A stretch of DNA of 64,000 nt from Hysterangium stoloniferum (Eukaryota; Basidiomycota; Agaricomycetes; Hysterangiales; Hysterangiaceae). The notes under the pieces were generated by a model. The model searched no databases, had not been told where the DNA came from, and saw only the letters and a program-made list of their open reading frames with translations. This document shows positions 1-64,000 of this stretch, piece by piece. A program made the translations under genes and the position numbers. Each line of letters opens with the position of its first letter. The first letter of the stretch is position 1. The stretch lies in contig WHVD01000095.1 of NCBI GenBank assembly GCA_015178975.1, forward strand, positions 124,001 through 188,000, read 5' to 3'.

Positions 1-450
1 CGCGCAGACCTACACAGCGCCGCACGGGATTACATAAGTGCCGAAGCGCAGCTATGCAATGTAAGGTGCATACATGACATTTTTAGTATTCTTCTTAGAT
101 TTTTCATCAATAAAAAATATTAAATAAATAGTATAAATAGGGGCATGTACATAGTTGATCTTTAGTTTCAATCTCTTAGGAATCCCACTAAAAACAAGTG
201 TGATCTCCCCTGTCATTGAGCTGTCTCCTCTTCATTTCATATCTCTGTGTTTTATCTTGTGTTTGGTAGCCTTGTTAGTGTTGCCCTAACATACTGTTTC
301 TTCTGTAAGGGCAACCCCTACTACCTAGTATTCACACTAGGCTAGCAGGAGGGAATCCTGATAGCTGTAAAAGGGAAAAAAGAGGTGGGGTCCAATAGGG
401 TAGGGTGTGCACTGATCTTCCCTCAGGAGTGTGTGTATGAAAGAAAGCTA
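1..450. other. Left-edge stretch without a recognisable gene
   Basis: No convincing coding region is visible. It holds a TATA-like box (TATAAATAG, 132-140) followed by pyrimidine-rich sequence, and a near-perfect 10-bp inverted repeat (GTTGCCCTAA at 280-289 against TAAGGGCAAC at 306-315) that could form a hairpin. It ends where an LTR begins at 451. It may be a remnant of a retroelement end or leader, but nothing in it decides this. Confidence 0.4.
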
Positions 451-1697
451 GTGTTATGACCATGTCGCAACCCTATCAGTCCCCGAGGTTATTGCCACCT
501 ATCGATGATTCAAGTTACTGTTCAAGTCACCACATTGGAAACCATCGGCCTCCCAAAGCTGATGTATGCTTTCACAGTGATCAAACTCCATTTATGCCCA
601 CGTCAAAATATACTCAAACTATCTGGTTAAACTCTGATACGTCCCTTTTATTATGATGATCCACTCTATCCTATGTTTCACCTATGTCTATATATATCTG
701 TAACCCTCAAACTATTTCCTTTCTTCATAATTCCGCTCTCGGTTATTCCCTGGCCTCTGAACTAATAGTAACCTCCTGTTCCTAGTCAAGTTTATTTGTC
801 AACACCATGTTCCGCTCTTCTCCTAGTTAGTATTTTCTAGACATCTGATACTTGTATATGAACCCACTGTAGTTGTAGTTACTAGGCAATCAGAATATCG
901 ACTCAGAACACCCTCTTACGTCTATAGTAATCCCATACTAAGAATTCCACTATCTGCCTTCACATGCACTCGCCCCCTTTCGGTCCCTGACCCCTTGGCC
1001 CAACACTCGACTTATCCCTTGATTCCGATCGGTAGTTTTCACCGAGAAGTGTTCATTGGGACTAGTCTTCACCCGCCCAAAATTTAAGGACACCCAACGG
1101 ATAACTGTGAGGGCGTGTGATGTATTAGCCTTATTTTAATACTATTTTCCGGAAAAGGAGTCCAATGCTCTATCAAAATGTGCAAATACTCAATTCACTG
1201 CAAGGTAAAATAATTTAAGTATTTGATATTAATCAGTGGCAGCCTAAATAGACTTAGAACCCCTGAAGTCAAGAGTTTACTTGAATATATGCACCCTACT
1301 TTGCAAAGAAGGTTTTGAGAGCTGCTTGTGCAAGCTTGTTCTTTCTCTGTAAAAACACTACTAAAATATGAATAACAATTCACTGATTCCGAACCTAGAT
1401 TCGACTTCGATTCTAGCTAGTTTATATATATTTTATACTATTTATCAAACAGTAAAAATATTTATAAACAGGTCAAAAGATTAGATATAGAATAAAACAC
1501 TATTTGGCTAATATATGCTTTATTTACACTAACCTACAGGGTCTACTGTGATACTAACTTATCAGGATCTTAATGTAGTCTTAAGGATTCTGCAAGAATA
1601 TTCTCAGTATTTGTTTATGCCAAAAACCGGGGAGAAATTAGAATATATGTATTTCTAATCTCAATATAACCTAATATATTTATTACTTAAATTGATA

Positions 1698-1937
1698 ACC
1701 AACTACTCAACTAGAGGTGGATTAGTAATAAAGGATAGCCAGCTACTCAACTAAGAGGTGGCAAAAAGGGAACAAGTTGTTTGTCAGAAGCTCAACTAGA
1801 GGTGACAAGGGTAGGATTATTATGTCAGATGCTCAACTAGAGGTGACAATGGATCCTGAGATAGCTTAGGTCAGCAGCTCAACTAGAGGTGACTAAGTGT
1901 TTATATATATTTGTCCAACAGCCCAACTAGGGGTGGA
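1698..1937 (+). repeat. Six spaced copies of a CTCAACTAGAGGTG motif
   Basis: A core of about 20 bp (GCTCAACTAGAGGTGAC with small variations, often preceded by GTCAG) occurs six times, separated by unrelated spacers of roughly 15-35 bp. The core contains a short CTC...GAG inverted repeat. The spacing is irregular, so this is not a simple tandem minisatellite. It may be a set of protein-binding sites in an LTR, or a decayed tandem repeat. The function is unknown. Confidence 0.8.
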
Positions 1938-2056
1938 ATATAACTGCTTGCCGCAGTGGCACACTGATGTGGCTGATAAAATGTAGTAAAGATTGATATT
2001 ATATTGATTCAAGGCTGGAGCTGAGCTCCTTATATGCATTTTAGTCTGAGACATTT

Positions 2057-2293
2057 AGAAGATTCTAGAAGATTGAATGATGTCATTCTGGAAAGAATGA
2101 TGTCATTTAGAATTTTCTAGAATTTTCTAGAGCATTGTGGAAGGTTCTAACTACTTTCTAAGACACTATAGAATATTCTTGGCATAATAGAACATTCTGG
2201 AAACTTACAGAATATTCTACAATATTCTATCTATTATTAGTACCTATTAACTACTATTATTTTGGCAGCCATTGGAATGTTCCAGAGATTTCC
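2057..2293. promoter_or_regulatory. Cluster of heat-shock-element-like GAA/TTC pentamers
   Basis: Alternating nGAAn and nTTCn pentamers in perfect 5-bp phase occur at 2057-2071 (three units), 2085-2094 (two), 2109-2128 (four contiguous), 2139-2148 (two), 2170-2179 (two), 2189-2203 (three), 2209-2228 (three of four) and 2274-2293 (three of four). Three or more alternating units form the consensus binding site of heat shock factor in fungi and other eukaryotes. The cluster lies in the middle of the 1.8 kb insert, so it could make that element stress-responsive. Palindromic TTCTAGAA repeats in AT-rich DNA are an alternative explanation. Confidence 0.5.
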
Positions 2294-2369
2294 GGTTTTT
2301 GCTGTAGTAGCATATATGATGACATAATGCTCTCGTGCCTGTGTGTGCGTATGACACCCTTCACGTCTT

Positions 2370-2487
2370 GTGACTGTCACGCGTCTTGTGACTGTCACGT
2401 GTTGTGACTGTCACGTGCCCTTGTGACAACTGTCACTTGTTGTGATGGCTGTCACTTGTTGTGACGGCTGTCACTTGTTGTGACGGG
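2370..2487. repeat. Seven-unit GTGAC...GTCAC inverted-motif array with CACGTG boxes
   Basis: About seven units of 16-19 bp each carry GTGAC followed after 1-4 bp by GTCAC, so each unit is itself a small palindrome. The last unit is cut short. Two CACGTG E-boxes lie at unit junctions. A related pair of GTGACAGTCAC-type motifs occurs in the 47.3-48.4 kb relative near 48.16 kb, so the motif is a property of the family. Confidence 0.75.
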
Positions 2488-3037
2488 TTTCCCGCGTGCC
2501 GTGTAATAAACACAGGTGACCGGCTTTATATTATTATAATTATTATATTTATTTTTAGTTAGTTATAAATATAATATTTTATTATAATAATATAAATATA
2601 TATATTGCCTTGATTATGCACGATTATTTCGCATCGCGTTTTGTCGGTGTCGGAGTTTGAAATGTCATGTGAATATCACATGATTACTCACGCGTTGTGA
2701 ATAAGCGCTGAGTCGCCGACATATTAATCAAAAAAGAATAAAAGGTAAAAATTTAATAACCTGCTCAATCTATAAGATAAAAATACAAAATAAATTGTAT
2801 AAATTCAAGATAAATCAAGCAAATATAGTACAATTTTATCGTTGCAATATAAATACATTTGAATATTTGTTTTCGCAATTTGTTAGGGGAAATTGTTTAA
2901 AAATTGGAAAAAAGCTAAAAATACATAACAGGGCACAGCACATAAGCTGAAGCCAAGTCCTTCCGATCAGTCCCTGTTGGCCAACCGACTTTAGTCAGTT
3001 TTCAGTTCTTAACACTTTGGCCTTAAAGGAAGGGTAC

Positions 3038-3466
3038 TGTTATGACCAGAAAACCTGCCAGGACCCAGACTCCATCATATGTACATAGACCCAACTCTCT
3101 GCATTGTATTAACAACACACTGGACCCCACCTGGACATTCTGGAACCCCTCATTCCCAATCTGTCTTTCCCTGTTTGTCATCTGGTTCAGTTTTACCTTT
3201 GTTCCCAATTAGTTTTGACACCTGGTGTATTGTATTATTGTACTCCTGTTATGTCTTTTTGTATGTCTGAGTTAGTAGTACAATAACCTACTTGTCTTTT
3301 GCACCCTGCACATTCTCAAAACCCATGGGTTTCCAGTCTGCTCCTGTTTGAAATTGGACAACATGATCTGTGAAGGTGCAGCACATATATAAGCTGAAGC
3401 CGAGTCCATCCCTGGAACTTCCACAGGTTTCCCCCAGAGACCCACCTGTGAGCCCTGCACTTAACA
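3038..3466 (+). mobile_element. Short family-B-like LTR with adjacent polypurine tract
   Basis: It begins TGTTATGACCAG and ends CACTTAACA. Start and end both resemble the ~820 bp family B LTRs elsewhere in the window, but this copy is only 429 bp. Immediately upstream, AAAGGAAGGGTAC (3025-3037) looks like a polypurine tract, as at the 3' LTR of the chromovirus at 26.7-34.4 kb. It is therefore probably the 3' LTR of an element whose body is gone. Flanking 5-mers do not match. Confidence 0.65.
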
Positions 3467-6400
3467 GTCTCACTCCCTTACACCTCCTTGGGACTTGAAT
3501 GTTGACCATCCCCAGTCAACCAACTCATCATAGTTTTGAAGGGCAAACATCATTGTATGGAATATCCTTGGGATTGACAAGGGAAGTGACTGGGATGATC
3601 ATGCAAGAGTGTGGATGGTATGGAATAAGGCAGAACACAGTGTAGGGTTGTTTGCTAACTGCACTGTCAAGCTCAGCTAGATATGCTGAATTCATAGACT
3701 GCCTTGGAAACATTATCAATAACAAAGGCATGCACACCTAGAAAGGTATGTGAGTAGAGAACTCCATGCATGTACAATGATATCCTAAGATTTCTAGGGC
3801 TAATACAATATCTACTACCTATATGCTGTTGGAATACATACATCATGTACAATGTTAACAGACTCTAAGACTGCATCTATTTTTAGGACACTTGATTGAG
3901 GATGCACAAAGGAATGATTCATTCCTTTGTGCCACTATTCTCTTTGTCCTCATTATTTCTAACATGCTACCCATAGCTCTATTGTTAATAATCTATATAT
4001 AAATTGTATTCCCATCATAGCTACACCTTAGTCCATTACACTCTACTGTTATATGAGACTGAGATATATATTTTAGGGTCTCGATTTTCAACATATGCCA
4101 GATATTAAGCTGTGTTAGAAATAACCATTTGAATGGACACTGTTATTGGATAAGCGCTTTGAATCAGTTAAAGGATTATTAACACTACTCCAATCTTGAA
4201 ACCAATGGATGCCGAGCACCTAGACCCAATCTAGGGGATAACAGATGGCTCTAATGCTGGAGTCAGCTCAGTACATGGGCACTGGACTGGCGAACCTGCC
4301 ACTGGGTAGGCGGATTGCCTTGTCCAGTTAGTGATAATGGTTGTAGCATCCAGGCCACAGGGTTGACATTGACTGCAACGACATTTAGAAAGTCGACTTG
4401 ACATGACAATTGACAAATAATGGGCAGCGTCCCGCAAATATAAAGGAATGCGACGACATAATATTATATGTGTAGCTAAGTCTACATATTTTACGGTAGG
4501 TCCCTATGAGATGACAGAAGCCTTGAGAAGTTGTGGACATGAAATTTTGGTTTATGGTAATGTAGTCGGGGACTGCAGCCGTTGATCGCTCTATAACCTT
4601 TTTTGGTTCCGTCCCAACCCTGATAGGACCTATCAGGGTTAGAGGGATATAATTCATCCTCGGTGCCGATGGTGGTTTTGAGATGTGAGAGGAAATAGTC
4701 ATACTTGATTAGCACATTCTCCTGTAAAAGGGTACGTATTATATCAATCACAATCAAGATACGGGATCGATGTAAATCTAAGCTAGCATGAATTGCCATC
4801 AGAAGAATTCCCCACTCGATCGTTTGATGGATCAGTATGGAATTGAGAGTCAAGTGATATTAATTAACCCTGGTGATCTGAGACTTCTTCTCGCAGAGAA
4901 GTTGGTTGAGTGGTGCGTTACAGTATAGCGGCGCCTGGGAAGTGAAAAGCGTTCTGGGATTCTCTGAGAACCGAAACATTCGCAGTGCATCAATGAATGG
5001 ATAAGGGGGGGGGGAAATAGCCACTGCGGCACTTGTTATAAATCGAGAACTGTATAGGGACGTTTTTGCTGGATCTTTTTTGACACCTGGGTGTAGACTG
5101 TGTCTGTTGTAGAACATGTAAATGGGGTCGAGCCGCCCATAGCATCAAGGAAAACCTGGAACATCATCTAGTTCGTGGGGGATAGAGGTGGGTATGGGAG
5201 AAATTTGTGGTTGGTGAGGAAAATACGTTGAGGCGTTTAGTGGAAGCTGGGGCGTGAATAGGGGAGAAATTGGCCACAGAGTTGATTAGTATGAGCGAAT
5301 ATCTAGCGACAGATTGCCTTGAATCGACGATATTGAATCATTAACGGGTGGACTGGTTATCAGAAATATTTTGTAGGATATCGGCGGGAGGTATATAAAA
5401 TATTAGTAAACATTTTCCCTCGTACGTAGCAAACTTTACTAAATGACTTGGACACTATCGTGGTTTAGAGTGTTGATCTATGGATACTGTCTTGACAACC
5501 CTTCTATGTAGACATCTGAGTCCCAGGCAAAATAAATAAATAAATGACACACCTGATAGCACTGACAACAGCAGCTATTTAATGCAAGGTAGCATCGTAT
5601 TTAAAACAGAGTCAGTTTAAGGCAGACTCTTTCATCACCTTAGGGTCGAGCTCCCCTCGTATTAATTAATACCAGCTACCAGTAAAAGAAGCCACAACGA
5701 GCGGTTGGTGGTGGTTCCAATCTGAAGTCGTGCCTCGTGTTCGGGGCGCTGGGCGGCGCCGGATGGTCCGGTGGTGATCGTGCCAAAAGAGGAAGGGTGT
5801 GCACTCCGTTAGGAGATGAATGTGGCGCACGTGGCAGAGGGAGTTATCGTAATTAAGTAACGAAGACCATGTGTTGAATATGAGTGTTGTGGTATAAACG
5901 CAGTGTGTGAACGATTTTATTCAAAGGTTTCATGTGAACTGGGCGTCGTGCTCATGGTAACGTGTATAGTCATTTCATTTCGGCACTGGCAAGTAGGATC
6001 ATATCTGAGTCGTTACATACTTCAAGTTGGTTATGTGAGACGCAAGGCTCGCTTGGTGGTTTCTGGTGAGACATGCGTGATAGGCCTCATTGAGTAGGGA
6101 AAATAAATCGTGTTCTATATACTCCCTGTATGTACATTTTCAATCTGATTCCTTTCGCGATCTGTGGTCCATGCTGTGGGTCCACTACCCGCAACCTGAC
6201 CGCCGCCGAGGCTTATAGCCGCAAGGTACGGGGTTCCATCGCAATGATGTCCTCCCAAAGCATCTGGCACGGAAGTAAGTATTTAAATGAGCGCAGTTTG
6301 ACAAGACTGGCCTTCTTTCTTCTCAAGGGGGTGATAGGCACGGAGAGGGAATTCGAAATCGAAGTCCAAGGCGCGAAGTCGAAGTCGAAGCTTGGCAAAG

Positions 6401-9167
6401 AACCTTCTTTGGCAAAATGGCGGCTTCCGGGCGTCTGTCACTTTTTTAAGCCGCACCACATGCAGGCTTCCTCCTCTGTCATTTTTTTTTTGCATTCATT
6501 GATCGGAGGTATGTCTCTCTACCTATTGACACTCGGCTCCGAGGTGTTGACAAGGGCCTTCTGCGCACCTCCCACCTATTTCTGAAGAGACAGCGGATAG
6601 ACGGCATTTGCAATTACTGGCGGGCCGAGTACATCTGTCGTGCAAGTAGTGCCAGGTTACATTTATTATTATTAAGGTGAATCAAAGGTGGATCCTATTT
6701 TGATGCAGATCTTTTCAAGGATCTGGGGGGGGGGGTGGGTTCGAAAATCTCTCGTCTCAGGTACCGTCACATGCAGATCAACAGTATTTTGTGATACTCA
6801 GATACCTGGGCCTGAGCACGCTTTTTTTTTCTGCCAGTGTGTACCTGAGTCAAGACTAGCAGTCTCTGGTCTGTGTGTTGTGTAGTTGGGCACTGCATTG
6901 AGCGTCAAGGTTTTTTCAAGCGTGGAGGTGTGTTCAGTCTCGACTATTTTACCGCTCTGTTAATGGATTTTTTCCTGTAACAAAGATGTGCCGGGTAGAT
7001 TTTCAAAGATTTCAACTCGTGTCAAACCTTGGAGAGTCGAGAATCAAGCGTCGCGCTTCGAACCACGCATACTTGGCCCCAACTCCGTCCTAATTTCACA
7101 AGATAGCACTCACTTGTGACGCACCCCAGCACACCTTGCATACCAGCTCTGTGCGGGTGACGGATTTGATCATCAAATCCTTAGTGGTCGACCCCGAGCT
7201 GCCGATCAGATCCCAATGCCGTAACCCGTCTCGTCTACCAAAAGAATATCACAAGCGACCTCTTAGTATGTAGGCTTCGATTTAAGTGCCACATAAGATA
7301 TGCATGCTATATATCTGCACTACGCGTATGCGCATGGAAACTACACATATGGTCCACCGAGGGATGGGAGTTCGACTGTACTTAGTATTATCAACAGTGT
7401 ATATATCCGCTGTGGCTGTATGACGACTATATATTCGGATCCGCATCAATGTGTACTGCGGAATTACCATGTCGGGCTGCGTATATGCTTGTATTGTATT
7501 AAGCTGGAGTTGTTGTGACCGATCTGGTGGCATTTCAAGTTGTGCTTTCCGGCAAATCGTACATGCATCATACATCGTAATCAAATGAAATCGACAAATC
7601 GCTACATTATATCACCCTCTGGGGCACATTCAGTCCATTCACATCAATTAATGTTTGATTGATTCACCATAATTCAAATGCAAGATGCACATTCATCCTT
7701 CACGCGTTGCTACTTCTCAACGGCACGCCATGGCTGCATGTCTATGCACATGGTCGACGTCAACGCCTCTTTGACAGGCGTAGAAAAGTGCTTCGTTCGT
7801 GCAGTCGGTTCGGCCTGTATATTTAGACAACGGTGTTTGTCTAATGTAGTAGCAAGTGTGAGACATCTTGATCAGATAGACTCGGAGTCGGATATAGGTC
7901 CGGATTTTGAGGATCAAGTGCACGGAGTTCCCACGTACTATTGGGCTTGAAGACGGACTCCCACTGGCTAACGAGGATCCACCGAATTTCCTGCATATCC
8001 ATGGTATCTGTGATTACTGAAGCCTGGGCTTGAAGCTGAATGAACACCTTGGATGAAAATCTGCCCGGTGATCTGATCAAACGGTTTTTTTTTCTTTTTC
8101 TCCCGTGGACTCGCAAGGCTACTAGGCACGGACAACATGTGCAAATCAGATTCTAGAGGTTATCTGACTACGGGACATAGCCTATATGTTATATCCCGGG
8201 TGCCTGGGCTTGCGACTATTGCCTCGCGAATTGGGGACTGCCCGAAGTTTCTCCCGTCGATCAACAGGGATCGCTTTCTTTCTTACTGCCTTTTGCCATC
8301 GGCCATATACCATTTTCGTATGCAGGGTCGGTGTCATTCCTCAGAGCATGGCCTGATCCGCAGGAAAGTGTGTATACAGCAAGTGATCCGGCCCCAGTAC
8401 GTTCTGCTCTTGCAGCGGCCCTCTACTCACCATCTTGGCAATGGACGGCACTCATGAGAACAGGAAAAAATGCAGATGCTGATAGGGGACGCGCTGATGT
8501 CCCGAGGTGCGGGACTGGGAGTTCAGGTTGGAGTTGGACGTTGAATTGCTTGAGTCTGAAGGTCCTCGGGTCTGGTTGGAATGGGTGCGGATGACTCGTA
8601 CCGCAGACGTGTCTGAAACTTGAGATGGGTGCTCACGGGGATGGCCGGTATGTGGTTGTAGGTGTTGATTGTTGTTGTAGCAATTGTTGAAGGGAATGCG
8701 GGGTGGTGAGAAATTCTATGTACCCGAACCAAACGCTGTATATTCTGAATAACTTGGGTATATATGGACATGGAGCTGACTCTGTACTTGGATCTGAGGA
8801 TTGGTTGTTTCCCACTGCTCATGAAGATTCCCACTGACATGCTGCGCGGTGGAAATCGCTTCCCGGGAGATACCTGTGCTTCGATCCTATTGAGCTCAAT
8901 TTAGAACAATACGATATATGCGCCACAGTCATCAGAAGTCAAAATTTAGTCTCCGACGCCCCGGTTAATTTATATTTACATTTCATTGAATTTTTACCGA
9001 TTTGGGGCGTGGGTTTATTTATTTATTATTTTGTGGGTTTCGATATTAGCCAAGGTGAATCTTTCATTGTTCAACGTTCAACGTCGAACAAGTTCCTCGA
9101 TCGTCGTGCGTTCAACGAGAACGTTGCAATTTAAACCCAACCCCTCATCCCGACCTCTATACCCACC
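3467..9167. other. Host-like intergenic region, no supported gene
   Basis: From about 4.1 kb the base composition and CpG content look like host DNA. Open frames exist, the largest being 6130-6585 (+, 151 codons), 4491-4853 (-, 120) and 8523-8840 (-, 105), but none shows a family signature, a convincing start context or splice structure. A multi-exon gene on the minus strand near 4.4-5.1 kb cannot be excluded. The last kilobase should hold the promoter and 5' UTR of the gene starting at 9168. A 14-bp perfect inverted repeat lies at 3904-3932. Confidence 0.5.
3904..3932. repeat. Perfect 14-bp inverted repeat
   Basis: GCACAAAGGAATGA at 3904-3917 is followed after one base by its exact reverse complement (3919-3932). 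It could extrude as a hairpin or mark a fold-back insertion. No target duplication or flanking repeat structure was seen. Confidence 0.9.
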
Positions 9168-12100
9168 ATGCCAATCTCAGCCCCCTCAGCGTCAACCTCA
9201 ACCTCAACCTCATCCCACCTGCCAAACCGTCCAACCCTTCGCCCTCTCTTGTCATCCTTCCCAGCCCCACCAAGTCACATCCCTGCTAGCCCAGCAACAG
9301 TCTCACCCCCAGCCTTTACCCATGGTCTTAGTACAGTACCGAACGGTCTTGTGCAGCAGATGCAGATGCCGACACATTCATCCTCAGCACCAGCACCAGC
9401 ATCAGCACATTCTCGTCCCGGTCCTCCACCATTAGGTCCTCTCCCGCCCCTCCCAACCAACACGTCACCGATCTCACTCGAAGAGCAAAAGCAAATCGCG
9501 TTTCTCAAGATACGCGAGTCGTGGCATTCACGCTATTCGAGTGAAAGTGGTGCCAGTGTCAGTCCTAGTCTGAGCGACGAGAGTGGTGAGGAAGAAGAGG
9601 GTGTTGCTGGGAGCAGCAGCACTACAGCCACGAGCGTTGAGAACCCTGAATCGAGTCTAAATCGACAGCGGCATCTCCATCTCCATCTCCATCAAAAACA
9701 GGCTGAGGAGCGAGCTGATATTGCAGTTGATGCATATCCGATCAACAATGCTCACGTCGACAGTCCCGTTAGTCCCACTAGCCGCCAATTTGATACTCCG
9801 CTCACTCTTTATCCTCAGGATATACATTCCATTCCTCCCACAGCGACACAGACGAGGACGACGACCGGAATGACTACCTCCGCCCAAGAAAACAACCCAT
9901 TATCGCTATCACGACTTCCTTCACCGACACCGTCAACGCGAACATCATCCCCGGACATCCAAACGCTCATACGCAGCCGGAGCTGTCATAATTTGAGAAA
10001 GGGGAAGGGCCAGAGTCGCGGCCGCAAGTCGATGCCCAGTACCCTCCGCTTTGCTTCGGCGGAGGAGGCGGCGAGACTGTATCGAGCCCGCTCGACGCCT
10101 AGTCTGAGTCTGAGTATGAGCCTGGAGGGAGGTGATGATCGTGCGTTTGGGGATGGTTCCGATGTCGACAGGGACGGGGATGCCGATATGGGTAAAAGTA
10201 TGGCCGTGAGAATGAATACGGAGGTGGATTGGGCGGATGATCCCGACGCTGAGCTGGATTTGGAGGATGATCTCGATTTAGAAGCGGATATGGACAGTGA
10301 AGATGATGTTATTGATTTGAAAACGCCGTTGCCGTGAGTGTCTTGGTTAATTTTTGTCAAGACCACCTCTAACCAGCTCGTTATTTCTTTTTTTTTTTTT
10401 AAAAAAAACAACTAATCACCCAGTCATCTCATGCTCCGTCTAGGCCTCCTGTCCCCCCACTCGAAATTATTACCCCGTATGACCCCTTCGCCGGAACCTC
10501 AGGCGCGTGGTCGTGATGCATCTCTTGAAAGAGATGTAGCCAGGATGAGTCCTGTGGGGAGTATGTTCTGTAAGTCAATCGTGCTTTCATCTATGCTAGC
10601 CAACCGATTCGAATTGCGAATTTGCCAAATTAGCGACGTTATCGAAACATCCTCGCGATGCCCGTGATACGGAGAAGAGGAGGCAGAGGCACAAGGATGG
10701 CAGGCTGTTGAGAGGAGGGATTGGCTTGACTACGGGGTTGGGGTGGAGTGATAGGTCAGTTTTCGTTTTCACCTTTTTCTTCCATCTTCCGACTAACAAC
10801 CACCCACAGCGAAGATGAAGACGCCCCGTCGGAACTAACAGACCGCCTCTCCCGTCTCGCACCCAGCCTGTCGAGAAAAAGCAGCATGGCAGTGTCGACG
10901 TCGGGCTATTCGTACGCGTCGACGTCCATGTCCATGTCGAGGAAATCGTCTATTAATACGATCTCCCGGAAGGGCTGTTTGGGCACGGGCACGGGGATGA
11001 GAATAGCAGGGAATGCAAATGCAGACACCATGTCATCGTCGCGGCCGAGGCCGAGACAGCCGTCGTCGTCATCGTCCTTTTCGTCCGCGTCGAACTCCCA
11101 TCCGCATATTTATCACCATTCGCCGAGGAGGGCGCATTCACGCCCACGTGGACACGGACATGGTGCGAGGAAGGCGTCGGATGGGCAGGGATATGGATTT
11201 GGATTGGGGCTGGGGCACCCCTCTTCTGCGTCGATATCGGCGTCGAGCTCGGCTTCGGGATCGGCTGCGAGTTTGACCCTGACTTCGACCCTGACTTCGA
11301 CTCTGACTTCGACGTCAGCCTCAGCTTCAGTAGCAACAGCAGCATCTCAATATTCAACATCATCACAGATCTCGCTTCAGCCCTCGCTTCCCCATTTAAA
11401 TTTTACTGCCACCACCGATGAGACGACTTCTACACGTGCATCTATCCCTACACAGACCACCCAGCACCATCCCACCGCCAACGCTGACGATTCCTCACTC
11501 TCCCGAAAAAGCAGCGGCGAGTCGTGGGATGAGGGGTTTATGACGGCGTACCCGCATGCGAAGACGCATCCGCATGTTTGGGTGGACGCCCGTGATCGCC
11601 CTGGCCGCGACGAGCAGACTTCTTCTGATTCTGGTTCTGGTTCTGGTGTGGGCGGTAGACTTGATCCTGGTGCTGGTGCTGGTGTGGGGCCCAGTGTCCA
11701 TAGGGAAGCTGGGACTCCTACGAGTGGGGGTTTTAGTGTTGGCCAGATGTCGATGCCGACAGGGATATCTTTTCCGACGTCGGCCTCGGCCTCATCCCCA
11801 CCTTCACCCCCCAGCGCAACTGCACCCGCGAATGCACCCACAGCTGCACCCGCAAAACAAGCACAAGCACCCGCAGCACAGGCACAAGCACAAATGGCTC
11901 GCGTTGCATCCCCCACACCTACACCACATATCGCCCGCGTCTCATCCCCCATCGCACGTATCGCGTCCCCGACGCCGTCGTTCTCCCTTCCTACAAGTAT
12001 ACGCCTCGCGCAGCAGGATATGATGGAATCTTTGCATGGACATGTAAGGAGTGATTCATATGGACATGTTAGGAGTGAGTCATACGGACATGTTGTGGGA

Positions 12101-14129
12101 TCGGGGACCGGTGTGGGAGGATCGGTGCTGCCGTATCTCGTGGAACGTGATGAGGAGGGAAGTGAGCGTCACGAGCATGTGGAGGCAGAGGCATCTACAG
12201 CGGTGGTGAACGAGGATGGACACGGACACGGTGTACCGCGTCTGCAAAAACCGCCTGTTGGTCTAGGCGTTGGGTTGAAGATGAGGATGCAAACGAAGGC
12301 GAATCTCAACGTCGACGTCGCTCGGTCCCCAACAGTCCCCGAATACCCTTACACGTTCCCACGAGTCCCTCCGAGTCCTTCGTGTCCTGCTTCTAATCCT
12401 CCTGCGGCGTGGGCTGGGGGAGCCATGAGCATCGGGCAGACGATGGACGCGAATGGACATCTTCAAGCTCATATCCATGATCATGACACCGGGAAGGATC
12501 CTACTATTGCCCAGAACCATGACAATACCCATGGCGACGGAGGAGGTGGTGGAATGAACATGAACGAAAGCATGGAGTCTGCACAGAAACCTCCCCGATC
12601 GCCGTTGTTTGATGCTGGGGATCCGTTTAGAAGGGAAGGACGTGGGCCACAGACGCAGACGCAAATACGGGCACCGATGTCCGCACCTGCAAGTGTTACC
12701 ACGACGCCGTCTAGGGGCTTGGGGGGTAGATCAATACCGATACCTACTGCCTCTCGTATGCAACAGTTTCCCGTGTCTGGGTCTGGGTCTGCTGGGGCGC
12801 TTGTTAATCCGCCTATGAGGCAGACGAGTCTCCCGAGTGCGAGTTCTGCTGGTCTGGGTACAGGTGTGTTAAATAATTCTTTAGATTAAATCAGTCTCAG
12901 TCTTAACTCCCAATCCCGATGACAACTCTGATCTCATTCATTTATTATCCACAGACCCAAATCAGACGCCTCGCGCGAAAGGGGTCACGATGCGCACGCT
13001 TTCTGCGCGATCGCAGAGTCCTGGGGGGTTGAAGGCGTTGTTGCTTGCGAATCCTGGGAACCGGATGGGTGGTGGTGCGGGTGCAGGTGCGGTGGGGACG
13101 GGCGGCCCAGGTGGTGGATGCACGATTGCACCAAACGGACAGCTAAACACCTCAATACGTGCTAGGTCCGGCTCGGCCTCTGCGCCTAACACGCCCGCGA
13201 TACGTACCATCTCTAACGGCTCTACGTCAATTAGCATTTTGCCTTCGCCTTCTGGGCCTGGAAGGGTGCTTCCGGCGCCTGCACCGAGGCCACCTTCGAA
13301 GGCGCTTCCGCCATTGCCTCATCTTAGGGCAAGTGTTGTTGGTGGGGGTGGGAGTGGGAACGCGAGCGGTGAGACACTGAAGAGTACCGGGTCCGTCTCG
13401 TCGTTGAGGAGTACGTCGATTTCGTCGGTGAGGAGTACATCATCTACGGCGTCGTTGCGGAGTACGCATTCTTCGTCGTCTTTGCGTGTGCAAGGACAGG
13501 GACACGTGCAGTCCGGCTTACCTACGCCTGGGAGATCACGCGTCGTATCGAATGCTTCGGCGGCGTCTTCGTCTATTCCCGGTCCCAGTACGAACGCGAA
13601 CGCGAACACACCCACAGCCCTTCCCCGTCCTCTTTGTCCTTCTCTCCCGAACTCTACGATCACAAGTCCTATCGACCGCTCCAGCACTGCATCCACCGGC
13701 TCCACTTCGACCACGCCCACATCTCGTACCCCCTCCATCGCGTCCGTGGCAAGCGCATCTCGCCCGCCCTCCACGAGTAGCACCATATCCCTCATCACGA
13801 CGACGACGACTATGACACCGTATGTTCGTACGAGGACGGCGAGCAGTGCATCGGGCGGGCCGTTGAAGTCTGCTATCAAGCCACCGAGGGCTGGGAGGGC
13901 TGGTGTGGGAAGTGGGAGCAGTGTGGGGTCCGTGTCCGTGTCGGGGTCGCCGCTGGGGAGTGGGGTGTTAAATGCGGGATCGTCGTCGCCGTTGAGTGGT
14001 GGTGGAGCTGGGGTGTTGTCGTCTTCTACGTCGAGTTCTGCGTCCATTTCCGCGCCCGCCACGCGCAACCGTAGTGGGATCGTGCCGCCCAAGTCGAGAT
14101 ATGTCGCTGATACGGGCATTGCGATTTGA
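9168..14129 (+). CDS. Large Ser/Pro-rich, mostly disordered protein of unknown function (five exons)
   Basis: Predicted exons are 9168-10333, 10424-10569, 10634-10754, 10810-12863 and 12955-14129. All four introns (90, 64, 55 and 91 nt) have GT...AG borders with GTGAGT, GTAAGT, GTCAGT and GTGTGT donors, and the phases agree, giving 1,553 residues. The ATG lies in a good context (CCCACCATG). The protein is dominated by Ser, Pro, Thr, Ala and Gly. Ordered-looking islands are LEEQKQIAFLKIRESW (about residue 103), an acidic block ending exon 1 (about 354-388), KHPRDARDTEKRRQRHKDG followed by RLLRGGIGLTTGLGWSDSED spanning exons 3-4, and VTMRTLSARSQSPGGLKALL at the start of exon 5. The exon 3 island resembles a block I associate with uncharacterised Agaricomycete proteins; this is recollection, not a search. 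There are no membrane segments or catalytic motifs. The long antisense frames here are shadows of the biased codons. Confidence 0.85.
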
Positions 14130-15100
14130 TTGTGTCTTTTTTTTTTTTTTTTTTTTCACTTGGTGTTTGATACTCGGTTTTGGTCGTAGACGTTGGGTTT
14201 ATGTGTATTGTGAGTCTCTCTTTTTTTTCTTTTTTTTTCTAAAATTCATATGGACTGAGTAGACTTTTTTTTGTAGTGATTGGACTGGTGTTACATGTTA
14301 CATGTACCACCAAGCTCGAGCTAGATCTCCTTACCAAGCTCCGTACTCACGCTCTCCCCCTCTTCACCCGCTACCCGCTCTATCAAAAAAAGAAAAAGAA
14401 AGGGGGGGTACTCATACTCATTCCAATGGCAGTCTAATCGCCATCCTTCTCGTCTAGTTCCGTTTCTCTTCACCATTGGTGAAATGTATTCCTATCCATT
14501 CATTCATTCTATTCTGTCACTCCCTGACCTGTTGCTCTCTGTCATGTCGATTTGGGCATCGCATTCTTTAGTCTTACTCTCAGTAGCTTTCCACTATCTA
14601 TTAACTGCCAAAAATCTCTTATTCCTTCTTTTGCATTCACGCTACTCTACCACCTTACAACCTAGCCGCTCACACCCACAATTACTTATCTCCATCTCTT
14701 TTCCTTCCGCCACTTTCATTGTCATCCTCATCGACATAGCGATCCTCATCTTCAACTTTATCTTCATCGTGATGTCACATATCTGTTCATTAGCATTAGA
14801 TACATACCAGTTAACGCCAAGGATACCAAACCATACCTAGCATAGCATAGCATCAACAAAATAACAACAAATTTAGCATGCTCTTGGCTTTGGTGTTGGG
14901 ATATGGGAACGATTAGATCTTGGGTGGTTTTGAGTTCAGGTTTGTCTCACAAACGTACAAAAAAAGGTCCGCTTACGCAACTTCTAGTTTGTTTATATGC
15001 ATTGCTTGTTCCCATATTGGAAAGTCCCTTTTTGAATGGCGCCTCCAGTTTCCATGGGAATATCAACGGTACTACTTATGCTCAAACAGTTGGGGGGTAA
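14130..15100. other. Downstream region of the 9-14 kb gene
   Basis: Two long T-tracts (14137-14156 and 14220-14240) follow the stop codon and probably belong to the 3' UTR and transcript end. An open frame at 14484-14840 is hydrophobic because of CT-rich sequence and is not considered a gene. The right end (15087-15100, CAGTTGGGGGGTAA) is purine-rich and abuts an LTR. Confidence 0.45.
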
Positions 15101-15291
15101 TGTTGGAAATTAACCTGACATCCCTAAAATACTGCAGAACATTATGGAACATACATACCTTGAACAGGTTAATCAATTTTAGCTTAATGCTTTAAGTCTC
15201 CTTCCCAATCCATTCCAGAATGTTCTCTCCTTGAAGATATATTCATGTAATAAGTTCTAAGATCTACTGTGGTCTGCCGAAGTGCCCAATA
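15101..15291 (+). mobile_element. Solo LTR, short family D, copy 1
   Basis: The 191 bp sequence begins TGTTGGAAATTAACC and ends GCCCAATA. It is flanked by GGTAA (15096-15100) and GGTTA (15292-15296), a 5-bp target duplication with one mismatch. A second copy lies at 20996-21190. The TGTTGG...CCAATA ends suggest a Copia-type LTR, though no internal region is present. Confidence 0.7.
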
Positions 15292-15689
15292 GGTTACCTT
15301 ACAGATGCTCTCGTAGATCAGCAGTTATCAAGGCTCGATTGCCATTCGTGACAAACTGAGCTGAAGTCTATCAATTCAGGAACTGGAATATCACAGCAAA
15401 AGACGCGGCGTGAGTCACACCAGACGTTCAACTTGGGATATGGATACAATGATGAAATGCGAGATCTGCAAATGACAGCATGCTATTAACCAGGACTAGT
15501 TACTTCAATGGCTTAGTTAGACGTAGACTTATCGTTTTCGCCCCTTATCGGGGATCAGGTAGACAAGCGGGTTTAAACAACGATTTATACTCTGGTATGC
15601 GGAGGATCACTATTACGTTGTGGAGTCGTTCTGAAATTCCGGATTCAAGTACAAATAGCTTAATTGCATAAACACACCATTATGACCCA

Positions 15690-16376
15690 TGCGATCCATC
15701 CTTCACAACATTCCAAGCGGTATGATTGGATGCAACTCCTAACCGCGCATGTGCTGCATCGTATAATCTTGATTACTGGGTGACGGCATAGTTATATCGA
15801 GCAACGTTGCAAACTCGTTGCCAATATCAGCTTCCTTTATGATTTGGTACACGGACAGATATCGAGTATTGTACGAATCCATAACCAGATGCCTCTCTTT
15901 CACCTTCTGTTGGAACTCTTCCGTCCCTTTCATTTCTTTCATTTCTTTCGTTTCTTTTGTGTTTTCGCTTTCTTTCCCTTTTCTTGGTTTCCATGTGAAT
16001 GAAGGGTTTTAGCGAAATGACTAAATAGCTCTTCAAATCATCATCGACAACGGGTTTGCAAGGTCATTGATATTATTTTTAAACGGTTTTTCTTGATAAT
16101 TGGATTCGTTGCCAAGCTCCATAAGTAGCGCGAGATAGGGAAGAGGTTGATGGAGATCACAGGGGATATCAAGTGGACGTATCTTGGGCTTTGCCTTCCT
16201 GTCCCCTGTAGCTTTAAACTTGACCTGGACAACAACCGCAGAAAGGCAAGAGGGATCAAAGACTGCATTCGCCTCATAGAGCCAGTATATGTTGCGATTA
16301 GCGAATCGATTGCTTCATGAGTGAAGCAGCATTGCAATGCTGCACCTCGAGCCCATAAATTTGCAAACAACCACCT
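15690..16376 (-). pseudogene. Decayed gene of a basidiomycete orphan family
   Basis: Three minus-strand stretches read as parts of one protein in different frames. The first, 16376 to about 16300, gives WARGAALQCCFTHEAIDSL. The second, about 16300-16030, contains YWLYEANAVFDPSCLSAVVV followed by QVKFKATGDRKAKPKIRPL and QPLPYLALLMELGNES. The third, about 15942-15740, contains KERHLVMDSYN and EFATLLDITMPSPSNQD, with a C-terminal RLGVASNHTAWN in yet another frame. The D...QVK arrangement resembles a PD-(D/E)XK nuclease core. I associate QPLPYLALLMELGNES-like sequence with orphan proteins of Agaricomycetes, by recollection. At least two frame changes are present and I see no good introns at them, so it is called a pseudogene. 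Confidence 0.55.
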
Positions 16377-17346
16377 TAGAGAGAGGGTTTAAATCTGTAG
16401 GTGCATGCAAAGAGACACATTTGTAATATTATACTCATGAATCTATTGAGCAATGAGTTTTGATTGGAATCACATGACAAGGCTCTCTTGTTCCATGACC
16501 ACCACCTGCCTCTGGGGTTGGGACCCCCATGCTCATGGTGGAAGGGCAGAGAGGCAGATGACAGTGAACAGGCTTGGGGAGCCTCTGAATTCACTGCTCT
16601 GTCAAAGTCGGCAGCCTTCAGCCACGCACCAGTGTCACCTGTGGAACATCACTGGCACCTCCTAACCATGACTGCAGCCTGGTAACGGTCTATTCTTCCT
16701 ACCCACCCCTGACTCCAGCATTCACTTATGCACTGGCAATGTAAGGCTTCAGTGTGCCTGCAGCTGTCGTTGACTGCTAGCAGGATCTCGGGCTCTTCCT
16801 CGGGCTTTGGCCCAAATTTCCACTCTTCATTCGACCATCATACCAACCACCACTCGCTGTAATGCATCCAGCCTGCTCCCTCTCAATTCTCTCATAGATA
16901 CTATAGCAGCTATGCTCTATATGATGCTATGGAACTGCTATGTATCTTAGTTATGCGATGCGGTATATAAATGTATTAAAAAAATAAAAAATTGGAATCA
17001 CATGATTTCTTAAGTTGGTAGATAGCCAACATGTTCTAGTATATCATGTGAATTCTTCAGAATTTTTGCTGATGTCATTCCTTCACACAATATCAATCTT
17101 TCTAAAATGCACAAACATTGGGGCAGTTTTTTGACCCACTGTACTTTAGTTACACAATCCAAATTCAAGCTATTCATTCCCTTTCCCATATTCTATTCTA
17201 CCTTTAAATAGTCACAAATAAGAACCCTAAATTAATAGACTACTGACATACTCAGCCCTTTCATATATCATAGTTGTTGTCTTTAAGTTGCTGCTAAGTA
17301 CTTAGGGATTCTCAATGAAAGTGATACACCACAGGTTGAGGTGAGG
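16377..17346. other. Intergenic and repeat-like sequence
   Basis: There is no supported gene. 16500-16980 is GC-balanced and ends in an A-rich tract (16976-16993). 16994-17346 is AT-rich with GAATCACATGA and GATGTCAT motifs similar to those in the 1.8 kb insert, so it may be an old relative of that family. A purine-rich GGTTGAGGTGAGG abuts the LTR that starts at 17347. Confidence 0.35.
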
Positions 17347-18828
17347 TGTTATGACTGGACAATCCCACTGGACTCCGGGCACTAACCCGTACGCCCCCAC
17401 ACCCCACACGCACCAAATGTCTGTTTATAGGATTTCCTGCCTGGACTTTGTACGTCAAGACTTGTTACATTTGACCTCATTACGACACATATCAGTCACC
17501 GGACTTTCCCCTGGACTCCATCTCTGTCTATGTCCATCTTCATCCCATGCATCAGTCACTGGATCCCACTCAGAATCCCGTCACCACTCTAACTGAGCCC
17601 CGTTCCTGTTTTAGTCAAATGACCTGTCACGATTAGGACTCCGCTCCCGCTCCGTTTCCCGTTATGGGTTATGATTTGTCATGATTCGGACTCCACTCTG
17701 TTCCTAACACCAAACTTGGTGTTTACTATTCCCGTTTTATGTTTTGTTAGTTTCGTTTTCATCATTACCGGATTTAGTATGTCATTCACTCCATGGTCTA
17801 TATAAACTGGCAGATGTTGTACATACAATCCAGTCAGAAAATTAGCTTAGATTCCCCCCAGTAATCTAATATATTTTCCGCTCTAAAACCTTAGGAGGGT
17901 GTTTATAATTACTATAATCTCAAATATTTACTAATAAAAGTCTTATTTTTACAAAACTCCATCTTTAAATAGTGATATCTATTCTGAAACAATTATATCA
18001 TCAAAAAACAACCATCAGAAATAGTTCTCCATATTACATCTCATACAACCCATAGTTATTTAATAAATTCCATTGTATATAATTTCCTTCCTTTTACAGA
18101 TGCCTACTAATACTTTTATTAGTACTTTGTTTTTTAAAAGTTGTAATGTAGTTACTTCCATGTAAAATATGTAAAATATTATTGGAAATTTTTCATACCA
18201 CAGCTGTCTTTATTAAGTAAAACCCCCTATATATTCTGGGTATGTTGAATCAAGTAGAAATCTGTTCAGATTGACAGATCCATTCCGAAGTAATACATAT
18301 GTATTTAGAGGTGCCAATAATATACATATGCATGAAATGGACTATCTAAAGGTATCTATTTTTTAAAAGTATTAGTGTTTCAAACTACTAATTTTTTTTA
18401 TTGTCTACTTGTGTCCGGAAAGATTCTTTAGTTTGTAATGTATGAGAGAGTTTAAAACTCTTTGAAAGTTTTAAAAACCAAATTATGTTTGAATCACATC
18501 CCAGATGTTTAAATGACCTTTAGAGTATATTAGAATTTGGTATACTTAATAGTTTTCAGATATCCTCCTTACTCTAATCACACCGCTCACACTAGCCGGA
18601 GCCCATGGGCTCCAGTACATCTATCTCTCTCACCACTCACGACTTACGACCCACGACCTCTGACCTACGACTACCCGACCACAAACCCCACCCAGACTCC
18701 CCAGGATTCCCGTCCACCTGTCTGAAATTGGACAACATGATCAAGTGAGGGTGCAGCCTATAAGCTGAAGCCAAGTCCTACCGGATAATCTGCAGGTTTC
18801 TCCGGAGACCCACCCTGTGTGTGTTAAT
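17347..18828 (+). mobile_element. Family B LTR containing a MITE
   Basis: It begins TGTTATGACTGG and shares its whole length with the intact family B LTR at 22123-22955, including the conserved TATAAGCTGAAGCC block (around 18757-18775). Removing the nested 675 bp element and one copy of TTA leaves about 800 bp, the usual family B size. The right end is degenerate (GTGTTAATGA in place of CCTAACA) and no target duplication is visible. Confidence 0.8.
17894..18568 (-). mobile_element. 675 bp MITE, copy 1
   Basis: This non-coding element has imperfect terminal inverted repeats (GGAGGGTGTTT here, GGAGGATATCT at the other end) and is flanked by TTA duplications (17891-17893 and 18569-18571). The LTR at 22123-22955 lacks it at the homologous place and shows a single TTA (near 22671), so it is a paralogous empty site. 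Two further copies lie at 46430 and 53174 in the opposite orientation. A 3-bp AT-rich target duplication suggests a PIF/Harbinger-like mobiliser, but the ends alone do not prove this. Confidence 0.85.
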
Positions 18829-19839
18829 GATTCCATTTACTCCATCTATGATTCTTTATTCCACTTGTAACTTGTTTGCTCCAGTTTAGTATTTCACCTT
18901 GCCCTTTATTAGTACAAAAGATATGTCCTGTATATCACTTCTCTTCAGTTTGAATATTGATTTAGAATCCCCCCTACAGTACTTCTCCCACATACATAGT
19001 GTGGGTGGCTTAACCCTGAACTGCATAAAATACAAGATTTACTGGAAACTTTCCAGGTACTAGTCTGAGGACTTTCCATAGAATACTCTGGGAGCTTTCA
19101 GAATATTGCCAGGTACAGGAAGGACTTGGCTTCACCATATGCTACACCCTTGCACAAATGTTTGTTTGTCCTTATTTCGATTGACAAATACTTAGCACAT
19201 TTTCATGCTTGGAATATTCTGAATGTGCCCTATCATCTGCTTTTAGGCTGACCTTTCCAAATACCGGCAAGGGCTGACACAGAAAATATCAGTGAAACCC
19301 TATGTATTACTGCAGGATCCTTCCAGACCAGGATTTAAGCTATGGGTTCCAATGTGACCACATTCACAACCACAGGTGCCAGATGTGTCATCAAACCTGT
19401 ATCTCTCTGACAAAGGGCACTTCTCACCTCCTATGGCCCCTGTCTCCAACATATTAACAACTTCATCATTGGCTTCACCACCTGCAACCAGTGACACACC
19501 CTTCTTCCCCTCTTCCCACTCTCATTTTGCTGGAGAGTGTTTTTATACAGTTTTTTTATTCTCTTTCCCCTATTCATGCTCTGAAATACAAGCCTGTCAC
19601 CCAGAAATTTCACCCCATGGCCACAACTATGCCTGACAATGCAGTGCCAAGCAACACTTCCCTAGCAACCCTATCAACTCTTTACCTCCCCTCTCCTCCC
19701 TTCCCCCCAACATTGTCCAGTTTGGTTCCCGACTTATGGAAGAGCAGTGGATAAGCCTCAGGATTGATCAGGATTTTTTGAGTAATGAAGAATTAAAATT
19801 GGCTTTTCAAGTTTTCCTCTGCAATGAATCAGCACTAGC
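18829..19839. other. Repeat-derived sequence without a clear identity
   Basis: No gene is supported. 19060-19110 has several GAA/TTC motifs. 19110-19145 resembles, on the minus strand, the conserved GGCTTCAGC block of the LTR promoters (GGACTTGGCTTCACC), so a decayed LTR may lie here. Open frames around 19376-19754 precede a Gypsy reverse-transcriptase fossil and may be its upstream part. Confidence 0.3.
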
Positions 19840-20440
19840 ATGGGATGATTCTGAGTGGGGCATGTTCCAACTGACTATTTTGCACCCATAGTTATTCCAA
19901 CCATTGAGCATGAACCCTAGGCCCTCAAGAACATACCAATTCCACTTGGGCTCAAGGATAAACAAATATCCAGTAGTATTTATAAACCCTCAGGCTCTTC
20001 TTACAGATTGCAATGGTTTTGTGTGCTGAAAAAAAATGGGACGTTTCATATTGTTCATGACTTACAACCTCTAAATGCAGTTACTGTCAAAGATGGCAGT
20101 GTCCCCCCCAACATTAAGCCTTTTGCTGAGTATTGCATAGGATGATCAATTTACACATTGGGCAACTTGTATGTGGGCTATGATCACATGCTGCTGGTAG
20201 AGCAATCCTGTGACCTCACTACATTCCAAACCCCCCTTGGACCCCACCATCTCACATGCTTGCCAATGGGATGGTCCAATTCAGTTTCAATTTTTCATGG
20301 CCATGTTACCTTTATTTTACAGGATGAAATTGACATTGCCCCCCTTTTCTCAATGATATACCTATCTTGGGACCCAAGATGTACTCTGAGTAACAAGATG
20401 GCAGTTATGAAACTATCCCCGAAAAAACCCTAGCTTGTAG
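19840..20440 (+). mobile_element. Ty3/Gypsy reverse-transcriptase fossil
   Basis: The translated plus strand resembles the palm region of Gypsy reverse transcriptase: QWFCVLKKNGTFHIVHDLQP is followed by LTTFQTPLGPHHLTCLPMGW and a VTFILQDEID-like stretch. This is the lineage with LPMGxxNS, different from the chromovirus at 26.7 kb (LVMPFGLPNAP). It is broken, with several interruptions and no visible LTRs, and is probably old. Confidence 0.65.
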
Positions 20441-20995
20441 GCTTGAAGCCTGGCATCTTTAGTGATGGGTGATGAGGATTGTGTTCAAGTGAACTGGATG
20501 AGGTACTGTCAATTATAGCATTTTTCTTTGAAGGCATTCCATTCTGAGGTTGAATAGCCATTGAAAGTCTTAAGACATCACACTGTGGTCTAGAGAGATA
20601 GTGAAAGAAGAAAGGGACTCTGTCACAACCTGTTAGTGTTAGAATTAAGCTTGTGAGAACAGAGAGCAATAAGGGTCCATTTGTCTATTTGGCCATAAGG
20701 CAAACAAATGGCTAGATACATGACTCTAGGCTACTTAAATGTATGTCTGCTAAACAACAGGAATACTAAAATAGAGAACAAAAGAGGAATAGAACAAAGA
20801 AAATAAAGAACAATGAAACAATGAAACAAAGAGATGAGCTTATGTCACACTCATAATTCCAACAGTTAGTTGTGCATCATCAGCACAATTCTCGAAATGC
20901 AACTCAGTGTCACATACCTTGTCACAGATTGGTCATCCAAGGCAGGGTTGGTGAATATATGTGATATGTCAAGTGTTTATATAGTGCCTGCAATC
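20441..20995. other. AT-rich sequence between repeats
   Basis: A minus-strand open frame of 79 codons (20430-20669) is low in identifiable features. The remainder is A-rich (20760-20835). No gene is supported. Confidence 0.35.
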
Positions 20996-21190
20996 TGTTG
21001 GTAATCAACCTGACATCCTTAGAATATTATAGAATATCTTGGAATATACTTAACATCACTTTAGTAATATCTCTGTCATCCCTTCCAGAACCTTCTTCCC
21101 AATAGATATATATAATCCCCAGTAGTTCACTTATAGATACAAGCCAAGTTATATTCTAATATCTACTGTGGTCTGTGCAAGTTCCCAATA
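20996..21190 (+). mobile_element. Solo LTR, short family D, copy 2
   Basis: The 195 bp sequence begins TGTTGGTAATCAACC and ends TTCCCAATA. It is flanked by a perfect 5-bp duplication, CAATC (20991-20995 and 21191-21195). It is homologous to 15101-15291 at both ends and in the CTACTGTGGTCTG block near the right end. Confidence 0.8.
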
Positions 21191-22122
21191 CAATCAGATA
21201 GCCTGGCATAGTGGCTCTTTTAGCTCAGTTGGTATAGTGTTCATTACAGGGAATGCTTATGTAACACTCAGCAACATCATCCTCATTCCCATCAAAGGTC
21301 TTTAGGGGATGATTAGATCCCAGTAGTGATTGGCAAGGCCCAGCCTCAGGCCATGGGCTGGCCAAGCCAGGCCCTGAAAAGCCAAAAACAGCCCAAGCCA
21401 AGCTGGGCCAAGCAGTACTTAGGCCATCCACTCTGGGCCTGGCCTGAGATATTTTAAGCCCGAGCCAGACTGCCAGGCTGCAGCCTGCCAGTGGCCCGAC
21501 AAGGTAAGGACAAGGTACTGCATGGTCAAGGATTGTCAGACTATCTTCTGTATAATGTAACCCACCATTCAATTTCTGTTCCAACAATGCTGCCAAAGTC
21601 AAAACCTTGCCTAGGACAGCCAAGTAAGTCCCCAGTGGGTAAGGATGTGATATGCAATGACATGGATGGAATTGAAGAGATTGGAGAGGAAATGATGAAG
21701 AACAAAAATAAGACCAGAGATATAGATTTTTTTTCATGCCCCTAGCACCATCAATGGAAAAAAAGAAGAAAAAGCAAAATTTGTCAGTGAGTACATCACA
21801 GCTAGATTTTTACTTAAATAAATCAAAAGATTTTCAGTGACAGCTCAATTACTAATGAGGTGACAACTTTGCACTGACATTTATAATCAAATCACACAGT
21901 ATGTAAACTTTATGATATCTCTTTATCAATTATGAATTTTAATTATACATACGGTGACAGGGTGCTTATGTTAAATGGGTTAAAGAGACACCTGAAACAA
22001 CAAACAAACTCCCAAAGCATCTCTTAAAAATGAGAGAAGAAATATTGACTCAGTCCAGCATCACTAACCATTTCAAACCAGTTGGCCCAGCTAAAAATGT
22101 TATTCTATACTTAGATGAAGCT

Positions 22123-22955
22123 TGTTACAACCAGAAAATCCTGCCGGACTCCAGGCACTAACTCGTATGCACCCACGCCCTAGGTGCACCAATTGTCAGT
22201 TTATAGGAATTCCCACCTGGACTCCGTATCTCAGACTTGTTTATGTTCGACCTCATTACGCCACATCTCAGTCACTGGACTTCCCTTGGACTCTGTCTCT
22301 GTCTATGTCCGCCTTTGTCCCACGCATCAGTCACTGGACTCTGCTCAGAATCCCGTCATTGATCTAACTGAGCCCCATTCCCATTTTAGTCAAATGACCT
22401 GTCACGATTAGGACTCCGCTCCCGCTCCATTTCCCGTTATGGGTTATGATTTGTCACGATTCAGACTCCGCTCCATTCCGTCCCATTCCTAACACCAAAC
22501 TTGGTGTTTACTATTCCCGTTTTATGTTTTGCTTGTTTGATTTCATTATTACTGGATTTGGTATGACATTCACTCCATGGTCTATTTAAACTGGCATACA
22601 TACATACAATCCAGTCAGAAAATTAGCTTAGATTCCCCCCAGTAATCTAATACATTTTCCGCTCTAAACCCTTACTTGAATCACACCGCTCATGCTAATT
22701 GGAGCCCATGGGCTCCGGCGCATCTATCTCTCTCAACTATCTCAACTCTCAACTCTCGACCCATGACTCTCGACCCACGACCCACGACCTACGACTCTTG
22801 ACCCACAAACCCCACCCGGACTCCCCGGGACTTTCGTCTGCCTATCTGAAATTGGACAACACGATCTCATGAGGGCACAGCCTATAAGCTGAAGCCAAGT
22901 CCTACCAGATAATCCACGGGTTTCTCCGGAGACCTGCCGTGTATGTACCCTAACA
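22123..22955 (+). mobile_element. Family B solo LTR inside the hAT transposase
   Basis: The 833 bp LTR begins TGTTACAACCAG and ends ACCCTAACA. It is flanked by a perfect 5-bp duplication, AAGCT (22118-22122 and 22956-22960). It carries the conserved TATAAGCTGAAGCC block (22885-22898). It serves as the empty-site reference for the MITE in the 17347 copy. It is younger than the hAT element it interrupts. Confidence 0.92.
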
Positions 22956-23204
22956 AAGCTTTTAAGCAGGCCACTTTGGAGTGGTTGATTGAGACAGATC
23001 AGGTATGTTATTACACCATTATATCTTTACTTTATTGAGCAATAACATTGACTGCCAAAGCCAATTCAAGCCTTGAATCATCCAAAATTTAAAGAAATGA
23101 TGAATATTGTGTTGAATGAGTAATGGTTGACCTGGATATATTAATATCTTACTGATGACTAATCATCTCAGTAGTAACTGGTTCTTAATAGAACTACTCT
23201 TAAT

Positions 23205-23283
23205 GGCCTGATAGCTCAGGGGTTAAGAGCACTAGACATGTAATCCAAACTTAGTGGTCACTGGTTCAAATCCAGCTCAGGTC
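23205..23283 (+). tRNA. tRNA-like sequence (pseudogene or SINE head) within the hAT element
   Basis: A 7-bp acceptor stem (GGCCTGA with TCAGGTC, one G-T pair), a perfect D-stem (GCTC/GAGC) and a good T-arm with B box GGTTCAAATCC are present. The anticodon arm is poor: CATGTAA could give anticodon TGT (threonine) but lacks T33, and the following stem pairs only if about six extra bases are looped out. It lies between two transposase blocks that are otherwise nearly adjacent, so it probably came in as a tRNA-derived insertion. Confidence 0.5.
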
Positions 23284-25702
23284 AATATTTTCACCCTGCT
23301 TATGTAATTCTTACATATTGCTTTCTGTGCCAAGAATGGGGTAAAGATTCCAGCACAAAAGGCTACCTGGGAAGGAATTATATCACTTTTTAGGCAACAC
23401 CTACTTGATATCAAGGAGAGAATAAATGTTTGTCTTAGTTTCTTTTTTAAATATCAAACTTTTGAGCTAAAAACTTTATTTCAGGGCCCAACAGTCAAGG
23501 GCAAAGTTTCATTCATATGTGACTGCTGGCAGGCAAGTAATGCAGACTCATACTTTGCTGTCACAGCACACTGGATTGAATGGACTGATTCAAAAACATG
23601 GACCCTACAAGCCTCACTAATTGGGTTTACAAAGATGAACTGCTCACACAGTGGCAAGCAGCTTACAATGGCCCTATTCAAACTTATCAGCCAGGTTGAT
23701 ATTATCAAAAAAGTAAGTACATATAACAATTACAACATCACAAGCCATTATTTAATATAATTTAATGGACTGGTTGGATCACATCTGACAATGCAGCAAA
23801 CAATGGCACAATGATGAGAGAGTTCATGGTCCTTTTTGAAGGAGCAACAGGTGAAAAATATGATTGGAAAGAACATCGGATTTAGTGAGTTTTTCATTAT
23901 GTCTGTGTTATACAATACTAACATTAAATAATATTAAAATTACAGTGCCTTGCACATGTCATTAATTTGGCCACTTAAGCAATTATCTTGACATATTCTG
24001 CTGCTAAACACTACAACCCACATGACCCTGAAGCATACCTTCCGACTCAAGGCACAGGTGACAGGAGGGATGTATTGGGGATGGTTCATACCATAGTTGT
24101 GAAGGCATGTGATAAAAGATGTATTCAGTTCACACTGATACTATCTATATGCTTCAGGTTTGAAGCTCAAGCAAAAGAAAAGAACTATTTCTCTTTTATT
24201 AGATACATACATATGCCAGTTCATTGGTCATCTACATTTGTTATGATGAACTGGGCTATCTTTCACAGGATGTAAGTGTTAAAACAGATATGATACTTGG
24301 TTATTCTGATATTTTATATTGGTTTACAGCATGTGGATCACTTTATATTTGACATAACAGCTGAAGAGAATGACACCACAAGGCATGCAAAACTTTATTC
24401 ACTTGCATTGGATAAGGCAGAATGGGATGAGATCCAGGAATTTCGGGAATTAATAAGAGTAAGGATTTATTCAATTTAACATCACATCATCCAATTACCC
24501 ATTGAATTGGTTTTATCAGTATGCAGATGCTGTGCAACAAGCCTTCTCATCTGAAAACTATCCTACACTTTATTTGGCAATTCTGGCACTTGAGGGATTG
24601 TATGCTGCATGGACAAAGCACCATTCTAAGTGTAGCCCAATGTTCATTTCATTTTTAGGAGCTGGAATTGCAAAAATTCCTGAATACTACCACAAAACTG
24701 AGGAATTTGATGCCTATCTCATTGCCATGGGTATGTCATATACATTATACTGATCTGTACCACTTCATAGTCCTTGATATTCAGTGCTTAATCCCTTACA
24801 AAAAGTGCTGCATTTCAAGAAGTACTGGGGTGCTGAATTAAAAAATTGGGCACTTGAGCATGTTGAAAAAATAGTGAGAATCTGTGTTTTTCTGCTTTCA
24901 ATCACTCATTTATTTTTATATGTAGTTTCAGGAATGGTATATAAAGTTGTATGGAAATGGTACTCTGCTATTCAGCCTAAATATCCAAAAACCACAAAGC
25001 TATCACAGCTTTTACTTGAACTCGAAAGTAGCAATGATGATGAGAACAACAAAGCTTCCTTGAGTGCATCACCTTGGATGCATGAGTACCAGCACTGGTT
25101 TCAAACTGAAGAGGTAGTCCCAGAATAGAAGGGAATGGTGGAATGGTGGGGTGTAAGTTTTTTAACAGCAATTTTATTTATTTCATATCCTTAATTTTTA
25201 AAACAGGTTAATTGTGATAGATATCCTGTATGGGCATCCTTAGCCCTTGATTATCTTCCCATTATGGCTTCCTCCATATCTAGTGAGAGGGCATTTTCAG
25301 CAGGTGGCATTACACTCACATGCTGTTGAAACCATTCAAAAAATGACCCTATTGCAGCACTTCAAGCTGTCAAATGTGCAATTCAGAAGGACCTCCTCAT
25401 CCTCCAAAGCCTTCCTCTTCATTTGAGATGGATATTGAGAGTGACAAAGAAATCAAAACAAGTTTACAGCAGATTTGGGCTAGTGGGGATTCAGAGGCTG
25501 CATTGCTTGAAGTTGAGCTATCCTCTGATGAAGAGGAAATTTATGTGTAATATAAATTGATAGTATTTTTGAGGAGTTTTATTAGTAGACTACAAGTTTA
25601 AAAATGGCTTGTTGTACCACAGCCTGGGTCTAAGCCCGGCCAAGCCCAGCCCAGCCCAAGCTGGGGCTTTCAGGCCAGGCCTTGCCAATCAATAGATCCC
25701 AG

Positions 25703-26661
25703 TGCAGGTATAGCCTTTCTGGTAAGCACAGCTGCCATGTTAGATAGTGTAGTTGGTAGAAGAGTCAGGTGAGGAGGCTGCACAGACAAAATGGGGGTTG
25801 GGGGTGATGGAAAGGATGCCAGGTGAAGCTGAAAGGAGGGGCTCACATTCTGAAGGATGGGTGGAATGGAAACAGGAAGCAAAAAGTCGTCATGGGACTT
25901 CGGACTGGAGGGATGGGTGAGAGAGGAGATGTTTGAGGGGGAAGCTGACAATTCTGAAGGTAAAAAAGGGCTTACCTGCGAGGCGTTCCCTTGTTAGCAC
26001 TGGCAAGCAGTCCAGGGTGATTGTGCAGACATGGAAAGACTCATCTGTGCAGGGGGGGAAGAATAGTAGGACAACTCTTGGAGTAGGAAGATAAAATAAG
26101 ATAGTAGTATGAGTAAAAGTTAAACAAAATTAAAAGGTGGGGGGTGAATGCACGCTCCTGCAAATGGCAAATCAAATTGCAATAGATGAAATATTCAGAT
26201 AGCTTGCTTGGTAAGAATGAGTCGGCGTGAGACAAGAAGGTTTTCCTACACAGGTAACTGAATATAAACCTTTGGGATGTGTAAATCCACTGTAACTCCT
26301 TGGCAGTGCGCAGCGTAATACCGCAAGTAACTTCTCGTGGCTAGTAATCCTAAAATATTCTATCTGCAACCTCTGTCCACCGATAATCCACATGATCAGA
26401 CTAACAACTGACCTGTGACACATATTGGGCTAATAATACCATACTGATTGGCATTAGAGAAAAAATGAAAGGAAATAAAGCAACAATAACACCCACCACT
26501 AAATGGTCTGCCCCATATACCATTCCCCATTGGAATCTCCCTTGTGTGAGTAGACATTTAGGGAAGGAAAATTGGATTTTAAAGTAGGGTAATGAAAAGA
26601 CTTAGTAAGACACTGATGAGAATGTGAAAGTCCCTTGTATCATGAACTGTCAGAATGGTGC
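25703..26661. other. Flank between hAT and chromovirus; possible gag remnant
   Basis: On the minus strand, 25951-25700 encodes a Pro/Ser-rich stretch ending AAVLTRKAIPALGS. Together with the sequence left of the hAT element (NHPLKTFDGNEDD) it resembles the start of a Gypsy gag. If so, the hAT element landed in an older retroelement. The rest (26000-26661) shows no gene. Confidence 0.35.
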
Positions 26662-26666
26662 AGTGG

Positions 26667-27393
26667 TGTTAAGAACTGAAAACTGACTAATGTCGGTGGC
26701 CGATGGGGACCGATCGGAAGGACTCGGCTTCAGCTTATGTGCTGTGCCCTCGCAAATATCCGCAGGTGTGTCCTTAAATTTCGGGCGGGAAAAGACTAAT
26801 CCTAAGGAGTTCCTTTCAGTGAGATACCGATCGGGACCGAAGGGTAAGTCAAGTGTCAGGCCAGGGGGGTCGGGGCCAGGAGTGGGCGAGCGCACGCGAA
26901 GGTGGATGGGGGGATTCTTAGTATGAGACTGTTACAGACATATGTGGGTATTCTAAGTCAATATTCTGATTGCCTAGTAACTACAACTACAGCGGGTTCA
27001 TATACAAGTAACAGGCGTCTAGAAAATACTAATGGGGAGGAGGGCGGAGGATGGCATTAGCAATAAGCTTGACTAGGAACGGGAGGTTTATGATTAGTTT
27101 GGAGGCCGATGGTAACGGAGAGCAAAGATTACGATAAAAGGAAATAGTTAGAGGACTGCAAATATAGATAGACATATGTGAAACATAGAGTGGAACGGAT
27201 CATCATAATGAAAGGGACGTATCAAAGCATAACCAGACAGAAAGGCGTAATCGGGTTGAATTGACCGGGAGGCATACATCAGCATCGGGGGACCGACGGT
27301 CTCCGAGATATCGTCTTGATTGAAGAGAGATAACTGCGAAGATGTATCATCAGTTACTGTCAGTGTGTGAAGGGTTGTGACACGGTCATAACA
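26667..27393 (-). mobile_element. 3' LTR of the chromovirus
   Basis: It runs from TGTTATGACC (27393 inward, minus strand) to TTCTTAACA at 26667. It carries the conserved promoter-like block (ATAAGCTGAAGCC on the minus strand, about 26720-26745). Length equals the partner LTR exactly. Confidence 0.95.
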
Positions 27394-27509
27394 GTATCCC
27401 CTCATTTGGCCGAAATCCCAAGGAGGCCGAAAATCTAGATTGTATACGTAAAACAATGTCGGTTACGGGTTGTGTGTCAAAACGTCATGTGACCGGTAAA
27501 ATTTTCGCA

Positions 27510-27517
27510 TATAAAAA
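27510..27517 (+). promoter_or_regulatory. TATA box of the opposite-strand gene
   Basis: TATAAAAA lies 49-56 bp upstream of the ATG at 27566 and outside the LTR, in the 170 bp between the polypurine tract and the ATG. A CGTCATGTGAC motif at 27483-27493 could be an upstream element. The spacing fits a short 5' leader. Confidence 0.6.
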
Positions 27518-27565
27518 TGGAAGGTTACAAGGCGCTTGACTCTTCATCCTTACATTCCAACCACG

Positions 27566-28570
27566 ATGTCGCTGAACCCTGGGGCGAAGACCATCCCTGT
27601 CAGGCTGAGGGTAACCCCCTTATCGGGGCTGACCGGAACGCCAAATGCACAAGAACATCGTCGCCAACTAGAGGCGAGAAAGAAGGCGCATGAGGAGGAG
27701 GAACGTAAGGAGATGGAGGAGTTGAAAGTGATTGAGGTGGCCGAGGCGGAAGAGAAGAGACGGGCCGAGGTGGAAGCTACACGCAAGCGTCAGGAGGCCG
27801 AGCTTGCGAGGAAAAAACAGCAGGAGGCTGGTCGGGCCCGAGAGGAGGAGGTGAGAAAGAAGCGAGAAGGGAAGGTAAGTTTTAGGAGAAGCATCGCACT
27901 GCGAATATCTACTAATGTTCCCTTTTCAGCAAAAAGCAGTATCGCCGTCGGTATCCGATGAAGAGGATGAGGGCGACGATGATGAGGCTGCAGGGCCTTC
28001 GAGCCCGAAGGTGCTTATATATAATTTTATTTTTGCTATCGCTGACTTTTAGCGGCAGAGACAAAAAGGGGCCCCAAGGTGGGGCCCGAAAATGATCCTA
28101 GGTGTAACCGCTGCACTGCTCGGAATCGAGCTTGTCATCCACGGGCAAACAGTTGGGGCCGCACATGCCAAGAGTGTGCAGGTCAAAAACTCAGTTGCAC
28201 CTTCCCGGTGGCCGACGTGGGTGCAGTCTACAGGGAGCGTCAGACGGACGCGATGGAGGAACAAAACTGCCTTATGCGGTTGGACTTCTCGGAGACCACT
28301 CGGTGGCGAGCCGAGTCTCTGCAACAGCAGGGACTCTTCCAAGAGCAAATGCGACTGCTGGGAGTCGCTATTGGAGAACAGACGGCCATGTTACAATGGG
28401 TCGGGAGGCAGCTCGAGCAGTACCTCGAGCTACCTAGTTCGGACGAGGCTGAGCCGGTTAGGGCCGTGGAGGGAGCTGGAGGACAGAGAATATCGGCTGC
28501 CGTCGGTGAAGCAAGAGCTTCAGAGGCTGAGGAGGAAGGGGAAGTGGCGGAGGGTACTTTAGATAGTTAA
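27566..28570 (+). CDS. Opposite-strand accessory gene: coiled coil plus Zn2Cys6 cluster
   Basis: The plus strand, opposite to gag-pol, shows three open blocks: 27566-27874, 27930-28010 and about 28061-28570. They are separated by two short gaps with GTAAGT...CAG and GTGCTT...AG borders that look like introns; the second acceptor is uncertain between 28053 and 28061. The first block starts MSLNPGAKTIPVRLRV and becomes a long Glu/Lys/Arg/Ala-rich coiled coil. The second is acidic (SDEEDEGDDDEAAGPSSPK). The third has six cysteines at 28103-28198 spaced C-x2-C-x6-C-x10-C-x2-C-x6-C, the GAL4-type binuclear zinc cluster, preceded by a basic KRGPK and followed by a Leu/Gln-rich helix and an acidic tail. 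It converges on pol, whose stop lies at about 28708. The role is unknown; nuclear DNA binding or regulation of the element is inference. The older relative at 44-54 kb has no room for it. Confidence 0.7.
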
Positions 28571-28699
28571 CCAAAAAATAATAATTTGACTTAATTCTTC
28601 TTTTTTTTTGAAAATGTGAATTGAAAAGGCATTGGATAGTGAGACTTGATAATTAAGTTCGACTTGGGGTTTTGAAGATCGGAGGCCGTCAGGTGCCGT

Positions 28700-31600
28700 G
28701 TGAAGACTTAAAGAGAGTCTAAAGGACCGGGTTTGTTCAGGTACAATTGATGGAAAGCTAAAACAATTTCTGACGCATTGCCAAGTTCGGTGGCTAGGAT
28801 CCAGGAAGTTTCTTCATCTGTACCTTCATTGCCAGTCCCTTTGACCAAATAAAGTAATTTGCATGTTCGCCTGCGATTGTCGATTTTAGAGTCTAGAATT
28901 TCCGATATTTCAAATTCGGGTTCCCCATCAATGATCACTGGTGGTGGTGGTGGTTGTATCCGATCTGGTATGGCGTTAGCAACACAGGGTTCTAACATAG
29001 ATACATGGAAGACCGGGTGGACTGCACGCATGTTGTCAGGAAGCCGAAGCGTCCATGAAAGCGTGCCGGCTTGTGCTATAACTTCAAAAGGACCTAAATA
29101 CTTTTCAGAGAGCTTCTTAGAAGGTCTAGTAGTTCGGAAAAACTCGGCTTTAATGAATACTCGGTCACCGATCTTGAAGTCAGGAGGTGGAAGTCGGTTT
29201 TTATCCGCAGACCGTTGGTATCGTTCTTGAGCCATTGCGATAGTTTTACGAAGTTCTTGATGTAGCTCGTCAAGGTTTATGACAAAGTCTTGAGCACGGG
29301 CGGATGTGAGATCGCGTTCCGGGTGGATTGTGATGTTAGGGTTGTAGCCTTTATTTGCGAAGAAAGGCAAAATGTGGGTAGTGGCATTCAGTGCATTGTT
29401 GTATGCGAATTCGGCTAACGGTAGTAGTGATTTCCAATTGTCTTGTTGATAGTTGCAATAGACACGGATGTATTGTTCCAAGGTTTGATTCATGCATTCG
29501 GTTTGACCATCGCCTTCCGGGTGATAGCCCGAAGTGAAATGTAACTTCATGTCTAGTGCTTTTCCGAGTGACCTAAAGAAGTGAGAAACAAACTCGGATC
29601 TGCGATCAGATGTAACATGCGATGGAATGCCATGCTTGGAAAATACATGGGTGACGAATAATTCTGCTAACTGTACAGATGTTATCGTGTCATATGTTGG
29701 AATGAAAATACTTTGTTTTGTAAGCCGATCCACAACAACTAGGATTGCTGTGTGACCTTCGGATGCCGGTAGGTGCTCGATAAAATCCATAGAAATCGAG
29801 TTCCAAGGTTTTTCCGGTATCGGTAATTGTTTGAGTAGGCCATATGGTTTGTGTCGCTGTGATTTAGAGCGTAAACATGTAGTACAAGATTTACAATAGT
29901 GCTTAACGAAATCTTGGATGCCGGGCCATGTATATTCTCTTCTAATGAGTGAGAGGGTCTTATTGAGGCCGAAATGTCCCGAAATTGGGTGGTCGTGCTT
30001 ATGCTGTAGGATTCACAGCCGAAGGGTGTCGGAGTCTGGTACATAAATGCGATTGTCAAATCTAATAAAACCTTGTGAGTCTAATGACCATCGGGGTTGA
30101 TCGGGATCGGACGGGTTATCGAGGTGTGCTTTGGTGACTGGGTCTAATGGAATTGCCGAAAGTATGTCTTGATGTAACTTTTCGGTATCCATAAGGATAA
30201 CACTTCGCAAGACTGGATGAATGAGGTAAGTGGCTCGGATAGATGTGGACAGTTGTTCCGATGAAAACATAGGCTTGAAATTATGCAGATTAACTGTGGT
30301 GTAGTCACTACTCCCCTCTTTAGGATAGACGTCCCATCGTCTAGTCATAGTGTCGGGTTTCCCACCAAGGCGGCCGGGACGGAAGCGAATTACCATGTTA
30401 AAAAAGCAGAGAGGTATTCGGACCATCAAGCTTGTCGACGGGTGAGAAGTTTTGTCGTTGAAAAGTAAACTAAATTTTTGTGGTCTGTAATAACATCTAC
30501 CAGGTGGGCCGATCCTTCCAAATAGTGTCGCCATGTCTTGAAAGCTTCAAATATTGCAAGTAGTTCCTTATCGTGAACATCATAGTTGAGTTCAGGCGCC
30601 GAAAATGTGCAAGACAGAAAAGCTACTGGGTGTACTTCACCATCGGTGTCCAGGATGGACAATATCGCAGCAAGCACATAGTCCGAGGCATCAGTTTCCA
30701 CGATGAGCTGAATGTCGGGCTTCCAGTGCGACAAAATAGGGGCAGATGTAAACGCACTTTTCAATTCTTGGAATGCCGATCGGCATTCTTCGGAAAAATT
30801 CCACAGGGCATCTTTACGAGTAAGACGAGTGAGCGGAATGGTAATTTTTGAGTAGTTGTGAATGAAATGACGATAACAATTGGTGAAGTCTTTAACCTTT
30901 CAGGGTTCCAGCCAATCTTGAATGACTTGAATTTTAGTATCATCCATGCGGAGACCGTCGGGTCCCATCATGAAACCTAAGTATTCAACTGTGTCGACAT
31001 CAAAAGAACATTTTTTACCATTCGCAAAAAGACCATGTTTTCGGAGTCTTCGGAGAACTTCACGAACATGTTCGTCATGAAGTGTAGGGTCTTCGGAGAA
31101 TATGAGGATGTCATCTAAGTACACAATGACAAAAACGTCGAGGAGGTCGGAAAAGACGTCGTTGATAAAACGTTGAAAGACCGATGGAGCGTTGGGGAGG
31201 CCAAAAGGCATCACTAACCATTCAAAGGAGCCATAGCGAGTGTGAAAAGCCATTTTCCATTCGTCGCCTTCGGCGATCTGAACCAAATGATAGGCATGCT
31301 TGAGGTCTATCTTTGTATAGATTCGGGCCTTCCGAGGGGCATCGAGTAAATCGGAGATTAGTGGTAATGGGTACTTGTCTTTTCGAGTGATCGCATTTAG
31401 TCCTCTAAAGTCAACGCAAAGCTGAAGGGAACCGTCTTTTTTCCAAACGAATAGGACAGGGGCTCCATAAGGAGACTTTGAGGGTCGGATAAAACCTATA
31501 GCCAAATGTTCGTCCAAGAAATCTTGGATAGCCGATAATTCGGACTGCGAGAGAGGATAAACTGGGCCTAGGGGCGGATGTGAACCATCTTCAATATCAA

Positions 31601-33680
31601 TTTTCAAATTGTAAGGCCTGTGAGGGGCAAGTCGATTGGCTTTTTGTTTACTGAAGACATCTGCAAATTCATGGTATTTTTTGGGAACACCTTCCAAATC
31701 TGCGATCGGTTCGGCCACCGGGGATGCAAAGCGACCGGTGACTTCGTCAACTTTGAGATTGACTGTAAATGTTCGGGAGCCGTCCAACTTGATGGCTCTC
31801 ATAAAAGCTGCGGCATTTATTAGAGAGATGGGCGGTGGAGAGCTCAGATTTGCCATGGGGGCCGGAGGTGCTGTAGAGGCCATATTTGCTGAAACAGGCA
31901 GAAATGGACCAGTCGTATCAGGTGCCGTCGGGGTTCGGAAATGGATACTGCCCAATACCCAATCAATCAATGGATTGTAGCGGGTGAGCCAGTTATGTCC
32001 TAGAACCACAGAGCAACTCGGGTCCAACTGTGTTACAAAAAGCATAACTGTCTGAAAGGTTCCACATGGGAACCGAAGTCGGAGTTCGCAGGCTTGCGAG
32101 ATTACGGAGTTAGAGGTACCATCAAAGAGTCGGAGCGGAATCGGATCTATTGCATAGGTTTTTTAACTGATTTTTTTGTGAAAAACTTGTATCTATAAAA
32201 CAATGGGTTGAACCTGAATCTATGAGAGCTCGAAAAGTGAGACTCCCGAGAGGTTCCGAAGTAAGATTTATGAACAAAGAATTAGGATCATACAAGGCGG
32301 ATGCGTTAAGATGACAATTTTCCGGTGTGCGAGGAGATTCAACGCAACTCTCCAACTGCACAGAATACAGAGAGTTGCTTAATCTTTTTTTGACTCGGGA
32401 GCTGGCTTAGCCGGTTGGGAGGTCGCGGCCGTAGTGGCCGATCGGGCTTTTGTGGCCTTTGGGCAGGCAGCGACTCGGTGTCCGGGATCTGCACACAACA
32501 AACAAAGGTTGTTGTCCATTCGGCGTTGCTTTTCCTGTGGTAGAAGCTTGCCATCGGAGCCAAGTTTGCCAGTTAAGTCGGGTTTGTCTTTGTCTTGAGA
32601 CTTATTCGACTGTTTTCCCTTGCCTTTTTTGTCGTTAGTCCCTTTGTTTTCGGACTTCTTATTGGAGGTCGAGTTGCCACTGTTGTTGGTGTTTTGATTA
32701 CCAGACTTGTTGGCGTTCTTATTGTCCGACGATTTCTTGTCTGAGGGGTTTTCACGACTAATTTCCAAATGTTGTTCCCAATATCGGGCGTCTGCGTTTT
32801 GGGCTTTCAGACGCATGAGAGGGAGGGTCTTTGGCTTGCTGGTCTCTCCTTTGGAAACTTCATCTTTGAGGTGAGACAGGAGGCCAGAGTAAAACTGGTA
32901 TCAGAGGGCTGAATCGCCCCAGTCGCAACGTGCGGTGAGGTTGTTGAACTGGACGATGTAATCGGTGATGCGCTGGGTGTCTTTCATTTTGAGATTAGAA
33001 AGCGCGGTTTCGGCATCGCCAGTTTGGTCGTAGGGACCGAAATTTGTTTCAAGTTCCTCTACAAAGGCATCCCAATCGTGAAGCCAATTGGGATCTTCAG
33101 AGGTGAGGCCAGAGAATGCGGGTTCAAACCAGGCTGCTGTGGAATCCTTAAGGTATGAGAGTGCGAAGTTTACCTTTCGGTCATCCGTTGCGAATGCAGC
33201 CGGGTGGTCCCGAAAGTTGAATTGACATTGCATAAGAAATGTTGGTAATTTCTTTGGGTTTGAACCAGTGAATGGTTTGGGTTTGTTGACTCGGGTTTGC
33301 CCAGGTTCTTTTTCCTTGATATTGCTTTTAAGGAATTTGTTAAGGGATCCTAGGGTACCTGAGAACAATTCCCATGTCTCTTCGGGGTCGAGAGCTGGTT
33401 TCTTTTTTGCGGACTTGGAACCACTAGCCTGAGGTTGGTCGCCATCCTTGGGTTCGAGTTCTGGAACTGGTTGATTGTTAATCTCTTCAGTTGCTTCGGG
33501 TTCGGTTGCTTCAGTTATTTCTTTGGCATCACTGGTAATCTCCACAAAGTGAGATTCTTCAGAGGTTTCTGGTAACGGGGTTCCCTGAGTAGCTCGGGCT
33601 GTATACAGAAAAGGAGACTTGAGAGTGGAAGATTCTGCTTCACCGCTTGGCTTGGCATTTTTCCTCGGAGGCATGATTAA
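28700..33680 (-). mobile_element. gag-pol region of the chromovirus
   Basis: Parts on the minus strand, right to left: gag (about 33.67-32.9 kb, with FNFRDHPAAFATDDRK and AAWFEPAFSG); a Lys/Asn/Gly-rich linker with a CCHC knuckle (CLLCADPGHRVAACP, near 32.5 kb); aspartic protease (ALIDSGSTHCFID, near 32.2 kb); reverse transcriptase (FRGLNAITRKDKYPLPLI and YLDDILIF, 31.6-30.9 kb); RNase H (VETDASDYVLAA, near 30.7 kb); integrase (GHFGLNKT-type finger region, then a catalytic core with MDFIEHLP and YHPEGDGQTE, 30.0-29.2 kb); and a C-terminal chromodomain (EISEILDSKIDNRRR, near 28.9 kb). The chromodomain places it among chromoviruses, whose chromodomain directs integration to marked chromatin. 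It is broken at about half a dozen places. Confidence 0.88.
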
Positions 33681-33713
33681 AGTGGAAAATGCGAGTGTGA
33701 AATCAGAATATAC

Positions 33714-34440
33714 TGTTAAGAACTGAAAACTGACTAATGTCGGTGGCCGACAGGGACTGATCGGAAGGACTCGGCTTTAGCTTATGTGCTGCGCCCTCGC
33801 AAATATCCGCAGGTGTGTCCTTAAATTTCGGGCGGGCGAAGACTAATCCTAAGGAGTTCCTTTCGGTGAGATACCGATCGGGACCGAAGGGTAAGTCGAG
33901 TGTCGGGCCAGGGGGGTCGGGGCCGGGAGTGGGCGAGCGCACGCGAAGGTGGATGGGGGGATTCTTAGTATGAGACTGTTACAGACGTATGTGGGTATTC
34001 TAAGTCGATATTCTGATTGCCTAGTAACTACAACTACAGCGGGTTCATATACAAGTAACAGGTGTCTAGAAAATACTAATGGGGAGGAGGGCGGAGAACA
34101 GCATTAGCAATAAGCTTGACTAGGAATGGGAGGTTTATGATTAGTTTGGAGGCCGATGGTAACGGAGAGCAAAGATTACGATAAAAGGAAATAGTTAGAG
34201 GACTGCAAATATAGATAGACATATGTGAAACATAGAGTGGAACGGATCATCATAATGAAAGGGACATATCAAAGCATAACCAGACAGAAAGGCGTAATCG
34301 GGTTGAATTGACCGGGAGGCATACGTCAGCATCAGGGGACCGACGGTCTCCAAGATATCGTCTTGATTGAAGAGAGATAACTGCGAAGATGTATCATCAG
34401 TTACCGTTGGTGTGCAAAGGGTTGCGACACGGTCGTAACA
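33714..34440 (-). mobile_element. 5' LTR of the chromovirus
   Basis: 727 bp, running from TGTTACGACC (34440 inward, minus strand) to TTCTTAACA. The minus-strand block ATAAGCTAAAGCC near 33.78 kb is the likely core promoter. Relative to its partner it keeps more CpG at the variable sites. Confidence 0.95.
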
Positions 34441-34711
34441 AGTGGTTGGGAAACAAGTTTCAATGGAGCCTTCTTAACTGAATAAGAGTTGCAGATCATC
34501 CTCATGTCGGCTACCCCTGTGAAATTTTAATTTCTCACAAGCCTGGGAACCCTTGCTATGCTGCAGGGCTGTCACTTCATGTCCTGCCCCACAACTTCGC
34601 TGCGGGCTCCAGCTTGTTAGGGGGCAAAGCCCCCCAAACCCCCCCACATCGACAACTCTTAAGTATTTCTGACACTCATTGTCAGAGACCAAGGAAATTG
34701 CTTTCAAATGG

Positions 34712-34880
34712 AAAGTCTCGTAGAACGTAAAGTCTCGTAGAACGTAAAGTCTCGTAGAACGTAAAGTCTCGTAGAACGTAAAGTCTCGTAGAACGTAAAG
34801 TCTCGTAGAACGTAAAGTCTCGTAGAACGTAAAGTCTCGTAGAACGTAAAGTCTCGTAGAACGTAAAGTCTCATAGAAAG
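34712..34880. repeat. 17-bp minisatellite, about ten copies
   Basis: Nine perfect tandem copies of a unit containing TCTCGTAGAACGTAAAG are followed by one degenerate copy. Both CpG sites of the unit are intact in every copy, unlike the CpG-poor surroundings, which suggests recent expansion or gene conversion. Confidence 0.95.
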
Positions 34881-35004
34881 GAAATTGTTTAAAAGTGGAA
34901 AGTCTTGAAAGAATGGAAAGCTTGTTAGAACAGAAATTGTGTTAGAATGGGAACCATTTTAAAGAATGGAAATTGTCTCAGAAAGGAAACCATTTAGAGA
35001 ACTG

Positions 35005-35175
35005 AAACAACATTCACAAAGGGAAACAACATTCACAAAGGGAAACAACATTCACAAAGGGAAACAACATTCACAAAGGGAAACAACATTCACAAAGGGA
35101 AACAACATTCACAAAGGGAAACAACATTCACAAAGGGAAACAACATTCACAAAGGGAAACAATGGTCACAAAGGG
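35005..35175. repeat. 19-bp minisatellite, eight perfect copies plus a variant
   Basis: The unit is AAACAACATTCACAAAGGG. Because 19 is not a multiple of three, all three frames stay open over it; the resulting open frame is an artefact. The unit is related to the array at 35.69-35.88 kb. Confidence 0.95.
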
Positions 35176-35639
35176 AAGCAACAGCAACAACTCTTTATGT
35201 ATTTCTGAGACTCCTTGTCAGACATTGTGTTAGAAAGAACAGCATTTAACAGAAAGTCTTTAAAGGACAGAAAGTTTCTAAAGGAAGGAAAACTGTTCAA
35301 AGAATGGAAACTATTAAAAATAGTATGAGTTGACTCTATTGCAATACACAATCTAGAAGGGTTTAATAAGCTTGTAATGAAAGTACTTGTGTCTCAATAT
35401 CTTGTGTCAGTTAGTGTAGCACCTCCTGACAATATAGGTTTGGTGCTCTGGGAGGTGTATAGTGGTTCTGACACACATTAACCTCCAAATGCATGGTCCA
35501 CAATTAGCATCTTCATATGAAAAGTTGCAATAATTGGTGGACTCCCCCCATAAAAAGGTGTGTTTCATCATCAAATTTAACAGAAACTGTTCAGAGAACA
35601 GAAACAGTTACAAAGGTAACAAAGATAACTACCATTACA

Positions 35640-35885
35640 AAAGGAAACAACAGTCACAACAGTCACAACAGTCACAACAGTCACAACAGTCACAAATGGA
35701 AACAATGGTGACAAATGGAAACAATGGTGACAAATGGAAACAACAGCGACAAATGGAAACAACAGCGACAAATGGAAACAACGGTGACAAATGGAAACAA
35801 CAGTGACAAATGGAAACAACGGTGACAAATGGAAACAACAGCGACAAATGGAAACAATGGTGACAAATGGAAATGACAGCTACAA
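35640..35885. repeat. Composite minisatellite: 9-bp then 19-bp units
   Basis: Five copies of CAACAGTCA (about 35649-35693) lead into roughly ten copies of a 19-bp unit GACAAATGGAAACAACAGY with small variation. The 19-bp unit differs from that of the 35.0 kb array at only a few positions, so both arrays probably share an ancestor. Confidence 0.92.
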
Positions 35886-35989
35886 AAGATGCAACAGTGA
35901 CAAAAGGTGCAATAGTTTCAAAAGCAGCAATGGTTTCAATCAAACATTGAGTTGATCTTACTGTCATGTATTGTAGTTTATTTTACTTT

Positions 35990-36300
35990 ATGTAATTTAT
36001 TTTAGTTTATTATATTTTATCTTAATTTATTGTACCCCATTTAGATTTAGTGTTATTTATTTTATTTTATTTTATTTTATTTTATTTTATTTTGATTTAT
36101 TGTATTTGATTTTGATTTATTTTATCCTGATTTATTGTATTCTATTTTGATTTATTATATTTTGCTTTAGTTTACTCTATTTTATTCAATTTTTAAGCAT
36201 TTTACTTTTATTTTTTGTATTTATTTCAATTTATCCTATTTTATTTGTATTGTATCTTGATTTATCCTACATTATTTTGATATATTGTATTTTATTTTAA
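35990..36300. repeat. T-rich low-complexity tract with (TTTTA)n
   Basis: The segment is built of TTTAT/TTTTA/TTGAT pentamers, with a clean (TTTTA) run at about 36059-36092. No gene is present. Confidence 0.85.
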
Positions 36301-36379
36301 TTAACCCGGAAAACCATGTAGACCTCCTCTGGGGATTTACCATCCTTCTCTGGGGAAATGGCTTCACAGGGGCATGGGA

Positions 36380-36765
36380 AACAAAATGTGTGGAAAATGC
36401 CCCCGTGAGGGGTGCAGGAAATAGTTCTGTGAAAGGTATGGAAAATCCCTCCATGAAGGGCATGGGAAATTCCCCCGGAAAGGTCATGGGAAATGCTTAT
36501 GTGAGGAGGAATGCTTATGTGAAGGGCACGGGAAATGCTTATGTGAAGGGCACGGGAAATGCTTATGTGAAGGGCACGGGAAATGCTTATGTGAAGGGCA
36601 CGGGAAATGCTTATGTGAAGGGCACGGGAAATGCTTATGTGAAGGGCACGGGAAATGCTTATGTGAAGGGCACGGGAAATGCTTATGTGAAGGGCACGGG
36701 AAATGCTTATGTGAAGGGCACGGGAAATGCTTATGTGAAGGGCACAGGAAATGTTACTTGGCAAG
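36380..36765. repeat. 24-bp minisatellite, ten near-identical copies with degenerate leader
   Basis: The unit AATGCTTATGTGAAGGGCACG plus GGA repeats ten times from about 36509. Left of it, more diverged units of the same period extend back to about 36380. As 24 is a multiple of three, a 176-codon open frame with the octad GNAYVKGT runs through it, and the other strand is open as well. No start context, introns or domain support a protein. Confidence 0.92.
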
Positions 36766-36804
36766 TCGTGGGAAATGTCTTCATTAGGCCCTGTGAAATG
36801 GTTC

Positions 36805-37565
36805 CGCACGTGTGACAAATACTCCCGCAGCCTTACAAAATACTCCTGCGCCTTTCAAAAATGCTCCCGCATGTGTAACAATACTTCTGTGCACGTGACA
36901 AAATACTCCCGCACCTGTAACAATACTCCCGTGCCTGTAACAATACTCCCACGCTTGTAACAATACTCCCATGTGTAAGGGCGACTCTCTAGACCACACT
37001 AACTCACACTATGACTGAGTTGGGGTCCTAGCAGAGGAAATCCAAAGAGAGTTTATACCTGTCTAATTACATACATGTAGAATACAAGATTACTTACCTA
37101 GCAGAGGAAATCCAAAGAGAAAAGTCTAAGGAATCCTTGGCTAGCGGGTGACTAACTAAAGGTGCAGCTGAGTTTGAAAATGTGATAACAACAAGGTGCC
37201 CCTCTCAGTCTTTACTTATGAACTATATTAAGGAGAGTCAGAGAAAATGGAAAACTTAAGATTGTCCCTTGACACCATGCCTGTAACAATACTCCCGTGC
37301 CTGTAACAATACTCCTGCAGCATCGAAAAATACCTCTGTGCATGTGACAAAATACTCCCGCGCATGTAACAATATTCCTACGCATTATGAAATACCTCCA
37401 TGCAAGTGACAAAATACTCCCACGCTCGTCACAAAATACTTCTGCACTCGTCACAAAATACTTCTGTGCTCGTCACAAAATACTCCCGCGGCGTCACAAA
37501 TACTCCCACAAGTCCAGAAATACTCCCATGGCGTCAAAAATGCGTCCACGAATGGTAAAAAGCCT
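36805..37565. repeat. ~20-bp degenerate minisatellite interrupted by an LTR
   Basis: Units of the type ACAATACTCCCGTGCCTGTA recur on both sides of the 301 bp insert at 36974-37274. The repeat is more diverged than the 17-, 19- and 24-bp arrays and so older. Confidence 0.85.
36974..37274. mobile_element. 301 bp solo LTR inside a minisatellite
   Basis: It starts TGTAAGGGCGACTC and ends GTCCCTTGACA, giving TG...CA ends with short inverted repeats (TGTAAGGG against TGTCAAGGG). It is flanked by a perfect 5-bp duplication, CCATG (36969-36973 and 37275-37279). A direct repeat CCTAGCAGAGGAAATCC occurs twice within it (about 37027 and 37097). It is a new LTR family for this window, perhaps Copia-type given its size. 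Confidence 0.8.
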
Positions 37566-39422
37566 CCAGATTTGCTCCCGCACTGACTAATAACTCCCTT
37601 TGGGCGCTAATGCGCCCTCAGCTTAGTCACACAGTCAGGTTCAGGCACTCTGCGCCCTCACGCATTGGGGCACCTGCGGCGCCTAAAAATGCCCACCACC
37701 CACCGTACAATTTTACTTTCTTTGATATCCCAAACCATGGATGTCCTTGTTAACTTTTGGGGATTCAGTAAATGAGTGGCAAGGACTCAGGGCTATTAGT
37801 AAGTGGGTTACTAGGGTGGGTATACATAGACGAGACTGTATTATAGTGCTCATCCCTTTACAACGAGTTAACCGTCCCCTACTCAGACCAACGGAAAGTT
37901 ATATGGTCTAAGAACAGTGCCACCGAAAACTTAACAGTCCTTTGCGAGTTCGAGGAAGTTGCACGATGTAATGTCATCCTGAGAATCAGATGGTTTAAAC
38001 TGACAAAGAGGGGTTGATGGAGGTGACACTAACATAGAGACTTGATACAATCATTCAGACACAGTCGTCGTTGATTAAATGTTTGGACTGAGGGAAATCA
38101 GTACAATACTAGAAGAGAGGGAAAGACAACATCAACATACAGAGAAGTCTAAAAAGTATATTTTATAAAGGCAAGTGAAACAAGAAAGCTGGTTACAGTC
38201 GACTCACTAAATTATGATTCACTAGACTTGAAATAAATGGGAAAGAACAAAAGACTCATGCCAGATTATGCTGAGACAAACTGCTTATGATTCTTCATCT
38301 AAGGCATTGAGTGTGACAACCTTCCATCAGATATATCATGTCATTGTCACGTACCACAATCAAAATATTATGAAGAGATTGAGATTCCTTTATGGACTGA
38401 GGTGACTGGAAGGAGATATTGTCGTATCGCTGGTAATGATATTGCATGTCATGTTTTAGCGACTACTAACTTTTGTATTGACTGAAGGCCACTTGTTGAG
38501 CCAGTTAAAACTTTCCTGGAGCAGTGGTTAAAAATGACACACCAGAGAAATCTGTCACCAAGTGTTGTCAAAACTGCGATCAGCCCTCTAGATCTGACTT
38601 ATTCAATGGGAAATTATTGTTATCTAGTTTAAAGATACCATTCCACACTCACACCCCAGTTTTCAAGGGAGGCTCATTTGGATGACAAATAATTTTTTTC
38701 ATTTTGTGGTCTCACCAAGAGACTGGTGGCACACGTAGGTCACAAGGTGGCTTTCCACATGGCTGCTGGCAAATATGACTGGTGCCGGAACTTATCTCAT
38801 GTTCTTATTGTAAGGCCATTTTAGAATTTGTGGCGCAATGACACCTCATTGTTATATTTTAAAATGTTGGTGAATCAGGATTGATTTTATTCTGATCCAA
38901 ATCTGTATTTTAGCACTCTCTTCATTGTCGTTGTAGTATATAAGGTCAGGGTAAATTCAGACTCACCTCAGATCAGACTCATCCTTCGTTTCCTCTACAC
39001 AATTTTGTCACTGATCTCAGTGGTTCCACGGGAGAAGCCTTGAGCGTGAGGAGTGGGTATTAGTATGCAAAGGTATTAGCCATGTTATTTTGACAGTGAG
39101 TTCATGCACTTGAGAAGATAGTGTGTTGCAACATTGATGAGGTATGTTTAAAGGACACACAAGTGAGACATACTTGAAGTACCTCTCCTCTCCTCTCAAT
39201 CACGTCGTTGATGGGGTGAGATCAAAGTACTCACATGGGACTTTAGCCATGAAAAATTAATTCCTCCATAAATAATGTGAGATATCCTCCAGATCATGTT
39301 GCTATCCAGGGTATGCTGATGGCAGTGGATTGCATTTCCTGGTAAGCCCAATTACCCAGTTGCACTTCATCACGAAACTGATCATTAGTTGATGGACTTG
39401 TTGAAATTTCAGCCATTCAGTA
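37566..39422. other. Region without supported genes
   Basis: Sequence from 37.6 to 39.4 kb shows no long frame or family signature. A TATATAAGG box at about 38937, followed by CT-rich sequence, could be part of an old LTR. Two imperfect repeats of a GGAAGG-CTC-GGGTGRTAC phrase lie just to the right (39.68-39.83 kb). Confidence 0.35.
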
Positions 39423-39567
39423 ATAATCTCAACATGATGACACTTGTGGGTCCTAATATATTTCACGATAACACTACATAGTTCTGTATAGTAGCTTAGT
39501 AATAGTAATGCTTTTTGTTCGTGACCATGGTGTACTGACGTATGCCCCCCCCCTTTGCGTCAACAGG
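39423..39567 (+). repeat. 145 bp duplicated segment, uninterrupted copy
   Basis: This copy runs ATCTCAACATGATGACACTT to TTTGCGTCAACAGG and matches 40999-41040 joined to 42849-42956, at about 90% by eye. At the TA where the second copy contains the Tc1 complex, this copy is uninterrupted, so it is a paralogous empty site. Confidence 0.85.
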
Positions 39568-40998
39568 TTATTGGCCCTGCAGACTTATCAATTGGATTTG
39601 TCACCGCGCATTTTCATTCCTTCGAGTAGTTACTCATCATATCTTTTTAGGTGGCCATATAGAAGGGCATAGAAGCTGCAGTATTCACATGGGAAGGGCT
39701 CCAGGGTGATACAGTGAACTTGCAGGAGTGAGCAGCCGTATTAATGGGCTTAGAAGCCACAGTACTCACACAGGAAGGACTCTGGGGTGGTACATCAAAC
39801 TCTGCAGTTCGTAGATTCTCGTGGGAAGGCCTCCACAGTATCAGTTTGATGTGTTTCGAACACCAAGAGTGTTAGAGTATGATACTACAGCTCTAACATA
39901 GTCTATTATGATCTCCATATTTTTCTGATATTTGTAGTATTTTTCCCAGCACTGTAGGTGCAGTATTGAGTGAGTTACTTTAGGTCAGTAACTACTGTAT
40001 AGGTGCTTAGATAAGCACCTAATAGTATAGTCCACTGTGGGTATGGGAAAGTCTCCTTAGTGTTTACTTTCCAATCACACTCACAGGGGTGTTCTGCAAA
40101 GTGTTATTCAACTGTTTCAACAGAGAGTGTGCTGACTTTATTGTCTGGCACTAGGCTTTTTTTTTTAGCCATATTTTCCATTTTTTCATTCTTTGAGTAT
40201 TCTAAATTGGTGTCGACCACTTATTCGAAATGGGATATCATCAACGGTTCGGAAACTCAACTGCCCAGTTCACCCCCTCCAAAAGTTGGTTCACACATTT
40301 TTCAAAGAAAACACAGAGCTCATTGCGAGGAGCACTTACTGGCAGGGTCGTCATGCCATTGGTCATTTGATGATCCATTTGAATTTGCCATCAATCTCAA
40401 AGTGATCATGCAGCATTCTGGCTATAGCTGTTCTGCATATTTACAGGTGATAATTGGATTACCCATATTTTCTTTTCCAATTCATTGTTCATTATTCCAC
40501 ATCGAAATCATCTTACTTAACCCCCATCTGGATCTCAATTTTGCACCAAATACTTTTTAGGTCACACTTTTTGATTGCTGGGAATGGCTCTGGTTCTGGA
40601 CGTTGGAGATGATTCATGTAAGCCCTTATGTGTGTAAGGCATCACTCAATTCATGACCCCTTTTTTCTTGTATTGCCAAATTAACATTTTGCATGCCATC
40701 ACTTGTCACTCGGATTTCACTTTTTGCATACTGTCACTCAAACAATTGACTTTCACCGCTAGCATGAAGGACTGTGCAGAGGACTGAGCCAGTCATGTTT
40801 GTCCCAGATTGCTGTTTAGATGTCACATCCACCATCACACTTCTCATAAAGGGCCTTGGGATTGATTGGGAATGGGAGTTGCAGTGAGGGAGCTTGGGCT
40901 GGGAGGCTTTCTATTCACAGTAGAAGCATTTTGGTTTGGATTGGGAGTTGCTGAACTTCAAGGAGTGTCATTGAGATTTTGATTAAAGGAGTGTGTTG
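39568..40998. other. Region without supported genes
   Basis: The largest open frame (40060-40560, plus strand, 166 codons) has no recognisable motif and overlaps another open frame in a different phase, so neither is favoured. The rest holds no visible structure. Confidence 0.35.
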
Positions 40999-41256
40999 AA
41001 ATTTTTAATCTCAACATGATGACACTTGTGGGTCCTAATACAGTGACCCAAAAAAGTGTCCGGATGTTTGGTGAAATTGGAAAGATGGGGTTACAGCTCC
41101 AGAAATAAAATATATAAAATTCTGAATAAATCAGAGGTAAGACTTTTATTATCTTATTCATCAACATCTATGGGGCTGTGTTTTTTCCCTGCCTCCTCAA
41201 TCCTCATCTGACCCAGCATCCTTGGAACTCCCGACTTGCAGCTCTTCATACACATA

Positions 41257-42848
41257 CAGTGACCCAAAAAAGCATCCGGATGTTCGGTGAAATTGGAAAG
41301 ATGGGTTTACAGCTCCAGAAATAAAATAGATACAATTCTGAATAAATCAGAGGTAAGAGGATACATCTGACCTACATGATGACATAAGCATGACATCACA
41401 GCTTTCCTTATCAGGAAAGTAGGAAATTAATAATGGACATGGTGCATCCGGACACTTTTTTTGCTCTTGTAATTAATTACTAGTTTTTACCAGTTTCAGT
41501 ATTTAGTGTACCCCCCTTGGCCTTTAGTACTGCAGCAACCCTTCTAGGCATGCTCTTGATCAATTCAAGGCATTTCTCCCTTGGAATACCCTCCCATTCC
41601 ACCTCCACTCTCTCCCAGAGCTCCAATATGCTCTTGGGTGCCCTAGGGTATGTTCCAAGCCTTCTCTTCAACTCCCACCATAAGTGTTCTATTGGATTCA
41701 GGTCTGGAGACTGTGCAGGCCAGTCTAAAACATCCACCTGATGGTCCTTGAACCAATCCTTGGCCAACTTGCAAATGTGTTTAGGGTCATTGTCCTGCTG
41801 GAAGACAAACCTTTCCCTGTTCATCCCATAATACTCCACTGTTTTGAAGATATAGTCCTCCAATATGTCCTTGTACATCTCCCCATCCATCCTCCCATCT
41901 ATCTTGCACATGTACCCCACACCATGTGCTGTCATACATCCCCAAATCATTAGACTCCCCCCTCCAAATTTGATAGTTCCATTGATATGCTGCTGAGTGA
42001 GTGCAGAACCTGGTCTTTTCCATACCCACAACCTCCCATCAGAGCCCAAACAATTGATTTTGGTCTCATCTGAGAAGATAACCCTAAACCAGTCCTCCTC
42101 AGTCCAATGCTGGTACTTGATAGCAAACTCATATCGAGCCTTGATGTGTCAACAGGCAAGAAGAGGTCTTTTGGCCTTCACCACAGCCTTCAAATTCTCT
42201 TTCTTCAATGCATTTCTAATTGTCTGTGTGCAGACATTGAGGGAGAGGTGGGACTTGGCTTGGGAGGCATTATCAACCTGTCCAGAGGTGATAGAATGAG
42301 CCAGGTGGTGATGATCCCTGGGGGAGAGTTTGGGAGGACAACCTCTGGAAGGTGTTGGAAGTGGACCAGGGAGTTGGGAGTGAATTTCTGATACTGTAGA
42401 GTGCCCAATATGAAGTTTAGAAGCAATTTTTCTGCAGGAGTGACCCTCCTGGAGAAGAGAAATGACAGAGAGCCTTGTTTCAGTAGAGTGCTTCTTCATC
42501 ATGTGGTGGGGGGGTGAATTGAGGCAAAGGTTGATGTAAATGTGTTATTTAAACATGTGGTCACATGACATTGTTGAACCTAACCAGAAATTCCCACAGT
42601 TATATGAACCTTAGTTGAGTTTCATGTATCAGTTGACAGAGCAAAAAAATGTCCAGATGCACCGTGTCCATTGTTCATTTCCTACTTCCCTGATAAGGAA
42701 AGTTATGATGTCATGCTTATGTCATCATGTAGGCCAGATGTATACCTCTTACCTCTGATTTATTCAGAATTTTATCTATTTTATTTCTGGAGCTGTAAAC
42801 CCATCTTTCCAATTTCACCAAACATCCAGACACTTTTTTGGGTCACTG
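41257..42848 (-). mobile_element. Tc1 transposon with ~215 bp terminal inverted repeats
   Basis: The 1,592 bp element starts CAGTGACCC and ends GGGTCACTG, with TA on both sides (41255-41256 and 42849-42850). The inverted repeats extend to about 41472 and from about 42635, differing at roughly fifteen positions by eye. The transposase lies between them on the minus strand. Long inverted repeats and a TA duplication are typical of the Tc1/mariner superfamily. Confidence 0.92.
41480..42502 (-). pseudogene. Tc1 DD34E transposase with one in-frame stop
   Basis: The frame is 341 codons from ATG at 42502 and is continuous except for one TGA at 42151-42149, between KAKRPLLAC and HIKARYEFAIKYQHW. The N-terminus is a paired-like helix-turn-helix (EGHSCRKIASKLHIGHSTVS). 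Catalytic residues are the Asp of IFSDETK, the Asp of FVFQQDNDPKH and the Glu of DLNPIEHLWWELKRR. The last two are separated by 34 residues, the DD34E spacing of Tc1. The stop sits where a CGA arginine codon would be plausible, so it may be a single CpG transition. It looks otherwise intact and recent. Confidence 0.88.
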
Positions 42849-42956
42849 TATATTTTGCAATAACACTACATAGTTCTGTATAGTAGCTTAGTAATAGTAA
42901 TGCTTTTTGTTTGTGTCCATGGTGTACTGACGTATACCCCCCCTTTGTGTCAACAG
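42849..42956 (+). repeat. Right part of the 145 bp duplicated segment
   Basis: It continues the segment begun at 40999-41040 after the Tc1 complex and matches 39463-39567. Confidence 0.85.
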
Positions 42957-43007
42957 GACTGTGACACCTGAATATATTTACATCAGATGGCACATATATA
43001 GGTAAAT

Positions 43008-43188
43008 GACACACTCTAACTCCTCAGGGCCGACTTTTCCAGACATGTTGAGTGAAAACAACCTGGCCCAAGATAGGATGATTTGTCCAGAGTGAATGAC
43101 ACACTCTGACTCCTGAGGGAAGACTTTTCCACATGTTATGAGTGAAAACCTCCTGGCCCAAGGTGGGTGGATCTGTCTGGAGAGACAT
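43008..43188. repeat. Two tandem copies of a ~90 bp unit
   Basis: Each copy begins GACACACTCT and contains GACTTTTCC, GAGTGAAAAC and CCTGGCCCAAG. The copies are clearly diverged. No coding role is visible. Confidence 0.8.
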
Positions 43189-44179
43189 TTGGGAGTTTAG
43201 GAAGTAAAATTCTGGGTTGACCATTCCCTGATGGCTTCAAAAGTGCAGCAGTTATTGGTCCCTTCAGGTCAGTATCTACACCTCCCAGAGAGTTTTTGTT
43301 TCTCACAGGAGGTGGCTGGGATTTTGCTGGGTACCTACCACATGTTGAACTACCTGGCTTAATAACCTGTTGGGTTGTTTGTGCTGGGACCATGAGGATG
43401 GTTGGACTGATCCTGGAAGAAAAATTTTCAGGAACCATTAAAATACAACACTGTATGCTTATCCAGATGTTTTTGTTGGTCCCTTTTATTGGTGGATACA
43501 GTACATAATATGTCTGTACCTCAGTCAGCCATATTTTCTTCCTGTTTTGTATTTTGTTCTTAGGCAATATATATCAGTCGACTATACTGTATACAAGACT
43601 GAGTCCTTCTTAAGGTTGCTTTTCTAAAACATGCCATGCTGCCCCTCCATATCTTGTTCAGCACATCTTCATCCTTTGCTGACATCTCGACCAGCAAAGC
43701 TTAAATCATTGTACTCTCACTTTAGCACTCTAACATTGATCTCTATCAACAAGGTACAATTATACTTATTTATCATAAATAGTCCCCCATATGTACATTA
43801 ATTGTGCTATCTGACAACTTGATGCTAAGAGTACCCCACCTCTCCTAAGTCTCCCCATTGCAAGTAAATTCTTACATCACTTATCTTCTGATACTTTTCT
43901 TGGCATAATTTCCTGCTTCACTCACCTTACTTTGTATCCTCACTTTTTGTCTCAACATTCAATTCCACACTTGCTTTTGATATCCAGCCATGTCATCTTG
44001 CTCAATTCCCATGCCATGTATGCCAGAAGCATAAGACCTCTCATACCTTACTGAAGGCACTCATTCCAATAAATGGGCCATCCCTATGTATCAGATTCAT
44101 TCTATCACCCATGATATGTATGAAAGGATGAAGGTGGTATGGTACTCATGTCAAATAGGGTTTAAGAAGCTTGTGCACC
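43189..44179. other. Region without supported genes
   Basis: Short open frames on both strands (43136-43567 minus, 143 codons; 43296-43508 plus) overlap each other and show no motif. The sequence is CpG-poor and probably repeat-derived. Confidence 0.35.
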
Positions 44180-44412
44180 CGTTAGATCCCAATCATTTCA
44201 GACCCCTATGAGTTTTTTTTATAGTCTTGTAACCCTTCATTGTCCTACTATTGGTACCCTTCTCAGGGTAGCACTGCTTGTGGTGCGCCCAACACTTGTT
44301 TTGTTGTATCCCAGCATCTTAGGCCTCCATCCCATCACCATTCTGCTCACTCCCCCATCACCATTCCACATACATATACATCTTATTTGCCACCTCATGC
44401 CTTTTAGTATAC

Positions 44413-45389
44413 TGTTAAGAGCAGAAACTGATGGATGTCAGTAGACCGATGGGGACTGAACAGAACGACTTGGCTTCAGCTTATGTGCTGCACCCTTGCA
44501 AGTTACCGTCGGGTGTCCTTAAATTTCGGGTGGGCAGAAACTAGTCCTGTTGAGTAAACCTCTTGGTAAACTACCAATCGGAAACCGAAGGATACGTCGA
44601 GGGTTCGGCTGAGGGGTCAGAGACCAAGAGTCGGAGACTGAGAGACTCAGAGACTGAGACTTGGAGACTGAGACTCAGAGACTGAGAGAGTCGGAGACTG
44701 AGAGTCAGAGATTGAGAGAGTTGGAGACTGAGAGTTGGAGACTGAGAGTTGGAGACTGAGAGTCGGAGATTAGAGGTTGAAGTCATAAATGTAGGTTGAA
44801 TCGTAAATCGGATGGAGTCGGAATGTGGTGGTCATGAATAGATAATGGAGTCAGAAATTAGAGGGGTATCTAAGTTGATCTAAGTTGATATTCTAAGTTG
44901 ATATTCTGATTGCTTTAATAACTACATTTACAGCGGGTTTATATACGAGTTGTCGGCATCTAGAAACTACTAACTAAGGGAAGAGCAGAAACTCGGTTGA
45001 CAATAAACTTGACTAGCAACTGGAAGGTCACAATAAACTTGACTAGAAACTGGAAGGTCACAATAAGATTGGAAGCTGAGATTTAGCCGAGAGCAGAATT
45101 ACGAAAAAGGGAATAGTCCAAGGGCTACAAGTATATATGGGCATATGTGAAACATAGACTAAAACGGATCATCATAATGAAAGGGGACGTATCAAAGCAT
45201 AACCAGATGGTAGAGTATATTTTGACAGGGGCGTAAATGGGGTTTGATCGTTGTGAAGGTATATGTGTCAGTGTCAGTGTTCCGAAGGTTGCCAAAATAA
45301 TGACTTGATCCATAACTTGGAACATCGATAGATGGTAGTATTCTCGGGGACCATCAGGTTGCGACATGGGTTACGACACGGTCATAACA
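44413..45389 (-). mobile_element. 977 bp solo LTR (family A relative) with perfect target duplication
   Basis: It starts TGTTAAGAGCAG and ends GGTCATAACA on the plus strand and is flanked by TATAC on both sides (44408-44412 and 45390-45394). It is homologous to the 727 bp chromovirus LTR along most of its length, but longer because of an internal minisatellite (44628-44772) and a duplicated CAATAAACTTGACTAG phrase (about 45000-45050). Confidence 0.9.
44628..44772. repeat. GGAGACTGAGAGTC minisatellite inside the LTR
   Basis: About ten units of 12-16 bp of the type GGAGACTGAGAGT, with variable length. It is absent from the 727 bp relatives, so it arose after the subfamilies split. Confidence 0.88.
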
Positions 45390-46429
45390 TATACTTACTA
45401 TATTGAATTTTTAAGTCTTGTTTACATCTCCATTTCCTTCCCCACTTCTTTCTGACCTGTCATCACTCTTGCTTCACTGATTAGCCCTCCAATCATCAAT
45501 CTCTCTGTAGTATAAAGTCCTTTGATGCATGCTACAGTTTCCACAGTTTGAAAATTGACTTTAATTACCCTCTACTAGTTCTCAGTCTCTTTCCTCCCTT
45601 CTCAATACTCTCAAAGATGTTCTTTGGCAAGCTGTGAACTCTTACCTCATGACTCTCAGTATTTTGGCCCACTGGTCAATTGAGTTAAGTGTTGAATTTG
45701 TCTTTATTGTACTATCTGCTCTGTTTGAAATACCAGAGCACCCTAACAGTTCATGTGAGGGTGCAACACATAAATTGAAGCCAAGCTCCACTATTTTTAT
45801 AGAGTCAGACCTCCCAACTAGTACAATTTCTATTGTTTGGCCCCCAATTAGCTCATTTCATATATCAGCCCCCTGATTTAGAGTCTTCCTCCCCCATTTT
45901 TCTTAGATCTTAACAGTATTTTCAAACTCAAGCTTGTGAACTGTTAATGATGGCCTTCCAGCTCAATGCATCCACTCTTTTAGACCCCAACTCCCTTTTC
46001 ATCTCCTTGATTTGAGCACCCATCCCTTCCAAGTTTAGAGCCTTGGTGGACTCTGGATCTACCCACTGCTTCATTGACACTGATTTCCTCACCATTCACA
46101 AGCTCAAAACCCAATCTGTTGATCTGGTCCCCCCCTGACTCTTTGATGGCACTAGTAATAGTGTCATACATAACTCAAGTTTGTGACCTTGCAGTTGTTT
46201 TTTTGTGTGGAACTCCTCAGCAGCTCACATTTTATGTGACACAGCTGGATTTGAGTTGTGTGGTCATCCTTGGATATGACTGGCTCACCTGCTTCAATCG
46301 ATTGAATGACTGGGTATTAGGACATCAAACTTTCCAGGAACCCAACAGTCAAATTCTCGCCTCTTCAGTCTCAGCAAGGACAGTGGTGGCTCCACTGGCC
46401 ACCTCTTCCATGATGGACCCCCCACCTAT

Positions 46430-47104
46430 GGAGGATATCTGAAAACTATTAAGTATACCAAATTCTAATATACTCTAAAGGTCATTTAAACATCTGGGAT
46501 GTGATTCAAACATAATTTGGTTTTTAAAACTTTCAAAAAGTTTTAAACTCTCTCATACATTACAAACTAATGAATCTTTCCGGACACAAGTAGACAATAA
46601 AAAAAATTAGTAGTTTGAATCACTAATACTTTTAAAAAATAGATACCTTTAGATAGTCCATTCCATGCATATGTATATCATTGGCACCTCTAAATACATA
46701 TGTATTACTTTGGAATGGATCTGTTAATCTAAACAGATTTCTACTTGGTTCGACATACCCAGAATATATAGGGGGTTTTACTTAATAAAGACAGCTGTGG
46801 TATGAAAAATTTCCAATAATATTTTACATATTTTACATGGAAATAACTACATTACAACTTTTAAAAAACAAAGTACTAATAAAAGTATTAGTAGGCATCT
46901 GTAAAAGGAAGGAAATTATATACAATGGAATTTGTTAAATAACTATGGGTTGTATAAGATGTAATATGGAGAACTATTTCTGATGGTTGTTTTTTGATGA
47001 TATAATTGTTTCAGAATAGATATCACTATTTAAAGATGGAGTTTTGTAAAAATAAGACTTTTATTAGTAAATATTTGAGATTATAGTAATTATAAACACC
47101 CTCC
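46430..47104 (+). mobile_element. 675 bp MITE, copy 2
   Basis: It has ends GGAGGATATCT and AAACACCCTCC and flanking TAT duplications (46427-46429 and 47105-47107). It differs from copy 3 at about a dozen positions by eye (about 2%), although the Gypsy around it is very diverged. Confidence 0.9.
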
Positions 47105-47280
47105 TATCTCTTTAGTTAATGCCAATGTGTTTTTACACACCAGTAAGATGGATGGATCCCAGATATTTTCACTGAACATCTCTCAGCTCAATGCCTCTGT
47201 GTGCATGACTACCCCTTCAGAGGCCACTGTTGACCTCTGTAAGGTATCTGGCTGTTTACTCTCTCAAATAGTTTAACAAA

Positions 47281-48441
47281 TGTTGACATGGCAAGGGCTT
47301 CAAGAAAGAAACAAATAAAGGCCCAGTACTTTAAGTACTGATAGATTAATTAGCTGTGCTGTTAAGCTTAAACAACTAAAGTCAATATTTGTTTGGTCTC
47401 TTGACAAATTCAGATGAACTTGAAGTGACGTGTGCTATGAAAGCTGATCTCTTCTTGAGAATAAGGATTGGGAGTTGAATGTATGTGCAATAAGTCAGCA
47501 GAAACTTGCTGTAAGTTTGCTTTCTTGTAGCTTTTGAGTTTACTATTTATAAAGAATTAACAAGTTGTTAAATAATTTATAAATAGAGAAATAGTCTAAG
47601 AGTCGAATATCCAAGCATTTGTTTAAAGATTGATTAATTGTGCTGTTAAAGTGGGCTCTTGAATAACCTAAATGGGCAGGGATTTCAGTAATAAAGGTTT
47701 TAGGTTTACTATATATTTAATAAGCCTAAAGATTTCCAGGAAACTGTGGGAACTTAGATGATTAGCTAAGTTCAAGAGTGCTGACAAAGAATTGAAGATA
47801 CTGCAAGTGTAGGTGCCTGCAGTTAGTGTATCAGACTAAGGCCATTATTGTCCTTAGGATGATGAGATAAGCTTCTGTGCTGTGTTAGAAAATGTCTGTG
47901 TGATAAGTTGTTCTACTGTGGAGTTCTGGCCCTCCTTATATACATTTTGATAACTAATTATTTAATTATTTAATTATTTAATGATATCATTAGTGAGTCA
48001 ATAATGATATCATGTCTCAGTATTTATTACCCTTTTTCTGTGCTATGACTCCAGTGTCTGAGACAAGGGTCCAACCCTTAAATCTGAATTCAAAGGTTTG
48101 ATAAATTACTGAGGCCGAGATCCCGGAATGGAACCTAATGCTAATGAGTCAACTATGTGACAGTCACTAATGTGACTGTATCAGCCGCCTTATGTAATAT
48201 CATGTGACACCAAAAATGCACACATAAATGCAAGGTAATGTGCCGGGTAGTAATAACTAAATAAATAAAATATAAATAAGATATAATAGCATTATATGAG
48301 CTCATAAATGCTATTATTATGTGAAGTTAAAAGGAATTAGGCCTTAAAGTTCACAATAAAATTATAATAAAATTACAATAAATTCAAGAAAATATTTAAT
48401 AACTCTAGGAAAATTAAGGGAAATTTACAAGATACTGCTGA
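47281..48441 (+). mobile_element. ~1.2 kb AT-rich insertion related to family F
   Basis: The insert separates two homologous parts of the old Gypsy pol and has no coding sequence. The left part (from TGTTGACATGG) matches 58826-59222 closely. Features shared with the 1116-2930 insert are a CTCCTTATATAC/GCATTTT TATA-like stretch (about 47932), GATGTCAT/GATATCAT motifs, a GTGACAGTCAC motif (about 48158) and a very AT-rich tail ending TTAAGGGAAATTTACA. The exact ends and target duplication could not be fixed. Confidence 0.55.
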
Positions 48442-48998
48442 TACCTCACAACCTCAATGGTGTCCCAGAGAAGTACCACAACTTCATGGACATTTTCAGC
48501 AAATGGTGTGCTGACACTTTGGCACCTCATAGAACCTATGACCTCAAATTTGACCATGAGGATGGCATGGGCCCTCCCCTTGTTCATATTTACTCACTCT
48601 CACAATCTGAAATGGGTTCTATTAGAGAATTTATAAATGAACACCTTTGTAAGTGGAAAAGACAAAATCTGGACTATCCACAAATGGCTGGAACCCTGAA
48701 AGGTGAAAGACATCCAGTCTTTCCTCAGTTTCACCAACTTCTACTATCATTTCATCCACAACTATTCAGACATTTTGGTTCCCCTTACTTGTCTCACTCA
48801 CAAGGGGGCCTGTGGAATTTTACAGATCAATGCAGAATGGCTTTCCAACAACTCAAAGATGTATTCATATTGGTGCCCATCCTTACACATTAGCAACTGG
48901 ACCACCTGATAATTGTTGAAACTGATGCATCTGATTATGTGCTAGCTGTGATTCTTTCCATTATCACTTCTGATGGGGAAATTCACTCAGTTGAGGAC

Positions 48999-49817
48999 TG
49001 TTAGGATATGTACACGGTGGGTTTCTGGAGAAACCCACAGGAGATCTGGTAGGACTTGGCTTCAGCTTATAGGCTGCGCCCTCGCGAGATTGTGTTGTCG
49101 AAATTTCAAACAGGCGGATGGGAATCCTGGGGAGTCCAGGCGGGGTTCGTGGGTCGAGGGGTCATAGGTTGGAGGTCGTGGGTTGAGAGGTTGGGGAGTC
49201 AAGATAAATAAGAGAGATAGATGTGTCGGAGCCTGTAGGCTCCGACTAGTGGAAGCAGTGTAATTCAAGGATGAATTTAGAGCAAAAAGGTATTAGATTA
49301 CTGGGGGGAATCTAAGCCGATCTTCTGACTGGATTGTATGTACAACATCTGCCCTATATAGACCATGGAATGAATGACATACCAAATCCAGTAATAATGA
49401 AATGGAACTAGCAAAACATAAAACAAGAATAGTAATACCAAATTGGTGTTAGGAATGGGACAGAACGGAGTGGAGTCCAAATTGTGACAAACATAGACCA
49501 TAATGGGAAATGGAGTGGGAGCAGAGTCTGAATAATGACAGGTCATTTGACTAAAATGGGAATGGGGCTCAGTTAGAGCGATGATGGGTTTTCCGAGTGG
49601 GGTCTGGTGACTGATGTGTGGGACAAGGTTGGACATAAACAGGATGGAGTCTGGCAGGAATTCCAGTGACTGATACATGATGTAATGAGGTTGAACGTAG
49701 ACAAGTCTGATGTACAGAGTCCAGGCGGGAATTCCAGTAAGCTGATAATTGGTGTGTATAGGGTGTGGGTGTGTATGAGTTAGTGCCTGGAGCCCAGCAG
49801 GAATTCTGGTTGTAACA
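48999..49817 (-). mobile_element. Family B solo LTR in the old Gypsy RT/RNase H region
   Basis: 819 bp, starting TGTTAGGATATG and ending TTGTAACA on the plus strand. It is flanked by AGGAC and AGAAC (48994-48998 and 49818-49822), a duplication with one mismatch. It separates the end of the reverse transcriptase from RNase H. Confidence 0.88.
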
Positions 49818-50440
49818 AGAACCTTTACCTCTACAGAACTCAATTATGATGTCCATGACAAAGAACTCCTTTCCATTTTTGAGGCATTCAAAACCTGGTG
49901 TCATTATCTCAAAGGATCAGGAACCCCAATTGACATTGTCACTGACTATAAGAACTTAGAATATTTTGCTATGACTAAGCTCCTTACTTGTCAGCAAGCC
50001 CAATGGTCAGAATACCTTTCTCAGTTCAGCCTCATAATTGGATTTTGGCCTGGCCACATGGACAGTAAACCAATGCCATGACTAGATGATAAGATATCTA
50101 CCTTAAAGAGAGGGGACCAACAACTATGCAGAAGTCAACCTGCACAATTTTAAGCCTATCTTTACTGCTGAACAACTAATGGCATCCCTTTGAGGTTCCT
50201 CTCTAGTTGCACCAATACCTTGCAGTGTCACCATTATGGATATCACAAAGCTTCATCAAGATATCCTATCACGCCTCTGAAATGACCCAATTACTAGCTC
50301 CCATCTTGACAACCCTAACAACCCATCGGCCCCCTGATGGACTCAGGACTCAAGTGGTTTATCTGCCTTGATGGCCGAATCTACATACTGGATGCTGGAA
50401 CATTTCATTTTCACATTCTCCAGCATGCTCACAGCCACCA

Positions 50441-51263
50441 TGTTAGGGTATGTACATGGTGGGTTTCTGGAGAAACCCATGGAGAATCCAGTAGGACTTG
50501 GCTTCAGCTTATAGGCTGCGCCCTTGTGAGATTGTGTTGTCCAATTTCAGACAGGCGGACAGGAATCCCAGGGAGTCTGGGCAGGGTTCATGGGTCGAGG
50601 GGTCAGAGGTCAGAGGTCGTGGGTCGAGAGGTTGGGAGTCAAGATAAATAAGAGAGATAGATGTGTCAGAGCCTGTGGGCTCTGACTAGTGAGAGCAGAG
50701 TGATTCAAGGAGGAGTTTAGAGCGGAAAATGTATTAGATTACTGGGGGGAATCTCAGCTGATTTTCTGACTGGATTTTATGTACAACATCTGCCAGACTA
50801 TATAGACTGTGGAATGAATGACATACCAAATCCAGTAATAATGAAACGAAACTAGCAAAACATAAAATGAGAATAGTAAACACAAAATTTGGTGTTAGGA
50901 ACAGGATGGAACAGAGTGGAGTCTGAATTGTGACAAATCATAAACCATAATGGGAAATGGAGCAGGAGTGGAGTCTGAATTGTGACAGGTCAATGACTAA
51001 AATGGGAACAGGGCTCAGTTAGAGCAATGACAGGTTTTCTGAGTGGGGTCCAGTGACTGATGTGTGGGACAAGGTCAGACATAGACAGGGACAGAGTCCA
51101 GCGGGTAATCTGGTGACTGATACACAATGTACTGAAGTCGAACATAGACAAGTCTGATGTACAGAGTCTGGTGGGAATTCTGGTGAACTGACAATGGGTG
51201 CATATAGGGTGTGGGTGCATATAGGTTAGTGCCTAGAGTCCAGCAGGAATTCCAGTCATAACA
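50441..51263 (-). mobile_element. Family B solo LTR in the old Gypsy integrase
   Basis: 823 bp with a perfect 5-bp duplication, CACCA (50436-50440 and 51264-51268). It falls within the integrase zinc-finger region (HAHSHH on the left, HISGHYGSNKT on the right). Together with the copy at 48999 it shows two independent insertions of this family into one old element. Confidence 0.92.
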
Positions 51264-52723
51264 CACCACATCTCTGGCCACTATGGATCCAACAAAACCC
51301 TTAGTATTATCCATCAAGAATAAACTTGGCCAGCCCTCTGCTCACTTGTAAAAAGCTATTACAAGTCTTGCACCACCTGTATGCAATCCAAAGCCCAAAG
51401 ACACAAACCCTATGGCCAACTCAAGCAACACCCTGTACCAGAGCTCCTGTGGAACTCAATTTCCATGGATTTCATTGAGCACCTCCCTCTTTCAAAATCA
51501 TGTCACCTTTGATTTTGGAATCTAAAATGGCCTCAATTTAAAATTTGAGCTCTCCATCAATGATGACAGGTGGTGGGGGAGGTTGAATGCATTCAGGAAT
51601 GGTATTCAGCATGGCTGGTTCTAATACAGAGACATGGAAACCAGATGTACTGCACACATGGTATTGGAAGCTGAAATGTGAACAAATGTGTCCCTGCTTG
51701 TGCTATAATCTCATATGGACTAAGACACTTTTCAACAAGCTTTTTTGTGGGTTAGGTGGTCCTAAAAACCTCAGCTTTGACAAAAACCTGGTTGCTGACC
51801 TTAAAATCAGGTGTCTGAAGATATTGGCAGTCTGCCAACTTCTGAAAATATGCTTGAGTGTCAAGTATGGACTGCCAAAGGGTGCAGTGAAGTTCATCTA
51901 GATCAGTGACAAACTGTTGAATGCGAGTGGAGGCCAGATCATGTTCTGGATGGACTGTGATGTTGGGGCTATAGCCTTTGTTCACATAGAAAGGGGAGAT
52001 GCCTGTGGCAGCATTTGGGGCACTGTAGGCAAATTCTGCAAGAGGTAGGAGGTCTGACCAATTGTCCTGTTGGTAGTTGCAATAGATATGAAGAGATTGT
52101 TCCAATGTTTGATTTACTCATTCAGTCTGCCCATCACCTTCTGGATGGTGTCCCAAAGTGAAATGTAGGTTCAGATCAAGGGCTGTTCTGAGTGATTTGA
52201 AGAAGTGAGAGACAAATTCAGAGCCCTGATCTGAGGTGAGATAAGTTGAGATGCTGTGTTTTGAGAAAATGTGGATAACAAATAATTTTGCAAGCTCTTG
52301 GGAGGTAATTGTGTCATATGTAGGCATAAAATACTCTGCTCAGTGAATCTGTCAACAACAACTAGTATAGAGGTACAGGCTTGCAACTGCTCTACCTGGT
52401 GAAATGGTCTGGCTACAAAGATACAGATGAAGAAACATCCTGGATCCTTGCCACTGAACTTGGAAATGCACCTGAAGTTGTTCTGGACTTTCATACTGAA
52501 AATCTGGGCAAGCTGGACCCCCTTTCAGCTGTTTAGTGCCTCGCCTTAGACCCCTGAATTTCCCATGAACTCATCTTCACTACTCCTTGTTGCCATATGT
52601 CTCTTTCCTGTTCATATTATTTTCACTTTTCCTTTTTGGCCCCATCCTGCTCTCATCCTACTCAATAATACTCTGGCATCATTTTCTAGAAAGGTCTTGA
52701 AGGGTCTTGATCTCAGGGAATAC

Positions 52724-53935
52724 TATTAGGATCCCCATCATTTTGGACCCTCATGAGTTGTTTTTTTAGTCATGTAACCCTCCATCATCCTACTATCAGT
52801 ACCCTTCTCATGATAGCACTGCTTGCAGTGCCCCTGACAATTGTTTGGTCATATCCCAGCACCCTAGCCTTCTGTCCTATCTCCATTCCACTCACTCCCC
52901 CATCACTGTTCCACATATGTACAGTATATATCTCATTTGCCACCTCACACCTTTTTAGTATACTTTCTATATTGTATTTGAGTCTTGTTTACATCTCCAT
53001 TTTCTTCCCCACTTCTTTCTGACCTGTCATCACTCTCACTTCTCTGATTAGCCCTCCAATCATCCATCTCTCTGTAGTATAAAGTCCTCTGATGTATGAT
53101 ACAGTTTCCTCAGTTCAAAATTTGACTTAGATTACTCTCTACTAGTTCTCAGTCTCTTTCCTCCATTCTCAATGGAGGATATCTGAAAACTATTAAGTAT
53201 ACCAAATTCTAATATACTCTAAAGGTCATTTAAACATCTGGGATGTGATTCAAACATAATTTGGTTTTTAAAACTTTCAAAAAGTTTCAAACTCTCTCAT
53301 ACATTACAAACTAAAGAATCTTTCTGGACACAAGTAGACAATAAAAAGAATTAGTAGTTTGAAACACTAATACTTTTAAAAAATAGATACCTTTAGATAG
53401 TCCATTCCATGCATATGTATATCATTGGCACCTCTAAATACACATGTGTTACTTCGGAATGGATCTGTTAATCTAAACAGATTCCTACTTGGTTCAACAT
53501 ACCCAGAATGTATAGGGGGTTTTACTTAATAAAGACAGCTGTGGTATGAAAAATTTCCAATAATATTTTACATATTTTACATGGAAATAACTACATTACA
53601 ACTTTTAAAAAACAAAGTACTAATAAAAGTATTAGTAGGCATCTGTAAAAGGAAGGAAATTATATACAATGGAATTTGTTAAATAACTATGGGTTGTATA
53701 AGATGTAATATGGAGAACTATTTCTGATGGTTGTTTTGTTGATGATATAATTGTTTCAGAATAGATATCACTATTTAAAGATGGAGTTTTGTAAAAATAA
53801 GACTTTTATTAGTAAATATTTGAGATTATAGTAATTATAAACACCCTCCAATACTCTCAAAGATATTCTTTGGCAAGCTGTGAACTCTTACATACCTTAT
53901 GACTCTTAGTCTTTTGGCCCAAGTTGCTGAATTGG
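52724..53935 (+). mobile_element. 3' LTR (family C) of the old Gypsy, containing a MITE
   Basis: It starts TATTAGGATCC after the polypurine-like CAGGGAATAC. It is homologous to the 5' LTR up to about 53935, where homology ends. The terminal part of the LTR is instead found in opposite orientation at 54041-54290. Confidence 0.75.
53174..53849 (+). mobile_element. 675 bp MITE, copy 3
   Basis: 676 bp, flanked by AAT on both sides (53171-53173 and 53850-53852). The 5' LTR of the same old Gypsy has a single CAAT at this place (about 45605), giving a second empty-site proof of insertion. Confidence 0.9.
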
Positions 53936-54040
53936 GTGATGACAGAAAAGGAATGTATTTACTTTGTGCTGGGAGTTCCAAAGAACTGGGAGATATGGCT
54001 TGAATACATAACTGTATTAAAATTGTCTGTTGGAGGGTGC

Positions 54041-54290
54041 TGTTAAGATCTAAGTAAAATGGGGTTGGGGGCCAATGATATGAAATGAGCTAATCAGGGG
54101 GCTGAATGATAGAGATTGTACTAGTCAGGAGGTCCAACTCTATAAATGTAGTGGAGCTTGGCTTCAACTTATGTGTTGCACCCTCACATGAACTGTTAGG
54201 GTGCTCTGGTATTTCAAACTGAGTAGATAGTATGATAAGGGTGAAATTCAACACTTAGCTCAATCAACTAATGTAAAGTATGACCTCTAT
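54041..54290 (-). mobile_element. Reversed family C LTR terminus
   Basis: It begins TGTTAAGATCTAAG and is the reverse complement of about 45675-45915, including the AACTTATGTGTTGCACC form of the conserved block. It could be the inverted terminus of the neighbouring 3' LTR or a separate truncated LTR. Confidence 0.7.
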
Positions 54291-54817
54291 GAGTGTTGGA
54301 CTTATTAATGGGAAAATGGTACTGTCACAGCTGTTGGGAGCTATGGGCTCACATTTCTCACAGTGAAATTGTGATTCTCAAACTACTATGATTTGTGAGA
54401 GTCAGTGTGTACTTTAAAATTTTTTTTTTTCAATTTTCAGCCCCAACTGGATAGATATATTGGTGTGGGTTTTAATGACAAAATTGATACCTATTCATGT
54501 ACAAGAACTTGATGAAAAACTCAATCTTAAAATCTGACACCAAAGCCTTTATGCATGGTGGAAACCATTCAAGGCACAGTGGATGAAATGCAAATCCAAG
54601 CTGGATCACCAATCTAGATGATCCTAAATATGCCACAGACTCTCACCACTGGGTTGCACTTTGTCACCAGCATTCATCTGAAGCTGGTTCTTGTTTGCAA
54701 GCACATTGTGGTAGATTATATAAAACCAACCCAACCATCCTATCTAGCTCTGAGTTCAGTGTGTATATAATCCAATAGGAATGGTGCTTCAGGTTATATC
54801 CTTAAGTACAGTGTAAG
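54291..54817. other. Region without supported genes
   Basis: AT-rich and CpG-poor, with a T-tract at 54420-54430. No frame or repeat structure was recognised. Confidence 0.4.
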
Positions 54818-55639
54818 TGTTAGGACTGGAAAACCTGCTGGGCTCTGGACCCCATCCTATATGCACCTGACCTGCTATACCAAGTTACAGCCAAACTAGA
54901 AAACCTGCCAGGATCTGGATGTCAAGCCCATCTACACCCAACCCTCTGTGTCTCATGCATCACTCATCAGACTCCACCACCAGGACCTGCACATGTCAAA
55001 GCCTGTCTATGTCCGACCCCATTCCATGCACCAGTCACTGGGCTCTGCCCAGATAACCTGACAGCTCTCTGACTGAGCCCCATTCCCATTATGGTCTAAT
55101 GACCTGTCATGTTTCAGACTCCACCTCTGCCCCTAACACCTAATTTGGTGTTTACTTATCTTGTTTCATGATTACTTGTTTGGATCTCATTATTACCAGA
55201 TTTGGTATTGCATATATCCTAACAGTCTATATAAACTAGCTAATGTTGTACATACAATCTGGTCAGAAAATCAACTAAGTTTTTAGACTAAGTCCTTCCC
55301 CAGCTACTTAGTATATACCTGCTCCATCTCCATCTCACAACACTACTGGTCTTTCAACCTATCAACTCTCAACCTATCAACTCTCAATATAACAACTCTC
55401 AACCTATCAACTCTCAACCTATCAACTCTCAACCTATCAACTCTCAACCTATCAACTCTCAACCTATCAACTCTTGACCTATCAACTACACCCAGACTCC
55501 CCAGGTTTTCCATCTGCCTGTTTGAAATTGGACACTATGTTATTGTGAGGGCACAGCCTATAAGCTAAAGCCAAGTCCTACTGGAATATCCATGGGTTTC
55601 TCTGGAAACCCTCTGCTAAGCTTTGCACACACCTTAACA
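54818..55639 (+). mobile_element. Family B LTR, diverged copy
   Basis: It begins TGTTAGGACTGG and ends CACCTTAACA, with the conserved TATAAGCTAAAGCC block (about 55559). Flanks GTAAG and ACAAG share three of five positions, so the target duplication is decayed or absent. It contains its own minisatellite at 55352-55488. Confidence 0.8.
55352..55488. repeat. 15-bp minisatellite within the family B LTR
   Basis: About nine copies of CTATCAACTCTCAAC. Other family B LTRs have a shorter, variable version at the same place (for example 22735-22810), so this segment is a length-variable hotspot. Confidence 0.9.
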
Positions 55640-55659
55640 ACAAGTTCAGACCTACACAA

Positions 55660-55730
55660 GGTCAGATGGTGTAGTGGTAACACCCTTGCTATATATGCAA
55701 AGGACCCTGGGTTCAATTCCCAGTCTAGCC
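55660..55730 (+). tRNA. tRNA-Gly-like sequence with altered anticodon loop
   Basis: 71 nt, the usual size of fungal tRNA-Gly. The acceptor stem pairs GGTCAGA with TCTAGCC (one mismatch, one G-T). The D-arm TGGTGTAGTGGTAACA and T-arm CTGGGTTCAATTCCCAG match tRNA-Gly. The anticodon stem TTGC/GCAA is intact, but the loop is TATATAT in place of a glycine loop, giving a nominal TAT anticodon without T33. It is probably a pseudogene or a SINE head. A and B boxes remain, so transcription is possible. Confidence 0.6.
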
Positions 55731-57072
55731 TGTCACTTGTCTACATATTATAATACCTTTTACAATGTAAGACTAACAGCTGCCACAGACACAATCAGAG
55801 AGTAGAATGGGTGGTGGGGAACAAACCACTACTGTATTGAAACTCCATATGTACATTACATATATATCCAAGTGGATAACAATGGGATATGGAGAACAAG
55901 GGGATAGGGGCAGGCCAAGCACAAAGGGAGCCTATTTTGGTCAACAATGCATGTGCCACACTAAACCAAATATTGCCAAATCACAGTATAAGGAGTTACA
56001 CTCATTGGGATAACCCCTCTACCAAAAATTTTAGGATACTTAGTAGAGTCTTATTTTATATAAACCATCCATTGAAAGTTAAATTGGTTAGGGATCTTTG
56101 AAGATCCAAAGGTTGATTGACTCTAAACTGACTTTAACTCGGTTAAGGATCTGATAAGTGATTGGCGGAATTTATATGAAATAAGCCTCTTCTGAGGATC
56201 CTAAAAATCTTTGGAGCTAGGACTTTCCCGGTGACCCCTTTGCAGTAATCTGTACATCTAGTCCCTGCCTATTTTGTCATTGAGGTCACACCCTGCCGCA
56301 AAATTCTCTTTTGCAAGCACACAGTTCTCTGCCCCTTATCCGAGGATCTGAGTAATTCCAATCCAACCATTGAGCCGAGTAATGAGGAAGACAACAATCC
56401 TCTCTCGAATATGGAAGATTTCGAGTTTCCAGATAATTGACAACCTGCAAAATGGAGATTGGCAATGTTTACTGTCCAAGGCCACATTTGACGAGAGTTT
56501 GGATCATTGAAATGTGCAACGTCGTGAATTGTTCAATGCCATGGAGTATCAACGACAATGTTGAGACCCGAGGTTCCTCCTACAAGGGGAACAGCATTGC
56601 CTGTATTTTTTCCGCTATATAGAAGACTCTGAAACCCTCGGAAGCAGGGTTCAATCACAAAAATTCTCTTCACCGGAAAACATGGGAATGTGGTGGATGC
56701 ACCATGTCCTGTAGGACACGGATTCATGGTTGTAATTCTTAACCAACCGAGATTCACATTTTGTTTTTATTTATTTGTCCTGCTCCATAAGGTATTTTTG
56801 ACGATCTAATCGTGATCGGGGACATATAGATACCGGTGCGAAACTGTTTATTTACTGTAAATTCTGTATGAATTTTCGAAAAAAATTTACAGGTTAGAAA
56901 CAAATTTATTACATGCGTACAAACGGGAACGGGGGGTCAGGCGCCAAAAAAGAAATGTTTACATAAGAGTCAAATTGTCACGGTCTATCACGGTCTATAT
57001 CACGCCATCACCAAAGGTGCGTAGTAAAGTACTGTGTGTTTCTCCCACTCGGTCTCATTCCCTCAATCTAGT
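55731..57072. other. Intergenic region, becoming host-like after ~56.1 kb
   Basis: 55.73-56.1 kb is repeat-like. From 56.1 kb CpG reappears and the composition resembles host DNA, but the open frames are short and overlapping. The segment 56.76-57.07 kb is the likely promoter and leader of the next gene. Confidence 0.45.
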
Positions 57073-57696
57073 ATGGTTTGGCCAGCATCAATTGTTAACT
57101 CTTTCAACTCAGTGGCGCATATCACCACGGATGAGTCAGTTTATTATGGGCCATTCAACAAATTACTCTCTTATCTGTTCCCTTGGGAATCAGACTTTGA
57201 GATCGTCCCTCAGTTTAAACGGCCTTTGAACTCACAGGAGATCATCGACTTCGTGACGGTTCTTGTAGTCAACATCGCTCGCCACCCTGTCTTCTTTGTT
57301 GAAGTTAAACCCTCCGGTTCGCTTAACTTGCGATCTAAGCGGGAGGAAACTGATATCCAAATGCGCCAACGGTTTTTGGAGTTCCTTGATGAGCCTATAA
57401 TTCCAGTGTTATACGGCATCAGTGCAATGGGGCCAGTTTTATCAGTATACAGGTACGATGATACTGGGTTGACACCCACGCGGATCCCTCGCGATTTCCG
57501 CTTCGTGAACGATGTTGCACCGATGGAGCGATGGAACTATAATGTTCTCGAGGACGCTGGGGAGCAGCGTTTACGAGCGCTTGTCCACGAGATCAAAAAC
57601 ATGTGTGCTCAAGTGCAAGGTGTGTACCGTTATGCTTCTTGCTATGAAAAGTATATTGATGTAATGAAGTGGGATGACGTTGTGTTCTTAAACTAG
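57073..57696 (+). CDS. Orphan protein with PD-(D/E)XK-like motif
   Basis: A 207-residue intact frame from the first in-frame ATG (MVWPASIVNSFNS); the frame is open upstream to about 57034 but without ATG. Core features are VYYGPFNKLLSYLFPWESDF, then PVFFVEVKPSGSL, in which E-V-K after a hydrophobic strand resembles motif III of PD-(D/E)XK nucleases. An upstream acidic residue (ESDFEI) could supply motif II. These are followed by a basic/Gln helix (REETDIQMRQRFLEFL) and VNDVAPMERWNYNVLEDAG. The N- and C-terminal phrases resemble a large family of uncharacterised Agaricomycete proteins that I recall; this is not searched. The gene keeps CpG and lies in a 1.8 kb host-like island between repeats. 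Nuclease activity is inference. Confidence 0.7.
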   Translation: MVWPASIVNSFNSVAHITTDESVYYGPFNKLLSYLFPWESDFEIVPQFKRPLNSQEIIDFVTVLVVNIARHPVFFVEVKPSGSLNLRSKREETDIQMRQRFLEFLDEPIIPVLYGISAMGPVLSVYRYDDTGLTPTRIPRDFRFVNDVAPMERWNYNVLEDAGEQRLRALVHEIKNMCAQVQGVYRYASCYEKYIDVMKWDDVVFLN

Positions 57697-58407
57697 TGTT
57701 CATAAAGAAAGGAGAGGGTCATTGTGAGTCTGTTGTCAAACATGAAGAACCAAATTGCGAATACTTCGCAGGACTTAAGCTACTTGCGTTTTACTCTCGG
57801 TTTTGTAGTATGTCATATTCCAATCCACTTGTGCCAAACCATGCTCACTACAGTGAGACACGGTTCCAGCTCTCTGGGTTTATACGGCAATGTAGGGAAA
57901 AAATTAAATTAAACTCCCTTCTGATCACTCTGTATAATTCGGCCCTGTATAGTTTACCTTGATAATAAAATTGAATATCTAGCTGGAAGATCACTCAGAA
58001 GGCTCAGATTGTGGAGAGTGACTTTAAGTTAGTGCCCAAATAAGTGCAAACAATATTAGTTAATTATCTAGCAACAAGGAGTGAACCTGAGAGTGGGGGA
58101 GGAGGGGAGCAAGTCACCAACATACCCTCACAATTTTCTCTGTATCAACAATTCTAAGTGTTTATTAGGGCATGCAATCCAACTCAGAAACATATTTCCA
58201 TTTTATGAATTATTTATAATTCTATACTCTTGACTTCATTGAACCTGAAAGGCACATATGGGCCTGAATACTTCTTTATGGGTACAACAATAATGCTTTT
58301 AAACACTACATCAGCAGTGGTATTTGTGTCTTGAAACAGGATTTTCACTTTTCCCCAATTTGTTCCCCTTCATAAAGCTGCACATGTGCAAGGACAGTGT
58401 ACAAATG
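57697..58407. other. Downstream region of the orphan gene
   Basis: Frames at 57696-57962 and 57724-57912 overlap each other and look like 3' UTR shadows. From about 57.96 kb the sequence is AT-rich and repeat-like. Confidence 0.4.
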
Positions 58408-58779
58408 TGTTAAGAGAGAGGGTTTCCAGAGAAACCCACAGGAAAGCCGGTAGGACTGAAACCTGCAGGAAAGCTGGTAGGACTTGGCTTCAGCTTATAG
58501 GCTGTGCCCTCGTGAGATTGTGTTGTCCAATTTCAAATGGGCAGACAGGAATCCCAGGGAGTTTGGGAGTAGTTGGTGGGTTGTGGTTGGAGGGTTGACT
58601 GCAGGAATCCTGTGGAAGTCGAGGGGTTGGGCAGAGATGGGTTGGAGGTCAAGTGATAGATGGGTTGGAGGTTAAGTGATAGATGAGTTGGAGCCCATGG
58701 CTCTGACGAGGGAAAGAGCGGTATGTTTCAAAGGGGAGATTAGAGTGGAAAATGTACTGAGATTACTGGGGAGAATCTG
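58408..58779 (-). mobile_element. Truncated family B LTR
   Basis: It starts TGTTAAGAGAGAGG (plus strand) and keeps the conserved block (GGCTTCAGCTTATAGGC, about 58487) as far as GATTACTGGGGAGAATCT. The rest of the LTR is missing. A short duplication of the GGAAAGCYGGTAGGACT phrase occurs near its start. Confidence 0.75.
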
Positions 58780-58825
58780 TAATGTATTCAGGGGATTCTC
58801 TTAGATAGCTCAATATATGCTATAG

Positions 58826-59222
58826 TGTCACAGAGCTTCAACAATAAAACAAGCAAAGGTCCAGTAATTTAAATACTGATAGATTAATGAGCTGCGCTAT
58901 GAAGCTTAAACAACTCAAATCAATGCTTATTTTGATTATTGAAAGGTTCAATAGAACTGTGTATGACTCTTTTAGCAAATAAAAGAACTATTCCTTGAGA
59001 ATAGGGGCTGGAAGCTGAATATATGCGCAGTAACTTGGCAGAGACTTGATATAAGAGCTTCGGATTCTTGTATGCTTATTTGTAACTATTAATAGTTATT
59101 TAACAAGGTGTTAAATAATTTATTAATAGAGAAAATAATATGTATTGGATTATCTGAGTGCTTGTACTTGATTAATTCAATAAACTTAGGGCTGGGCCTT
59201 GAATAATCTAGTATTGGCAGGG
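58826..59222 (+). mobile_element. Family-F-like repeat, cut by the Copia element
   Basis: It is homologous to 47281-47680 (shared TACTGATAGATTAATKAGCT and AAGCTTAAACAACT phrases). Its homology stops at GGCAGGG, exactly where the Copia LTR begins; the 47.3 kb copy continues past this point and serves as the unoccupied reference. The rest of this copy should lie beyond the window. Confidence 0.7.
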
Positions 59223-59588
59223 TGTTATGGATCGAAGCCTAATGTGTGCCTAATCAAAGTATGGATCGAAGTCTAATGCGTACCTAATCAAAGTATGGAT
59301 CGAAGCTTAATACGTGCCTCAAGCCTAATGAGTGCCTAGTGTGCACTCGTGATACCAATCCGAGACATCGTACTATTTCTATTTTTTTTGACTACTATAA
59401 ATTACGAGCTGCTCAACCAGCCAACCTCAGTCGATCTCTTACCTTGTGTCGACTGAGGTACGTTACGAATGTTGCATATTCACATGCAAATACTCACACA
59501 TATGAAAGACTTTGTAATCTTTATAGGTATCAATATATATTCAGTCGATCTCTTACCTTGTGTCGACTGAGACTTTGTAATCTTTATA
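59223..59588 (+). mobile_element. 5' LTR of the Copia element with internal repeats
   Basis: It starts TGTTATGGATCGAAGCC. A 34-bp unit starting TATGGATCGAAGYCTAAT occurs nearly three times at 59226-59330. A 29-bp segment with inverted ends (CAGTCGA...TCGACTG) occurs twice (59428-59456 and 59542-59570), each time near a GACTTTGTAATCTTTATAGG phrase. The right end is set by the primer site and is approximate. Confidence 0.75.
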
Positions 59589-59600
59589 GGTTATGGGCCC
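59589..59600 (+). promoter_or_regulatory. Primer-binding site matching the anticodon arm of initiator tRNA-Met
   Basis: GGTTATGGGCCC is complementary to the anticodon stem-loop of eukaryotic initiator tRNA-Met (GGGCCCATAACC), not to its 3' end. Copia of Drosophila is known to prime from such a half-tRNA. Confidence 0.75.
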
Positions 59601-59725
59601 CGACCAACGTTGCTGAACTCTGTCAAACGCTGTTAAAACAATTGACTGACGAACCCGGAACTGACCACGATCACGCTGACTCCCATTGACCAACTGACCC
59701 TGACCCTGACCTGACTACGATCAAT

Positions 59726-62700
59726 ATGACTATGCAACCATCTTTGTTTCAACTACCTGCTGATGAGCGCTTCGATGGAAACAGATGGTTCACTTGGAAG
59801 GAGACCATTTTGTCTGCAGCACATGCCAGAGGAGTTCAGGGCTACCTAGATGGTAGTATTATCAGACCCGCAATGAACACTCTGAATGCACCAGTCCCAA
59901 CACCAATGAGCTACTGGGGCACAATGCCACCGACCCCTGATGAATGGGCACAATGAGATGCTTACGCAAAAAGCATGATTACGCTTAATGTCAAGAACCC
60001 ACTCGGCTTTGGAATCAAGTCAACGCAAATTGCAGCGGAGGCATGGAAAGCCCTCATCACAACATACGATGCCGTTTCTGACATTGGCTGACTAAATGCA
60101 GAAAACACTTTACGATCTATCAGACATATCGATGGTACTGAAATAACTGCACATTTCGCAGCCCTCCGGGAAGCCTGGGAAAGGGCGATTAGTCAAGGTA
60201 GTACCATTGACGACTCCGAGTTCCGCACCATTATATTAGGGTCAATGCCCAGCGAATGGTCAATCTACGTCAGCACGCTGTATGAGCAAAAGACATCAGC
60301 TGATGTTATTGCGAGGCTTGCTATGCATGATGCCACAATAGCACGACATAGAAAGGCGACACCCCAAAATACTCAGTCCTTACTCACAACACAGTAAAGG
60401 GGAACGCGCAGCTCTCTCATCTGTACCAATCCAGCGTGTAAAAGAGTAGGACATACGATTGACAGGTGTTTCAAGCCAGGAGGGGGAATGGAGGGCCAGT
60501 ACCCTGATTGGTGGAAGAAGAAAGGGAAAGCCACTGATACCCCTACCGATACATCCACCGCGAAACCTGGCCAAACAACAGTAGCAAATGCCACAATAAT
60601 ACCAGCAGGGTCAACAACTACCACGTCCAGTGAAAATTACTGTGTTCTTATAACACAAGGTATCCAGGACCAGGACCAAAAATCCTATACCATCACATAT
60701 GCTGATTCAGCAGCAAGCGACCATTTTTTCGTCAATGTCAACAATTTCTCATCATACACTATATGTGATGGAAAAAGTGGAACAACGGCTACAGTTGGGG
60801 GAACATTCCGCATCCACAGAATTGGCACTGTCAGAAAACAGGTTATTCTTGATCATAAGGTAACCAATGTTATCTTCGAAAATGCTCTACATACTCCGGA
60901 TCTATCGCACAACTTGATTTCAATCGGCCGCCTCGATAAGGCTGGATGTTATACGATTTTTCGTGGAGGAGGGGTAACCTTCATCGACAGAACCAACGCC
61001 CCCTTTATGAGAGGAAGAAATGTAGGGACCATGTACGAGATAGACTTGCACTCACCAACCCACTACAACAACTCTACCCCGAACTCCCAGGAGGCCAAGA
61101 ATCCTATCACCATCAAGAACATGGTAACAGCATATGCCACCCACTCACACATTCGGCCGACAGACATCGATACGTGGCATCACCGTTTTGGACATGTCGG
61201 TTACAAGGCGATCAGGGATATGCATAACAATCAAATTGCCAATGGGATAGATATAACATCGCTAGTTCCTAGACCTGGGACCTGCGAGGATTGTATCATG
61301 GGCAAGCACACCCGATGCCCCTTCTATACCAATGACCAACGAGAAGTGATTATCGGGGAACATATTTATATCGATCTGTGGGGGCCGTCCCGCGTGAAGT
61401 CCGCTGGAGGTAAATCCTACATGATGCTTATCGTTGATGGTTTCTCCGGTTTCATTCAAGGCTCTTTCTTGGCACACAAGCAGGCAGAAATGACATTGGA
61501 TGTCCTGAAATGTAGTATCGCTTTGGCAGAAAGACAAACAGGTCAAATGATTCGCTGTATACGAACGGACGAGGGCACTGAGTTTTGCAATGCATTATGG
61601 GACAACTATATCGCAGAACGGGGTATATTACATGAAACAACTAGTGCATACTCCTCCAAGTCTAACGGCGTTGTGGAGCGTACCCATCGAACCATTATTG
61701 AACGGGTACGAGTTGTACTACATGAGATGGGGTTGCCCCCCCAACGTGGTGTGAAATTGCCTCTACACTCATTTACCTTCACAATTTCGTGCCTACAGCA
61801 AGAAACCCATCCATCACGCCATTCGAACTGTGGCACCACATGAAGCCAAATGTCTCACACTTGCGGCCCCTGGGATGCATTGCGTATGCAAAAATACCTG
61901 TGGAATCAGGCAACAGTTTAGGCAAGTTAGAACCGCGGTCTGTTAAGTGTATGTTGATTGGCTATTTTGGACGTGACGCTTACCGCCTGTATATCCCCAC
62001 TACTCGGAACATCATCCGGTCACGCGATGTGATATTTGAGGAAGGTGTTGGACATAAAACGTTACCACCCCTTCCATCGTCACCGATGAGTGAGGATGAG
62101 GGCAGCATCATGCCATCTGATCAAGGACAACTCAATAACAATACTGATCTGACAGATAATACAACTGATCCTCAAACTGCTCCTGTAGTTGATCTGCCAG
62201 TCGCACCCCGTACATCAAATCGTATTCGCACTCCAATGCAGGCAATTATCAATTCACAAGATTCCGAACGTAATACTGAAAATGCCAGACAAGCTGGGGA
62301 AGATTGGGCATTGGATGGGAAAAGGCCTACCAATGTTAACAGTATCCAAGCCACTGTGAGGGAAGTGCCAATGGCCGAGCTTCCAGACCCACAGAACTAT
62401 TGGCTCCCGAGTTCATATGCTGAGGCGATGACATGCCCAGATATCTGAAATGCACCTATAGCAAAGGAGTTGGCAGTCATGAAAGAAAGAAACGTATGGA
62501 AGGTAATTGACCAACCCTCAGATGTCCGACTAATACAAACACGTTGGACCTTCGCAAATAAGTATGACGCGGATGGAAACCTTATAGCTCGGAAAGCGTG
62601 TTTGGTGGCAAAGGGTTTTACACAGATCCCGGGGGTAGATTTTTTCGAAACCTACGCATCCGTCATCCGCTATGAGTCCCTATGTATGAATCTCACCATC

Positions 62701-63960
62701 GCGGCGTCCATGGATATGGAGGCCTGGCAAATCGACTATGTGGCAGCATATCTAAACTCACACCCCCAAGCAATCACATACATTGAGTTGCCCGATGGGG
62801 CAAAAGTAGAAGGAAAGATCGGACAGCTCAACAAAACACTATATGGGACTATGGATGGTGCTTTCAACTGGGCGGAGGCTCTGAATAAAGAGATGGGGGA
62901 ATTAGGGTATTACAGGTCCAAAGCTGATCCAGCGGTGCAGTCACGACACAATAACGGGGACATAACTATCACCAGTACATACACAGATGACACCACAGGG
63001 ATCTCATCAACGAGGGAGGAAGCACAGAGGGCGAAGGAGGAGTTGGGATGGACATACGAAATAAAGGACTTGGGGGACGTGAATCTGGTCCTAGGCATAC
63101 GAATCGACAGGGACCAAACCGCTGGAACCATAAGCATATCTCAATGGGCTTACCTGGAAAGAATTATAGAACGATTCGGGATGACAGATTGTAACCCTAG
63201 ACAGACACCACTTCCCCCAGGAGTGGTTCTCACACAGGACATGGCACCATCAACTTCGGAGGACCACACTTTTATGGCCGATAAACCCTACCGCGAACTG
63301 CTTGGGTCCATAATGTATGCTCAAATTGCTACACGACCTGATCTATCCTATGCAATATCTACACTCAGCAAATTTTCGTCTAACCCAGGCCGCACTCACT
63401 GGAATGCCCTCACACATGTCCTTCGTTATCTCAAGGGAACACTTGACTATAAAATAACATATGGGGGAAACTATAGGGATCTCAGACCAATTGGATATGT
63501 CGATGCGGACTACGGGGGGGACCATGACAACCGTCGCTCGTGTTCTGGGCACGTTTTTATCCAAGCAGGTGGACCTACTGCATGGGGGACGCAGTATCAA
63601 CCTACCGTCGCACTTTCAACTACTGAGGTGGAATATATGGCCCTAACCAGGGCAATGAAACAGATACTTTGGATGTATTCGGCAATGGACAAAGTTGGAT
63701 ACCCCCAACCACGACCAGCAATTCTTTGGAACGATAATGCAGGGGCTGTATCACTAACAAAGAATGTGAAACACAATTCCAGGGTTAAACATATTGACAT
63801 TCACTATCACTACATTCGTGAATGAGTCGCAGATGGTGATGTGGAAATAGGCCACCTCGCTTCCTCAGAGAATCTCGTGGATATGTTCACTAAACAACTG
63901 CCATGCCGTGCACACAAGCAACAATGCATCATCCTCTGCATTTGCGAATCCATCGAGCAC
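59726..63960 (+). mobile_element. gag-pol region of the Copia element
   Basis: Parts in order: a Gag of UBN2 type (PADERFDGNRWFTWKETIL) with a CCHC knuckle (CTNPACKRVGHTIDRC, about 60.43 kb); protease (TYADSAASDHFF, about 60.7 kb); integrase pre-domain (WHHRFGHVGYKAI, about 61.17 kb) and core (IDLWGPSRVKSAGG, RTDEGTEFCNALW, SKSNGVVERTHRTI, 61.36-61.7 kb); reverse transcriptase (TRWTFANKYDADGNLIARK and YTDDTTG, 62.5-63.0 kb); RNase H (GYVDADYGGDHDNRRS and STTEVEYMALTRAMKQIL, 63.5-63.7 kb). It is broken at about five places. Confidence 0.88.
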
Positions 63961-63967
63961 ACTTAGC

Positions 63968-63976
63968 CAGGGGGAG
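63968..63976 (+). promoter_or_regulatory. Polypurine tract of the Copia element
   Basis: CCAGGGGGAG directly precedes TGTTATGG of the 3' LTR, the expected position for the plus-strand primer. Confidence 0.85.
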
Positions 63977-64000
63977 TGTTATGGATCGAAGCCTAATGTG

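Follow-up and report, generated by a model that had tools for sequence, protein, structure and literature searches.

Does the strand opposite to gag-pol, between the end of pol and the 3′ LTR of a decayed Ty3/Gypsy element of Hysterangium stoloniferum, carry a genuine gene, and what might the product do for the element? An earlier note on this DNA had proposed such a gene, with introns and a TATA box of its own, and had suggested that it was under separate constraint. The locus was examined here in the window, which is the whole 64,000-nucleotide stretch that was analysed, and in related copies throughout the same genome. The positions of the features are collected in Table 1.

Table 1. Features of the element and of its antisense gene, in window coordinates.
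Feature	Position	Strand	Remarks
Ty3/Gypsy chromodomain element	26667..34440	(-)	LTR pair; 5-bp target duplication CCACT on either side
3′ LTR	26667..27393	(-)	first ~150 bp (27243-27393) part of the putative exchanged block
Putative exchanged block	27243..29000		chromodomain end of pol, antisense gene and first ~150 bp of U3; edges approximate, transferred from the comparison of L020 with L066
Polypurine-tract side adjoining the 3′ LTR	27394..27440		strong conservation between types A and B (alignment read by eye)
Antisense gene	between pol end (28711) and 3′ LTR	(+)	three exons; ~300 aa in relatives
CATGTGAC upstream of TATA box	27486..27493	(+)	29/29 type-A and 5/5 type-B upstream sequences
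TATA box, outside the LTR	27510..27517	(+)	29/29 type A, 5/5 type B
Exon 1	27566..27874	(+)	N-terminus, long charged helix
Intron 1	27875..27929	(+)	GT-AG, branch-like CTAAT
Exon 2	27930..28010	(+)	acidic stretch; basic ends, NLS-like by reading of the sequence
Intron 2	28011..28058	(+)	GT-AG
Exon 3	28059..28570	(+)	cysteine cluster, then long helix and acidic tail; lacks one base near 28075
Six-cysteine cluster C-x2-C-x6-C-x10-C-x2-C-x6-C	28103..28198	(+)
pol	28711..32601	(-)	broken, several frames; SH3 and chromodomain at end
gag	32382..33776	(-)	two frames in the window copy (broken)
5′ LTR	33714..34440	(-)

The carrier had been described as a Ty3/Gypsy chromovirus, which was borne out for the minus strand by the LTR pair (96.0% identity over 727 bp), the target duplication, gag, and a chromodomain after the integrase part. 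The domains were taken from a relative, whose proteins scored above the Pfam cut-offs for Retrotrans_gag (53.2 bits), SH3_Tf2-1 (72.7) and Chromo (29.2), the latter two at the C-terminus, and for Ty3_capsid. The genome of the window (111 Mb), from which alone all family counts derive, also holds members in which the LTRs are 99-100% identical and both gag and pol are open; the retrotransposon family is not dead and has been active recently. In nine LTR pairs, including that of the window element, 128 transitions were counted vs. 9 transversions, and 90 of the transitions were at CpG. This strong CpG decay suggests cytosine methylation of the elements. A direct repeat, GGCCGAAA, lies beside the polypurine tract at 27408-27432 with 9 bp between its copies, and is kept in both types of element described below despite differing flanks.

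The antisense gene was sought elsewhere in the genome by tblastn with exon 3. Among the best 150 of 648 candidates scored, all listed with E < 1e-50, ~32 were of the type found in the window (type A, 77-100% identity) and ~118 of a second type (type B, 53-68% identity). A rough count by hand put at approximately 80 the number of the 150 listed matches whose aligned part had no stop; the stops in the others were mostly TGA. Type-B genes open to the natural stop include L043, L051-L053, L055 and L065; the proportion of intact type-B genes is not estimable, as L046-L065 were picked mostly for being open. At L044 (C62:85800-88400) exon 2 is enlarged to 97 codons, mostly Asp-Glu-Glu repeats. The linkage of gene and element was assessed from the pol side with a 451-bp pol stretch of a type-A copy as query, its matches being assigned to gene places by hand. 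The best 40 of 1583 matches (98-100%) comprised 19 beside type A, 19 beside type B and two at contig ends, a ratio that is no estimate of genome frequencies because the query came from a type-A copy. All 38 assignable matches among these 40 carry the antisense gene, with neither a third type nor an empty element among them. Five pol neighbors had no listed gene: two run off contig ends, and the other three (L079-L081), considered as a third cassette type, were rejected as such when they proved on reading to be damaged type B.

The gene model was derived by aligning the window with the 28 of 32 fetched type-A loci that matched without a large break, the split loci L037-L040 being excluded. Both introns fall between codons, and GT-AG was found at all four splice sites in 29/29 type-A copies. 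In type B the four positions were intact in 25, 24, 24 and 22 of 25 copies; where a site was missing, it had been lost to a deletion (L045, L059 and L060). Intron bodies differ among copies whereas splice sites stay. Intron 2 ends at the second AG; the first, which a reader would pick, leads into a stop in the copies inspected. Placement opposite the pol end was seen in the window and in five type-B loci (L041-L045), and placement on the LTR side was checked in L041, L042, L043, L045 and L066. The introns, frame and promoter elements of an opposite-strand gene between pol and the 3′ LTR recur in dozens of copies, including the TATA box outside the LTR, and the charged helix, acidic stretch and cysteine cluster that the earlier note had described are all present. 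That note had named the absence of same-place copies in other elements as a refutation; such copies were found.

The claim that the gene is open in the window copy itself failed. In exon 3, near 28075, it is a base shorter than 27 of the 28 other aligned copies, all of one length there; the remaining copy, L030, has an indel of its own near this position. The frame of the cysteine cluster therefore does not continue that of exons 1 and 2, and what stays open at 28046-28567 is the frame of a single exon. An off-pattern acceptor located two bases downstream might rejoin the window frames, which is unlikely. Seven of the 29 aligned type-A genes, with the window counted, are open throughout, six of these with ATG. 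The proposal of separate constraint accordingly finds no sign in the window alone and obtains its support from the other copies.

That support came from pairwise comparisons of spliced genes. Within type A three pairs gave dN/dS values of 0.11, 0.17 and 0.15, and six pairs within type B gave 0.11-0.25. Four pairs between the types gave 0.10-0.20, values that are rough since dS is near saturation at 1.3-2.4. The highest upper bootstrap bound on any of these ratios was 0.45, and the ratios across copies lie far below the value near one that had been named as a refutation. Gag and pol pairs gave 0.03-0.27, with 0.29 for one small pol-tail pair; judged from these ratios, the antisense gene is constrained about as much as gag-pol. 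In four pairs of spliced relatives only one of the six frames, that of the antisense gene, was stop-free. The other five had stops in every pair and dN/dS values of 1.2-2.3, bar one, the antisense frame with shared third positions, at 0.19-0.26. Differences were concentrated at third positions (22, 24 and 67 for L015-L010, for example). In three A-B pairs change was least in the charged helix and cysteine cluster, and greatest in the C-terminal tail. The gene is almost certainly real and selected at the level of the protein.

These data bear on two alternatives in which a protein would have no part in the element's life. The frames might have arisen by chance, or might belong to a recently captured host passenger gene without a role in the element. 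The broken window copy on its own would look just so, but the selection tests refute this account, as do the presence of the gene beside all 38 assignable pol matches and its conservation across deep divergence, and its probability is negligible. Alternatively, the antisense RNA itself might be the regulator, with an incidental reading frame. The transcript would converge on pol, and antisense transcripts have been proposed as regulators of other elements in the excerpted text of PMC7264820. Nonetheless, codon-position bias, dN/dS of 0.1-0.25, and splice sites kept over dS of 1.3-2.4 require selection on the protein, and strongly disfavor this explanation, which is very improbable.

The two types of gene reside on closely similar elements. 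L020 (type A) and L066 (type B; the same insertion as L048) are both young, with LTR identities of 100% and 99.3%, respectively. Their gag-pol regions are 96-100% identical from about position 750 to 5400; beyond 5400, identity in 150-bp steps drops to 92%, then 85%, and then to 62-79% across the antisense gene. The initial 150 bp of U3 show ~50% identity with gaps counted, or 62% without gaps, and the remaining LTR 74-98% in 50-bp steps; LTR variation inside type A also includes two 50-bp steps of 76% between L020 and L014. The dS between L020 and L066 is 0.05-0.07 in gag and most of pol vs. 0.69 in the last 113 pol codons; for the related pair L015-L048, the coding sequence of the antisense gene gives 2.0. 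Among chosen copies the pattern was general: mean identities in pol and in gene exons, respectively, were 94.9% and 66.9% for 60 A-B pairs, 96.0% and 91.5% for 15 A-A pairs, and 94.1% and 84.5% for 45 B-B pairs. The elements are, with high confidence, mosaics of near-identical gag-pol with two divergent 3′ blocks.

Trees of the two parts disagreed. The gene tree (38 rows, with L044, L047 and L063 omitted) resolved type A (16 of the 29 copies) and type B (22) as clades with support of 100/100. The pol tree was built from 21 segments, with segments <700 bp (L010, L043, L045, L070 and L078), L077, which gave no match, and nine near-duplicate or further A copies left out. In this tree a single A clade was rejected (AU p 0.0029), and four changes of type were needed, at least two of them forced by starred branches. 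The A/B label nevertheless is clustered on the pol tree, only 6 of 500 shuffles giving as few as four changes, and exchanges therefore have been few. The topology and identity profiles suggest that a cassette has been passed between elements, made up of the chromodomain end of pol, the antisense gene, and ~150 bp at the start of the LTR; such an exchange would be more surprising than the existence of an antisense gene. The swap between near-identical gag-pol backbones of two anciently separated forms, A and B, presumably would occur via template switching between co-packaged RNAs.

The mosaic might also be read from its other side: gag-pol may have been homogenized by recombination, so that only the 3′ block still shows an old division into A and B. 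Homogenization would leave the same pattern, and the main difference between the two accounts is which side counts as the incomer. The old copy L036, which has four stops, speaks against simple homogenization of gag-pol, as it contains an A coding sequence between B-like flanks with switch points between TATA and ATG and at the stop codon, and so needs exchanges inside the 3′ part as well. Homogenization is possible but doubtful; it concerns the mosaic only, and is compatible with any functional reading of the gene.

The features of the predicted protein provide some guide to its function. GAL4-type Zn2Cys6 domains (PF00172) have the spacing C-x2-C-x6-C-x5..12-C-x2-C-x6..8-C. In seven aligned cluster sequences from the family all six cysteines are invariant and their spacing is within this definition; basic residues and a helix after the cluster are further points of likeness. 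Unlike the GAL4 type, the cluster here is placed mid-protein after a charged helix and scored below the Pfam cut-off with Zn_clus (12.7 bits vs. 21, E 0.14). Moreover, the GAL4/LAC9 profile aligned over only 14 columns with a probability of 6%. The label GAL4-type that had been attached to the cluster consequently holds for cysteine spacing and not for profile-based membership of the family. A PDB profile search found no match at E 10, two intact proteins had no match to PF04195 (Retand TRP28) at E ≤ 1, and Pfam searches with whole proteins and the cluster, together with a search of viral contigs, yielded no significant homologue. The genome has 76 Zn_clus matches, 61 of which exceed the Pfam cut-off on their own, and none of the 76 was at the listed places of the antisense gene when compared by eye; on the question of a host origin, the tblastn list was saturated by element copies. 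A single-sequence structure model of the window exon-3 frame was weak (mean pLDDT 61, pTM 0.32), with pLDDT < 50 in the cysteine cluster and 73-95 over residues 61-120, where the helix after the cluster is predicted. As read from its sequence, the product is probably a nuclear, dimeric, zinc-binding protein that binds DNA or chromatin.

How might such a protein serve the element? Transcription of the gene would run opposite to gag-pol and probably start at the TATA promoter of the gene, next to the 3′ LTR; removal of both introns would give a product with a charged helix, an acidic and basic linker, the Cys6 cluster, a long helix and an acidic tail. We infer that the gene is expressed and that the protein most likely acts in trans for its own family by raising the expression or mobility of the element. 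Possible routes would be activation of the LTR or the lifting of methylation-based silencing; as CpG decay points to methylation, a protein that counters silencing or activates the LTR is an obvious candidate. That the gene is constrained to a degree similar to gag-pol favors a product that aids multiplication of the element, and retention of the protein in those lineages that went on multiplying likewise favors a positive role. A nuclear factor that promotes its own element is tentatively preferred here, at a probability a little short of even. The opposite orientation of the gene would account for the introns, which can survive retrotransposition because the genomic RNA is the other strand, where they are no introns.

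Purifying selection alone does not tell an activator from a repressor. The protein instead might limit the expression or copy number of its own element, with the two forms as immunity types and a swap of the cassette as the means of escape from resident repression. The persistence of two ancient types on near-identical gag-pol, each beside 19 of the best 40 pol matches, fits this proposal, as do the exchange of the U3 start together with the gene and the four type changes, at least two forced, on the pol tree. However, a repressor acting in trans would be hard to keep by selection on single elements, yet constraint is similar to that on gag-pol, and L036 pairs an A coding sequence with a B-like U3. 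Self-repression is improbable on balance.

A broader possibility, whichever the sign of the regulation, is that the gene and the start of U3 may form a regulatory or immunity cassette with two ancient specificity types that is swapped between active elements, much as temperate phages exchange immunity regions. If true, this would be a retroelement with its own sequence-specific transcription or anti-silencing factor and type-specific targets. L036 again is relevant: the coding sequence and U3 are not strictly linked, which weakens the idea of a module of protein plus target site. Comparison of CGG/CCG triplets between types A and B also was negative, with 4/6 conserved vs. 66/165 other triplets upstream of the gene, and 3/13 vs. 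44/165 in the exchanged U3; values in the rest of the LTR examined were 6/6 vs. 115/159. An inverted CGG/CCG pair in U3, considered as a target site, was dropped after this test. A type-specific or immunity-like module is a real possibility, though less likely than not.

Alternatively, the nuclear protein may act after transcription rather than at a promoter, for example in export of genomic RNA or in the choice of integration site. Constraint as strong as that on structural genes, the charged and helical architecture, and the fact that the exchanged block also takes in the chromodomain end of pol are all in keeping with such a role. The GAL4-spaced cysteine cluster, although membership of that family is putative, is more suggestive of DNA binding, and a post-transcriptional function is considered rather unlikely.

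The arrangement itself is already known in kind. In plants, knowledge of antisense accessory genes in Gypsy elements goes back to 1997 (cited in PMC7264820), and Grande, RIRE2 and Retand carry them at the same place according to the excerpts of PMC7264820 and PMC11963269. In these excerpts the plant genes (aORF-3R) share place and orientation with the present gene and are suspected of a nuclear or DNA-binding role, while their role is stated as undetermined (PMC7264820). Retand, as portrayed there, has its antisense gene in nearly all recent copies, as do the sampled kin of the window element. Retand is a plant non-chromovirus whose gene has PF04195, whereas the present gene belongs to a fungal chromovirus, has two introns and a Cys6 cluster, and has no PF04195 match. 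Exchange of the cassette between backbones is a feature of the present family, unlike the plant aORF elements.

Parallels outside plant Gypsy elements are looser. HTLV-1 is an animal retrovirus whose antisense product, HBZ, is a bZIP protein with its promoter in the 3′ LTR. The likeness is that of an antisense nuclear protein of a retroelement, nuclear location being predicted for the present gene product. HBZ is mentioned in the excerpt of PMC11963269. VANDAL elements are DNA transposons. VANC of Arabidopsis VANDAL is described in the abstracted text of PMC5735166 as an element-encoded, sequence-specific anti-silencing factor with related forms that have different targets. It is a different protein and may be a working parallel, not kin; loss of methylation is shown there for VANC only.

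The earlier note had stated that no fungal case with a zinc-cluster protein was known. Botrytis, an ascomycete, offers a precedent for an antisense gene in a fungal Gypsy element. The Boty-like Gypsy elements of this fungus contain the antisense gene brtn (Zhao 2011 Virology 417:248, via the mentions in PMC7264820 and PMC8365987), which on these accounts resembles the present gene in its arrangement. For a cysteine-cluster gene the statement stands within the scope covered: no such antisense gene of a fungal or basidiomycete Gypsy element was among the literature matches listed, which were open-licence papers, and a text search of the fungal surveys PMC2864245 and PMC3248453 did not find the word 'antisense'. 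As far as these literature matches go, the combination of a spliced Cys6 antisense gene in a fungal chromovirus with exchange of the cassette is new. Recent copies are numerous in the family, its protein is demonstrably selected, and nature has joined the same gag-pol to two gene forms; together these render the role of antisense Gypsy genes directly testable. The preserved introns also show a route by which introns can be kept through retrotransposition, namely by placing the gene opposite to the genomic RNA.

The old element at 44-54 kb of the window had been viewed as a related copy with little room between chromodomain and LTR, and hence as a sign that the gene was gained or lost within the group. 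The gap indeed is short, ~200 bp from the chromodomain end (52533) to the LTR (~52730), and the element gave no tblastn match to the antisense gene, but it is only a distant relative, with pol pieces of 40-72% amino acid identity. A repeat that probably is an LTR family, with ~97% identical copies at 17883-18571, 46427-47115 and 53172-53852, has places within or beside this older Ty3 element. Elsewhere, frames resembling remains of a hAT-type transposase were read from the ORF list at 23308-25128 on the plus strand, and tandem arrays of 17-, 19- and 24-bp repeats occupy 34656-36821, just beyond the 5′ LTR of the element that carries the antisense gene.
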